Positions 1 to 64,000 of a stretch of DNA of 64,000 bases are shown piece by piece; position 1 is the stretch's first letter, and every line of letters begins with the position of its first letter. The translations under genes were made by a program, and so were the position numbers. The notes beneath the pieces were generated by a model. The model was not told the DNA's origin. It worked only from the letters and a program-made list of their open reading frames with translations, and made no database searches. Origin of the DNA: Apium graveolens (taxonomy: Eukaryota > Streptophyta > Magnoliopsida > Apiales > Apiaceae). The stretch spans positions 1 through 64,000 of the forward strand of contig NW_027420023.1 in the NCBI RefSeq assembly GCF_009905375.1. The letters run 5' to 3'.

Positions 1-1380
1 TAAAGACTGATGTGAAGTGGTTGCTTATATAGGCAAGAGAATGCCAAGAGACGCAAAGATATTTAATGCTGACAGGTAGAATTAATTCTACCTCGTCTCC
101 CTAGACTTTGAAAAAGAATAACAGTCATTGGAAAGAGGAAGCATGGTCTAGACCGCACAAGACACAAGAAACAGTGGACTGTTCAAGTACAAATACCATT
201 AATCCTAATCACAGTGACTATTAATCTTCCACTTCAACATATTCGAGTACGAACTGAGACTGTTATCAAATTTTATTCAAAGAGAAGCCAAGTAAAGGAT
301 TAGACTGAGAAATCAGAACTTAGACCTATACCAGAACTTAACAGTCATCAGAACATAATTTCTTCACTCGAAAAAGGAATGCCCATCTTAGTAAATACTC
401 ATACAAGTTCTGAGTTATAGACGTCAGAATTTAATCATCAAAACGTGTAACTGAGAACTTGTCCTCAGAATTTTTACAATAATGACACAATGACTGTTTA
501 TCTAAAATAACATAGACCACCACAGAAATTTTCATCATTCAGATGGAGTGATTAGTGTGTGCATTAAGCTAAAAACAGACAAAGAGTAAAGTCTGATTCA
601 CTTCAGTACATCTTAGAAATAAGGCATAACTAAAATTTTGCTAAAGATCTGTCATTATCCTGAAACCTACTGAAGAATGAGTTTATGCTTGAGTCCACCT
701 CAACTGTTTTGTGCTAATTTTATGCATCTTTTGAAATTCTATTTTACAGTGGCTTCTCAGTGTAAGTGAGTCACGACTGTTTATCAGAATTTATGCTATT
801 TTCAGAGTATTTCTCCAGTAATCATAGAGTGTGAAAAGTCACCAAGAAAATATTTTGCTTTTCTGATGCATATTTACTTAATACCAGCAGTGCACTTGGG
901 TCGTCCCTTCCACATTTTTACTCTAGATCTCAAAGGAGTACCTGATTTTAATCTTTGATCTTTTTGCTTTTTCTTTTGATAAGAGAGGTCTATCAGCACT
1001 TAGTACATTCAGCAGTTTTACTAGTATCAGAACTTAACAGATGAGTAGCATTATTCTAATTTGTGACTTAGTAATAAGATATACAAAGTGAACTTAACTA
1101 AGCTCAGTTATCAGAATTTGCTAGTGTCATAAGATTTCCACTGAAATGATTACTTCTTCCATGGAATCATTTGTTTATTGAAGACTACTAGGTCAGTATC
1201 TAGCACAGTTATCCTCATAGGATTGAATATGTACTAGAACAGACATATCACTTATCAGAGTTTAGAAACATATATCAGACAACAGTCAGTACTTAAAGAC
1301 ATTTATCAATTAAGCACAGAATACACAATGAGATTAATTCTGTAAATACTGAGCATAAAGTCTGATAACACAGAACAAGT
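1..1380 (-). other. Spacer of A between pol and the small ORF
   Basis: No coding sequence is supported here. It is the reverse complement of the C spacer 41577-42935, recognisable throughout (for example the strings around 100-135 and 890-910). It is AT-rich and studded with short TCAGAACTTA/TCAGAATTT-type motifs. At its distal end, 25-32, a minus-strand TATATAAG is the counterpart of the TATA box ahead of the small ORF in C; the ATG itself would fall about 50 nt beyond the left edge. Confidence 0.75.
25..32 (-). promoter_or_regulatory. TATA box ahead of the (off-window) small ORF of A
   Basis: Minus-strand TATATAAG, positionally equal to the TATATATA at 42908 in C and to the TATATAAA at 19481 in D. 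Inferred promoter for a separate transcript of the 3' genes; no transcription evidence. Confidence 0.45.
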
Positions 1381-4300
1381 CTAAGCAGATTTAGAGAAAG
1401 AACCTGAAACCATTCCAAGTTCATTTACCAATCTTGTAAAAGTAGCTTCACATAATGGTTTTGTGAAGATATCTGCCAACTGTTGATCTGTGGGAACAAA
1501 ATGCAATTCCACTGTACCTTTATCCACATGTTCCCTGATGAAATGGTACCTGATGCTGATGTGCTTTGTCATTGAGTGTTGAACTGGATTACCTGTCATA
1601 GCAATAGCACTTTGATTATCACAGTAAATATGGATTTTGAAATATGTTAACCCATAATCCAGTAACTGATTCTTCATCCAAAGAATCTGTGCACAACAGC
1701 TTCCTGCAGCAATTTACTCTGCTTCTGCAGTTGATGTGGAAATTGACTTTTGTTTCTTGCTGTACCAAGAAACCAATCTGCCTCCAAGAAATTGGCAGCT
1801 TCCACTTGTGCTTTTCCTGTCAATTTTGCAACCTGCAAAATCTGCATCTGAGTAACCTATTAGTTTAAAATCTGATTCTCTAGGATACCATAATCCCAGA
1901 GCAGCTGTCCCTTTAAGATACTTAAAGATTCTTTTTACAGCTGTTAAGTGAGGTTCTCTTGGATCTGCTTGAAATCTTGCACAAAGACAGGTAGCATACA
2001 TGATATCAGGTCTACTAGCAGTTAGATAGAGTAGAGAGCTAATCATACCTCTGTAGTCAGTAATATCTACTGATTTACCGGTATCCTTATCCAGTTTTGT
2101 TGCAGTGGCCATTGGAGTGGATGCACTTGAACAATCTTGCATTCCAAATTTCTTTAGCAAGTTTCTGGTGTACTTGGTTTGACAAATAAAAGTGCCTTCC
2201 TCATTCTGCTTGACTTGAAGGCCCAGAAAATAGCTAAGTTCCCCCATCATACTCATCTGATATCTTGACTGCATTAGTTTGGCAAACTTCTTGCAAAGTT
2301 TGTCATTTATAGATCCAAAAATGATATCATCAACATAAATCTGGACCAGAAGTAAGTCCTTTCCATGGTTGAGGTAGAACAGTGTTTTGTCTATTGCCCC
2401 TCTGTTGAATCCACTTTCCAGAAGAAACTGAGCTAAAGTCTCATACCATGCTCTAGGAGCTTGCTTAAGTCCATAAAGTGCTTTGTCAAGTCTGTAGACA
2501 TAGTCTGGATGTTTGGTATCTACAAAACCTGGAGGTTGTTCAACATATACCTCTTCCTCCAATTCTCCATTGAGAAAAGCACTTTTCACATCCATTTGAA
2601 AGATAGTAAACTTTTTGTGAGCAGCATAAGCCAAAAATATCCTTATGGCTTCTAACCTAGCAACTGGTGCAAATTTTCATCATAATCAATTCCCTCCTGT
2701 TGAGAATATCCTTTTGCAACCAGCCTTGCCTTATTCCTTGTAATTATGCCATCACTGTCAGTTTTGTTTCTGAATACCCACTTTGTACCAACAACAGATC
2801 TATTCTTTGGTCTTGGTACTATGGTCCAGACTTTGTTTCTTTCAAATTCATTCAACTCTTCCTGCATTGCTTGCACCCAATCAGCATCTTGAAGAGCTTC
2901 TTCCACTTTTTTTGGCTCATTCTGAGAGAGAAAAGAATTGTAAAGACACTCATTTGAAGTACCTGTTCTAGTTCTGACACCTGCATCAGGATTTCCAATT
3001 ATCAAATCAGGTGTATGTGATTTTATCCACTTCCTTGCAGATGGAAGGTTTTCTCTAGAACTGGATGCTCCCCCATGATCCATGCTATCTTTATTTTCAT
3101 TTTCTGATGCTCCCCCTGAAACTATGCTCTCTGAGTTGGATTCTTCAGTATTTAGATTTTCAGTACTATCTGAACTTGGCTTATCAGAACTTGATGAATC
3201 AGAACTTGAAGAGCCAGATGCATGTTCGGATGTTTCTTGAGATGTGGTAGGATCTTGAGTATGCTCCCCCTGCATAGGGGCATCTTCCTTTAACGTAGTC
3301 ACCACAGTTTCAATAACATCAGAGTTTAATCCATCAGAGTTTGCAGTATCAGGACTTAGACTGTCAGGATTTTCAGTATCAGAATATGAGTCTTCATTTT
3401 CAAATCTCAGCTGATCATGGTCAATGAAATCTTTAAGACCAGTGATCTTCTTGTCATCAAAAGAGACATTGATAGATTCCATGACCACTTTTGTTCTCAA
3501 ATTATAGACTCTGAAGGCTTTTATGGAAAGTGGATATCCAACAAAGATTCCTTCATCAGCTTTTAGATCAAACTTTGATAGCTGTTCAGGATGACTCTTG
3601 AGAACAAAACAATTGCATCCAAATACATGAAAATATTTCAGATTTGGCTTTTTTTTCTTCACCATCTCATATGGTATTTTTCCATGCTTGTTAATGAGTG
3701 TTGCATTTTGAGTAAAATAAGCAGTCTGCACAGCTTCAGCCCAGAAATAGGTTGGAAGCTTTGCTTCTTCAAGCATTGTACGTGCAGCTTCAATGAGAGT
3801 TCTATTCTTTCTTTCAACAACTCCATTTTGCTGTGGAGTACCAGGAGCAGAAAATTCCTGCTTTATTCCATGGCTTTTGCAGAACTCTTCCATTTTCAAA
3901 TTCTTGAGCTCAGTGCCATTATCACTCCTTAAAATTTTCACAGAATCTTTGACCATTTTATCCAGCTGTTTGACATGATCAATCAAGATAGATGCAGTTT
4001 CACTTTTTGTGTGCAAGAAATACACCCATGTGTATCTGGTGAACTCATCCACTATGACCAACGCATACTTCTTCTTTGCAATAGACATGACATTTACTGG
4101 ACCAAATAGATCAATATGTATAAGATGATAAGGCTCAAGAATTGATGAATCAGTCTTGCTCTTGAATGAAGATTTTCTTTGTTTGGCTTTCTGAAATGAA
4201 TCACAAAGACCATCAGGAGCAAATACTGTGTTTGGCAATCCTCTCACAAGATCTTTCTTGACCAGTTCATTTATATTGTTGAAATTTAAATGAGAGAGTT

Positions 4301-4724
4301 TTTTATGCCAATTCCAGCTTTCTTCAATTGATGCTCTACTTAACAGACAGATTGGAGAGCCATCAGTACTTGTTGAAAGCTTAGCTTCATAAATGTTACC
4401 ACGTCTGTATCCTTTCAGAACAACTTTGCCTTTAGATTTACTCACAATTTCACAGTGTTCTTCAAAGAAATCAACATGATAACCTCTGTCACAGATTTGA
4501 CTTATACTCAGTAGGTTGTGTTTAAGTCCTGAGACCAGAGCTACTTGTTTAATTATGACATTTCCAAGATTGATATTGCCATATCCCAATGTTTTTCCAA
4601 TATTGCCATCTCCATAAGAAACACTTGGGCCAGCTTTCTCCATAAAGTCTGATAGCAGGGCCTTATTTCCAGTCATATGTCCTGAACATCCACTTTCCAG
4701 AACTAGAATATTTTTCCTGTTGCC
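1381..4724 (-). pseudogene. pol: pol of A (protease-integrase-RT-RNase H), broken
   Basis: Copia-type polyprotein part downstream of the predicted 3' splice site. Order: protease, integrase (HHCC finger, DDE core), RT with YVDD, RNase H ending in the IFTKPL block and stop at 1381. Compared with C it carries a one-base deletion near 2672-2678 in the RT N-terminus (DYDE then shifts), and a TAT-to-TAA stop at 1714-1716 inside the RNase H motif STAEAEY. The protease active site reads ESG where C has DSG, and the integrase finger has CDSF where C has CDSC, so two essential residues are lost. Without these lesions it would read in frame from the gag exon through the spliced junction. Confidence 0.92.
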
Positions 4725-5810
4725 CTGCAATCACAAAGACCACTAATTATTAGTTTTAAGGACCCAGACTTGCTTGGATCCTTTGGCCTTATTAAGTTTG
4801 TTAACATTTGCAGCGGATTTAGCATCAGAGTTTATGTTAACATTTTTCTTAACAGAATTTACACCATCAGACTTTGAATCAGAATTTACACTAGAAGGAA
4901 CAATGGAAACTTTCTTCAAAGAAGGTTTTATTTGATAATAATCATAGTACAAACTATGATATTCCTTACAAGTATAAATGGAATGCCATAAACTACCACA
5001 ATGAAAACAAGGATTTTGTGGTTTGTATCTAACAGACTGACTCTTAACTCCTGATTTTGAAGGTAAGGAGTTAATATTCTTATTCTTCCTGCAAAAAGAA
5101 GCCAGATGGTTAGAACTTCCACAGTTATGACATGTTTTCCTAGGAGCATCAGGAACAGGTTTATAATCATTGCTTTTATTCACACCTTCCTTTCCATTCC
5201 TATTTTTCCTAGGTGATTTTACCTTGTTTGCATTCTTGACATCTTTCAGCTTATGCTTAAGCTGCTTCTTTGTCATTAAGCCTATGTTTACTTCAGCTGT
5301 CTTTTCCTGTTTTAGTTTGTCAGAAGTTAATTCCTCTTTAACTTCTAATTTCTCATTATCAGACTTTACAGTTATAAACTTAACAGGTTTTAACTTTGGC
5401 TTTTGCTTAACAACAGGCTTAATTTCTTCAGTTCCTTTATCATTCTTATTCTCTCCATAACCTAAGCCCTCTTTCCAATTTTCACTACTTAGCAAATTTT
5501 GAGTTGTTCTGCCAGAGTTAGTCCAAGTCCTGATCATCTCTCTTTCCTTTTCTAACTCAGTTTTTAGAGATTCATTCATTTTTAGCACTTCATCCCTAAC
5601 ATAAAAAGCATCATCTCTATCCTTCTGAGTTTGATGGAATATAACTAACTCTTTTTCTAAGAAATCATTTCTTTTCTTAAAAGCAAGATTTTCAGAAGTT
5701 AATCTTTCACATGTTAAGGTTTGATCTCTATAACTAACAAACATGGTTTTAAGATATCTTCTCAACTCATTAATATCATCAGTATGAAAAGTATAAGTAG
5801 TCTGAGGTAC
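4725..5810 (-). other. Predicted GT-AG intron between gag and pol of A (1086 nt)
   Basis: Donor AAAG|GTACCT at 5811/5810; acceptor TGATTGCAG|GGC at 4725/4724; a CTAAT branch-point match lies about 30 nt upstream of the acceptor. Joining the flanks gives GAAACAAAGGGCAACAGG, which is exactly the uninterrupted sequence of C across 38231/38232. The length is divisible by three and the intron is open in the gag frame until a TAG near its 3' end. Retained, it gives long Gag; removed, it gives Gag-Pol. Splicing itself is inferred. Confidence 0.82.
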
Positions 5811-7079
5811 CTTTGTTTCAGCAGCTTCAGAACTGCTCTCAGCACTTTCTTTATCAGCATTTGCCATCAATGCATAGTTCTCCTCACTTTCAGAGTCTGA
5901 AGTGTCTGTCCAGCTTTTCTGCTTTGTGACAAGAGCCTTGCCTCTGTCACCCTTTACCTTCTTGCAGTCAGGAGATATATGGCCTTTCTCACCACAGTTA
6001 TAGCATTTAACATTGGTGTAATCTCCTCTGTCAGACTTTCCTCCTCTGCCTTCAGATCTTCTGAAATTCTTCTTATCAGAACTTATGCTTTTTCTGGAAA
6101 ACTTCTTTCCCTTCCTGAACTTCCTGTATGCAATCTTGGTGATTCCTTTCACCATAAGAGCACACAGCTTCATCATCTCCTCATCAGCATCAATCTCAGG
6201 CAAGCTTTCAGAATCTGAGTCATCATCACTCTCAGAACTTGATGACTCAGTATCAGACTTTATGAAAAGAGCTTTACCCTTGTCTTTCTTTGAGGAAGCT
6301 GCTTTGGGGAATTCTTCTTCAGCCTTAAGAGCAACTGTCCTTGACTTTCCTCCTTTCCTCTTGCTTCTTTGTTCCATCTCCAGCTCATGAGTCTTGAGCA
6401 TTCCATAGATTTCGTCAAGAGTTGTTTCATCAAGATTGTAGTTGTCTCTTATTGTCGTTGCCTTCAAATCCCAGCATTCAGGAAGAGCTAACAGGAACTT
6501 AAGGTTTGAATCTTCAAGATCATACTCTTTATCAACCAATGACAAATCATTCAAAAGTTTGACAAATCTATCATATAAATCATTCAATGAGTCATTAGTC
6601 TTTGAGTCAAAGTGTTCATACTCTTGAGTGAGTATTGTCTTCCTGTTCTTCTTAATTGTGTCAGTTCCCTGACATCTTGTTTCCAGAGCATCCCATATCT
6701 CCTTAGCAGTCTTGCAGTTGATTACCCTGTTTGACATTACATTATCAATGGCACTATGCAGTAAGTGTCGTACCTTACCATCCTTAGCAATTGATGCTAT
6801 GTCCTCAGCAGTATAATCACTCTTCTCCTTTGGTACGGTCATTGCTGCTTCACCTGCAACTGCAACAGCGAGTTTGGTTGGTTTGTGAGGACCTTCCTTG
6901 ATTCTATCCAGGTATTCTGGATCTGTTGCTTCCAGGAACATGGTCATCCTTACCTTCCATATGGGATATTCAGATGGTCTCAGTATGGGGACTCTGATGG
7001 TCTCATACCGACTCTGAATTTGTGTCTTTGGTGGTTCCTCAGTTGTGGTAGGCTTAGTTGGAGTTTCTATGTCTGACAT
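4743..7079 (-). CDS. gag: Gag of A, long form read through the intron (778 aa)
   Basis: Capsid/nucleocapsid polyprotein of a copia element. The start ATG at 7079 lies 43 nt inside the PBS. The N-terminal ~250 residues have the copia Gag fold (YPIWKVRM near residue 41). Then come basic and acidic serine-rich segments and a CCHC knuckle CYNCGEKGH at about residue 359. After residue ~423 the reading enters the predicted intron and adds ~355 residues: a coiled-coil-like segment, then two more CCHC-like knuckles, CHNCGSSNH (~648) and CFHCGSLWH (~690). The stop TAG is at 4743-4745, 18 nt before the 3' splice site. C has the first ~420 residues fused straight to protease. The frame is open throughout, which suggests the long form was selected. 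Confidence 0.85.
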   Translation of the reverse strand: MSDIETPTKPTTTEEPPKTQIQSRYETIRVPILRPSEYPIWKVRMTMFLEATDPEYLDRIKEGPHKPTKLAVAVAGEAAMTVPKEKSDYTAEDIASIAKDGKVRHLLHSAIDNVMSNRVINCKTAKEIWDALETRCQGTDTIKKNRKTILTQEYEHFDSKTNDSLNDLYDRFVKLLNDLSLVDKEYDLEDSNLKFLLALPECWDLKATTIRDNYNLDETTLDEIYGMLKTHELEMEQRSKRKGGKSRTVALKAEEEFPKAASSKKDKGKALFIKSDTESSSSESDDDSDSESLPEIDADEEMMKLCALMVKGITKIAYRKFRKGKKFSRKSISSDKKNFRRSEGRGGKSDRGDYTNVKCYNCGEKGHISPDCKKVKGDRGKALVTKQKSWTDTSDSESEENYALMANADKESAESSSEAAETKVPQTTYTFHTDDINELRRYLKTMFVSYRDQTLTCERLTSENLAFKKRNDFLEKELVIFHQTQKDRDDAFYVRDEVLKMNESLKTELEKEREMIRTWTNSGRTTQNLLSSENWKEGLGYGENKNDKGTEEIKPVVKQKPKLKPVKFITVKSDNEKLEVKEELTSDKLKQEKTAEVNIGLMTKKQLKHKLKDVKNANKVKSPRKNRNGKEGVNKSNDYKPVPDAPRKTCHNCGSSNHLASFCRKNKNINSLPSKSGVKSQSVRYKPQNPCFHCGSLWHSIYTCKEYHSLYYDYYQIKPSLKKVSIVPSSVNSDSKSDGVNSVKKNVNINSDAKSAANVNKLNKAKGSKQVWVLKTNN

Positions 7080-7121
7080 GATTGTGTTTGGATCTTTAAC
7101 TGTATGTAAGTTAACAGATAG

Positions 7122-7133
7122 GCTCTGATACCA
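7122..7133 (-). promoter_or_regulatory. Primer binding site of A (tRNA-iMet)
   Basis: Minus-strand TGGTATCAGAGC two bases inside the 5' LTR; matches the 3' end of plant initiator tRNA-Met by known family usage. Confidence 0.93.
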
Positions 7134-7135
7134 AT

Positions 7136-7750
7136 TGTTAGGTCACACACACACTGTAGAGGGGGTGAATACAGTGTATAGTACACTCAAATCGAACTTT
7201 AAGAACTTAAGTAACAGAAAACAAACTTTATTGAAACAATAAACTCTGTTACAGTATGGAACTGTTACCTCTCAGTGATGAACAAATATCACGAGAGCTG
7301 CTAGGGTTACAATGAATAATCTTTTCTAATAATGATAACACTTATAGTGTAAACCCTATGTCTGTGTTTATATACTACACAGTTACAAGATAATCGCTAA
7401 TTGATATGGAATATAATTCTGCTTCCTAAAATATATCAATCAGATATCTTTTCTTCCAAGTATTCCATTCTTCACGGAATTCCTTCTTCATGCATATCTC
7501 TTCTTATGTTTATCTCGATCTTCTTTCCTTTAATCAGCTACTGTCCTTATCTGATTGTCCTTCAGCACTTAAGTTCTGATATCTATCTTCTGATGATTAT
7601 CTCCTGATAATATAAGTACTGATATCCTTAAGTCCTGACTTGCAGTATAAGTACTGATCAACAGTTAAGTACTGATTTATCCTGTTCACGTAAGATCTGA
7701 AAGCTAAACATAAAACATATTAGCCATGACATTATCAAATATATCTAACA
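7136..7750 (-). repeat. 5' LTR of A (615 bp)
   Basis: On the minus strand it runs from TGTTAGATATATTTG to TGACCTAACA, homologous to the 599 bp LTRs of C. TATA box at 7367-7374 (minus TATATAAA). It contains the same clusters of TCAGTACTTA motifs as C. An almost identical second copy at 10477-11091 arose by segmental duplication, not insertion. Confidence 0.95.
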
Positions 7751-9357
7751 ATCCAGATGTTGGAGTCAGAACTAGACGTGCTACTCAAAATGAGTGTCTG
7801 TTCTCAGGATTTCTTTCTGAGATGGAACCTAAGAAGATTGAGGAAGCACTGACTGATCCAAATTGGGTGATTGCTATGCAAGATGAACTCAATCAATTTG
7901 AAAGTCAACAAGTCTGGAAACTGGTACCTAGACCTACACACAAGAAAGCTGTTGGTACTAGGTGGGTATTCAGGAATAAACTAGATGAAGATGGTGTGGT
8001 TACAAGAAACAAAGCAAGACTGGTAGCTAAAGGGTATTCTCAAGCTGAAGGCATTGATTATGATGAAACCTATGCTCCAGTGGCTAGACTAGAGGCCATC
8101 AGGATATTTTTGGCATTTGCAGCATTCTCTAACTTTAAAGTTTATCAAATGGATGTCAAGAGCGCCTTTCTGAATGGAAAGCTGGATGAAGAGGTATATG
8201 TAGAGCAACCTCCTGGTTTTGAAGATCCAGATCATTTGGATTTTGTCTTCTTTCTTTTCAAGGCTATCTATGGACTCAAACAGTCTCCGAGAAAATGGTA
8301 TGACACTCTCTCTGAATTTCTTATTGAAAATAGCTTTATTAGAGGTGTCATAGACAAAACTCTCTTTTCTAAAAAACATAAGAATGATACTATATTAGTT
8401 CAAGTCTATGTGGATGATATAATATTTGGGTCTACTAATGATAATCTCTGTAAGAGATTTGCTAAGTTAATGCACAGCAAGTTTGAAATGAGCATGATGG
8501 GAGAGCTGAAGTTCTTTCTTGGATTACAAGTAAATCAAAGGTTAGATGGAACATTTATTTGTCAATCCAAGTATCTCAAGGAACTCCTCAAAAAGTACAA
8601 TCTAGAGGATTCTGCATCAGCAAGGACTCCATCAACTACAGCTGTCAAGCTTGGACCATGTGAAAACTCTATTAAGGTAGATGTCATAAGCTACAGAGGT
8701 ATAATTGGCTTGTTACTCTATCTTACTGCAAGTAGACCAGATATTATGTATGCTACATGCTTATGTGCAAGGTTCCAAGCGGATCCTAGAGATATTCATC
8801 TCGTTGCTGTTAAACGAATCTTAAGATATCTTAAGGGAACACTAAATCTAGGTATTTGGTACCCTAAAGAATCTGGTTTTAACCTTGTTGGATATACAGA
8901 TTCAGATTATGCAGGAAGTGTTGTTGATAGGAAAAGCACCTCAGGGAGTTGTCAATTCCTAGGTAGCAGACTAGTCTCATGGTACAGCAAGAAACAGCAA
9001 ACAGTTTCCAACTCAACGGCCGAGGCTGAATATATTGCTGCTGGAAGCTGCTGTGCTCAGATCTTGTGGATTAGGAACCAGCTATGAGACTATGGCTCTG
9101 TATTGAACAAAATTCCTATTTTATGTGACAATACAAGTGCAATAGTCATCACCGACAACCCTGTGCAGCACTCGAGGACAAAGCACATTGACATCAGGTA
9201 TCATTTTATTAGAGAGCACGTCATGAATGGTACTGTTGAACTATTTTTTGTTCCAACAGAAGAACAAATAGCAGATATTTTCACTAAACCTCTTGATGAA
9301 TCCACATTTACCAAATTAGTTGGTAAATTGGGTATGTTGAATAGCTTTAGTGATTAA
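7751..9357 (+). pseudogene. pol: pol 3' part of B (RT-RNase H), duplication copy 1
   Basis: The frame enters from A's LTR; genuine B sequence begins at 7751 with NPDVGVRTR. It carries the copia RT core ([23 protein letters not shown] near 8408-8430) and RNase H ([35 protein letters not shown]), ending at TAA 9355. A TGA at 9085-9087 replaces an expected Arg codon after NQL; it is shared with copy 2 and so predates the duplication. Ile replaces the usual Met in YRGMIG (8703). The integrase half lies on the other side of A, outside the window. Confidence 0.92.
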
Positions 9358-9679
9358 ACTTTTGAATATCTGAAATCTGTTCTTGAATGAATTTACAAAT
9401 GAATTTTTCATAAATGAAAAATTCATTTGCAAATTCATTTTATCATTTTCCAAAATTTCCTGCTTATTTCTATGAAATTTATATTATCTTATCTGTTTTA
9501 TTTACTCTACTTGTAAATTTCAAATATCTCAAAATATTTTATTTCTCTAAAAATATTTTTCTATGAATTTTATTTGCTAAAATTCAACAGAAATCTATTT
9601 TTGGAATAAAAATAATTAATTCTGAAATATTGTCTTTGTTTTTATAAATATTTTCTGTAAGTATATAATTGTCTTTCTA

Positions 9680-10095
9680 CTGGAATGACAATCGGCAAGA
9701 CAATTAAAATTGTCTTGCTGAAAATCATTTCAGTACATATATATATAAATATGAACATACTAATTCTGTTTATAATTGTTTTATTTCCAAAATGACAATC
9801 GGCAAGACAATTGAAATTGTCTTGCTGAAAGTCATTTCAGTATATAATTGTGTTATTTTGGTTATCAATATAGTTTTATACTGGCAAGACAATCGGTATG
9901 ACTATCAATTGTCTTGCCAGTTATAAACCTTATATATATATATTTTTCTTTTATTTTATACTGGTATGACAATCGGTATGACTATCAGATTGTCATACCA
10001 GTTATATATATTTAGTGTTTATTAATTTTATTTCTTTTATGTTTTTTTCTGTCTGGTATGACAATCGGTATGACAATCCCGGATTGTCATACCAG
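9680..10095. repeat. Array of five hairpins with GACAATCGG core, copy 1
   Basis: Inverted repeats spaced 50-110 bp. Hairpin 1 has arms GCAAGACAATT/AATTGTCTTGC inside longer imperfect arms (9680-9733). Hairpin 2 repeats this near 9790-9840. Hairpin 3 is 9881-9920 with 13-bp perfect arms CTGGCAAGACAAT. Hairpin 4 (9961-10001) and hairpin 5 (10053-10095) have 14-bp arms CTGGTATGACAATC. The loop always contains CGG plus another TATGAC or CAAGAC. Confidence 0.9.
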
Positions 10096-10170
10096 TTATA
10101 CTACTTAATCATTTTTGTGTCTGTTTTTTTTAATTTTCATCAGTTCAGTTCAATTTGTTTTTCAAATATC

Positions 10171-10175
<5 letters not shown>

Positions 10176-10263
<88 letters not shown>
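10176..10263 (+). repeat. (TC)44 microsatellite
   Basis: Uninterrupted 88-nt TC tract in the leader ahead of ORF3; (TC)37 in the other copy. Confidence 0.98.
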
Positions 10264-10268
<5 letters not shown>

Positions 10269-10476
10269 TTCAATCAAATCAACAGTCACCATTGTTCCTC
10301 TTGCTCGAGTTTTTACTCAACACACTCTTCTGATATATACATACACTTGTATACATACAGAAGTGAAGTGCTGCCCAATTTTTTTTTATTATTTATTTCA
10401 GTTATTTCTATCAATTTTTTCTTTTTCCCCAAAACAATCTGATTGTTATTGTGTCTTGTGTTTTAGGTATTTCAAT

Positions 10477-11091
10477 TGTTAGGTCACACACACACTGTAG
10501 AGGGGGTGAATACAGTGTATAGTACACTCAAATCGAACTTTAAGAACTTAAGTAACAGAAAACAAACTTTATTGAAACAATAAACTCTGTTACAGTATGG
10601 AACTGTTACCTCTCAGTGATGAACAAATATCACGAGAGCTGCTAGGGTTACAATGAATAATCTTTTCTAATAATGATAACACTTATAGTGTAAACCCTAT
10701 GTCTGTGTTTATATACTACACAGTTACAAGATAATCGCTAATTGATATGGAATATAATTCTGCTTCCTAAAATATATCAATCAGATATCTTTTCTTCCAA
10801 GTATTCCATTCTTCACGGAATTCCTTCTTCATGCATATCTCTTCTTATGTTTATCTCGATCTTCTTTCCTTTAATCAGCTACTGTCCTTATCTGATTGTC
10901 CTTCAGCACTTAAGTTCTGATATCTATCTTCTGATGATTATCTCCTGATAATATAAGTACTGATATCCTTAAGTCCTGACTTGCAGTATAAGTACTGATC
11001 AACAGTTAAGTACTGATTTATCCTGTTCACGTAAGATCTGAAAGCTAAACATAAAATATATTAGCCATGACATTATCAAATATATCTAACA
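10477..11091 (-). repeat. Duplicated LTR of A (615 bp), not a solo LTR
   Basis: Nearly identical to 7136-7750. Its left neighbour is B's pre-ORF3 leader and its right neighbour is B's pol, so it has no target duplication and came with the tandem duplication. TATA copy at 10708-10715 (minus). Confidence 0.93.
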
Positions 11092-12698
11092 ATCCAGATG
11101 TTGGAGTCAGAACTAGACGTGCTACTCAAAATGAGTGTTTGTTCTCAGGATTTCTTTCTGAGATGGAACCTAAGAAGATTGAGGAAGCACTGACTGATCC
11201 AAATTGGGTGATTGCTATGCAAGATGAACTCAATCAATTTGAAAGTCAACAAGTCTGGAAACTGGTACCTAGACCTACACACAAGAACGCTGTTGGTACT
11301 AGGTGGGTATTCAGGAATAAACTAGATGAAGATGGTGTGGTTACAAGAAACAAAGCAAGACTGGTAGCTAAAGGGTATTCTCAAGCTGAAGGCATTGATT
11401 ATGATGAAACCTATGCTCCAGTGGCTAGACTAGAGGCCATCAGGATATTTTTGGCATTTGCAGCATTCTCTAACTTTAAAGTTTATCAAATGGATGTCAA
11501 GAGCGCCTTTCTGAATGGAAAGCTGGATGAAGAGGTATATGTAGAGCAACCTCCTGGTTTTGAAGATCCAGATCATTTGGATTTTGTCTTCTTTCTTTTC
11601 AAGGCTATCTATGGACTCAAACAGTCTCCGAGAAAATGGTATGACACTCTCTCTGAATTTCTTATTGAAAATAGCTTTATTAGAGGTGTCATAGACAAAA
11701 CTCTCTTTTCTAAAAAACATAAGAATGATACTATATTAGTTCAAGTCTATGTGGATGATATAATATTTGGGTCTACTAATGATAATCTCTGTAAGAGATT
11801 TGCTAAGTTAATGCACAGCAAGTTTGAAATGAGCATGATGGGAGAGCTGAAGTTCTTTCTTGGATTACAAGTAAATCAAAGGTTAGATGGAACATTTATT
11901 TGTCAATCCAAGTATCTCAAGGAACTCCTCAAAAAGTACAATCTAGAGGATTCTGCATCAGCAAGGACTCCATCAACTACAGCTGTCAAGCTTGGACCAT
12001 GTGAAAACTCTATTAAGGTAGATGTCATAAGCTACAGAGGTATGATTGGCTTGTTACTCTATCTTACTGCAAGTAGACCAGATATTATGTATGCTACATG
12101 CTTATGTGCAAGGTTCCAAGCGGATCCTAGAGATATTCATCTCGTTGCTGTTAAACGAATCTTAAGATATCTTAAGGGAACACTAAATCTAGGTATTTGG
12201 TACCCTAAAGAATCTGGTTTTAACCTTGTTGGATATACAGATTCAGATTATGCAGGAAGTGTTGTTGATAGGAAAAGCACCTCAGGGAGTTGTCAATTCC
12301 TAGGTAGCAGACTAGTCTCATGGTACAGCAAGAAACAGTAAACAGTTTCCAACTCAACGGCCGAGGCTGAATATATTGCTGCTGGAAGCTGCTGTGCTCA
12401 GATCTTGTGGATTAGGAACCAGCTATGAGACTATGGCTCTGTATTGAACAAAATTCCTATTTTATGTGACAATACAAGTGCAATAGTCATCACCGACAAC
12501 CCTGTGCAGCACTCGAGGACAAAGCACATTGACATCAGGTATCATTTTATTAGAGAGCACGTCATGAATGGTACTGTTGAACTATTTTTTGTTCCAACAG
12601 AAGAACAAATAGCAGATATTTTCACTAAACCTCTTGATGAATCCACATTTACCAAATTAGTTGGTAAATTGGGTATGTTGAATAGCTTTAGTGATTAA
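11092..12698 (+). pseudogene. pol: pol 3' part of B (RT-RNase H), duplication copy 2
   Basis: Same RT-RNase H segment as 7751-9357. It keeps the usual Met in YRGMIG (12044) but has an extra CAA-to-TAA stop at 12339-12341 after WYSKKQ, besides the shared TGA at 12426. YVDD motif near 11750-11765. It ends at TAA 12696. Each copy therefore has a private change, which polarises mutations after the duplication. Confidence 0.92.
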
Positions 12699-13019
12699 AC
12701 TTTTGAATATCTGAAATCTGTTCTTGAATGAATTTACAAATGAATTTTTCATAAATGAAAAATTCATTTGCAAATTCATTTTATCATTTTCCAAAATTTC
12801 CTGCTTATTTCTATGAAATTTATATTATCTTATCTGTTTTATTTACTCTACTTGTAAATTTCAAATATCTCAAAATATTTTATTTCTCTAAAAATATTTT
12901 TCTATGAATTTTATTTGCTAAAATTCAACAGAAATCTATTTTTGGAATAAAAATAATTAATTCTGAAATATTGTCTTTGTTTTTATAAATATTTTCTGTA
13001 AGTATATAATTGTCTTTCT

Positions 13020-13438
13020 ACTGGAATGACAATCGGCAAGACAATTAAAATTGTCTTGCTGAAAATCATTTCAGTACATATATATATAAATATGAACATA
13101 CTAATTCTGTTTATAATTGTTTTATTTCCAAAATGACAATCGGCAAGACAATTGAAATTGTCTTGCTGAAAGTCATTTCAGTATATAATTGTGTTATTTT
13201 GGTTATCAATATAGTTTTATACTGGCAAGACAATCGGTATGACTATCAATTGTCTTGCCAGTTATAAACCTTATATATATATATTTTTCTTTTATTTTAT
13301 ACTGGTATGACAATCGGTATGACTATCAGATTGTCATACCAGTTATATATATTTAGTGTTTATTAATTTTATTTCTTTTATGTTTTTTTTCTGTCTGGTA
13401 TGACAATCGGTATGACAATCCCGGATTGTCATACCAGT
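13020..13438. repeat. Array of five hairpins, copy 2
   Basis: Duplicate of 9680-10095, hairpins intact, with the same perfect arms. In this copy the array lies about 560-970 nt ahead of the ORF3 start. Confidence 0.88.
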
Positions 13439-13512
13439 TATACTACTTAATCATTTTTGTGTCTGTTTTTTTTAATTTTCATCAGTTCAGTTCAATTTGT
13501 TTTTCAAATATC

Positions 13513-13517
<5 letters not shown>

Positions 13518-13591
<74 letters not shown>
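13518..13591 (+). repeat. (TC)37 microsatellite
   Basis: 74-nt TC tract; seven units shorter than its twin at 10176. Confidence 0.98.
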
Positions 13592-13596
<5 letters not shown>

Positions 13597-13993
13597 TTCA
13601 ATCAAATCAACAGTCACCATTGTTCCTCTTGCTCGAGTTTTTACTCAGCACACTCTTCTGATATATACATACACTTGTATACATACAGAAGTGAAGTGCT
13701 GCCCAATTTTTTTTTATTATTTATTTCAGTTATTTCTATCAATTTTTTCTTTTTCCCCAAAACAATCTGATTGTTATTGTGTCTTGTGTTTTAGGTATTT
13801 CAATTTGGTTTTGTGTATTGTGAGTTTTTCAGATCTGTTATTGCGAATTAAGAATTTTAACGAGATACATTACTTTCTAAATTTTTCGATTATAATTGAT
13901 TTAATTCGAATTATTAAACTAATTTAATTAATTCGAATTTTCTTAATATTATTCTTAAAATTCTGAAAGTGTGTGTCTTATTATTATTTTTAA

Positions 13994-16900
13994 ATGGCTC
14001 TCAATTTCCAAATTGTTTCGCATAATCTTGTTGGTTATTTTAATCCAAATAAATGTGATGTAGAAAAATTTAAGCCGTGGATTAGATTTTTAAATGACCA
14101 TTCGATTGTTAGCTCTGCTATTAAATCAAATGTGATTTTAAATGTTGATCTGCTAAGACTGATTTGCACAACCTCTACTGTGGCCGATGATTTTAAATCG
14201 TTTTCATTCACCGTGGCAAACACACAGTATGTGGTTGATGAAAAAGTCGTCAATCGAGCTTTAAATTTTCCTATGGACAATTTCTGTAATTTGCCCTCTG
14301 AAAATGATATTTCAAACTTTTTCCATGCTATTCACTATCAGGGGGTGATCAATTTAACCAAACTTTCAAAATCCAATTTGGTGTCTGAATGGGACATTTT
14401 CTTCGATACTCTTTCTAAAGTGTTTGCCAACTGCACTAAATCCAACTTTCACAACATCACTTCCACTCTGCAGTATATTGGTCTTGCGGTTGTTTTCAAT
14501 CAAAGGATCAATTTTGGCAAACTACTTTTATCCATTCTCTTGAGACGTCTCACTACTGCTTTACGTGATCATTCTACAAATCGTAGGGTCTCGTGTTACT
14601 ATGCTCGTTTTCTCATGCTTATAGCAGATCATCTTCTCACATCTGAGCACAAAGCCCTTTTTGCTAACTCCGCAGTAACTGAACCCCCTCCTGTAAGCAA
14701 AAAGATTTACACCCGCCAAGACACAACTTTCAAATTTATGCAAGTTCCAGTACTTGTATCTGCTTTCATGGCCACTTATATTCCCTTACCTATTTTCAAT
14801 CTTCCCGGTCATGAACAACAAGCTCAACCTCCAGTAGTTCAAGCCACCCAGGCTCCTCCAACATCAGATGCTCTTCCATTACAGGTAGTAATTCCTCACT
14901 CTCACTCCATTCCTACTTCTATTGAAAGACCCCCAGTGGTTGATAGGAATGACCATGAAGTTGTAGAACCACAGCTTCAATCCCAGGTCATAGAGCCAAA
15001 CGTAGAGTCACAACCTATCCCAACCTCTCCCCCACTGTCTAAAATGTTACCCAGAAGGTTAATAGGAAGTAGTGTATTGGTGGATGTGAATGAACCCTCA
15101 GCTCTGCCTCCTCCGAAGAAAAGAAGAACATTTACTGAGGCATCTGAAAGCCCATCCTTGTCCTCCCAACAGGACATGGACTTTGAAATGGCCACTGAAC
15201 AGTTACTAGAAACATCCTCTCAACAGGATGAATCTATTGAAATTCGTCATAGGGCCATGGCATCTTGTACTGATTCAAGCACAATTCCATTACTCATAAT
15301 GGAACCATTCATACCCGTAGATGATACTCAGGACACGGAGCGAGGAGTGCACATAGAGTCTATTATAGTGCCTGCCATAGTTACGGCAGAAGAGCAGTCA
15401 CATGCTTCTGAGGGAAAATCTGACTCTCAGCCACCTTTAATAGAGTCATTTTCTCCCCTCCCAGATCCAACACCTCTGGCTCCCTCACGGGATTCTCCAC
15501 TCGCAGATTTATCTGGAGAAAGTGGAGGACAACTCGGTCAATCTATCCCTGAAGCAATTCAGACATCTATTTCACATGAAATGATAGGTTTGACTGAGGA
15601 TCGGGACTCGCGAATTCCCATTGCACCACCACTGACCTCTCTTGAAGAGGCTAGGGTGATTTTAATTGCAGGTACAGAAGAACAGCAACAGGAAGACTCC
15701 TCACAAGCAATTATATTGAGAGAAACACAAGCACGTGAGGTGAGTGAACCAAACACGAGTGAAATTCAGGTGAGAGCACACACAAACACAGACACTGAAA
15801 ACCTGTTAGCTCAAATTGCTGCTTTAAAAGAAGAAATTGCTAAAAGCCAAGCTGAAGCTCAAACATTCAAAGCACAAGTGGTTGAACGATCTTCTTCTTC
15901 CACCTCTGTCAACAATCAGCTGGCACTCATCAGGAATGATATCTTAGATCTCAAGACCACTGTCATACCAAAGCTCAATTCCATTCAGGAAACTCCAACT
16001 TTATCAGCTGATGACATTTCTAACTTCTGCTCTCTACATACAAGAATGACTTCTCTTGAAGACTTGGTTGAAATGAATCATTCACTGGACTCCTCCAGAT
16101 TTCTAAAAATAGAAACGGGCATGGAACATCTTAATGAAGGGATGAAACACTTGTATTTCATGATCAAGAATTCTCACTGGCCTAATGAAGAAAAAAGAAC
16201 TTACTTTGAAGGGCCGTCTGGTGGAGGCTCAGGCTCTGGAGGTGATGGAGGATATGGAGGTTCTAAAGGAAAGTCGGTAGAGGATCCCTCAACTAAGGGG
16301 GAGAAGAAAGGGAGTAGTGGAAAGGGAAAAGAAAAAGATACCTCTACTGGAGACAAAGAAAAGGCTGATGATGTCTACTACAGTGGAGAACAGGATGACT
16401 TTGATATTTTTGACATTCCCACTGGACCATTCTTGGAAGATAAAGATGGTTTATTTGAAGGTGAAGAGGAAAGTGATTTTGGAGAATGGGAAGAGGAAGC
16501 TACAGTGGATCCTATCTTTGAGAAAGAGTTTCAGCAGCAGCAGTCAGAGATCAAAAGAAAAGAAGCTGAACTCAAAAAGGTCTCCCAGATCATTGACATG
16601 AGGAAAGACATACAAAGAATAGAAACTCTTCAAAAGCAACGTCTTCATGACATTAAGGCTCAAGAAAGGAGAAGAGATGCCAGACTGAAGATTGGTGAAA
16701 AATGGGATGAACCTAGGAGAGTACTTGATATGCCTCAGCTAAGCACTAACAATGATAGGCAGTTCCTACATCTTCTTGACAAGCTGGAAATCTCAAATCC
16801 TAACAATGACATGTACATGATGCTATCAAGACTAAAGTCTCAAGGATCACAGCTGCTTTTGACAGATCCCTAAATGAGATGAGCATTTTTGTATATTGTC

Positions 16901-17403
16901 AGAGTGAAGGATCTTTCAAGGTGTCACTTCATCTGTTTGAGAATCGTTCTTTGTCAGAGATTTGGGTTCTTCTCAACAAAGTAAAAAGAAGCTCAGAATT
17001 GAATGAAGTTCTTCGAGAAAGGCTTAAAGAGTTTGCCAGCAGGGCTAGTCCTCAAGTGGTCAACAATCCCCATCAGGTGAGATTCTTTAATTCTGATTAT
17101 CTTCAAATCTGTCAGCTAGATACACAATCTCTTAAAGACTACTCAGCTAAGCATCTGGTCTGGATGGAACATCATTTAAGAACTGCTGGATACTCATCCC
17201 TGTTGAAGACTCAAGCTGCTGATTTGGTTCAAGCTTATTATGAAAAGAATATTAAAAGGTACAATCAGTTCAAGAATAAGCTGAAGTCAGTTGGAGTTCA
17301 ACCAGTCAGACCAGCAAGCTTCACTTCAGAAAAGGATCGTGTCTTTGACAAGGAGTTGCTTCAAGATTTAGAAGAAGGTGAAGTCAGAAGAGAAGACAAC
17401 TGA
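13994..17403 (+). pseudogene. ORF3 of B, ~1130-aa retroelement protein of unknown function, one frameshift
   Basis: The first frame runs 959 codons from ATG 13994 to TAA 16873; a second frame to 17403 carries the C-terminus, so a frameshift lies near 16830-16873. Three parts: an N-terminal globular region (~1-230) alignable by eye with C's ORF3 (FTVANTQYVV against FQVGDSSFVV; WDIFFDTLSKVF against WSFFFDCITKAF); a long Ser/Pro/Thr/acidic linker with a coiled-coil segment (~610-640) and a Gly-rich patch; a charged C-terminal region with coiled-coil heptads and a final globular part. No signal peptide or convincing membrane span, so an envelope role is not supported. The N-terminus resembles the 'putative plant transposon protein' type of domain, by recollection of pattern only. 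Confidence 0.75.
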
Positions 17404-17665
17404 ATTCAATTAGCACAAAACTCAATGTAATATGATTAGAGCTTTATGAATCAAGATAGACTAATGTAGTTATATGTTCAGGCTAGAGGAACATCTATCT
17501 TGTATTCACTTGTAAATTTCTTTTAGAATCTGGAAAATATTAAATATAATCCAGAACTTTTCTGCTATTTACTTTGCATTACTGTTTATATATTTTTCTT
17601 ATTTGTTAGTTGAGTTATCCTCTAGGTATTTGTTGTTATTGTCTAACAAGCAAATAGGGGGAGAT
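17404..17665 (+). other. 3' untranslated region and polypurine tract of B
   Basis: No gene. It ends with the polypurine tract AAATAGGGGGAGAT (17652-17665) directly before the LTR, the same layout as C's GTTGGGGGAGAT. Confidence 0.8.
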
Positions 17666-18947
17666 TGAAAGGCATATGTTATAGCCTATTTGTTTATTCG
17701 AGGATTTAACTCAACTCAAATAAGAATGTAATAAGTAAATAGTGGATCTATCGTCAGAGAGATCTCACAAAGTAACATCTGTCAAAGGGTTAAGAAACAT
17801 TATTCATCTACAGACTTGAAGACTTAATTCACTGGAAGAAGCTCAAGAAATTGATCAAGCCTCAGTGATATAAATCAAGATTGTGGATTTAATCAAGTGA
17901 CAGAGATCTCGTCAGGGTATCAATTTATTACAAGGATTTAGTCTGAAGAAAATCAAGAGTATCAAGGTCAAGGCTTGAAGAAACGTCATGGAAGTTAGTC
18001 ACTCATGAACCAGACAGTACATCGAGTGTCAACATTGAAGTGGTGGAATTGATTCATAATTGACAGTGATTTTCAGAAGAATGGTTGCTGCTCAAGATTA
18101 GTATTAATTCTCTATTAATTAATTAAGTCATATAATTTAATTAAGAAAATAAATTATATCTGCAAAGATTAATTTATTGATTAATTGAATTAAATGATTA
18201 ATTAATTCAGAATTAATATTAAGGATTTTCAGAATTTTTATTAGATTAATATCTATTAATAATTCAGTAAGACAATATGATTTGAACTACTATGACAATC
18301 GGTATGACAATTGATAGTCATACCGAAAGTCTTGCTAGTTCATTCTGATTGTCTTGCTAGCTATTGGGATTGTCTTGCTAGTTCAAAATGATAGTCTCAC
18401 CGAAAGTCCTACCAGTTCAAATGGATTGTCATGCCAGTTCATTTGATTGTCTTGCTGAAAGTCTTGCTGATTCAACTGGATTGTTTTGTTTACTTAAACA
18501 ACAGATAGCAGATCATTTTCAACAGAACACACAAGTCAAGAACACAACAGAAACAAAAGTAAAAACATTTTATTTTTCATCTGCTTTATTCAAGATCAAA
18601 ATTCTAGATTGTAAAGTTAAAATCCAAACCACTAGAATTATTTATCTTGTTCTTGTGTAACAATCTAGCGGATCAAAATCCCTAGAACTTAATCTCAAAT
18701 CGCATTTAGCATTTGATTCTAATTATTGCAAAAATAGAAAAAGTTCATGTCGAATTTATTCTAGATTTGTAATAATTGATTTGAGATTTATCCCTTGTAA
18801 CAGATACCGTTGTTGTAACACCTTTCAAGTTTAATAAAAGTTTTATTTAACTTGAATTTTGTTTCACCTTTTTATTCCGCATTTTATTCGATTAAACGGT
18901 ATTGTTTGTATTCAACCCCCCTTCTACAAACATATTGGGACCTAACA
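17666..18947 (+). repeat. 3' LTR of B (1282 bp)
   Basis: Starts TGAAAGGCATATG after the polypurine tract and ends GGGACCTAACA; the end shares CCTAACA with the A and C LTRs. Between 18285 and 18485 it carries repeated units of the GATTGTCTTGCTAGTTCA type, related to the hairpins ahead of ORF3. The start is set by the PPT and the end by the switch to D pol sequence; the partner LTR is outside the window. Confidence 0.83.
18285..18485 (+). repeat. Tandem ~25-40 bp units in B's LTR
   Basis: About seven degenerate direct units with core GATTGTCTTGC(T/C)(A/G)GTTCA or GTCTTGCTGA, preceded by one inverted copy, ATGACAATCGG. Same vocabulary as the pre-ORF3 hairpins. Confidence 0.8.
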
Positions 18948-19003
18948 AAGTGGAAGAAACTCTTCAAGATGTTGACTAGATTACAACAATATAAGAGAAG
19001 CTT
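18948..19003 (+). pseudogene. pol fragment of D (KVEE-LQD block between IN and RT)
   Basis: Codes a counterpart of [11 protein letters not shown] in C, with stops after QDVD and ITTI. It ends near AAATCAAAGTGTGG (C: AACAAAGTCTGG) and is then joined to non-pol sequence, so RT and RNase H were deleted. Confidence 0.75.
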
Positions 19004-19480
19004 AATATAAACAAATCAAAGTGTGGTATCTTCTCTATGAATCAGTTTTTGTTAAACTCTGATAAGTAAATTAAACTCTAATGCCATATACACATGCTTA
19101 ATATTTCGTGATTTGTAATTACTAATATAGTATACATGTTAAACTCTGATTATGTGTCTAAATACTGATAATGGTTAATCATTGACTGACTATTATATCC
19201 TGATAATGTTTTGAATTTATTCAAAATAAATATTTAATCAATATTTTACTAAAAAGTGAGTAAGTGGATAAGTAATTATTAATTGATTACTTGTGGTAAC
19301 TAATGACGTGAGTATCTGTAAAAATGATTGATTATCTGTTTTATATTGGTAAAAGGAGTTTAGTAAAAGGGACTTTGCTTTTTGCCTAGATTCACGTAAA
19401 ATCATGCATGCGTTAGTAATTATCACAGTATTAATTATTACGCGGTAAACTGAGAGTCTCTTCCATTCCCCTTTCTCTTC
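19004..19480 (+). other. AT-rich spacer of D
   Basis: No coding sequence supported. Several AACTCTGATAA/TACTGATAA motifs, as in the spacers of A and C. Confidence 0.6.
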
Positions 19481-19488
19481 TATATAAA
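19481..19488 (+). promoter_or_regulatory. TATA box of the small ORF in D
   Basis: TATATAAA, 84 nt before the ATG at 19565; in C the distance is 81 nt. The leader between is pyrimidine-rich, as in plant mRNAs. Confidence 0.55.
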
Positions 19489-19564
19489 CATGAAATTTAT
19501 CTCTCAAATCATCCACTCTACGCTAAACACAACTCTTCATCTTCTTCTTCTCAAACCCAAATTC

Positions 19565-19888
19565 ATGGATCAAAATAAATTTTATACTAGAAATAATATA
19601 GTATATCTCCCCATCTTCAACATGGTGGATAACATGATGTACTTTGACCCATTTGGACTTCAAGTCCAAATCATTGGTCAAGTCTTTCATCCCACTGCAG
19701 TTCCTGATTCAATTCATGATCATCTTTCGTGGGATGATCAACTCGAACTCTACTTCTTTACAAGTGAAGTTCTTCTCGAAGAAGAAAGGTGGGATGAGTT
19801 GGCAGAGCGTCAACGTCTGGTAGCTCTTGAGTTGCAAGAGAATATAATTTCTCTTGCAGGCTCCATGTCTCGCATCTTCTACCTCTGA
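19565..19888 (+). CDS. Small ORF of D (107 aa), unknown function
   Basis: Start chosen at 19565 because the upstream in-frame ATG at 19490 touches the TATA box. The C-terminal half aligns with C's 91-aa ORF: VPDSIHDHLS against IPEEIWDSVP; LELYFFTSEVLLEEERWDEL against LAHLLFFEMDYHRHLERLEE; both end in an acidic/basic amphipathic helix rich in E, R and Q. It is open despite the decay of the rest of D. No known domain recognised; probably a small soluble helical protein. Confidence 0.55.
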   Translation: MDQNKFYTRNNIVYLPIFNMVDNMMYFDPFGLQVQIIGQVFHPTAVPDSIHDHLSWDDQLELYFFTSEVLLEEERWDELAERQRLVALELQENIISLAGSMSRIFYL

Positions 19889-20400
19889 GCGACGAAGATG
19901 GAGAAGTCTACAAAGAAGAGGAAGATTGAGTAGTTCTAGCTTTTAGGAGTTAAGATTATTTGATAAATTATATTTTATATTCATCTTCCTTTTATGAATG
20001 AAAATATCTTTCTGTCTCTTTAAAAATATTATGCATGATTAATAGTTTCTCTGTTCTTAAGCACTTTATTCATTGTGACTATTCATCTTCTGTTTTGAAA
20101 TGCATGTTTAATATTAATTTTTTGATAATGCATGTTCAATTGATTTCTACTTGAGTTATTATGACAACAGAAGAACATATACAAATATGAAGGAGTAACT
20201 GGTGTCACAGAATTGATTAAGGAAAGGTTTAATAAAATCTCTTGAAAAATATGTTACTTGGGTATTTTTGTCTAACAAAATACCTAAATAGGCACTTTTA
20301 GTTAAAAAAATAAACACTATGGAACATGACACATCCAATCCTTTTCCTAACCACAGTGTTCATTTTTCCTTAAATCAAAACACTTAACACCTCGGGTGCC
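19889..20400 (+). other. Spacer of D between small ORF and ORF3 remnant
   Basis: AT-rich, no supported gene. The N-terminal domain of ORF3 would be expected near its end but is not detectable. Confidence 0.5.
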
Positions 20401-21560
20401 TCCCAAAAGACACATGTTGTAAAAACAAAGTATTGGCCAAGAAGGCTACAATTCCTGGTGTAGATAAGTCAAAAATTGAAGTAAAAAAAGTTCCTCATTC
20501 TTCTAAATCTTCAGAATTTATCAAGAGGAAACTTGTACTTGCTGGATTAGAATCAGATTCAGATGAGGACAATGCTATCTTATCTTCTAAATTTCCAAAC
20601 CTTTCATCTGATTCTTCTCCAAGAACAGTTGTACTACCAACTGAGCATGACACAACTACTGATGTTGTTCAAAGTACCAGAAGTATTAATGTTGGCACAA
20701 GCCCAATGCCAAAAAAAAGAAGATTGGTCAAAACTTACTACAATCAGAACTTGTTCAAGATAAAATATGATATTGCTGAGGAGACACATGGGGCATTTTC
20801 ATCAAATCCTGATGCACCTATAAATTTATCCGACTCTCCTGTTAAGCAGCAAAGCAAGAGATCAAGGGAGATCTCTCATGAGCAAGTTGAAGATAGTGTC
20901 AAGAGGCTACAAGGGAAAGGTCTTTTCCCTGTATCAAGCACACAAGAACCCGTATCTCAAAGGGATACAACAACTACAACTCCTGATCCAATCACACAAG
21001 AACCTGCACCTCAAAGTTGTGCAGCAGATATTGAAGAACAAGAGCCTTTGAATGAAAAGTTCATTCAACAATGGCATGATGAAGAAACTGCCTGAGTTCA
21101 TGCAGAAGTTTCTCAAGTCAATAACTTCGGTAGGCAATTTGATCCTGGAAAATTCAGTCAGACAACTGCTTTTTAAGAAGAGCCTGCTCAGGAGTCAAAT
21201 ACTGCAAATGTGGGGAAGAGCACACAAGAACCTAGGTGTCAAAGTCATCTAGCAACTCCTGATTCTCCAGCCACACAAGAACGATTACATCAAAGTTGTA
21301 ATGAAGGCTTCACTCATACTACAGTTACTCTGGTAATAAATGTTAAAGGCAGAGTTCACCCATTACCACCATCTATTGATATCTTATCAGTTCCTCCACT
21401 GAATGTCTGCAAAGAAGCTGAATCTTCAGATTCACAAGGTATAAATATTGATTTTACTTTATCAGCATTTACTTTAAATACTGATTTTATCTTATTAGCA
21501 TTTATTATGCATGTTATAAATCCTGTTGGAATGATTATCTCTAGACCTTATTAAAGGACC
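20400..21560 (+). pseudogene. ORF3 remnant of D (linker region)
   Basis: An open stretch 20433-21095 without an ATG start at its head encodes a Ser/Pro/Thr- and charge-rich protein with ESDSDEDN and KKRRLVKT, like the ORF3 linker of C (DESDSEDQ, KKRRITLR). Further broken frames to ~21560 carry similar low-complexity pieces with repeated TQEP and QSC. Both globular ends are missing. Assignment rests on composition and position. Confidence 0.5.
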
Positions 21561-22006
21561 ACCTCTAGTTGTATGACCACATACCACCTTTCTTTAGCCA
21601 CCTCTTATTTCTGTAGGAAAAATTATCTGAGCCTTTTCTGTGAGTTGTGTGAAAAGATTTAGAGAAAAACAGAATTAAAGAGAGGCAAGATCCTTCCTGG
21701 AAAAAGTAGACGTAGATGAGGGTCAGGATTTAGTAATCCTTGTGAGGAAACTCTAACTATTGAAAGTTATGAGTTGTGTGGTGTGACGAGTAGTGAGACT
21801 ACTTTAAAAGAACATAGAGATTAAGTATTACTTATTATATTTTGCAGGTGCACCTAGTACAAAAGAAATAGCTGCTGAACAACAGTCTGTTGACCCTCGG
21901 TTAAACTCTGATATACCAAGTGCTTCTCCCTATAGGTCTAAGTACTGATACTTTCCTGCAGTCCATTCACTCTACAATTCCATCACCTGAAATTCTCCCT
22001 ATTATT
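21561..22006 (+). other. Tail of D up to element E
   Basis: No gene recognised. The last ~150 bases still contain AACTCTGATA and AAGTACTGATA motifs typical of the family, which supports E lying inside D. Confidence 0.5.
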
Positions 22007-23436
22007 TGATAAGTGGCATTTATATCCACTTAGAACGCTTAGTAAAGGCTCTAATTGGTGTTTTGTACTCAATTTACTTGTGTTTTTGATGTGTTTTTGT
22101 AGTATTTTCATTTCAAGGCATAATTGAAAGAAGGATTGGATGGTGCATGATTTATGCTTAGAAGAGTGTTAGGATGGAGCCTCGGTCGAATGCGCGAAAG
22201 GAACCATCAATTAAAGTCAAGAAAATAAGAAAATCAAGTTTTTCCAGAAGACCGGGTGGCCTCGCTGCGCTTGGGAGTGGCCGCGCTCGTTTGGCAGAAG
22301 CTCAGGGCGGCCCCGCTGGATTTGGGAGCAGTCGCGCTAGGTCGAATTTCCATAATCCAGTTTCTACTTCAATTTTGAGCATTTGAAGGCCCGGGTCGTC
22401 CAGAAGTCTATATATATAAATAAAAAGATGTTTTTCATATAGAAGAGGAAGAAGATAGCAGCAAAAAGACCTAATAACACAATACAACGAAGGAGAAGAA
22501 GATCTTATTTTTACTTGTGATTATTTGCTTAAGTTGTAATCTTGGATGCTTGTTTTCTTTGTTGTTTAAACTTAATACTCTTGTTAACCTACTTTGTTAT
22601 TATTATTCAGTTTATAAAGACCTAGTTTATCTTAGTTTATTTACCATGCTTTCATTGGAACCCATGGTGACGATGAGTTCGATTATGAACTAATCGTTGT
22701 CATGGGGTTCTAACGGATTTACTTATGGCTTTCTATAGTTAATTGTTTTGATATCCAAGTGTGTGGTGATTGTATTATATCCAAGTATTGGTTGTGCTTA
22801 TTCGTCTTATGTGATAGCGTGTTAATCTCTATTTAAGCGATATTGAATATAGAGGTTTAGAACTTGTCATGCTATCATAGGTTCATGTATAATTGTAATA
22901 CATGATTCGTGGGTAATTTTAACCATCTTAATTGCCCTATGTAATCACAATAAATAACTTGCGCATTAAACCTTTATGTTATCAAATTCTATAGACATAT
23001 AGGGTCTCAACATAATTGGTGTCTATTCAGCTTCTATCTCTTTTGTGGATGTCTAGTAGTAGGGTATTCGTACAACGAAAGTTGGCGTTTACTAGTTTCA
23101 TGTTATATGATTAGTTGTCATCACCATTGCATGCTGAGGTTAAGAACAATGACTTTAAATGAAGTATTTAATGAAGTTATAATCCCATGTTTGTCTCATA
23201 TAGTTAATTCAATCACTTTTATTCTTAGTTAATTGCATGTTAGTTGAATCTTAGTTATAAATATCTCGACTTGTTATTGTCTTAGCATTGAGCAATAGTT
23301 ATACCATTGTTGCATAAGTGCATAATCTTAAGTTAACTAAAAAGAGACTCTGTGGGTACAAATCTGATTTATATCTTATACTACTTACGAACGCGTATAC
23401 TTGCGTGTAATTTTAGCGCGTGTTTTTGTCCTAACA
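22007..23436 (+). repeat. 5' LTR of E (1430 bp)
   Basis: From TGATAAGTGGCATTT to TGTCCTAACA, bounded inside by the PBS. It holds a GC-rich patch (22255-22345) with repeated GGCC/GCGCT words and a TATATATAAATAAA box at about 22411. The start TGATAAGTGG is typical of Athila/Tat LTRs. Confidence 0.8.
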
Positions 23437-23442
23437 AGTTTT

Positions 23443-23460
23443 TTGTGCCGCTGTCGGGGA
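23443..23460 (+). promoter_or_regulatory. Primer binding site of E (tRNA-Asp type, degenerate)
   Basis: TTGTGCCGCTGTCGGGGA matches 14 of 18 bases of the usual Athila/Tat site TGGCGCCGTTGCCGGGGA. Confidence 0.75.
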
Positions 23461-23577
23461 CTCGGTGTTAATTTTTAGTTTATGTGCATGACATCAGTGG
23501 TCGTTAAAGTTCATTGACTCGGATATTTTACTTACTTTTTTTGCTTATTGGTGTTTCAGGTACTCTAGAGGGCGTGT

Positions 23578-25120
23578 ATGCGAACATGTTCTCAATCTTG
23601 TAAGGAAGCACTGGAAGAAGTTGAAGTAGTTGAGGAAGTTTTTGAAGAAGTTGAGAAAGTTGAAGAAGAAACTATTATTGTAATGGGAGAACCAGTAGCA
23701 AATCCGAAAGCTTTGATGGATTATTCTCAGCCGAAGATCAATGATATTCAGTCTAGTACTATCCGACCAGCCATCGTGGCTATTACTTTTGAAATCAAAT
23801 CAAGCACGACTCAGACGGTGCAGAATTCGGTCCAGTTTGGGGGTTCTCCAACGGAAGATCCCAACATGCACTTGCGAGATTTCATCGAAATCTATGACAT
23901 TTTCAAGTTCAACAATGTGTCTGAAGATGCTATAAAGCTTAGGCTTTTCCCATTCTCTCTAAGGGATAAGGCTAAGTATTGGTTGCATTCTCTACCACCA
24001 GGATCTATTACTACTTGGGAAGATCTTGCTCTGAATTTTCTTACAAAATTCTTCCCTATGGCAAAGACAGCTGCAATCAGGAACGCTCTTACTCAATTTA
24101 TGCAGCAATCGGGAAAATCTTTGTGTGAAGCTTGGGAGCATTATAAGGAGATGCTTAGGAAGTGTCCTCATCATGGGATGCCTGAATGGATGATCACCAA
24201 CTACTTTTATAATGGTTTGGGAGCACAGTCTAGACCCATGCTCGATGCAGCATCAGGTGGAGCCTTATGGGATAAGAGCTACGATGAAGCTTATGAGTTG
24301 ATTGAACTAAGGGCTGCTAATGAAGACTAGAACCCAAATCAGAGACTACCTCAAGGCAAGGTAGCAGGAATTCTGGAGGTGGATATAGCTACTGCTATAA
24401 CTGCTCAGCTTAAGGCTTTAACGATGAAGGTGGATTCTTTGGCTAATTATGGAGTTAATCAAATCGTGAGTGTCTGTGAGCTTTGTGCTGGTACGCATGA
24501 GACGGAGCAATATGCTATTTCTAGTGAATCAGCTCAGTTTGTGAGCAACTTTCAGGGTCGCAGCAACCAGTTCCAGCCACTTATCATCCTAACAACCAAA
24601 ATCATCATAACTTCAGCTGGAGCAACAATCAGAATGCGGTACAACAGCCTTATCAGCAGTATGCAGCAAAGCAATTTAACCCTCCTGGTTTTCAACAATC
24701 GCAATATGCACCAAGACAACAACTCCAACTTCAATAACTACCATATGGAAGTACAAGTCAATCTAATGAAAAATCTGAATTGGAGGAGTTGAGGCTCATG
24801 TGCAAGAGCCAAGCGGTTTCTATTAAGACCTTGGAGAATCAAATTGGGCACATTGTCAATGCCTTGTTAAATTGACAACCTGGTACACTCCCTAGTGACA
24901 CGGAAGTTCCAGGCAAGAGGGAAGCTAAGGAGCAGGTCAAGGCAATTACATTGAGGTCTGGGAAGGTTGCAAATCCTGAAAAATCTCAAGTTTCAGAATC
25001 TGAAGTTGTGGCTGAAGAAGATGTGCAGAAGGAAGCAGAAGTGGAATTAAAGAAGAAAATTGTGGAACACGCTAAAGGATCTACCCTTCCAGTGAAGGAA
25101 GAGAATGATCAATGCTAATC
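23578..25120 (+). pseudogene. gag: gag of E (Athila/Tat gypsy), broken
   Basis: The first 250 codons (23578-24330) contain the plant gypsy Gag core: HLRDFIEI, LRLFPFSLRDKAK, WLHSLPPGSITTW, CPHHGMPEW and a terminal ELI-rich helix. An early acidic stretch of EEVE repeats is unusual. A TAG at 24328 interrupts; the same frame goes on with a CELCAGTHE finger-like motif (~24475), then a frameshift near 24570, a Gln/Asn-rich tract, and the signature AITLRSGK (~24945) of the Athila/Tat Gag C-terminus. Several later stops; not functional. Confidence 0.85.
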
Positions 25121-27389
25121 CACTTATGCTAGTTCAGGAATCTCTGGCCAGAGTGAATGGAATTAGAAAGGAGTTTCTAGTTCGTATTAATTAGAACTAA
25201 GCATAGAGAATGGGAAAGCATATTGTAATAACCCCAATTTTTGGAAATTTTTGAAACCCTTATGAATAGTGATTTTGCAGATTATGCTGAATGAGAAAAC
25301 TTTTCATGCCACACTATGTAGGGGTTCTGTTATTGATCTTCTGGGATATTATTAGTACTCTATGTGGTATATAAGTGTATATAAAGATCGTCAGAATCCA
25401 ATTCCGAACACTTTGATTTTCCCGGAAATCCACTAGATACGGAAAGAATTGAGTATAAGGTAACATGATAAAAAAGATATAAATTAAAGGATTATAAGAG
25501 AGGATCATAAAAGGAATACAATATATTGAGAAAGGTTAAGGGAACCTAAGTAATAAGATCCCGGGTATGATCCCTCAAACGATAAACGAAAACGAAAGTT
25601 AAGCAAACCGTATAACAGATCAGCGGTCATTAGGCAAATAATTAGAAGCTAATCAAAGAGATTAGAGGGGATGATGTCATCCAACCAATGAGAAGAGGAC
25701 AAAGAGGGGAGGATGACATCACATGATGACATAAGCATGACATAGGGAGGAAGGAGGTGTGGTTGGTTTTTAACCACACAATTTTCAAGGTTAATAAGGT
25801 AATTAACCAAAAACAAATCAAAAACAACCAACCAAAGAATCAAATCAAAGCAAAAACACAAAAAAATCTCTCTTTCTCCAAGCTTGCTCTCGGCTTTTCT
25901 TCTTTTTCAAAGAAGAAATTTCCAAAAATCAAGTTCCAAGCATTGTTAAATCACAAGGTAATTGTCTAAGGTTCCTTGTACATAGATATGGATATGCTAT
26001 AAGTTTAAGCTCCTAATTCCTTCACAATCTCTTCCAATAAATCAAGGAAGAAGATGGTGAATAGTAACCTTCAAGAAATAACTTTAGTTTTCTTGAATTT
26101 TTATGAAAGATTAAGGTTATACAAGCAAGGATCAAGGTTCTTTAGGCATTCAAAGCTCTTGTGTTGTGTTAAGAAGCTTCAAGAAAGGTATAATCTCTTA
26201 ACCAAGCTTTGTTATTGAATGTTAAGAGCATAATATGAGTATTATAGTCCATGAGAGGCTTGATGGTTGTGTGTGTAGAGATTAGTTGGTTTTGGGATGT
26301 TTTTGGAGTTGTAAATCTAGGTTGTTGATTAATGAACTTAAGTGTAGTTTAAATTCATGATAAAGAATAGTATAAATTGTTAATGTTGAGTTGTTGGGGC
26401 TGTTAGGATGTGGTATGGATGGAGTTTGGATTGGGATGTGATTGTGGCTTGATTATGGGTTGAATTGGAAGGGTATAAAATTGGGAAATCGCGAAAACAT
26501 AGTCGTCGTAATGTCCGATTTACTTTAGACTGCTTTTGTTCATAACATTAGGACCCGAGAACCCCCTGCTAGATTATGACCATTTCCATGTTTAGATATT
26601 TCATGTTACGAGCTTCGTTTTGATATGTAGTTCGTTTGATTCCGATGTACGGTTTAGGAGAAACGGCCATTTTAAGTAACGACGTTTCGCGAACGAACCC
26701 TTACCCCTCGGCTTACTTTGAAACATAGGTTAAAGACCTTAAAGGACTAACTGAAGTATGAAACATTTATGTAAGGTGTAATAGGCAGTTGGTCAGACAC
26801 TCGCGAAGGAATCGCCTTAAAACTCATAATGGGTAATTTATTAAAAATGGTGGAGCCGAGGGTACTCGAGCGACTTAAGTAAATCGTTAAGCGCAAAACG
26901 AGCGTTAGAGTCTGAGTTGGTTAGAGTATAGATTTACAAGTGACTTTGGTTTAATTCCAACTTACTTGTTGCTTATAGGTTACCAGACTCGTCCCGAGCC
27001 ATTCGTAACCCCCAGTCGCTCAGGCAAGTTTTCTACCCGTTATACTGTTGTTGTGATGTATATATGTATATGCATTATCTTGTGATAGATGCATGTTGGT
27101 TAATTAGCAAATTTTGCGATATATTGAAGAATGTTGATATGGTATATATATGCATGCCTATTTCGTATTCTTGCCATATATATCTGTTGGTTCAGTTAAT
27201 AATACTTATGCTAGAGAATAGCGGTAATTTGCATATACCCTTAGTATAGGGACCCAAAGGAGAAAACATTTTCTAAAACCGGGAGTCGAGGATCCCGAGT
27301 AGATTTTATATATATATATATTTATATATATATATGGTTATAGTTTTCAAAACTATTAATCGAATAAGGTTTATTCGATAACTTTATTT

Positions 27390-27545
27390 TATTAATGAAT
27401 ATTATCTTGAATATTCATTCGAGGACTTATGACTCCTTTATATTATTTATTGAATATTACTTGGATATTCATTTGAGGATGTATGACTCCTTTATTTTAT
27501 TTAATGAATATTATTTATAATATTCATTCGAGGTATTATGACTCC
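27390..27545 (+). repeat. Three ~55-bp tandem units in F's 5' LTR
   Basis: Each has GAATATTA, an inverted partner and ATTCATT(C/T)GAGG followed by TATGACTCC. Four comparable units occur in H's LTRs. Confidence 0.8.
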
Positions 27546-29111
27546 GCTTATTATTTATTAATATTCTTTATTTTATTAAAAAATAAGGTGTCGATAATCA
27601 AACTCACTTTTGATTATTCAAATAAAGATAGTACTTTCGTATAGGTATATCTTTGGTTATTTAATATTCATTTCAAGTATAAGTTTTAAAAGTTCTACTT
27701 CAATTATTTTTATAAAGATTATTCTTTATGGGAATATTATTTAAATAATAATATTCAGATATTTTCTAATATATTGGGACTGATTTACCTTGTTAAATCA
27801 GCATCACTCCAAACATTCTTAAAAATGTTTTGCGAGTCTTCAAAATGATTTTTAAAAGTTAGAGCGGATCCCAAAACTCATTTTTATATTTAAGATCCTC
27901 CTTTCGAAGGGGATTTAAATACTCGCTCAAAACCTGAGGGATCCGGCTCTGTGGTGTGTTTTATACTCGCAACAAGGTTGTTGTTTTGATAAATGAATTG
28001 ATTACTTACCCAACACTCGGGAAGTAAAATTCTTGGAACAAGTTAATCCATTAACAGGCATCGCCTGGGAAATATCGGTGAGTTTTCCTTTCCAACTAGA
28101 TACGACTTCTTGGTGGAGCCGTATCAACAAGTTTCTACTTGGGGAAAGGGGGAATGAGCTTTACGTTTCAGAGTCATGGATTTCATCTGAACTAGGAGTG
28201 GCGTAAGTGGTCGAGTGGCGCCAGCCCAGCTTTATTATATTGGCCCAAATGGCCTGGAAGTTCCGCTAAGGCGGTCCATTCCTTAGGAGTTCAGTGTTCG
28301 GTTGACAAGTAAATCCGACAGGTTCTCCTCTATATGTAGAAAATGGTGGGGTTGTACTACTACGACTGATCATCGTAAGTGGTCTTCCTGGCGCGGCAAA
28401 CTCCCGTAATGAGTTCATCATCCAATTGGATATTTCTGCAACACTACCCAGAGCACTTCGATAGAAAGGCTACGGTTGGGCGATTGTTGAGTGTTGGCAG
28501 GGTCAAGTTTTCAAAATGATGTTTGCATCAAATGAAGTATCTCATAACTTTATTTTATTTTGATGATATTTTAAAAGATTTAATCTATTCAAATCTGGTC
28601 TTGTAGTCTCATCTATGTTATGAACTTTTGAAACTAATTATAACTTGAACGGTGGTAGTTCAAGTAGTATCTGGAAAATATATAAGTATATTGGAGTACC
28701 TTGTAACTTCACCGTTTTAAACTTATATCTAGTTAATGATTATCTTATGCATGACAAAGATTTTCAGAAAAACGTTGAGACAAGGTTAGATATATGAGAT
28801 CACCTTGCAACGATATTTTTATACAGTTATAAACTGGAACTCTGTGTATATTATGCATGGAAGAGGACTTCCAAGATTTTGAAAAGTATATATGTATATA
28901 TTGAATATTTGCGACTTCATCGCATTAAGATATCAAACTTGGTTCATTTCTTTTGACCAAGACTTTCATGAGTACTATGAGAAGGCTCATATATTGTAAA
29001 TTATTATACATATTATTTTGGTGGGCTTGCTGCTCACCCTTGCTTTCTTCTTTCATCACACAACATCAGATAGACAAGATGAACAGGACCAAGCTCCCAA
29101 TTCGCTAGCGG

Positions 29112-29139
29112 ATAGGAAACGTTCCGCAGTTTCCTATAG
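29112..29139 (+). promoter_or_regulatory. Conserved hairpin in F's LTR
   Basis: AGGAAAC...GTTTCCT stem. The equivalent stem in H (48800-48827) is GGGAAG...CTTCCC, with paired substitutions at two stem positions. Located about 340 bp before the LTR end, plausibly in transcribed R/U5; function unknown. Confidence 0.5.
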
Positions 29140-29478
29140 GCGTTGATGTCGCTGTAGCTGAGTTAGGAACTACCAATAGGCTAGGCTTTCAACTTTTGAT
29201 GTATCAGATTATGTATATTTATGAATTGTAATAATGGCAAAGAAATGTAAATTTATTCAGAAAACCTTTTAAGGTGTATTGGCAGATAATTGTGGAATAA
29301 AATGACTTGTGATTATTTTTGGATGTTCATCTCTGAGACTATAACGTGTGGTATGTGTGTTTATTGTGGGGTCACAGTACAGATTAGTTGATTAATTATT
29401 AAGATTGGGTGTTATTAAGGGAAATGGAACTCGTGACAACCCGGATCCCCGACCCCGGATTTGGGGGTGTTACAGAAG

Positions 29479-29490
29479 TGGTATCAGAGC
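29479..29490 (+). promoter_or_regulatory. Primer binding site of F (tRNA-iMet)
   Basis: TGGTATCAGAGC four bases inside the LTR end. Confidence 0.93.
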
Positions 29491-29736
29491 TAAGCATTAT
29501 AAACCTCAGAGATGATATGACGTTAAAATAATAAGTTCACTAAGATAATAAGAACTCTTGCCAAGTTCATAGTCGGACTACCTAACGTAGTACTGACAAT
29601 TAAAACCCTTATGGGAACCCTTATAAATATCGTGATAGAAGCGTAGTTCGTTATCGTATATGGTAGCGGGACTCCGAACCCTGAGGTTGAGGAACAACAA
29701 TGCGATGATGTTTTATTACTTATTGGAGATCAGATT

Positions 29737-29868
29737 ATGGATCCGATAGAGCGTCCTAACGCGGGACCGGATGATGTTCATATTGAGGATGTAGTGGTTG
29801 AGGATGTTATCCTAGAAGGGATTGTTGCCGAGGAGGATCCCGTGGAGGATCCTGACAAGAATGAATAA
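29737..29868 (+). CDS. Short acidic leader ORF of F (43 aa)
   Basis: ATG to TAA, rich in Asp, Glu and Val (EDVVVEDV). It lies where H has its 237-aa acidic leader ORF, between PBS and gag-pol. No clear residue-level alignment beyond acidity; possibly a truncated relative, possibly chance. Confidence 0.35.
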   Translation: MDPIERPNAGPDDVHIEDVVVEDVILEGIVAEEDPVEDPDKNE

Positions 29869-32800
29869 AGGACCACTGAGGAATTGATGACCATGGTTAG
29901 GGAAACTACCAGAGGTAGGATTGGCTGGTCACTACCGGAGGTTCGTTCAAGTTTGTAAAGATAGTAGCCCCTTTAACGCGGCTTACTCATAAGACTGAGA
30001 AGTTTGAATGGACAGAGAAATGCGAGAACAACTTTCAAGAACTGAAGCGAAGATTGGTGACAACCCCTATGTTGGCATTGCCGGATGGAAAAAGGAGATT
30101 TTGTGAATTATATTGACACTTCGCATAAGGAATTAGGGTGCTCTTATACAGCACAACAAGGTAATCGTATATGCGTCAAGACAATTAAGGGAATATAAAA
30201 TTCGATATCCCCACCCATGAGCTTGGGCTCGTGGCAATAGCTTTGCCCTAAAGATTGGAGGCACTACTTGTATGGAGAGAAGTGCGAGATTTACACAAGC
30301 CATAAGTGCTCTAGTGCATTTTCACGCAGAAAGAGCTCAACATGCGCCAGAGGAGGTGGTTAGAGCTAATCAAGAATTATGATTGGGAGATTCTTTATCA
30401 TTCAGGGAAAGCCAATGTGGTGGTTGATGCCCTTACTAAAAAGGAGAGACTCAAGATGATAATGTATTTGGGAGAGTTTATAAGAGATTTTGAGAAAATG
30501 GAAATAGAAGTGAAGGTAACCGGAGCCGGTACCGAAAAGCTGTTTGAGATTGCAATACAGTCCGAATTATCGGGAAAAAAACATATTATGCCAGAAAAAG
30601 TGATGAATGAAGGCAGAGAGCCTACAATTAGATAAAAGATTAATACCGAGAAAGATGATAAGGGAATAATGAGGTATTCCTACAGAATTTGGGTTCCAAA
30701 TGTTCAAGAGCTTAAAGATGAGATCTTAGATGAAAGCTAGTTTGAGGAATAAGATTTAGAGCAAACCCTGAACGTGATAGTCAGGGAGGTCGCCTTCAAG
30801 ATAGAAGGAACCCATAACATAATGAAGTGGAAAATGAGGATTTAAAACATGTAGGATGACCCTGATTATGGGGAGGAGGAGGGAACGTTCAGACTAAGGA
30901 AACAGAAGTCGAGTAAGGAAAGGAGACCCGAGACGGTACTCCTATACGACAATTTATGGACCTTTCTAGACAGAACTTAGACTATTATCCCCAACCACCT
31001 CCCTGAGGAAACAATGCGGTGAGAAATTCTTTCAGGACCTTTAAGTTGCTAAGCTCTCAGAGTTTCAAGGAACAGGTTGACCCAGTCGAGGCAAGAGCCT
31101 GACTAAAGGAAATATAGGAATCATTTGAGATTCTAAATGATGGACGAATCACAAAAGACTATTTTTGTCACTTACCTTCCTAAGAGAGAGGCCACCCGCT
31201 GGTGAAAGATCAAGAAAGATACGGAGCTAGAGGTTATGATAAACTGATTAAAGTTCAGTCAATTGTTTTCGAGAAAGTAATTCCCAAGATTGTGGAGATA
31301 CTGTAAAAGCTTTAGAGCCAGAACAAAGGCGGACGAGTATGATGAATTATGAAGCTAAGTTGTAAAAGTTGTCAAGATTCGTTCTGATGACAATAATCCC
31401 AGAACGACGTGATGTTTGAAGTCAATGAGTAGTGGGTTCACGAAATGATTGTAATAGAAAAGAAAATAAAAAAAAAACAGAAGTGGAAAGGAATATAAAG
31501 GCAATAGAGTTGGAGGAATGATAAGGGAGTTAGATATGAGGAAACCCTAAAGACTCGCAGCAATAGAAATAGAAAATTATGTAATCTTCAGGATGAGAGT
31601 GATTCACCATAAGTTAAAGCTGATGGATGAAGGCATGAAAGATACATATATTTTATCCCCTTTAAGTTGGGAGGATTCGAGGAAACCTTGAGATAGTCCG
31701 AAGGATAAACAAGGAGACGCGGATAGACTGAGGAGACAAGAAAGTAAGAAATTAGGAAAATTGGATGAAGGAAGTGACCTTCAAGAAAGTGAAGTGTAAG
31801 ACCGGGGGCATGATACCCAGAAAGGGAGACGCCAGGTATGAAAGATATCCCAACATTGAGATGACTGTTGAGATAAACAACAAAAGTAAATAAGGATTTA
31901 TTAAGAAGAAGTTCACGTTGAACACGACCAATATCTTCTAGAACATCCCTGTTATTATTACCAAATCAGGCAAGAAAAGCGGATAACCGTTGTTATCTTT
32001 TGGAGGCCATATTGATTGACCTCATTTTGAATACAGATGTTATTGTGAAATTCGGCATATACTATCGAGGTGGGAATGATTGAATAAGACACCCTTATCA
32101 GGGATATATGACTTGGTTTATCCATGAAAGGATGCATGTACCTTTTTAAAGGTGGAATTAAGGATAGAACATCGGTAACTTAAAATGAATCCTAGGGGAA
32201 TGCATAAAGGTTGGCATTTCACCCTTAATAGGGATAGTATGAGTTTTGACAGTATGAATTGGAAAGGATTAAGGTAATAACAACCTTTAAGGATCAGTGG
32301 AGAAATTTTTCAGAAGTATATAGACAATGATTCTGGTATTAGTAAATGGTATTTTGATATGCCCTATATCTAGGGAAAATAGAAGGAACAATTCAAGGAT
32401 AACCTTAGAGGTTTTACAAGGAGAAAGGTAATATTCAAAATTCTCAAGAATAGAAACGTCGATAAAGGAAATATGACGTAATTATAATGATGCCAAGTGG
32501 GGCACGTGTTAAACCACGAGAAAGTATGGATCGAACCAGTAAAGGTCGAAATTGTTCAGGGAAATTAGGACCTAAGATAAAAGATGTTCTAAGTATGATT
32601 GAGAGTCAGTCGTGACAGTGATTAACCTCTAAAGACTGAGGCAATAACTTATGGAAAAATGGTGATATTTTTTTTTTACTCATCAGATTTTAAGGAAAAC
32701 ATCTTCACATAAGCAGTGATTGAAATGAGGTAGAAAATTTATTTGGAGGTGGTTAAAATGACATTGACTGTAAGGAAATTTTACTATCAGGAAAGGCCAA

Positions 32801-33036
32801 AGAGGTGGCCGACACTTTAAAGGTAAGAGGATAATTATAGGCGCTTGTGCCAAAGGAATACAGTGATGATGGTTAAAGATGTGAAGGTTGTATTATGGTT
32901 TGAAAGATTGGAATTTCTTCTGATGATTGTACGATACTCAACCGTAATAATAGTTTGGTAAAGATTTAATTCATGTTAGCACTGTGAGCGGGCTATCTAT
33001 TTTAGAAGGTCCTATCTTGAGATAAGCCAGGACCAT
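29869..33036 (+). pseudogene. Interior of F, left part: scrambled pol and gag fragments
   Basis: In order: the RT tail (block [17 protein letters not shown] near 29995-30045), RNase H and the start of integrase (30342-30740, [26 protein letters not shown]), then gag-like sequence (from ~30900; matches to H gag around 50810-50930, such as VDPVEARA), then unreadable sequence with weak protease/RT echoes to 33036. Pol pieces precede gag, the reverse of H, and stops occur every few dozen bases. ACCAT at 33032-33036 is the left target duplication of H. Confidence 0.7.
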
Positions 33037-35210
33037 TGTAATAACCCCCAAAATTTTCAACTTTTTGTAACCCTTGTGAATAGTGTTTTAGCTGAATGAG
33101 AAAACTTTTCACGCCACACTATGTAGGGGTTCTGTTATGGATATTCTGGGATATTATTAGTACTCTATGTAGTATATAAGTGTATGTAAAGTTCGTCAGA
33201 ATCCAATTCCGAACACTTTGGTTTTTCCCAGAAATCCACTAGATACGGAGAGAATTGAGTATAAGGTAACAGGATAAAAAGGATTTAAATTAAAGGATTA
33301 TGATAGAGGATCATAAAAAGAAATATAATGTATTGAGAAAGGTTAAGGGAACCTAAGTAATAAGATCCCGGGTATGATCCTTCAAACGATAAACGAAAAC
33401 GAAAGTTAAACGAACCGTATAACATATCAACGGTCATTAGGCATATAATTAGGAAGTTAATCAAAGGGATTAGAGAGGATGATGTCACCCAACCAATGAG
33501 AAGGGGACAAGGAGGGGAGGATGACATCATGAGGATGACACAAGCATGACATGGGAAGGAAGGAGGTGTGGTTGAATGAGAACCACACAAATTCAAGGGC
33601 AACAAGGTAATTGACTAAATCAAACATAAAAACAAATCAACCAAGCCAAGCAAAATCATTTTTCATCAAAATCAAAAAGAACCAAGGCGTTGTTCATCTT
33701 TAGCTCTCGGCTTTTTAGCTTTTTAAAGGGCAAGAATTTCAAAATCAAGGATCCAAGCTTCCTAAATTGGTAAGATAATTTCCTAATCATCTTCATGCTT
33801 AGTTAGGGCTATATCATGAGTTTAAGCCATTAATTCCTTCTCAATCTTCTTCATTTAATCAAAGAAGAAGACAATGAATAGTGTTTTCAAGTTTTTAACT
33901 TGAAAATTTTCTTGTTTTCCTTGAAGATCCAAGCATTCCTAAGACTTCTCAAAGCTTCTTAAGGCTTCCTAGCTCCTCCCACCACTTCAAGAAAGGTATA
34001 CCATCTCCAAACCCTAGATTCCTATGTATTATAAGATGATTTTGATTAGTAGGGTGATATTGTAGCTTGTTGTTGTGATTAGAGTTTGGGATTTGAAATG
34101 GTAGTGAAATGGAATGATAAATGTTGTGGTTTTGATTAAAAGAACTTAAGTATGATTAAAGTTAAGCTTAGGCATAAGTATGAATGTTAAAATTGAATTG
34201 GTTGGGGTTGTTATGATGTGATAAGGATGGATATTGGTTGTATGTTGGATTTGAGGTTGAATTGGGATGGTTTTGAATGGTTTAAAATTTGGAAATCGCG
34301 TAAACATAGCCGTCGTAACGTCCGATTTTCTTTGGACTGTTTTTGTGCATAACATTAGGACCTGAGAACCCCCTGCTAGATTATGACCACTGCCATTTTT
34401 AGATAGCTCATGTTACGAGCTTCGTTTTGATATGTAGTTCGTTCGATTCCGATGCACGGTTTAGGAGAAACGACCGTTTCAAGTAACGGCGTTTCGCGAA
34501 CGAAACTTTTCCCCTCGCCTTACTTTGAAACATAGGTTAAAGACCAAAAAGGGTTAATTAATGTATGAAACATTTATGGTAAGTGTGTTAGGCAGTTGGT
34601 AAGACACTCGCGAAGGAATCGCCTTAAAACTCGTAAAGGTTAAATTATTAAAAATGGTGGAGCCGAGGGTACCCGAGTGACTTAAGCAAATCAGTAAGCA
34701 CAAAACAAGCGTTAGAGTCTAAGTTAGTTAAAGTATAGATTTACAAGTGACTTTGGTTTAATTCCAACTTACTTGTTGTTTATAGGTTACCAGACTCGTC
34801 CCGGGCCTTTTATCACCCCAAGTCGCTCAGGCAAGTTTTCTAACCGTTATAACTGTTGTTGTGATGTATATATGTATTTGCATTATCTTGCGATAGATGC
34901 ATGTTGGTTAATTAGCAAATGTTGCAATATATTGAAGCATGCTGCTATGGTATATATATATATGCATGCCTATTTCGTATTCTTTCCATATATATCTGTT
35001 GATTCAGTTGATAATACCTATGCTAGAGGATAGCGGTAATTTGCATATACCCTAGGTATAGGGACCCAAAGGTGAAAACATTTTCTAAAACCGGGAGTCG
35101 AGGATCCCGAGTAGATTTTATATATATGTATATATATACATATATATTTATATATATATATGGTTATAGTTTTCAAAACTATTAATCGAATAAGGTTTAT
35201 TCGATAACTT

Positions 35211-35430
35211 TATTTTATTTAATGAATATTATTATGAATATTCATTCGAGGGCTTATGACTTCTTTATTTATTTAATGAATATTATTATGAATATTCATT
35301 CGAGGGCTTATGACTCTTTTATATTATTTATTGAATATTATTTGAATATTCATTCGAGGGCTTATGACTCAGTTTATATTATTTAATGAATATCATTTGA
35401 ATATACATTTGAGGATCTATGACTCCGATT
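35211..35430 (+). repeat. Four ~55-60 bp tandem units in H's 5' LTR
   Basis: Units of the form AATGAATATTATTATGAAT then ATTCATTCGAGGGCTTATGA; repeated at about 57410-57625 in the 3' LTR. Each unit is itself partly palindromic (GAATATT...AATATTC). Confidence 0.88.
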
Positions 35431-35941
35431 ATTTGCTGAGATATATTCTTTATTTTATTAAAGAATAAGGTGTCAATAATCAAACTTATTTTCGATTATT
35501 CAAATAAAGATAGTACTTTCATATAAGTATATCTTTGGTTATTTAATACTCGTTTCAAGTATAAGTTTTAATACTTCTACTTCAATTATTTTTATAAAGA
35601 TTATTCTTATGGGAATATTATTTAAATAATAATATTCAGACATTTTCTAAATATTATGGGGACTGATTTACTTCATTAAATCAGCTTTACTCCAAACACT
35701 CTTTAAAGTGTTTACGAGTCTTCAAAATGATTTTTAAAAAGTTTGAGCGGATCCCAAAACTCATTTTTATATTTAAGATCTTCCTTTTTACGGGGATTTA
35801 AATACTCGCTCAAAACCTGAGGGATCCGGCTCTGTGGTGTATTTTATATTCGCAACACGGTTGCAGTTTTGGTAAATGAATTGATTACTTACCCAACGTT
35901 TGGGAAGTAAGTCCATCTATTGAGTCGGCATAAGCAACATG

Positions 35942-36028
35942 GGCTCAGTGGGCGTCCATGATAGTGTAAGTGGCTCAGTGGGAGTCCATCAAATGCATAA
36001 GTGGCTGAGTGGCAGTCCAGCATAAGGT
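35942..36028 (+). repeat. Three 30-31 bp GGCTCAGTGG units in H's 5' LTR
   Basis: GGCTCAGTGGGCGTCCAT, GGCTCAGTGGGAGTCCAT and GGCTGAGTGGCAGTCCAG, each ending in a variant of ATAAG. Also at about 58140-58227. F's LTR has only a diverged single version. Confidence 0.88.
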
Positions 36029-36303
36029 CCTATTACGACCAGGGTGATGACCAGTGGGGAATTCGTCCATCTACTAGTAGAAAAGGTTACTTATGGGTAT
36101 CTTCGCCTGATCAGCAAGATATCTGGTTTATGCCAAATTCTTTTCCTTTCCAAATTTATTGGATATTGCAATTCTGTTCATACTTTACATGGCAGAGGTC
36201 TTCAGGAAATTGTATAAAGAAGATGTATATGTGGATATATATATATATCAGAACTTAATGAAGTATATCATGACTTCATTTCCTTTAATAAAATTTCAAA
36301 GAT

Positions 36304-36308
36304 TTAAT
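36304..36308. other. Target site duplication of C (TTAAT), left
   Basis: TTAAT also at 48467-48471; the uninterrupted site GATTTAATCTATTC is seen in H's 3' LTR at about 58501. Confidence 0.95.
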
Positions 36309-36907
36309 TGTTAGATATATTTGATAATGTCATGGCTAATATGTTTTATGTTTAGATTTCAGATCTTATTTGAACAGAACAAATCAGTACTTAACTGATC
36401 AGTACTTATACTGGAAGTCAGAACTTAAGGGATATCAGTACTTATGTCATCAGGAGATAGATATCAGAACTTAAGTGCTGAAGGATGATCAGATAAGGAC
36501 AGTAGCTGATTAAAGTTAAGAAGATCAAGATAAACATAAGAAGAGATATGCATGAAGAAGGAATTCCGTGAAGAATGGAATACTTGGAATAGAAGATATC
36601 TGATTGATATATTTTAGGAAGCAGAATTATATTCCATATCAATTAGCGAATATCTTGTAACTGTGTAGTATATAAACACAGAGATAGAGTTTACACTAGA
36701 TGTGTTATCATTATCGAGAATATTATTTAATATAACTCTAGAAGCTCTCGTGATATTTTGTTCATCACTGAGAGATAACAGTTCCAGATTGTAACAGAGT
36801 TTATTGTTTAAATAAAGTTTGTTTTCTGTTACATAAGTTCTTGAAGTTTGATTTGATTGTAATAAACACTGTATTCACCCCCTCTACAGTGAAAGTGTGA
36901 CCTAACA
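36309..36907 (+). repeat. 5' LTR of C (599 bp)
   Basis: TGTTAGATATATTTG to GTGACCTAACA. TATATAAA at 36669-36676; AATAAA at about 36810. Five TCAG(T/A)ACTTA decamers lie within 36384-36473. Confidence 0.97.
36669..36676 (+). promoter_or_regulatory. LTR promoter TATA box of C
   Basis: TATATAAA in GTAGTATATAAACACAG; same in the 3' LTR (48228-48235) and in A's LTRs. By family knowledge transcription starts ~30 nt downstream. Confidence 0.7.
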
Positions 36908-36909
36908 AG

Positions 36910-36921
36910 TGGTATCAGAGC
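36910..36921 (+). promoter_or_regulatory. Primer binding site of C (tRNA-iMet)
   Basis: TGGTATCAGAGC two bases after the 5' LTR. Confidence 0.95.
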
Positions 36922-36962
36922 TATCTGTTAACACACATACAGTTAAAGATCCAAACACAATC

Positions 36963-39900
36963 ATGTCTGACACAGAAACTCCAACTAAGCCTACCAAAAC
37001 TGAGGAATCATCAAAGACATCAATTCAGAGTCGATATGAGACTATCAGAGTTCCCATATTGAGACCATCTGAATATCCCATATGGAAGGTAAGGATGACC
37101 ATGTTTCTGGAAGCAACAGATCCAGAATACCTTGATAGAATCAGGGAAGGGCCTCACAAACCTACCAAGCTCGCTGTTGTAGTTCCAGGTGAAGCAGCAA
37201 TGACCGTACCAAAGGAAAAGAATGATTACACTGCTGAAGATATAGCATCTATTGCTAAGGATGCCAAGGTACGTCACTTATTGCATAGTGCCATTGATAA
37301 TGTAATGTCAAACAGGGTAATCAACTGCAAGACTGCTAAGGAGATATGGGATGCACTGGAGACAAGGTGTCAAGGAACTGAAACAGTTAAGAAGAACAGG
37401 AAGACAATACTCACTCAAGAGTATGAACACTTTGACTCTAGGACTAATGAGTCATTGACTGATGTATATGAAAGATTTGTCAAACTCTTGAATGACTTGT
37501 CATTGGTTAATAAGGAGTATGATCTTGAAGATACAAACCTCAAATTCCTGTTAGCTCTTCCTGAATGTTGGGATTTGAAGGCAACAACAATAAGAGACAA
37601 CTACAATCTTGATGAAACAACTCTTGATGAAATCTATGGAATGCTCAAGACTCATGAACTTGAGATGGAACAAAGAAGCAAGAGGAAAGGAGGAAAGTCA
37701 AGAACTGTTGCTCTCAAGGCTGAAGAGAAATCCCCCAAACCATCTTCCTCAAAGAAAGATAAGGGTAAAGCTCTTATCATAAAATCTGATACTGAGTCAT
37801 CAAGTTCTGAGAGTGATGATGACTCAGATTCTGAAAGCTTGCCTGAAACTGATGCTGATGAGGAGATGATGAAGCTGTGTGCTCTTATGGTGAAAGGAAT
37901 CACAAAGATTGCATACAGGAAGTTCAGGAAGGGAAAGAAGTTTTCCAGGAAAGGCATAAGTTCTGATAAGAAGAATTTCAGAAGATCTGAAGGAAAAGGA
38001 GGAAAGTCTGACAGAGGAGATTACGCTAATGTTAAATGTTATAATTGTGGTGAGAAAGGCCACATATCTCCTGAGTGCAAGAAGACCAAGAATGACAAAG
38101 GCAAAGCTCTTGTCACAAAGCAGAAAAGCTGGACAGACACCTCAGACTCTGAAAGTGAGGAGAACTATGCATTGATGGCAAATGCTGATAAATCAAGTTC
38201 TGAGAGCAGTTCTGAAGCTGCTGAAACAAAGGGCAACAGGAAAAATATTTTAGTTCTGGACAGTGGATGTTCAGGACACATGACTGGAAATAAGGCCCTG
38301 CTATCAGACTTTGTGGAGAAAGTTGGCCCAAGTGTTTCTTATGGAGATGGCAACATTGGAAAAACTTTGGGATATGGCAATATCAATCTTGGGAATGTCA
38401 TCATTAAAGATGTAGCTCTGGTCTCAGGACTTAAACACAACTTACTGAGTATAAGTCAAATCTGTGACAGAGGTTATCATGTTGATTTCTTTGCAGAACA
38501 TTGTGAAATAGTTAGTAAATCTAAAGGAAAAATTGTTCTGAAGGGATTCAGGCGTGGTAACATTTATGAAGCTAAGCTTTCAACAAGTTCTGATGGTTCT
38601 GCAATCTGTTTAGTGAGTAGAGCCTCAACTGAAGAAAGCTGGAATTGGCACAAGAAACTCTCTCATTTAAACTTCAACAAGATAAATGAACTGATCAAGA
38701 AAGATCTTGTGAGAGGACTGCCAAAATCAGTGTTTGTTCCTGATGGTCTTTGTGACTCATGTCAGAAGGCTAAACAAAGAAAATCTTCGTTCAAGAGCAA
38801 GACTGAATCATCAATTCTTGAGCCTTATTATCTACTTCATGTTGATCTATTTGGTCCAGTGAATGTCATGTCTATTGCAAAGAAGAAATATGCGTTGGTC
38901 ATAGTAGATGAGTTTACCAGATACACATGGGTGTATTTCTTGCACACAAAAAGTGAAACTGCATCTATCCTGATTGATCATGTCAAACATCTGGATAAAT
39001 TGATCAAAGATTCTGTGAAAATTTTGAGGAGTGATAATGGCACTGAATTCAAGAATTTGATAATGGAAGAGTTCTGCAAAAATCATGGAATAAAGCAGGA
39101 ATTTTCTGCTCCTGGAACTCCACAGCAAAATGGAGTTGTTGAAAGGAAGAATAGAACTCTAATTGAAGCTGCACGAACAATGCTTGAAGAAGCAAAGCTT
39201 CCAACCTATTTCTGGGCTGAAGCTGTGCAGACTGCTTGTTTTACTCAAAATGCAACACTCATTAACAAGCATGGAAAAACACCATATGAGATGGTGAAAA
39301 ACAAGAAGCCAAATCTCAAATACTTTCATGTATTTGGATGTAAGTGTTTTGTTCTCAAGACTCATCCTGAACAGCTATCCAAGTTTGATCTAAAAGCTGA
39401 TGAGGGAATCTTTGTAGGATATCCACTTTCTACAAAAGCCTTCAGAGTCTATAATTTGAGAACAAAAGTGGTCATGGAATCTATCAATGTCTCTTTTGAT
39501 GACAAGAAGATCACTGGACTTGAAGATTGCATTGATCATGATCAGCTGAGATTTGAAAATGAAGATTCATATTCTGATACCTCAAGTCCTGACAGTCTAA
39601 GTCCTGATACTGTAAATTCTGATGGATTAAACTCTGATGTTATTGAAACTGTGGTGACTACGTCAAAGGAAGATGCACCAATGCAGGGGGAGCATACTCA
39701 AGATATTATCACATCTCAAGAAGCATCAGAACATACATCTGGCTCTTCAAATTCTGATTCGTCAAGTTCTGATAAGCCAAGTACTGACAGTGCTGAAAAT
39801 CTAAATACTGAAGGATCCAACTCAGAGAGCATAGTTTCAGGGGGAGCATCAGAAAATGAAACCGAAGACAGCATGAATCATGGGGGAGCATCCAGTTCTA

Positions 39901-41576
39901 GAGAAAATCTTCCATCTGCAAGGAAGTGGACAAAATCACATACACCTGATTTAATAATTGGAAATCCTGAGGCAGGTGTCAGAACTAGAACAGGTACTTC
40001 GAATGAATGTCTTTACAATTCTTTTCTCTCTCAGTCTGAGCCAAAGAAAGTGGAAGAAGCTCTTCAAGATGCTGATTGGGTGCAAGCAATGCAGGAAGAG
40101 TTGAATGAATTTGAAAGAAACAAAGTCTGGACCTTAGTGCCAAGACCCAAGAATAGATCGGTTGTTGGTACAAAGTGGGTATTCAGAAACAAAACTGACA
40201 GTGATGGCATAATTGTAAGGAACAAGGCAAGGCTGGTTGCAAAAGGATATTCTCAGCAGGAGGGAATTGACTATGATGAAACATTTGCTCCAGTTGCTAG
40301 GTTAGAAGCCATAAGGATATTCATGGCTTATGCAGCTCACAAAAAGTTTACTGTCTTTCAAATGGATGTGAAAAGTGCTTTTCTCAATGGAGAATTGGAA
40401 GAGGAAGTATATGTTGAACAACCTCCAGGCTTTGTAGATTCCAAACATCCAGATTATGTCTACAGGCTTGATAAAGCACTTTATGGACTTAAGCAAGCTC
40501 CTAGAGCATGGTATGAGACTTTAGCTCAGTTTCTTCTGGAAAGTGGATTCAATAGAGGAACTATTGACAAAACATTGTTCTATCTCAACCATGGCAAGGA
40601 CTTACTTCTGATCCAAATTTATGTTGATGATATTATTTTTGGGTCTCCAAATGACAAACTTTGCAAAAAGTTTGCCAACCTAATGCAGTCAAGATATCAG
40701 ATGAGTATGATGGGAGAACTTAGTTATTTTCTGGGCCTTCAAGTCAAGCAGACTGAAGAAGGAACTTTTATTTGTCAATCTAAGTATACCAGAAACTTGC
40801 TGAAGAAATTTGGAATGCAAGACTGTTCAAGTGCATCCACTCCCATGGCCACTGCAACAAAACTGGATAAGGATACTGGTAATTCAGTAGATATTACTGA
40901 TTACAGAGGTATGATTGGCTCACTTCTCTATCTAACTGCTAGTAGACCAGATATCATGTTTGCTACCTGTCTTTGTGCAAGATTTCAAGCAGATCCAAGA
41001 GAACCTCACTTAACAGCTGTAAAAAGAATCTTTAAGTATCTTAAAGGAACAGCTGATCTAGGATTATGGTATCCTAGAGAATCAGATTTTAAATTAATAG
41101 GTTACTCAGATGCAGATTTTGCAGGTTGCAAAATTGACAGGAAAAGCACAAGTGGAAGCTGCCAATTTCTTGGAGGCAGGTTGGTTTCTTGGTATAGCAA
41201 GAAACAAAAGTCAATTTCCACATCAACTGCAGAAGCAGAGTATATTGCTGCAGGAAGCTGTTGTGCACAGATTCTTTGGATGAAGAATCAGTTATTGGAT
41301 TATGGGTTAACATATTTCAAAATCCCTATTTACTGTGATAATCAAAGTGCTATTGCTATGACAGGTAATCCAGTTCAACACTCTATGACAAAGCACATCA
41401 GCATCAGGTACCATTTCATCAGGGAACATGTGGATGAAGGTACAGTGGAATTGCATTTTGTTCCCACAGATCAACAAGTAGCAGATATCTTCACAAAACC
41501 ACTGTGTGAAGCTACCTTTTCAAAATTGGTAAATGAACTTGGAATGATTTCAGGTTCTTTCTCTAAATCTGCTTAA
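36963..41576 (+). CDS. gag-pol: Gag-Pol polyprotein of C (1537 aa), intact
   Basis: Start at the ATG of [10 protein letters not shown], matching A's gag; the frame is open further upstream without an ATG. Gag core with YPIWKVRM (~40), CCHC knuckle [14 protein letters not shown] (359-372), then directly protease DSGCSGHM (Asp ~433), integrase HHCC finger (WHKKLSH ~563 to CDSC ~597-600), DDE core (HVDLFGP ~626, RSDNGTE ~690, ERKNR ~727), an acidic Ser-rich linker (~870-990), RT with [10 protein letters not shown] and YVDD (1220-1223), RNase H (YSDADFAG ~1377, STAEAEYIA ~1423, IFTKPL). All catalytic residues present. Between knuckle and protease it lacks the ~355 residues that A's intron encodes. 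Confidence 0.97.
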
Positions 41577-42907
41577 ACTTGTTCTATGTTATCAGACTTT
41601 ATGATCAGTATTTACAGAATTAATCTCTTTGTATATTCTGTGCATTAATTGATAAATGTCTTTAAGTACTGACTGTTGTCTGATATATGTTTCTAAACTC
41701 TGATAAGTGATATGTCTGTTTCAGTAACTATTCGATCCCATGAGGATAACTGTGCTAGATACTGACCTACTAGTCTTAAATAAACAAATGATCCCATGAA
41801 AGAAGTAATTATTTCTGTGGAAATCTTATGACACAAGCAAATTCTGATAACTGAGCTTAGTTAAGTTTACTTTGTATATCTTATTACTAAGTCACAAATT
41901 AGAATAATGCTACTCATCTGTTTAAGTTCTGATTCTAGTAAAACTGCTGAATGTACTAAGTGCTGATAAACCTCACTTATCAAAAGAAAAAGAAAAGAAT
42001 CAAAGAATAATATCAGGTACTCCTTTGAGATCTAGAGTAAAAATGTGAATGGGACGAACCAAGTGCATTGCTGGTATTAAGTAAATATGCATTAGAAAAG
42101 CAAAATATTTTCTTGGTGACTTTTCACACTCTATGATTACTGGAGAAATACTCTGATAATAGCATAAATTCTAATAAACAGTCGTGACTCACTTACACTG
42201 AGAAGCCTCTGTAAAATAGAATTTCAAAAGATGCATAAAATTAGCACAAAAACAGTAGAGGTGAACTCATGCATGAACTCATTTATCAGTAGGTTTCAGG
42301 ATAATGACAGCTCTTTAGCAAAATTTTAATTATGACTTATTTCTAAGATGTACTGAAGTAGATCAGACTTTACTCTTTGTCTGTTATTTAGCTTAATGCA
42401 CACACACATCACTCCATATGAATGATGAAATTTCTGTGGTGGTCTATGTTATTTTAGATAAACAGTCATTGTGTCACTTCTGCACAAATTCTGAGGACAA
42501 GTTCTAGTTACACGTTCTGATGATTAAGTTCTGACATTCATAACTAAGAACTTGTATGCGTATTTACTGAGATAGATATTCCTTGTTCGAGTTAAGACAT
42601 TATGTTCTGATGACTGTTAAGTTCTGGTATAGGTCTAAGTTCTGATTTTTCAGTCTAACCCTTTACTTGACTTATTTATGAGTAAAATTTGGTAACAGTC
42701 TCAGATTAATTTCGAAATGTTGAAGTGGAAGATTAATAGTCTATGGTTAAAACATAATGGCACTCGTCCTTGGACAGTTCACTCTTGTTATATGTGCCCA
42801 TTCCTTTTCCAATGACTGTTATTCTTTTTCAAGGTCTAGGGAGACGAGGTAGAATTACTTCTACCTGTCAGCATTCAATATCTTTGCGTCTCTTGGCATT
42901 CTCTTGC
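41577..42907 (+). other. Spacer of C between pol and small ORF
   Basis: 1.33 kb without a supported gene; similar to 1-1380 of A over its whole length, which implies conservation between subfamilies. It includes many AAGTTCTGAT/AAGTACTGAT motifs and probably distal promoter elements of the small ORF. Confidence 0.7.
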
Positions 42908-42915
42908 CTATATAT
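42908..42915 (+). promoter_or_regulatory. Internal TATA box ahead of the small ORF of C
   Basis: TATATATA in TTGCCTATATATACAACC, 81 nt before the ATG; the ATG-proximal leader is pyrimidine-rich (TCTTCTCACACACTTATCC). Same spacing in D. Confidence 0.6.
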
Positions 42916-42988
42916 ACAACCACTTCACATCAGTCTTTCCATCACATTCTTCTCACACACTTATCCTCCTTCTTCTGTCAAAAACAAA

Positions 42989-43264
42989 ATGGTTCGATTC
43001 AACATGTTTTTGAACACACAAACCTTCACAATGGCACTCAGTTGTGCCGAGTGGCGGCAGGAGTGGCATATAACAGCCATTCCTGAGGAGATCTGGGACT
43101 CTGTCCCACAGGAGGTGCTGGCTCACCTTCTATTCTTCGAGATGGATTATCATCGCCATCTGGAGCGCCTGGAGGAGGAAAGGCGGGAAGCTATCCGTCA
43201 GCAAGAGCGAATCATTCGACTCGCTATCTTGTTTGTCGAAGATAGGAAGAGGAGGGTGACTTAA
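42989..43264 (+). CDS. Small ORF of C (91 aa), unknown function
   Basis: ATG in AAACAAAATGG, a good plant start context; the frame is open upstream but that part overlaps the TATA box. N-terminus MVRFNMFLNTQTF, middle with three Trp (AEWRQEWH, EIWDSVP), then a long amphipathic helix rich in E, R and Q (LERLEEERREAIRQQERII) and a basic end. Related to D's 107-aa ORF in the second half. No signal peptide, membrane span or known motif. Its position and its own TATA box suggest an independently expressed accessory protein of the element. Confidence 0.65.
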   Translation: MVRFNMFLNTQTFTMALSCAEWRQEWHITAIPEEIWDSVPQEVLAHLLFFEMDYHRHLERLEEERREAIRQQERIIRLAILFVEDRKRRVT

Positions 43265-43952
43265 TCTCGTCTTCTTCCTGTTCTTCTTCATCCTCAGCTT
43301 TGTCAGGCTTCTTAGCTAGGACTAAAGCTGTTGATGATAGGATTAGAAGCTTAGGGAAAATCTTGTATTGATGTAATTTCTATTTCATATATGTATTGAC
43401 TTGATATATTAATGAAAACTGTTTTTACTTCAAGATTTTGTCTCTGAGTTATTTTATCTGTGTTGTTAAATCCTGCTTGATATTCTGATGACCATTTAAA
43501 TTTTGTCTTTATTTAAGTTCTGATTCTTTGTCAGCACTTATTCATCGAAATTATCTAGGTCATTTTTAACATGATTCATTTTCAGAATATTAATGTTGCA
43601 GTGAAAAATAATTCAATCAGTGCTAACGGTTTTAATTTTGAATCAAAACTGTGTCTCTTGATAACTGAAATGGTTTCTCCTTGAAACAAGGCAACTGGAT
43701 AAGTAATCATTCATGTTTTCTCGAGCCCAGTAACTATCCGTTATTACTGCATGTCTGACAGGTGTCCAACGGTAACATTTTTCTTCGAGTATAAGAACAA
43801 CAGAGAGAAGATTTCTTTAATCTTTTACTTTCTTAATACTTTATCTCTCTTCTTACTTTTACTCTCTTTCTCATTCTTTCTCACGTTGGTTTTTCATACA
43901 GACATTATCTCAAACACCTAACAGGCATACTTGAATTTCAATATTTTTTCAC
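43265..43952 (+). other. Spacer of C between small ORF and ORF3
   Basis: No gene. It has a TATAAGAA at about 43791, a long pyrimidine tract (43820-43885) and a splice-acceptor-like TTTTTCATACAG ending at 43901, 52 nt before the ORF3 ATG. Either could supply an ORF3 mRNA; not distinguishable from sequence. Confidence 0.55.
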
Positions 43953-46900
43953 ATGGCACCAAAGGATTTAATCATTGATGGAGCAAAGTTCGTTCCAAAC
44001 AACTATGCTGCAATTCTTGATCATACTGAAGCTCCATCTGAATTGCATTTTGTGCAAGATCTTCTTGCACATAGTGAGGTTGGGTACGCCTTAACTCAGC
44101 CTGAATTCTTTTCAAGTCAACAAGTTCTGAGGTTCTGGAGGACTGGCGTTTTTGATGATGGTGGTAACCGTGGAACTCCCAGTATTATCTTCCAAGTGGG
44201 TGATTCATCTTTTGTAGTCACTCCTGGTACAGTACGCAGGGCTTTACATCTTCCAGAGGATTGTACTTTCTCAGTTCCAGAGGACTCAGCCCTTCGGGAG
44301 TTAATGGCTGAATTGGGATATGAAAAGAGTCTGACGAAACTTGGACAATTGAAACGGGCTAATATCAGAAGAGAATGGAGTTTCTTCTTCGATTGCATCA
44401 CCAAGGCCTTTGGCAACAAGTGTTCAAATTTTGATGCCATCCCAATTCTGAGTCAGCATATCGGGTATGCTATTATCCATCAAACTCATTTTGATTTTGC
44501 AACTGGAATAATTGGTTTTATTGGGGATAGGATGACAGAGGATCGAGATGTTGTTTATTTTGCTAGATTCTGTCAACTTATTTATACGTATTGTACTGCT
44601 GAACCCCAGTTAGTCAGCACTCAAACCCCACCTTTTAAGGTTGCAAAAAGGTACTTTAACGACCTGATAAATGCTGACACAAAGAAATCAATGGTGAGAC
44701 AATTCCAGATTCCTCAGTCTGTGAAACAGATTCTGGTAAATGCTGATCCAGCTACTTACAAATCTGTTTACTCAAATGTTCAACCAACTCACCATAACCA
44801 AAATCCATCAACCTCAGTCCCTACCTCTCATTCTACTCAACCTACCCTCAGAACTTATCTCAAATCCTATCTCTCTACTTCACAGAATGCTCAACCTTCT
44901 TCTTCAGCACCTACTGTGAAGCCTACATCCTCTAAGCCAAAGAGAACAAAGACTGTTCCTCAAACATCTCATAAGAAGAGGAGGATTACTTTGAGAGATG
45001 AATCAGATTCTGAGGATCAGATTCCATCTTCAGAACCTATGATAGATGAAGCTGAGAAGACAACTTCTCAGAAGGATTCTGCAATTGGGGGTTCTAGGCT
45101 TCTCAAGAGGCTTAGACGTATGACGGTTCCTGCTACTCCCAAGGAATCCAAATCAACAAGAAAGTACAAGAAACAGAGGGCACAGAGGCCAGTTTCAGAT
45201 GATGAGGAGGAAGCAGCTAAGGAAGGGGATCAGGAATCTCTGATCTCACAAGACAAGGAATTTGCTCCAGTCACTTCTTCTCCATCAACTCCATCTCAGG
45301 AACCTGTATCTGACAAGGCTAATTCACCTTCTATATCTCTTGTTGATCCAGGCACAAGTGCTGAAATTGATATTCAGAACTTGGTTGTGCCTGAAATACT
45401 TTTCTTAGAAGCTCCAACAGCAAATAATCCTTCCACAACACCTGTTACTGATGCTGTTCAAACTCCTGAGTTATCACTAACACCTTCTCTGCATCAAGAT
45501 GATGATCAGATTTTAGGTGAGCATCAGGATATGGCTGTTGATCAGAACTTAGTATCAGATCAGCAATTAGAGGATGTTGAAGCCTCCATTGCTACTCATA
45601 CAGTTGTCTTATCAGAAGATACTGATTCTTTAAGTTCTGATGCTGCAAATGTTGGAGATACTGGTGAAGCTGCTACAACTGTAGATGCTGATGCAGCAGG
45701 TCCTTCAGGACATACTCCTCCACTGACTCTTCCTAAGTCTGAACTGCTAAAGGAGTTTGTTATCAGGGATGCACCAGTACCTTGGAGTGAAACTCCTGCA
45801 GGTCAGGAGTGGACTAAGGAATGGAACTCAGTTTCATGTGTTCCAAATGCTTTACATCTTGCTGAGCACTTGACTAAAGCTGATGAAATGTTAAATTCTG
45901 ATGATTTTAAAACTCAGCTTAGGGTCACTGCATTGAGTACTAAACATCTACAAGGTCTTCATTCCAACACTCATGCAGAGCTACACAAGATTCAGGAGAA
46001 CTTTATTAAACAGGAACAAGTTTGGAAACTTGATAAGAAAAAGTTCTTCCAACCTACCATTGACAGGGTTGCTTATATTGAGAAAACTCAAGAGAAGCAA
46101 CAAGCTCAGATTGATCAAATTCTGACAAATCAAGCTTCTCAGCAATCGCAACTTACTGAAATCCAGACCTCAGTGGAATTACTTATCTCTCTTTTATTAC
46201 CTGCTGATGCCAAAAAGGGGGAGAAGGTAATTAAGTCCAAATGCAAAACCAACAAGTCACTGCAAGGAAAGGATGATGGAAAAGATGACCAAGGAAACTC
46301 TGGAATGGGTAGTGGTCATAGTCAAGGTAGAAGGTTTACATCAAGACAAGCTAGTCACAGAACAAGTTCTGATACTGGGAAAAGAATAAGTTCTGCTGCT
46401 GGTAAAAGTATAAGTTCTGATGAACTTCTAGATCTTGATGAGGAAATGTCAAGACAGTTATTTCTTCAAGAAAATCCAGGGATGGACTTGGAAAGTTTAA
46501 AGGAAGAAGAAGCCAGACTTAAATCAGAGAAAGTCACATCTAAATCTGAAGCTTCTGGTAAAAAGTTACTTCCAAAACCTAAAGGCATTGTGATCAAAGA
46601 AAGGATACATACTGAAGAAACTTTGGCTAGATCACAACCACAGATAGATCCAAGATCCAAGGGTAAAGAAAAGGTTGGTGAACCTATCAAGCCTTATGTA
46701 CCTCCTGAGGAAGAAGAAATTACTGTTGGAAAAGATAATCTTGCTCTGACTTCAAGGAAAGTTCTTAAAACAACCTCTGACATGGCTCAAGTTGTTCAGA
46801 GTCAAGAAATTGTAAGTTCTGATATTCAGAAGAAGCAAGTAACCTCTGACAGTGCTCAAGTTAACTTGATATCAGAAAATAAATCTAAAACACTCCTACC

Positions 46901-47660
46901 AGGATTCACTAAAGCAAAACAGACTCAATCTTTGAAGACTATTTCAAGTGGTTTTGAAGCAAGAGTAGTTACTGGAAAGGAAGCTAGAGATAAAACTGGA
47001 TTGGGAAGTGCTGATGAAAGAAGAGTACACAACACTACCGATGATCCAACTTCCTTGAGTGAACCAGGTATTGGAGCAACTCCTGAGAGATTGAATCAAC
47101 TAGAATCTGTACAGATGGTTTACCATACCTATTTGAAAGAATACATCATGTTGTATTTCATGACAGATGGTAGGGTTTATCATATAAGACAAAATGCCAT
47201 TCCGTTGAAGTATTTTGAAGAATTGGAGCATGTATTGTTCTTACTTCAAGAGGATGACAGAATAACAGAGACTGCTGCAAACTACTTAAAGGAACAGATT
47301 CAGAGACAGAAAAGACTTTATTCTGTTAAGTCTGACAGCAGATATGTTCCAAAGTACAGAAATCACAATGGTGATGTTGTTGATATGAAGCCTAATACTG
47401 CACAGATCAGAACATATCTTGGTATTAAGGGGCTTGAATTCAATCTAGAGTCTAATAAAGCTTATGTCATAAGACTAGATCGGGAGTTGAGAAAAGCAAA
47501 GATTAATGATCTCAGAGCTGCAATATTTCAAACTGGTGAAGATACTGCAGAGCTTAAAGATGTCAAACGGAGAATGATTGATGAACTCAGATATGCTGAG
47601 AAATGTTTGTTGAAGAATTATCTCAGAACAACTCCTGACATCAGAGAGATCAGAAAATGA
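43953..47660 (+). CDS. ORF3 of C (1235 aa), intact retroelement protein of unknown function
   Basis: Begins MAPKDLIIDG. The N-terminal globular region (~1-235) includes FQVGDSSFVVTPGTVRRALHL and REWSFFFDCITKAFGN, alignable with B's ORF3. The middle ~240-1010 is low complexity: Ser/Thr/Pro-rich, basic KKRRI and RKYKKQR patches, acidic SDSEDQ, a helical stretch with PAGQEWTKEW (~615-740) containing coiled coil, Gln-rich TEKQQAQIDQIL, and a KGIVIKE motif (~880). The C-terminal globular region (~1050-1235) includes YLKEYIMLYFMTDGRVYHI and ends in charged helices. No signal peptide or clear transmembrane helix, so it is not an evident envelope despite lying in the env position. Open for 1235 codons in a young element, hence probably under constraint. 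Confidence 0.85.
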   Translation: MAPKDLIIDGAKFVPNNYAAILDHTEAPSELHFVQDLLAHSEVGYALTQPEFFSSQQVLRFWRTGVFDDGGNRGTPSIIFQVGDSSFVVTPGTVRRALHLPEDCTFSVPEDSALRELMAELGYEKSLTKLGQLKRANIRREWSFFFDCITKAFGNKCSNFDAIPILSQHIGYAIIHQTHFDFATGIIGFIGDRMTEDRDVVYFARFCQLIYTYCTAEPQLVSTQTPPFKVAKRYFNDLINADTKKSMVRQFQIPQSVKQILVNADPATYKSVYSNVQPTHHNQNPSTSVPTSHSTQPTLRTYLKSYLSTSQNAQPSSSAPTVKPTSSKPKRTKTVPQTSHKKRRITLRDESDSEDQIPSSEPMIDEAEKTTSQKDSAIGGSRLLKRLRRMTVPATPKESKSTRKYKKQRAQRPVSDDEEEAAKEGDQESLISQDKEFAPVTSSPSTPSQEPVSDKANSPSISLVDPGTSAEIDIQNLVVPEILFLEAPTANNPSTTPVTDAVQTPELSLTPSLHQDDDQILGEHQDMAVDQNLVSDQQLEDVEASIATHTVVLSEDTDSLSSDAANVGDTGEAATTVDADAAGPSGHTPPLTLPKSELLKEFVIRDAPVPWSETPAGQEWTKEWNSVSCVPNALHLAEHLTKADEMLNSDDFKTQLRVTALSTKHLQGLHSNTHAELHKIQENFIKQEQVWKLDKKKFFQPTIDRVAYIEKTQEKQQAQIDQILTNQASQQSQLTEIQTSVELLISLLLPADAKKGEKVIKSKCKTNKSLQGKDDGKDDQGNSGMGSGHSQGRRFTSRQASHRTSSDTGKRISSAAGKSISSDELLDLDEEMSRQLFLQENPGMDLESLKEEEARLKSEKVTSKSEASGKKLLPKPKGIVIKERIHTEETLARSQPQIDPRSKGKEKVGEPIKPYVPPEEEEITVGKDNLALTSRKVLKTTSDMAQVVQSQEIVSSDIQKKQVTSDSAQVNLISENKSKTLLPGFTKAKQTQSLKTISSGFEARVVTGKEARDKTGLGSADERRVHNTTDDPTSLSEPGIGATPERLNQLESVQMVYHTYLKEYIMLYFMTDGRVYHIRQNAIPLKYFEELEHVLFLLQEDDRITETAANYLKEQIQRQKRLYSVKSDSRYVPKYRNHNGDVVDMKPNTAQIRTYLGIKGLEFNLESNKAYVIRLDRELRKAKINDLRAAIFQTGEDTAELKDVKRRMIDELRYAEKCLLKNYLRTTPDIREIRK

Positions 47661-47867
47661 TGAAGCCAAGTCGAAGATCTACAACTGCTTAAATTCTGAT
47701 ATTTATACAGATTGAAGTTGTTATCAGAAGTTGAATTGGTAAAAACTTTAAGGACTGTAAGTTGTAGTTATCTTGTCTATTTCTCATGCATTTGTACTTA
47801 ATGTTTTTGACATCATCAAATATCTGTTTAACTTGTATATTTTGTTAATTTACAAGTTGGGGGAGAT
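47661..47867 (+). other. 3' UTR and polypurine tract of C
   Basis: No gene; ends in the plus-strand primer GTTGGGGGAGAT (about 47856-47867) flush with the LTR. Confidence 0.88.
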
Positions 47868-48466
47868 TGTTAGATATATTTGATAATGTCATGGCTAATA
47901 TGTTTTATGTTTAGATTTCAGATCTTATTTGAACAGAACAAATCAGTACTTAACTGATCAGTACTTATACTGGAAGTCAGAACTTAAGGGATATCAGTAC
48001 TTATGTCATCAGGAGATAGATATCAGAACTTAAGTGCTGAAGGATGATCAGATAAGGACAGTAGCTGATTAAAGTTAAGAAGATCAAGATAAACATAAGA
48101 AGAGATATGCATGAAGAAGGAATTCCGTGAAGAATGGAATACTTGGAATAGAAGATATCTGATTGATATATTTTAGGAAGCAGAATTATATTCCATATCA
48201 ATTAGCGAATATCTTGTAACTGTGTAGTATATAAACACAGAAATAGAGTTTACACTAGATGTGTTATCATTATCGAGAATATTATTTAATATAACTCTAG
48301 AAGCTCTCGTGATATTTTGTTCATCACTGAGAGATAACAGTTCCAGATTGTAACAAAGTTTATTGTTTAAATAAAGTTTGTTTTCTGTTACATAAGTTCT
48401 TGAAGTTTGATTTGATTGTAATAAACACTGTATTCACCCCCTCTACAGTGAAAGTGTGACCTAACA
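47868..48466 (+). repeat. 3' LTR of C (599 bp)
   Basis: Two differences from the 5' LTR seen by eye; followed by TTAAT target duplication and resumption of H's LTR. Confidence 0.97.
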
Positions 48467-48471
48467 TTAAT

Positions 48472-49159
48472 CTATTCAAATCTTGTCTTGTAGTCTCATC
48501 TATGTGATGAACTGTTGAAAACTCTTTATACTTTGAACAGTGGTAGTTCAAGTAGCTTTATAAATGATATAAGTGTAGTGAAGTATTTGGTAACTTCATC
48601 CCTTGTTTTTACTTATATCTAGTAAGTAATTATCTTACACTTGATAAAAGATTCTAGTAAGTATCCATTTAGATACTTATATTATTGTTATCACTATATA
48701 TTATCTTGTGAGCTGTAAGGCTCACTCTTGCTTTATTTCTTCATCACACAACAACAGTTAGGAAAGATGGCCAGACTCCAGCAGACCCAGCGCAAGCGCG
48801 TGGGAAGCGTCCCGCGTCTTCCCGATGATGTTGTAGCTGCTATAGCTGCAGAGGTAGATCTATTGTAGATCAGACCATCTACTTTTGAGAATCAATTATG
48901 TATAATTATAACTTGTGGCAGATAATGGCAATTAACTGTAAATTTATCAAGTAATCGTTTTGGGTTGTAATAACTTTTAAATTGTGGATTCAAAGACTTG
49001 TACTTATTTCAATTTCATCTCTGAGACTATAACGGGTTATGGTGTGTGTTAGTGTGGGGTCACCGCATAAGGTTATTATTATTAATTAAGTGAAGTGATA
49101 TTGTGGAAAGAAAGACCGTGACGACCCGGATCCCCGACCCCGGATCTGGGGGTGTTACA
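48472..49159 (+). repeat. 5' LTR of H, part 2
   Basis: Continues H's LTR after C and its TTAAT duplicate, ending GGGGGTGTTACA. Very similar to 58510-59196. Contains the hairpin 48800-48827 inside a short non-conserved frame starting MARLQQTQRK. Confidence 0.95.
48800..48827 (+). promoter_or_regulatory. Conserved hairpin in H's LTR
   Basis: GGGAAG stem paired with CTTCCC around a CGTCCCGCGT loop; equivalent of 29112-29139 in F with compensatory changes. Confidence 0.5.
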
Positions 49160-49163
49160 GAAA

Positions 49164-49175
49164 TGGTATCAGAGC
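49164..49175 (+). promoter_or_regulatory. Primer binding site of H (tRNA-iMet)
   Basis: TGGTATCAGAGC four bases after the 5' LTR. Confidence 0.94.
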
Positions 49176-49371
49176 CAAGCGTTATAAACCTCAGAGATGA
49201 TGCGACGATATAATAACAAACTCACAAAGATAATAAGAACTCTTGCCAAGTTCATGGTCGGACTACTTAAAGTAGTGCTGACAATTAAAACCCTTACGGG
49301 AACCCTTATAAGTATCATGATAGTAACTTAGCTCGTTTAATGTGTAGGCGCCTGAGATAGAGGACCCTGAG

Positions 49372-50085
49372 ATGTTCGAGCGTGAGCATGATGAGGCATT
49401 GCTAGATGTTGAGGATCGGGAGGAGCCTGAGATGGAGGAGGATGAGGAGGACCCCTCAGAGGAGTCAGAGACGGAGGTCATTGCTATTTCAGATGAGGAG
49501 GACCCCTCAGAGGAGTCAGAGACAGAGGTTATTGCTATTCCAGATGAGGAGGACCTGGATGAGGTCCCAATAGCTGAGGAGCGTGTTGGACCTATGGTAG
49601 TGTATGCTGGTACCCCATTACCCACACTTCCGGTGGTCAGAGCCCCTACCCCTCCACCACTATCCTGGATTCCCGATGATGACAGCTCAGAGACCCATAC
49701 TTCCGAGCCTAGGCAGACCGAGGAGGCACCCTCAGCGGCTCCGGATTCACCACCTCTTGACCCTGCCCACAGGCAGTCTTCGTTAGCACATGGATATGTT
49801 CAGGATGTTCTGAGGACCCGAGTGGCTGTTGCCGAGGGCCGACTGGATGAGGCCAGGAGGGAGTTGGATGCAGAGAGGGCGGGTAGGCGTACCCGAGCTT
49901 ATGAGACTAGGGCTTCTATACCCCGATCCTTGAGGAGGGAGCTTACGGGGATAGAGCTCACATCCCGAGCGAGGCTCAGATCGCTCCAGGGGGACAGGCA
50001 TGGTAGGATCTCCAGGCGGCAGGCCGACTATATCTTTCGTCGTGCGATGGAAAGGGTATGGGAGCTGACCCGCTCCGGTGTGTGA
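49372..50085 (+). CDS. Leader ORF of H upstream of gag (237 aa), unknown function
   Basis: Open ATG-to-TGA frame between PBS and gag, in the same frame as gag but separated by stops. The N-terminal third is strongly acidic with a perfect-looking tandem duplication of an 18-residue unit (EEDPSEESETEVIAI-SD). The middle is Pro/Ser-rich; the C-terminal ~90 residues are Arg-rich and helical (VAVAEGRLDEARRELDAERAGRR, AMERVWELTR), suggesting a coiled coil or a nucleic-acid-binding helix. It is intact while gag-pol has four stops. No known family recognised. Expression would need the genomic RNA's first AUG(s). Confidence 0.6.
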   Translation: MFEREHDEALLDVEDREEPEMEEDEEDPSEESETEVIAISDEEDPSEESETEVIAIPDEEDLDEVPIAEERVGPMVVYAGTPLPTLPVVRAPTPPPLSWIPDDDSSETHTSEPRQTEEAPSAAPDSPPLDPAHRQSSLAHGYVQDVLRTRVAVAEGRLDEARRELDAERAGRRTRAYETRASIPRSLRRELTGIELTSRARLRSLQGDRHGRISRRQADYIFRRAMERVWELTRSGV

Positions 50086-50493
50086 TTCAGGATTGAAGAT
50101 GGAATAGTCTAGTTGTCTAGTTAGCCGAGGCCTTAGTAAGACCCAATTTTCCGGGATAGTTGACTTGTATATAGCATCCCTTTTTCTGACTAGACAGATA
50201 GACTCTTGTGTATCACTTTTGGGACAGATGACTGTAGCACTGTTGTACTTTTGACCAGATCAAACTATGTATTTCTCGCATTATGTATATATTTGTTTCC
50301 TTTGGTTCAGTTCATTAGTGACGGGATCACTGTTTTTATCCTTATTATTACTGCACTTCGTATTAGAACTTTCTTAAAATAATAGAATTGCGATATACGT
50401 TCTCCCCATTATAAGAGCTGTGCAAGGCACAATGTTGTATATGATTGTGACCTAACGTTGAATTTCCCAATAATTTTTTTTATTATCAGAATC
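50086..50493 (+). other. Gap of H between leader ORF and gag
   Basis: AT-rich, no supported feature. Confidence 0.6.
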
Positions 50494-52182
50494 ATGCCGC
50501 CAAGAAAGATTGGAACTAGGGCGAACCCTGGATCTGAGGACCAGGGAAGCCATAACCAGGATGATAGGAACCAGGAACACAGTGAAGAGGAAGATGAGGA
50601 TTATGTGGAACAGGATGACTCCCTGTATGAAGAGGAAGAGGAAATATATGATGTTGAGGGATTTGAGATAGAGGCTGAAGAAGGAGAAACCGAGGTTGAG
50701 CAACCAGTACCAAACCCAGGCATGGATCCCATGGGCCAGTTCATGCAACTCCTAAGGCAGAATTTGGAACGTCAACCCAACCCACCCCCTCAAGGAAATA
50801 ACAATACTGTGGCAAACTCTTTCAGGGCTTTTAAGTCCCTTAAGCCCCCTGAGTTCCACGGATCAGCCGACCCAGTTGAGGCAAGGGCATGGTTAAAGGA
50901 AATGGAGAAATCCTTTGAGATTTTGAGTACTGATGAGGCACAGAAGACTGTATTTGCTACCTACCTTCTGAAAGGAGAAGCTAACTACTGGTGGGAGGCC
51001 AAGAAAAACATGGAGACAGATGCTATTATAACCTGGGAGAGATTTAGTCAGTTGTTTCTGGGAAAGTATTTCCTGAGGTTTATGGAAAACCAGATGGAGC
51101 TCAAGTTCTTGGAGCTAAAGCAGAATAACTTGTCTGTAGCAGAGTACGAAGCGAAATTTACTGAGTTATCAAGGTTTGTGCCGGAGTTTGTGAGCACCGA
51201 GGAAAAGAAAGCTAGGAGGTTTCAGCAGGGACTGAAACCGTGGATTCAGAATAGGGTGGCAATCCTTGAGCTTACGGACTATGCCACTCTGGTGCAAAAG
51301 GCAATGATTGTAGAAGTCGGAAGTGAACAGATGCAGAAGGAAAGAGAGAAGAAAGGAACAAAGAGGAAAAGTATGAGCATGGATGGAGGTTTCGCAAGAA
51401 GAAGCTTCCCAACTAGATTTAATCGAGGAGCAGTGTCCCTACCAGGAAGGAACACTGGGTTTAAGCGGCCAATGAGTGTGAGCGTGAGCCAGGGCGGCCA
51501 GAAGTCAAGAATGTCCTATTCCAACCAGTCTCGACCCCCATTCCCAGCCTGTAACATATGTGGAAGGAATCATACTGGGGAATGTAAAGGAAAGCCAGTA
51601 ACCTGCTTTAAGTGCGGTCGGGAAGGCCACTATTCCACTAAGTGCCCATCATCAACCCCTGCCGTCATTCCAACCACCACTTGTCATCAGTGTGGACGCC
51701 CAGGTCATTGGAAGAGGGAATGCCCAATGAACAAACCAGCAGCTTCGGGAGCAAGCAGGGCCGCTTCTAATAAGCCACCTACTGCGAGGACTTTCAACAT
51801 GACAGTCCAGGATGCTATGAAAGATTCAGATGTGATAGCAGGTACCCTTTCTCTAAATTCAGTCAGTGCAAATATTTTATTTGATTCGGGAGCAACTAAA
51901 TCTTTTATATCAAAGGACTTTGCGCGTAAGTTAAGACTTAAGGCTGAACCCTTGATAGAACCCTTGCAAGTAGAAATAGCCAATCATGAAATTATTCCTG
52001 TTAACCAGATTCACCCCGCCTGTGAGATAGGCATAGGGGAGCAATACTTTAGTGTTGATCTGATTCCTTTTAAATTAGGGGAGTTTGACGTAATTTTGGG
52101 AATGGACTGGCTATCTAGCAATGATGCTCAGATAGACTGTAAAGGGAAGAAAGTTAAGCTAAATATCCCAGGGAAGAAATAA
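50494..52182 (+). CDS. gag: Gag-protease of H
   Basis: Start at MPPRKIGTR (50494); an upstream in-frame ATG adds a hydrophobic 12-mer and is less likely. Acidic N-terminus, Retrotrans_gag core (FRAFKSLKPPEFHG, EARAWLKEMEKSFEI, YLLKGEANYWWEAK, FLELKQNNLSVAEYEAKF), basic region, then three Cys/His knuckles: CNICGRNHTGEC, CFKCGREGHYSTKC, CHQCGRPGHWKREC (residues ~353-415). Protease LFDSGATKSFIS (Asp ~465) and ILGMDWL. A TAA at 52180 in place of an expected Gln ends it; the same frame continues as pol. Confidence 0.94.
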   Translation: MPPRKIGTRANPGSEDQGSHNQDDRNQEHSEEEDEDYVEQDDSLYEEEEEIYDVEGFEIEAEEGETEVEQPVPNPGMDPMGQFMQLLRQNLERQPNPPPQGNNNTVANSFRAFKSLKPPEFHGSADPVEARAWLKEMEKSFEILSTDEAQKTVFATYLLKGEANYWWEAKKNMETDAIITWERFSQLFLGKYFLRFMENQMELKFLELKQNNLSVAEYEAKFTELSRFVPEFVSTEEKKARRFQQGLKPWIQNRVAILELTDYATLVQKAMIVEVGSEQMQKEREKKGTKRKSMSMDGGFARRSFPTRFNRGAVSLPGRNTGFKRPMSVSVSQGGQKSRMSYSNQSRPPFPACNICGRNHTGECKGKPVTCFKCGREGHYSTKCPSSTPAVIPTTTCHQCGRPGHWKRECPMNKPAASGASRAASNKPPTARTFNMTVQDAMKDSDVIAGTLSLNSVSANILFDSGATKSFISKDFARKLRLKAEPLIEPLQVEIANHEIIPVNQIHPACEIGIGEQYFSVDLIPFKLGEFDVILGMDWLSSNDAQIDCKGKKVKLNIPGKK

Positions 52183-54075
52183 GTTATATTTAGAGGAAAG
52201 AGGCAGACGCAGAAATTTTTGACTATGGCCCATGCCAGAAGGATGCTACGAAAAGGAAATGAGGCCTACCTAGCCTATGTGGTGGACATGCAGAAGGAGG
52301 TGCCCAACTTACAAGATATTCCAGTAGTCAACGAATTTGATGATGTATTCCCACAAGACCTTCCGGGATTACCACCCGATAGAGTGATTGAATTTGCTAT
52401 TGAGTTGGCCCCAGGGACGGCGCCAGTTTCAAAAGCACCTTACCGGTTAGCCCCGTTAGAAATGAAGGAATTAGCTATCCAATTGCAGGAACTCTTGGAT
52501 AAGGGTATGATAAGACCCAGTGTGTCTCCATGGGGAGCACCAGTTTTATTTGTTAAGAAGAAAGATGGGAGCATGAGGCTGTGCATAGACTATCGAGAGT
52601 TGAACAAGCTAACCATAAAGAACAGGTACCCATTACCTAGAATAGACGATCTGTTCGACCAGCTAAAGGATGTTGTTTATTTTTCCAAGATCGACCTGAG
52701 AACTGGATATCACCAACTAAAGATTAAACCCGAAGATATTTCCAAGACAGCGTTCCGTACCAGATATGGGCATTATGAGTTCTTGGTAATGTCCTTTGGA
52801 TTAACCAACACCCCAGCGGCTTTCATGGATTTAATGAATAGAGTATTTAAGAAGTACTTGGACAAATGTGTGATAGTTTTTATCGATGATATTTTGATCT
52901 ACTCAAGGACTGAGACAGAACATGCAGAGCATTTGAGGATAGCTCTAGGAATACTCAGAGAGGAACAGTTATATGCCAAATTCTCGAAGTGTGAATTCTG
53001 GCGGAATGAAGTACAGTTTTTAGGACATGTGATCAATAAAGAAGGAGTATTGGTCAACCCCTCCAAGATAGAGGCGGTCTCAAATTGGGAAAGGCCAACC
53101 ACACCCACAGAGGTAAGGAATTTTATAGGATTGGCCGGCTACTATCGTAGATTTGTACAGGACTTTGCGAAGATCGCAGCCCCTTTGACACGACTTACTC
53201 GTAAGACAGAGAAGTTTGAATGGACGGAGAAATGCGAGAACAGTTTTCAGGTTTTAAAGAAAAGGTTGATAACGGCTCCGGTATTGGCATTGCCGGACGG
53301 AAAAAGAGATTTTGTGATATATAGTGACGCGTCGCACAAAGGATTAGGATGTGTGCTTATACAGCATGGTAAAGTGATTGCGTATGCGTCGAGACAACTG
53401 AAGGAATACGAGGTTAGATATCCTACTCATGACCTTGAGCTCGCGGCAATAGTATTTGCCATAAAAATTTGGAGGCACTACTTGTATGGAGAGAAGTGAG
53501 AGATTTTCACAGACCATAAGAGCCTCAAATACATATTTACGCAGAAAGAGCTCAACATGCGCCAGAGGAGATGGTTAGAACTAATCAAGGACTATGATTG
53601 TGAGATTCTCTATCATCCAGGGAAAGCCAATGTGGTGGCTGATGCCCTTAGTAGAAAGGAAAGACTCAGAATGATAACGACTTCGGAAGAATTGATAAGG
53701 GATTTTGAGAGAATGGAAATAGAAGTAAAGGTAACCGGAACCGGAACTGAAAAGCTTTTTGAGATCTCAATGCAGCCAGAGTTATTGGAAAAGTTTAGAT
53801 TGTGCCAGGAGAAAATAATGAATGAAGGCAGAGAGTCAATGACTGGAGAAGAGATCCATACTGAGAAAGATGATAAAGGGATAATGAGGTACTCCTACCG
53901 GATTTGGGTTCCGAATGTTCAAGAGCTTAAAGATGAGATATTGGATGAAAGCCATAGTTCAAGGTATTCCATTCACCCGGGAAGTACCAAGATGTATAGG
54001 GATTTGAAGGAATATTACTGGTGGCCCAACATGAAGAGGGACGTAGCAGAATGGGTAAACAAATGTTTGACTTGT
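52183..54075 (+). pseudogene. pol: RT-RNase H and integrase N-terminus of H
   Basis: Same frame as gag. [66 protein letters not shown] (~52873-52905, catalytic DD). RNase [48 protein letters not shown]. Integrase finger: [11 protein letters not shown]... to CLTC. A TGA at 53497 (Cys codon in F's copy, TGC) interrupts RNase H, and a TAA follows CLTC at 54076. F's relic RNase H (30342-30635) is clearly homologous. Confidence 0.92.
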
Positions 54076-55203
54076 TAAAGGGTAAAAGCAGAGCACCAGA
54101 GACCTAGTGGACTCTTACGACCCCTGGAGATTCCCGAATGGAAATGGGAACAGATAGCGATGGATTTTGTTATAGGCTTGCCAAGGACGAAAGCCAATCA
54201 CTACGCCATTTGGGTAATTATAGACCGACTGACAAAGTCAGCTCATTTCATTCCTATCAATGAGAGATACACAGTCGATAGACTGGTGGACATTTACCTT
54301 AAGGAAATAGTGACGCGACATGGAGTCCTAGCGTCCATTGTCTCAGACCGAGACCCCAGGTTCAACTCCAGATTTTGAAGGAGCTTTCAGGAATGTGTGG
54401 GGACCAAGTTAAATATGAGTACCGCGTACCATCCCCAGACGGATGGGCAGAGTGAAAGGACCATCCAGACACTAGAGGATATGTTGAGAGTCTGTGCAAT
54501 AGACTTTAAAGGGAGTTGGGATGATCACTTGCCATTGATCGAGTTTTCTTATAACAATAGCTTTCATGCTAGCATCGGAATGCCGCCTTATGAGGCCCTG
54601 TACGGAAGAAGGTGTCGATCTCCCTTATACTGGGATGAAGTAGGAGAGCGGAAGATGCTCGGACCCGAAGTGGTCCAAAGGACCAAAGATATAATGGATC
54701 TTATCAGAGGGCGACTTGGAGCAGCCCAAGACAGACAGAAGAAATATGCAGACCTAGCCCGAAAGGACAAGGAATATGAAGTAGGGGACTTAGTACTGCT
54801 AAAGGTATCCCCTTGGAAGGGATTAATGAGGTTCGGAAGGAAAGGAAAACTAAGCCCAAGATACATTGGACCTTTTGAGATATTAAGACGGATTGGAAAG
54901 TTAGCTTACGAGCTAGCCTTACCCCCTAACTTGCAACAAGTTCATAATGTGTTCCATGTGTCAATGCTAAGGAAGTATCATTGGGATGCCAGACACATAG
55001 TGGAGTACGATCAGGTGGATATGCAGCCAGATCTAACTTACGTGGAGAAACCAGTAAGGATTATATATAAGAAGGAGCAGGTGCTTCAGAACAAAGTGAT
55101 CAAGCTAGTCAGAGTACTATGGCAGAATCATAATGTGGAAGAATCAACTTGGGAACTAGAGAGCACAATGCTAGAAAAGTACCCCCATTTGTTTTCTGTT
55201 TGA
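54076..55203 (+). pseudogene. pol: Integrase core and chromodomain-like C-terminus of H
   Basis: In frame with the preceding segment. Integrase DDE: MDFVIGLP (D), IVSDRDPRF (D), TDGQSERT (E). A TGA at 54376 sits where Trp is expected after NSRF. Then FHASIGMPPYEALYGRRC, the GPF(E) block LSPRYIGPFEIL with HNVFHVSMLRKY, and a terminal VLWQNHNVEESTWELE segment typical of the Tekay/Reina chromodomain tail; ends at TGA 55203. Over 50494-55203 the whole frame has 1570 codons, four nonsense codons and no frameshift. Confidence 0.9.
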
Positions 55204-55223
55204 TTCCGGGACGGAATCCTTTT

Positions 55224-55236
55224 AAGGAGGGGAGAC
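55224..55236 (+). promoter_or_regulatory. Polypurine tract of H
   Basis: AAGGAGGGGAGAC flush with the 3' LTR; the same in F at 61218-61230. Confidence 0.88.
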
Positions 55237-58200
55237 TGTAATAACCCCCAAAATTTTCAACTTTTTGTAACCCTTGTGAATAGTGTTTTAGCTGAATGAG
55301 AAAACTTTTCACGCCACACTATGTAGGGGTTCTGTTATGGAAATTCTGGGATATTATTAGTACTCTATGTAGTATATAAGTGTATGTAAAGATCGTCAGA
55401 ATCCAATTCCGAACACTTTCGTTTTTCCCGGAAATCCACTAGATACGGAGAGAATTGAGTATAAGGTAACGGGATAAAAAGGATTTAAATTAAAGGATTA
55501 TGATAGAGGATCATAAAAAGAAATATAATGTATTGAGAAAGGTTAAGGGAACCTAAGTAATAAGATCCCAGGTATGATCCTTCAAACGATAAACGAAAAC
55601 GAAAGTTAAGCGAACCGTATAACAGATCAGCGGTCATTAGGCAAACAATTAGGAAGTTAATCAAAGGGATTAGAGAGGATGATGTCACCCAACCAATGAG
55701 AAGGGGACAAGGAGGGGAGGATGACATCATGAGGATGACACAAGCATGACATGGGAAGGAAGGAGGTGTGGTTGAATGAGAACCACACAAATTCAAGGGC
55801 AACAAGGTAATTGACTAAATCAAACACAAAAACAAATCAACCAAGCCAAGCAAAATCATTTTTCATCAAAATCAAAAAGAACCAAGGCATTGTTCATCTT
55901 TTGCTCTCGGCTTTTTAGCTTTTTAAAGGGCAAGAATTTCAAAATCAAGGATCCAAGTTTCCTAAATTGGTAATATAATTCCCTAATCATCTTCATGCTT
56001 AGTTAGGGCTATATCATGAGTTTAAGCCATTAATTCCTTCTCAATCTTCTTCATTTAATCAAAGAAGAAGATAATGAATAGTGTTTTCAAGTTTTTAACT
56101 TGAAATTTTTCTTGTTTTCCTTGAAGATCCAAGCATTCCAAAGACTTCTCAAAGCTTCTTAAGGCTTCCTAGCTCCTCCCACCACTTCAAGGAAGGTATA
56201 CAATCTCCAAACCCTAGATTCCTATGTATTATAAGATGATTTTGATTAGTAGGGTGATATTGTAGCTTGTTGTTGTGATTAGAGTTTGGGATTTGAAATG
56301 GTAGTGAAATGGAATGGTAAATGTTGTGGTTTTGATTAAAAGAACTTAAGTATGATTAAAGTTAAGCTTAGGCATAAGTATGAATGTTAAAATTGAATTG
56401 GTTGGGGTTGTTATGATGTGATAAGGATGGATGTTGGTTGTATTTTGGATTTGAGGTTGAATTGGGATGGTTTTGAATGGTTTAAAATTTGGAAATCGCG
56501 TAAACATAGCCGTCGTAACGTCCGATTTTCTTTGGACTGTTTTTGTGCATAACATTAGGACCCGAGAACCCCCTGCTAGATTATGACCACTGCCATGTTT
56601 AGATAGCTCATGTTACGAGCTTCGTTTTTATATGTAGTTCGTTCGATTCCGATGCACGGTTTAGGAGAAACGACCGTTTCAAGTAACGGCGTTTCGCGAA
56701 CGAAACTTTTCCCCTCGCCTTACTTTGAAACATAGGTTAAAGACCAAAAAGGGTTAATTAATGTATGAAACATTTATGGTAAGTGTGTTAGGCAGTTGGT
56801 AAGACACTCGCGAAGGAATCGCCTTAAAACTCGTAAAGGTTAAATTATTAAAAATGGTGGAGCCGAGGGTACCCGAGTGACTTAAGCAAATCAGTAAGCA
56901 CAAAACAAGCGTTAGAGTCTAAGTTAGTTAAAGTATAGATTTACAAGTGACTTTGGTTTAATTCCAACTTACTTGTTGTTTATAGGTTACCAGACTCGTC
57001 CCGAGCCTTTTATCACCCCAAGTCGCTCAGGCAAGTTTTCTAACCGTTATAACTATTTTTGTGATGTATATATGTATTTGCATTATCTTGCGATAGATGC
57101 ATGTTGGTTAATTAGCAAATGTTGCAATATATTGAAGCATGCTGCTATGGTATATATATATGCATGCCTATTTCGTATTCTTTCCATATATATCTGTTGA
57201 TTCAGTTGATAATACCTATGCTAGAGGATAGCGGTAATTTGCATATACCCTTAGTATAGGGACCCAAAGGTGAAAACATTTTCTAAAACCGGGAGTCGAG
57301 GATCCCGAGTAGATTTTGTATATATGTATATATATACATATATATTTATATATATATATGGTTATAGTTTTCAAAACTATTAATCGAATAAGGTTTATTC
57401 GATAACTTTATTTTATTTAATGAATATTATTATGAATATTCATTCGAGGGCTTATGACTTCTTTATTTATTTAATGAATATTATTATGAATATTCATTCG
57501 AGGGCTTATGACTCTTTTATATTATTTATTGAATATTATTTGAATATTCATTCGAGGGCTTATGACTCAGTTTATATTATTTAATGAATATCATTTGAAT
57601 ATACATTTGAGGATCTATGACTCCGATTATTTGCTGAGATATATTCTTTATTTTATTAAAGAATAAGGTGTCAATAATCAAACTTATTTTCGATTATTCA
57701 AATAAAGATAGTACTTTCATAGAAGTATATCTTTGGTTATTTAATACTCGTTTCAAGTATAAGTTTTAATACTTCTACTTCAATTATTTTTATAAAGATT
57801 ATTCTTATGGGAATATTATTTAAATAATAATATTCAGACATTTTCTAAATATTATGGGGACTGATTTACTTCATTAAATCAGCTTTACTCCAAACACTCT
57901 TTAAAGTGTTTACGAGTCTTCAAAATAATTTTTAAAAAGTTAGAGCGGATCCCAAAACTCATTTTTATATTTAAGATCTTCCTTTTTAAGGGGATTTAAA
58001 TACTCGCTCAAAACCTGAGGGATCCGGCTCTGTAGTGTATTTTATATTCGCAACACTGTTGCAGTTTTGGTAAATGAATTGATTACTTACCCAACGTTCG
58101 GGAAGTAAGTCCATCTATTGAGTCGGCATAAGCAACATGGGCTCAGTGGGCGTCCATGATAGTGTAAGTGGCTCAGTGGGAGTCCATCAAATGCATAAGT

Positions 58201-59196
58201 GGCTGAGTGGCAGTCCAGCATAAGGTCCTATTACGACCAGGGTGATGACCAGTGGGGAATTCGTCCATCTACTAGTAGAAAAGGTTACTTATGGGTATCT
58301 TCGCCTGATCAGCAAGATATCTGGTTTATGCCAAATTCTTTTCCTTTCCAAATTTATTGGATATTGCAATTCTGTTCATACTTTACATGACAGAGGTCTT
58401 CAGGAAATTGTATAAAGAAGATGTATATGTGGATATATATATATATATCAGAACTTAATGAAGTATATCATGACTTCATTTCCTTTAATAAAATTTCAAA
58501 GATTTAATCTATTCAAATCTTGTCTTGTAGTCTCATCTATGTGATGAACTGTTGAAAACTCTTTATACTTTGAACAGTGGTAGTTCAAGTAGCTTTATAA
58601 ATGATATAAGTGTAGTGAAGTATTTGGTAACTTCATCCCTTGTTTTTACTTATATCTAGTAAGTAATTATCTTACACTTGATAAAAGATTCTAGTAAGTA
58701 TCCATTTAGATACTTATATTATTGTTATCACTATATATTATCTTGTGAGCTGTAAGGCTCACTCTTGCTTTATTTCTTCATCACACAACAACAGTTAGGA
58801 AAGATGGCCAGACTCCAGCAGACCCAGCGCAAGCGCGTGGGAAGCGTCCCGCGTCTTCCCGATGATGTTGTAGCTGCTATAGCTGCAGAGGTAGATCTAT
58901 TGTAGATCAGACCATCTACTTTTGAGAATCAATTATGTATAATTATAACTTGTGGCAGATAATGGCAATTAACTGTAAATTTATCAAGTAATCGTTTTGG
59001 GTTGTAATAACTTTTAAATTGTGGATTCAAAGACTTGTACTTATTTCAATTTCATCTCTGAGACTATAATGGGTTGTGGTGTGTGTTAGTGTGGGGTCAC
59101 AGCATAAGGTTATTATTATTAACTAAGTGAAGTGATATTGTGGAAAGAAAGACCGTGACGACCCGGATCCCCGACCCCGGATCTGGGGGTGTTACA
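55237..59196 (+). repeat. 3' LTR of H (3960 bp)
   Basis: Same length as the 5' LTR after removing C. Includes the uninterrupted C target site (~58501), tandem arrays and the hairpin (~58840). Ends GGGGGTGTTACA followed by ACCAT. Confidence 0.96.
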
Positions 59197-59201
59197 ACCA
59201 T

Positions 59202-61230
59202 GTTACGAGAGGACTAAATGAACCTTTGAGCTTCATGTCTCCTAATAAAGACATATGGTTAATAATGATATTAACCTGCTATGATTGCTTTCATTGAAAC
59301 TCTTCTGAAATTTTATCTGCTTCATGTCATATGTGCGTCAAGTTCAGGAGTGTTCTTCATGAATCATACGCGGTAATCATGTTACTTCCTTAGAAGAATT
59401 CGATACGACAGGTATGGACTCCGTATGGTTAGCTATTAAGATTCCAAGGAAAATGAATGACTACCGTAAGTCCGTGGTGGACTATAGTAATGCATCAACG
59501 ATTCTTTGAATAATGAGCCGATTACAACCGCGAGAGTTGTATGGTAATGGATGTTGAGATTAAGTACCATTAATCGGGTCGTGGTGATGTATAAGTTATC
59601 ATTATTAGACTAATTAAGTCGATTATCTACCTATTGAATATTTATTTCTTCTTATCAATAGAGAGTTGTAGTACTATACGAGGAAGGTTGCGGTGCAAGC
59701 ATAGAATTCTAATAACGATGATGTCTAGAATGAAATCCCAGATTCGATTTCGATGTCAAGGGAGTTTCAAAGGTGATTGTGTATAAGCTCGAGCAAGAGC
59801 ATGGGTCCATAGAATGATGGACTGAATAGCAAAAAAAAAAAATTTAGGCATGTGAAATGCGATGCTATTATACTTGATGTTGATTTATATACATATATGT
59901 TTTGATTCTCCTCTGATAAACCTATATAGTTCAGAGGTAGATTCCAAGCCAGATATTTTGTGGCAGTATATTTTTTTTTATATATATATACAATTCTCTT
60001 CAATTCGTTATTTTCTCTCCTTTTCATTTCATGTAAGCTGAGAAGAACAACCCTTCCAGAAGGGGAGGTATTGCCGAATGACTATCTATCTGTGTGATAG
60101 AAGCCTAGTAGGATACCACATGTTGTTTAATTGCTTGTCAAGTACTAAAGGCTGGCCACCTTCTGTACTAACTATGCGATATAACAAGTGTTCATGATCA
60201 TAGTGATCTCTCAATAAATTCTTTTACTTCTATACGATGGATCAAGCTTTCAAAGATAGAAGCATCTAGGAAGGAGTAATATCAGTACGATGGTATTCCG
60301 AATCTAACGCGTTCGTGATACTAAGGTTGACGCAATTATTAAAAGGTTATAGAATGCTAACGAGCAAAAGTGTAACCAGTATAGTATTATGTACAGAAGA
60401 TAGTAATGACTACGAACTGGAAAAGAATGGGTATTGAGAAGCAAAAGTTATAGTGCTAGAAGCTATTATGAGAGTCTGTGTAATAGATTTGAAAGAATTT
60501 GGAATGATCATTTATCGCGGATTGAGTTTTCTTACGATAATAGATCATATGTCATTATCGAGATGTCGCCTTATGAGATCCTTGAGGGAAGACAATGTCG
60601 ATCTCCCTTATATTAGGATGAAGATTGTAGAGCGCAAGATGCTCGGACCCGCAGTAGTCCAAAGGATCAAGGATATAATAGATCTAATCAGAGGACGGCT
60701 GGTAGTAGCCCAAGATGGACATAAGAAGTATGTTGATTTGACACGAAAGGACAAAGAATAGGAAGTAGGGGACCTAGTGTTTTTAAAGGTATCCCCTTGG
60801 AAACCCTTGGAAAGGGTTGATGAGATTCGGAAAGAAATGAAAGCTAAGTCCATGAATTGTTGGACCCTTGGATATATTAAGACGTATTGGGAGGATAGCA
60901 TATCAGCTAGCCCTAACCCCGAACATGTAGCAGGTCGTAACGTGTTTCACGTATCAATGTTAAGGAAGTGTAATTCGGATACCAGATAAATAGGGGCATA
61001 TGAGCGCATAGACATGCAACCCGACGTAACCTATATGGAGCAACCAGGAAGGGTTATAGAGTGAAAAGGAACAAGTGCTTAGGAGAAGGGCTATCAAACT
61101 AGGCAGAGTTTGGTGGTAGGACCACAATGTGGGAAAATTTACTCGAGAGTTAGAAAGTGCAACGCTAAGAGAGTATCCCTATTCATTTTCTATCTGATTC
61201 CGGGACGGAATCCTTTTAAGGAGGGGAGAC
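59202..61230 (+). pseudogene. Interior of F, right part: integrase C-terminus remnant and PPT
   Basis: 59202-60430 is AT-rich with no readable frame. 60434-61195 matches H's integrase end: EAIMRVCVIDLKEF, SPYEILEGRQCRSPLY, MLGPAVVQRIKDIIDLIRGRL, NVFHVSMLRK, and a weak WELE-like tail, in several frames with stops. The polypurine tract is at 61218-61230. Homologous to 54430-55203. Confidence 0.8.
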
Positions 61231-63961
61231 TGTAATAACCCCAATTTTTGGAAATTTTTGAAACCCTTATGAATAGTGATTTTGCAGATTATGCTGAATG
61301 AAAAAACTTTTCATGCCACACTATGTAGGGGTTCTGTTATTGATCTTCTGGGATATTATTAGTACTCTATGTGGTATATAAGTGTATGTAAAGATCGTCA
61401 GAATCCAATTCCGAACACTTTGATTTTCCCGGAAATCCACTAGATACGGAAAGAATTGAGTATAAGGTAACAGGATAAAAAGGATTTAAATTAAAGGATT
61501 ATAAGAGAGGATCAAAAAAGGAATACAATATATTGAGAAAGGTTAAGGGAACCTAAGTAATAAGATCCCGGGTATGATCCCTCAAACGATAAACGAAAAT
61601 GAAAGTTAAGCGAACCGTATAACAGATCAGCGGTCATTAGGCAAACAATTAGAAGCTAATCAAAGAGATTAGAGGGGATGATGTCATCCAACCAATGAGA
61701 AGAGGACAAAGAGGGGAGGATGACATCACATGATGACATAAGCATGACATAGGGAGGAAGGAGGTGTGGTTGGTTTTTAACCACACAATTTTCAAGGTTA
61801 ATAAGGTAATTAACCAAAAACAAATCAAAAACAACCAACCAAAGAATCAAATCAAAGCAAAAACACAAAAAAATCTCTCTTTATCCAAGCTTGCTCTCGG
61901 CTTTTCTTCTTTTTCAAAGAAGAAATTTCCAAAAATGAAGTTCCAAGCATTGTTAAATCACAAGGTAATTATCTAAGGTTCCTTGTACATAGATATGGAT
62001 ATGCTATAAGTTTAAGCTCCTAATTCCTTCACAATCTCTTCCAATAAATCAAGGAAGAAGATGGTGAATAGTAACCTTCAAGAAATAACTTTAGTTTTCT
62101 TGAATTTTTATGAAAGATTAAGGTTATACAAGCAAGGATCAAGGTTCTTTAGGCATTCAAAGCTCTTGTGTTGTGTTAAGAAGCTTCAAGGAAGGTATAA
62201 TCTCTTAACCAAGCTTTGTTATTGAATGTTAAGAGCATAATATGAGTATTATAGTCCATGAGAGGCTTGATGGTTGTGTATGTAGAGATTAGTTGGTTTT
62301 GGGATGTTTTTGGAGTTGTAAATCTTGGTTGTTGATTAATGAACTTAAGTGTAGTTTAAATTCATGATAAAGAATAGTATAAATTGTTAATGTTGAGTTG
62401 TTGGGGCTGTTAGGATGTGGTATGGATGGATTTTGGATTGGGATGTGATTGTGGCTTGATTATGGGTTGAATTGGAAGGGTATAAAATTGGGAAATCGCG
62501 TAAACATAGCCGTCGTAATGTCCGATTTACTTTAGACTGCTTTTGTTCATAACATTAGGACCCGAGAACCCCCTGCTAGATTATGACCATTGCCGTGTTT
62601 AGATATTTCATGTTACGAGCTTCGTTTTGATATGCAGTTCGTTTGATTCCGATGTACGGTTTAGGAGAAACGGCCGTTTTAAGTAACGACGTTTCGCGAA
62701 CGAACCCTTACCCCTCGCCTTACTTTGAAACATAGGTTAAAGACCTTAAAGGACTAATTGAAGTATGAAACATTTATGTAAGGTGTAATAGGCAGTTAGT
62801 AAGACACTCGCGAAGGAATCGCCTTAAAACTCGTAATGGGTAATTTATTAAAAATGGTGGAGCCGAGGGTACTCGAGCGACTTAAGTAAATCATTAAGCG
62901 CAAAACGAGCGTTAGAGTCTGAGTTGGTTAGAGTATAGATTTACAAGTGACTTTGGTTTAATTCCAACTTACTTGTTGCTTATAGGTTACCAGACTCGTC
63001 CCGAGCCATTCGTAACCCCCAGTCGCTCAGGCAAGTTTTCTACCCGTTATACTGTTGTTGTGATGTATATATGTATATGCATTATCTTGTGATAGATGCA
63101 TGTTGGTTAATCAGCAAATTTTGCGATATATTGAAGCATGCTGATATGGTATATATATGCATGCCTATTTCATATTCTTGCCATATATATCTGTTGGTTC
63201 AGTTGATAATACCTATGCTAGAGAATAGCGGTAATTTGCATATACCCTTAGTATAAGGACCCAAAGGTGAAAACATTTTCTAAAACCGGGAGTCGAGGAT
63301 CCCGAGTAGATTTTATATATATATATTTATATATATATATGGTTATAGTTTTCAAAACTATTAATCGAATAAGGTTTATTTGATAACTTTATTTTATTAA
63401 TGAATATTATCTTGAATATTCATTCGAGGACTTATGACTCCTTTATATTATTTATTGAATATTACTTGGATATTCATTTGAGGATGTATGACTCCTTTAT
63501 TTTATTTAATGAATATTATTTATAATATTCATTCGAGGTATTATGACTCCGCTTATTATTTATTAATATTCTTTATTTTATTAAAGAATAAGGTGTCGAT
63601 AATCAAACTCACTTTTGATTATTCAAATAAAGATAGTACTTTCGTATAGGTATATCTTTGGTTATTTAATATTCATTTCAAATATATGTTTTAAAACTTC
63701 TACTTCAATTATTTTTATAAAGATTATTCTTTATGGGAATATTATTTAAATAATAATATTCAGATATTTTCTAATATATTGGAACTGATTTACCTTGTTA
63801 AATCAGCATCACTCCAAACATTCTTAAAAATGTTTTGCGAGTCTTCAAAATGATTTTTAAAAGTTAGAGCGGATCCCAAAACTCATTTTTATATTTAAGA
63901 TCCTCCTTTTGAAGGGGATTTAAATACTCGCTCAAAACCTGAGGGATCCGGCTCTGTGGTG
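61231..63961 (+). repeat. 3' LTR of F, first 2731 bp
   Basis: Collinear with 25224-27960. Scattered substitutions such as GTGTAT(A/G)TAAAG; three tandem units at about 63401-63549. Interrupted at 63961 by I. Confidence 0.93.
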
Positions 63962-64000
63962 TGTAACACCCCCAGATCCGGGGTCGGGGATCCGGGTCGT
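63962..64000 (-). mobile_element. Element I: edge of an H-type LTR in reverse orientation
   Basis: Begins TGTAACACCCCCAGATCCGG, the reverse complement of the H LTR end (49121-49159). F's LTR is broken after CTCTGTGGTG. Only 39 bp are visible. Confidence 0.85.

Follow-up and report, generated by a model that had tools for sequence, protein, structure and literature searches.

Two copia elements of one family in the window

The window, i.e. the whole stretch of 64,000 nucleotides of Apium graveolens DNA analysed here, contains two members of one copia family, A and C, whose shared parts are 92-93% identical (Table 1). The gag of A lies at 7079-4743 on the minus strand, and C occupies 36304-48471 on the plus strand with its target duplications included. 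In C, Pfam gave the domain order gag, CCHC, Pol_BBD, integrase, and RVT_2, in which the integrase precedes the reverse transcriptase as is the copia order, and Gag-Pol is encoded by one uninterrupted frame of 1555 codons. The two LTRs of C are 99.67% identical over 601 nt, the element is flanked by a 5-bp target duplication (TTAAT), and a 1235-codon ORF 3' of pol, at the place of the extra ORF of Sireviruses, had no Pfam match. Element A is damaged, its pol frame being broken near 2652-2634; its pol lies in the frame of gag but behind two in-frame stops, TAG and TGA, both upstream of the acceptor described below.

Table 1. Coordinates of the features of elements A and C in the window
Feature	Position	Strand	Basis
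A, gag exon 1 (423 codons) with the capsid domain and CCHC knuckle 1	5811..7079	-	ORF; Pfam Retrotran_gag_2, zf-CCHC; A vs C dN/dS 0.175
A, predicted facultative intron GTACCT...TTGCAG, 1086 nt	4725..5810	-	Absent from C and from 340 genomic junctions
A, coding portion of the intron, a Gag extension of 355 residues with its stop TAG at 4745-4743	4743..5810	-	dN/dS 0.34, 0.33
A, long predicted helix of the Gag extension, coiled-coil candidate	5511..5783	-	Structure prediction, low to moderate confidence
A, second CCHC knuckle, within the intron	5091..5132	-	Motif
A, third CCHC knuckle, within the intron	4968..5009	-	Motif
A, CTAAT, branch-point-like	4749..4753	-	YTNAY, assumed consensus
A, predicted 3' splice site TTGCAG	4725..4730	-	Other copies: similar in-phase YAG at 90 of the 100 boundaries listed
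A, exon 2: protease, integrase, start of reverse transcriptase; frame broken near 2652-2634	2652..4724	-	ORF, Pfam
A, 5' LTR, ends TGTTA / TAACA	7136..7750	-	
C, intronless Gag-Pol frame, junction 38231/38232	36963..41576	+	
C, 5' LTR	36309..36907	+	
C, 3' LTR, pair 99.67% identical	47868..48466	+	
C, target site duplication TTAAT	36304..36308, second copy 48467-48471	+	
C, ORF of 1235 codons 3' of pol, where Sireviruses have an env-like or extra ORF	43953..47660	+	No Pfam match

A first-pass annotation of this DNA had described 1086 nt of A bounded by GTACCT and TTGCAG with CTAAT inside, and had stated that their removal reproduces the gag-protease junction of C. Both statements were confirmed: exactly the stretch at 5810-4725 (minus strand) is missing from C, whose junction at 38231/38232 reads AAAGGGCAAC and lies within one open Gag-Pol frame. 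The donor side of A reads AAAG/GTACCT at 5811/5810, and the acceptor side TTGCAG/GGCAAC at 4725/4724. Because of a 3-nt repeat (AGG), the junction between A and C has four equivalent placements, of which GT..AG is one. The A of CTAAT, at 4753-4749, which we take to be branch-point-like on the YTNAY consensus, lies 25 nt upstream of exon 2. When scored with a donor matrix, the donor of A (7.1) ranked below another exon site at 6953 (10.2), and the donor of the F1 family treated below (7.8) was not the best site either.

The window holds further repeats. A 3.34-kb tandem duplication at 7132-13805 (99.4% identical) includes the LTR of A and the 3' half of another, oppositely oriented copia element. 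Long repeats related to one another form two pairs, 98.4 and 98.6% identical, at the four positions 25224-27959, 33037-36308, 55237-58508, and 61231-63964, and may be LTRs of great length that belong to other elements; one of them contains C, and the matching empty site lies at 58504-58508.

The stretch encodes an extension of Gag

When the stretch is retained, the frame of A remains open for 778 residues, with 355 codons inside the stretch, and ends at TAG (4745-4743), 18 nt from the intron end. The first CCHC knuckle (residues 359-372) lies upstream of the donor, and the retained part adds two more at residues 650-663 and 691-704. The unspliced frame running through the stretch, the gain of two knuckles, and the stop 18 nt before the acceptor were thus all seen as originally described. 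The coiled coil attributed to the extension stood in part: single-sequence AlphaFold2 (mean pLDDT 41.5) predicted one long helix of 91 residues at positions 10-100 of the extension (block pLDDT 41-84), and at this modest confidence the helix is a candidate coiled coil. A search against solved structures returned short CCHC matches only, the best with an E value of 0.011.

For the gag frame within the stretch, dN/dS was 0.341 between A and L035 (350 codons) and 0.334 between A and L036 (177 codons), two relatives in the same genome that carry the stretch (L036 partly) and have kept the donor AAG/GTACCT; the two shifted frames of the same stretch gave 1.19 to 1.55. The corresponding values for gag exon 1 were 0.116 and 0.142 against L035 and L036, respectively, and the comparison of A with C gave 0.175 for gag exon 1 and 0.223 for the first part of pol. 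Purifying selection inside the intron, proposed at the outset as a check on the splicing reading, was accordingly found in two comparisons, and these substitution patterns indicate that the reading frame of the intron is maintained as protein. Furthermore, dS was lower in the stretch (4725-5810) than in exon 1 (5811-7079), at 0.27 vs 0.72 and 0.56 vs 0.88, which could reflect splicing signals, recombination, or composition.

Copies with and without the stretch in three families

In the genome of the plant itself (3.33 Gb in 4849 contigs), 29-nt patterns with up to two mismatches allowed located the donor junction of A at 8985 places and the intronless junction of C at 340; reversed-pattern controls for both junctions gave 0 matches. 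A two-anchor search with 0 to 30 free bases between the anchors (31 lengths) yielded 213 intronless matches, and the 100 listed of these all had 13 bases, the single length expected from GT..AG removal; 390 different deletion products fitted this search, and 7 of these had microhomology of 3 nt or longer. Copies with other deletion endpoints, which had been named beforehand as the finding that would turn C into the carrier of a random deletion, were absent from the 100 listed of the 213 matches, and the splicing reading was therefore not refuted. Since the stretch is missing to the exact base in hundreds of copies, the RNA is likely to be spliced there at times.

The sites of a second family, F2, which like the third below is Sirevirus-like, were placed from one damaged copy, L031 (gag 36% and pol 53-57% identical), with the predicted donor ..CAG/GTAATC (TAG in the L031 copy) and the predicted acceptor TGTGCAG/GG. 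In F2, a gap search located intronless copies at 8 places, compared with 211 donor-bearing places sharing the upstream anchor, and several variants of these 8 copies recur among the donor-bearing ones. For a third family, F1, the expected junction was fixed before the search from the single copy L078, and 19 intronless places were found. To these junctions predicted beforehand, 8/8 intronless places conformed in F2 and 18/19, at the exact predicted length, in F1. The odd F1 copy (G000:C8:224278219-224278299) is longer by five bases, as if a TAG acceptor situated 5 nt upstream of the CAG had been used. One exon variant is common to 17 of the 19 intronless F1 copies and two pairs of them lie about 5 kb apart, so that separate losses in this family are possibly few. 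In three families of different sequences, the missing stretch is thus particular to the family and bounded by the splice sites predicted for it, and the donor occupies a similar position in A, F1, and F2, 11 to 17 residues past the ALMA motif. Judging from these junctions, retro-copying of spliced RNA would be the simplest account of the exact absence in the three families.

The gag/pol boundary and the route to Pol

Gag/pol boundaries were collected with a pattern of the Gag C-terminal WVPK followed by the protease-side HMTG, which is blind to both stop and acceptor. In the plant's own genome it matched 24824 times, and the control gave 0 matches. By sequence type, the 100 boundaries listed of these comprised 28 F1, 66 F2, 3 F3, 1 F4, and 2 F5. 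At 90 of the 100 listed boundaries, a YAG lying in phase 0 with pol came no more than 35 nt after the Gag stop; in some of the 10 misfits the AG, the stop, or the spacing was altered, apparently through mutation. A single open frame crossed from gag to pol at one listed boundary and was interrupted at the other 99; relative to gag, pol was shifted to the +1 or +2 frame in 98 of the 100, and it shared the gag frame in two. In the listed F2-type boundaries, pol was found in +2 (38), +1 (26), and 0 (2), the shifts being caused by insertions or deletions of one nucleotide ahead of the acceptor, and the YAG nevertheless stayed in phase with pol in 61/66.

The form YTNAY is that of plant branch points. 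At four of eight boundaries, namely the F1, F2, F4, and F5 examples, the Gag stop is contained in a YTNAY motif whose A is 16-20 nt before exon 2, and in A and the F3, L006, and L021 examples (the last two being contigs described in the final section) it lies outside such a motif.

The splice might be real and its RNA nevertheless defective, with a Gag-Pol that has no role and intronless copies that are mere by-products. The intronless copies are indeed a minority, amounting to 340 of 9325 in the family of A and 8 of 219 in F2, fractions obtained with unequally strict patterns; a low abundance would, however, follow from the unspliced RNA being the genome. Copies with a single gag-pol ORF would have no need of splicing, which speaks against a splicing requirement, but they account for 1 of the 100 listed boundaries, so that elsewhere among these Gag would not be joined to Pol in one frame without splicing. 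Moreover, phase 0 is kept at both donor and acceptor in A, F1, F2, L006, and L021. We thus consider a purposeless splice improbable.

It appears similarly improbable that Pol is reached by ribosomal recoding (frameshift or bypass) or by internal initiation at the gag/pol boundary, with splicing merely incidental. Such routes have been proposed for Sireviruses, where pol is described as lying in a +1 frame, with a conserved inverted repeat at the boundary and with bypass or internal entry as the suggested solutions (PMC2829016; PMC5009743), and the F2 boundary does show a modest hairpin (z -1.79). However, no RNA hairpin was common to the five boundaries examined (z -0.61, -1.79, -0.56, 0.29, and 0.56). 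Recoding requires a fixed frame, and the pol frame varies between 0, +1, and +2 among the 100 listed boundaries, even within F2-type copies; a ribosomal frameshift or other fixed recoding signal is therefore disfavoured; internal initiation may still occur. In addition, the exact loss of the intron argues that the splice is made.

Probable repeated loss of the stretch

Twenty intronless places with 400-nt flanks were picked outside the C-like top list, a non-random choice in which A-like copies are therefore over-represented, and both flanks were nearer to A than to C in 17 of the 20 (one with a truncated second flank). Ten donor-bearing copies were compared over the same two flanks. This class was set by the donor alone, and on the acceptor side the comparison covered the stretch expected to be exon 2, which starts inside exon 2 in L058 and is not homologous in L072 and L076. 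In a tree of 29 tips, from which L047, L050, L072, and L076 had been dropped for non-homologous flank sequence, the intronless tips were scattered among the donor-bearing ones, and a minimum of 14 losses was needed for 19 intronless tips (11-18 over 1000 bootstrap trees). With branches of support below 95 collapsed and each polytomy allowed a single loss for all its intronless members, at least 5 losses were left. Recombination or template switching that spread the junction could have caused independent losses to be over-counted. As for the surroundings of C, its 171-nt junction region had 40 places of 99-100% identity, that of the window included (40 scored of 637 candidates), and the donor-bearing L058 fell inside this C-like cluster at 99.4%.

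That C arose by a DNA deletion between the AGG repeats, the GT..AG of A being coincidental and all intronless copies descending from one deleted master, is highly improbable: the 3-nt repeat at the junction and the 40 near-identical places, through which an intronless lineage may have been amplified, would suit such an event, but the flanks nearer to A, the dispersed losses in the tree, the position of L058, the uniform length of the listed junctions, and the precise loss from F1 and F2 of their own, different stretches at predicted splice sites all oppose it.

Proposed expression strategy

At the level of DNA, there are splice-site sequences, an exact and repeated absence, an in-phase acceptor, and selection on the frame of the intron. 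We regard it as very probable, on these sequence grounds, that the 3' part of gag is a facultative coding intron, the unspliced RNA giving the long Gag and the spliced RNA giving Gag-Pol. The unspliced RNA would then serve as both the genome and the Gag mRNA, and the spliced RNA as the Gag-Pol mRNA. The latter would occasionally be packaged, reverse transcribed, and integrated to give intronless copies, and a few percent of the copies would have originated in this manner. Gag-Pol would be devoid of the Gag extension with its long helix and extra knuckles, the capsid part and the first knuckle would be common to Gag and Gag-Pol, and the ratio of the two products would be set by the splicing efficiency of the host, which may act as the dose switch inferred in the first-pass annotation.

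The nearly identical LTRs and the clean TTAAT duplication of C suggest that it is a copy made from spliced RNA, or the child of such a copy. The 40 places, its own included, that match its junction region at 99-100% identity indicate that intronless copies may multiply, perhaps, to speculate, with Gag supplied by intron-containing copies, in analogy to the dependence of BARE2 on BARE1 (PMC3735527).

An extension of this scheme to Sireviruses as a whole seems to us likely, though held less firmly. The gag/pol boundary would then be a 3' splice site, and a splice whose donor lies within gag, in place of recoding, would give access to pol; a facultative intron would encode the C-terminal portion of Gag, the stop would leave the pol frame free to vary, and intronless copies would record the splicing. 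If so, a splice within gag explains together why there is a stop, why the frame drifts, and why Gag is so large, and the ratio of Gag to Gag-Pol falls under the control of the host splicing machinery in elements that make up a large fraction of some plant genomes. Counting exact intronless copies would furthermore provide a DNA-only readout of the past splicing of a mobile element.

Comparison with known systems

A coding intron recalls the exitrons of plant genes, which keep the frame open through both ends when retained. In both, the sequence retained from the intron encodes protein and is subject to selection; here, however, the retained form stops inside the intron, 18 nt short of its 3' end, with TAG and TGA before the acceptor.

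The Sireviruses or SIRE elements (Maximus; SIRE1, Opie-2, Endovir) resemble the elements studied here in their long gag with CCHC and a downstream coiled-coil candidate and in a pol that lies close behind the gag stop in another frame; they also have an extra ORF past pol (PMC2829016; PMC6317226), the place at which C has its 1235-codon ORF without a Pfam match. A has an enlarged gag of 778 residues with a central CCHC at 359-372, the coiled coil being represented by the one 91-residue helix predicted with modest confidence, and its gag and pol are split by TAG and TGA, a separation by stop or frame also seen at 99 of the 100 listed boundaries. For Sireviruses, a single-ORF gag-pol is described as the consensus, together with many elements having pol in unusual +1 frames (two) (PMC2829016; PMC5009743). 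The expression of Pol from the +1 frame is listed among the unsolved matters, with the remark 'Puzzles awaiting resolution abound' (PMC5009743). The proposals made for Sireviruses are recoding or internal entry, as distinct from the splice proposed here, which leads from inside gag to just past the gag stop.

Among other retrotransposons, Ogre (Ty3/gypsy, Tat) has an intron that is spliced in a subset of transcripts, so that the whole polyprotein can be translated (PMC6317226), and it shares with the present case the connection of two coding blocks by partial splicing. Ogre nevertheless belongs to another superfamily, and its inter-ORF intron, 274 bp on average, lies between protease and reverse transcriptase and is described without any selected part of Gag; here the domains are in copia order, and the intron lies between the first CCHC and the protease-side Pol_BBD. 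Bianca (Ty1/copia) is similar in having two ORFs, on average 172 bp apart, for which a special expression strategy was suggested, but the description in PMC6317226 includes neither splicing nor a selected Gag extension. BARE1 and EVD (EVADE) come close as copia elements with a facultative intron in the gag/protease region that decides between Gag and Gag-Pol (PMC3735527; PMC12786077). The outcome is reversed, however: in these elements the spliced RNA gives Gag only and the unspliced RNA Gag-Pol, whereas the intronless C has an open Gag-Pol of 1555 codons. In two sunflower copia elements, spliced isoforms were likewise reported to code for a truncated Gag (PMC7730604). The opposite logic pointed out in the first-pass annotation is accordingly confined to the comparison with the copia cases BARE1 and EVD, since Ogre provides a precedent (PMC6317226). 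Intron-controlled expression of gag and pol is known; what would be new is a Sirevirus splice that leads from within gag to pol, and it would offer an answer to the puzzle cited above. No report of such a splice was found in the open-licence literature, and an earlier mention elsewhere is possible.

Related contigs in bacterial assemblies

Relatives were also sought in viral contigs, in prokaryote contigs by RT alignment, and in plasmids, and none was found there. A degenerate RT motif did pick up 12 stretches in prokaryote contigs, and tblastn gave a copia polyprotein match for 12/12. These contigs, L001-L012, and a further one, L021, come from assemblies of bacteria (Labilibacter sediminis CG51, Streptomyces, Solirubrobacter, and others) and presumably represent eukaryote contamination of public genomes, from plants in the case of L006 and L021. 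The pol of L006 is 51% identical to that of C, and L021 is 43% identical to L006, both being from one assembly. L006 and L021 repeat the anatomy of A, as judged from donor and acceptor sites: a phase-0 donor lies past the first knuckle (CAG/GTACGT and GAG/GTATGT), then comes the Gag stop, and this is followed by TTTTTCAG/GA or TTGTGCAG/GA in phase with pol.
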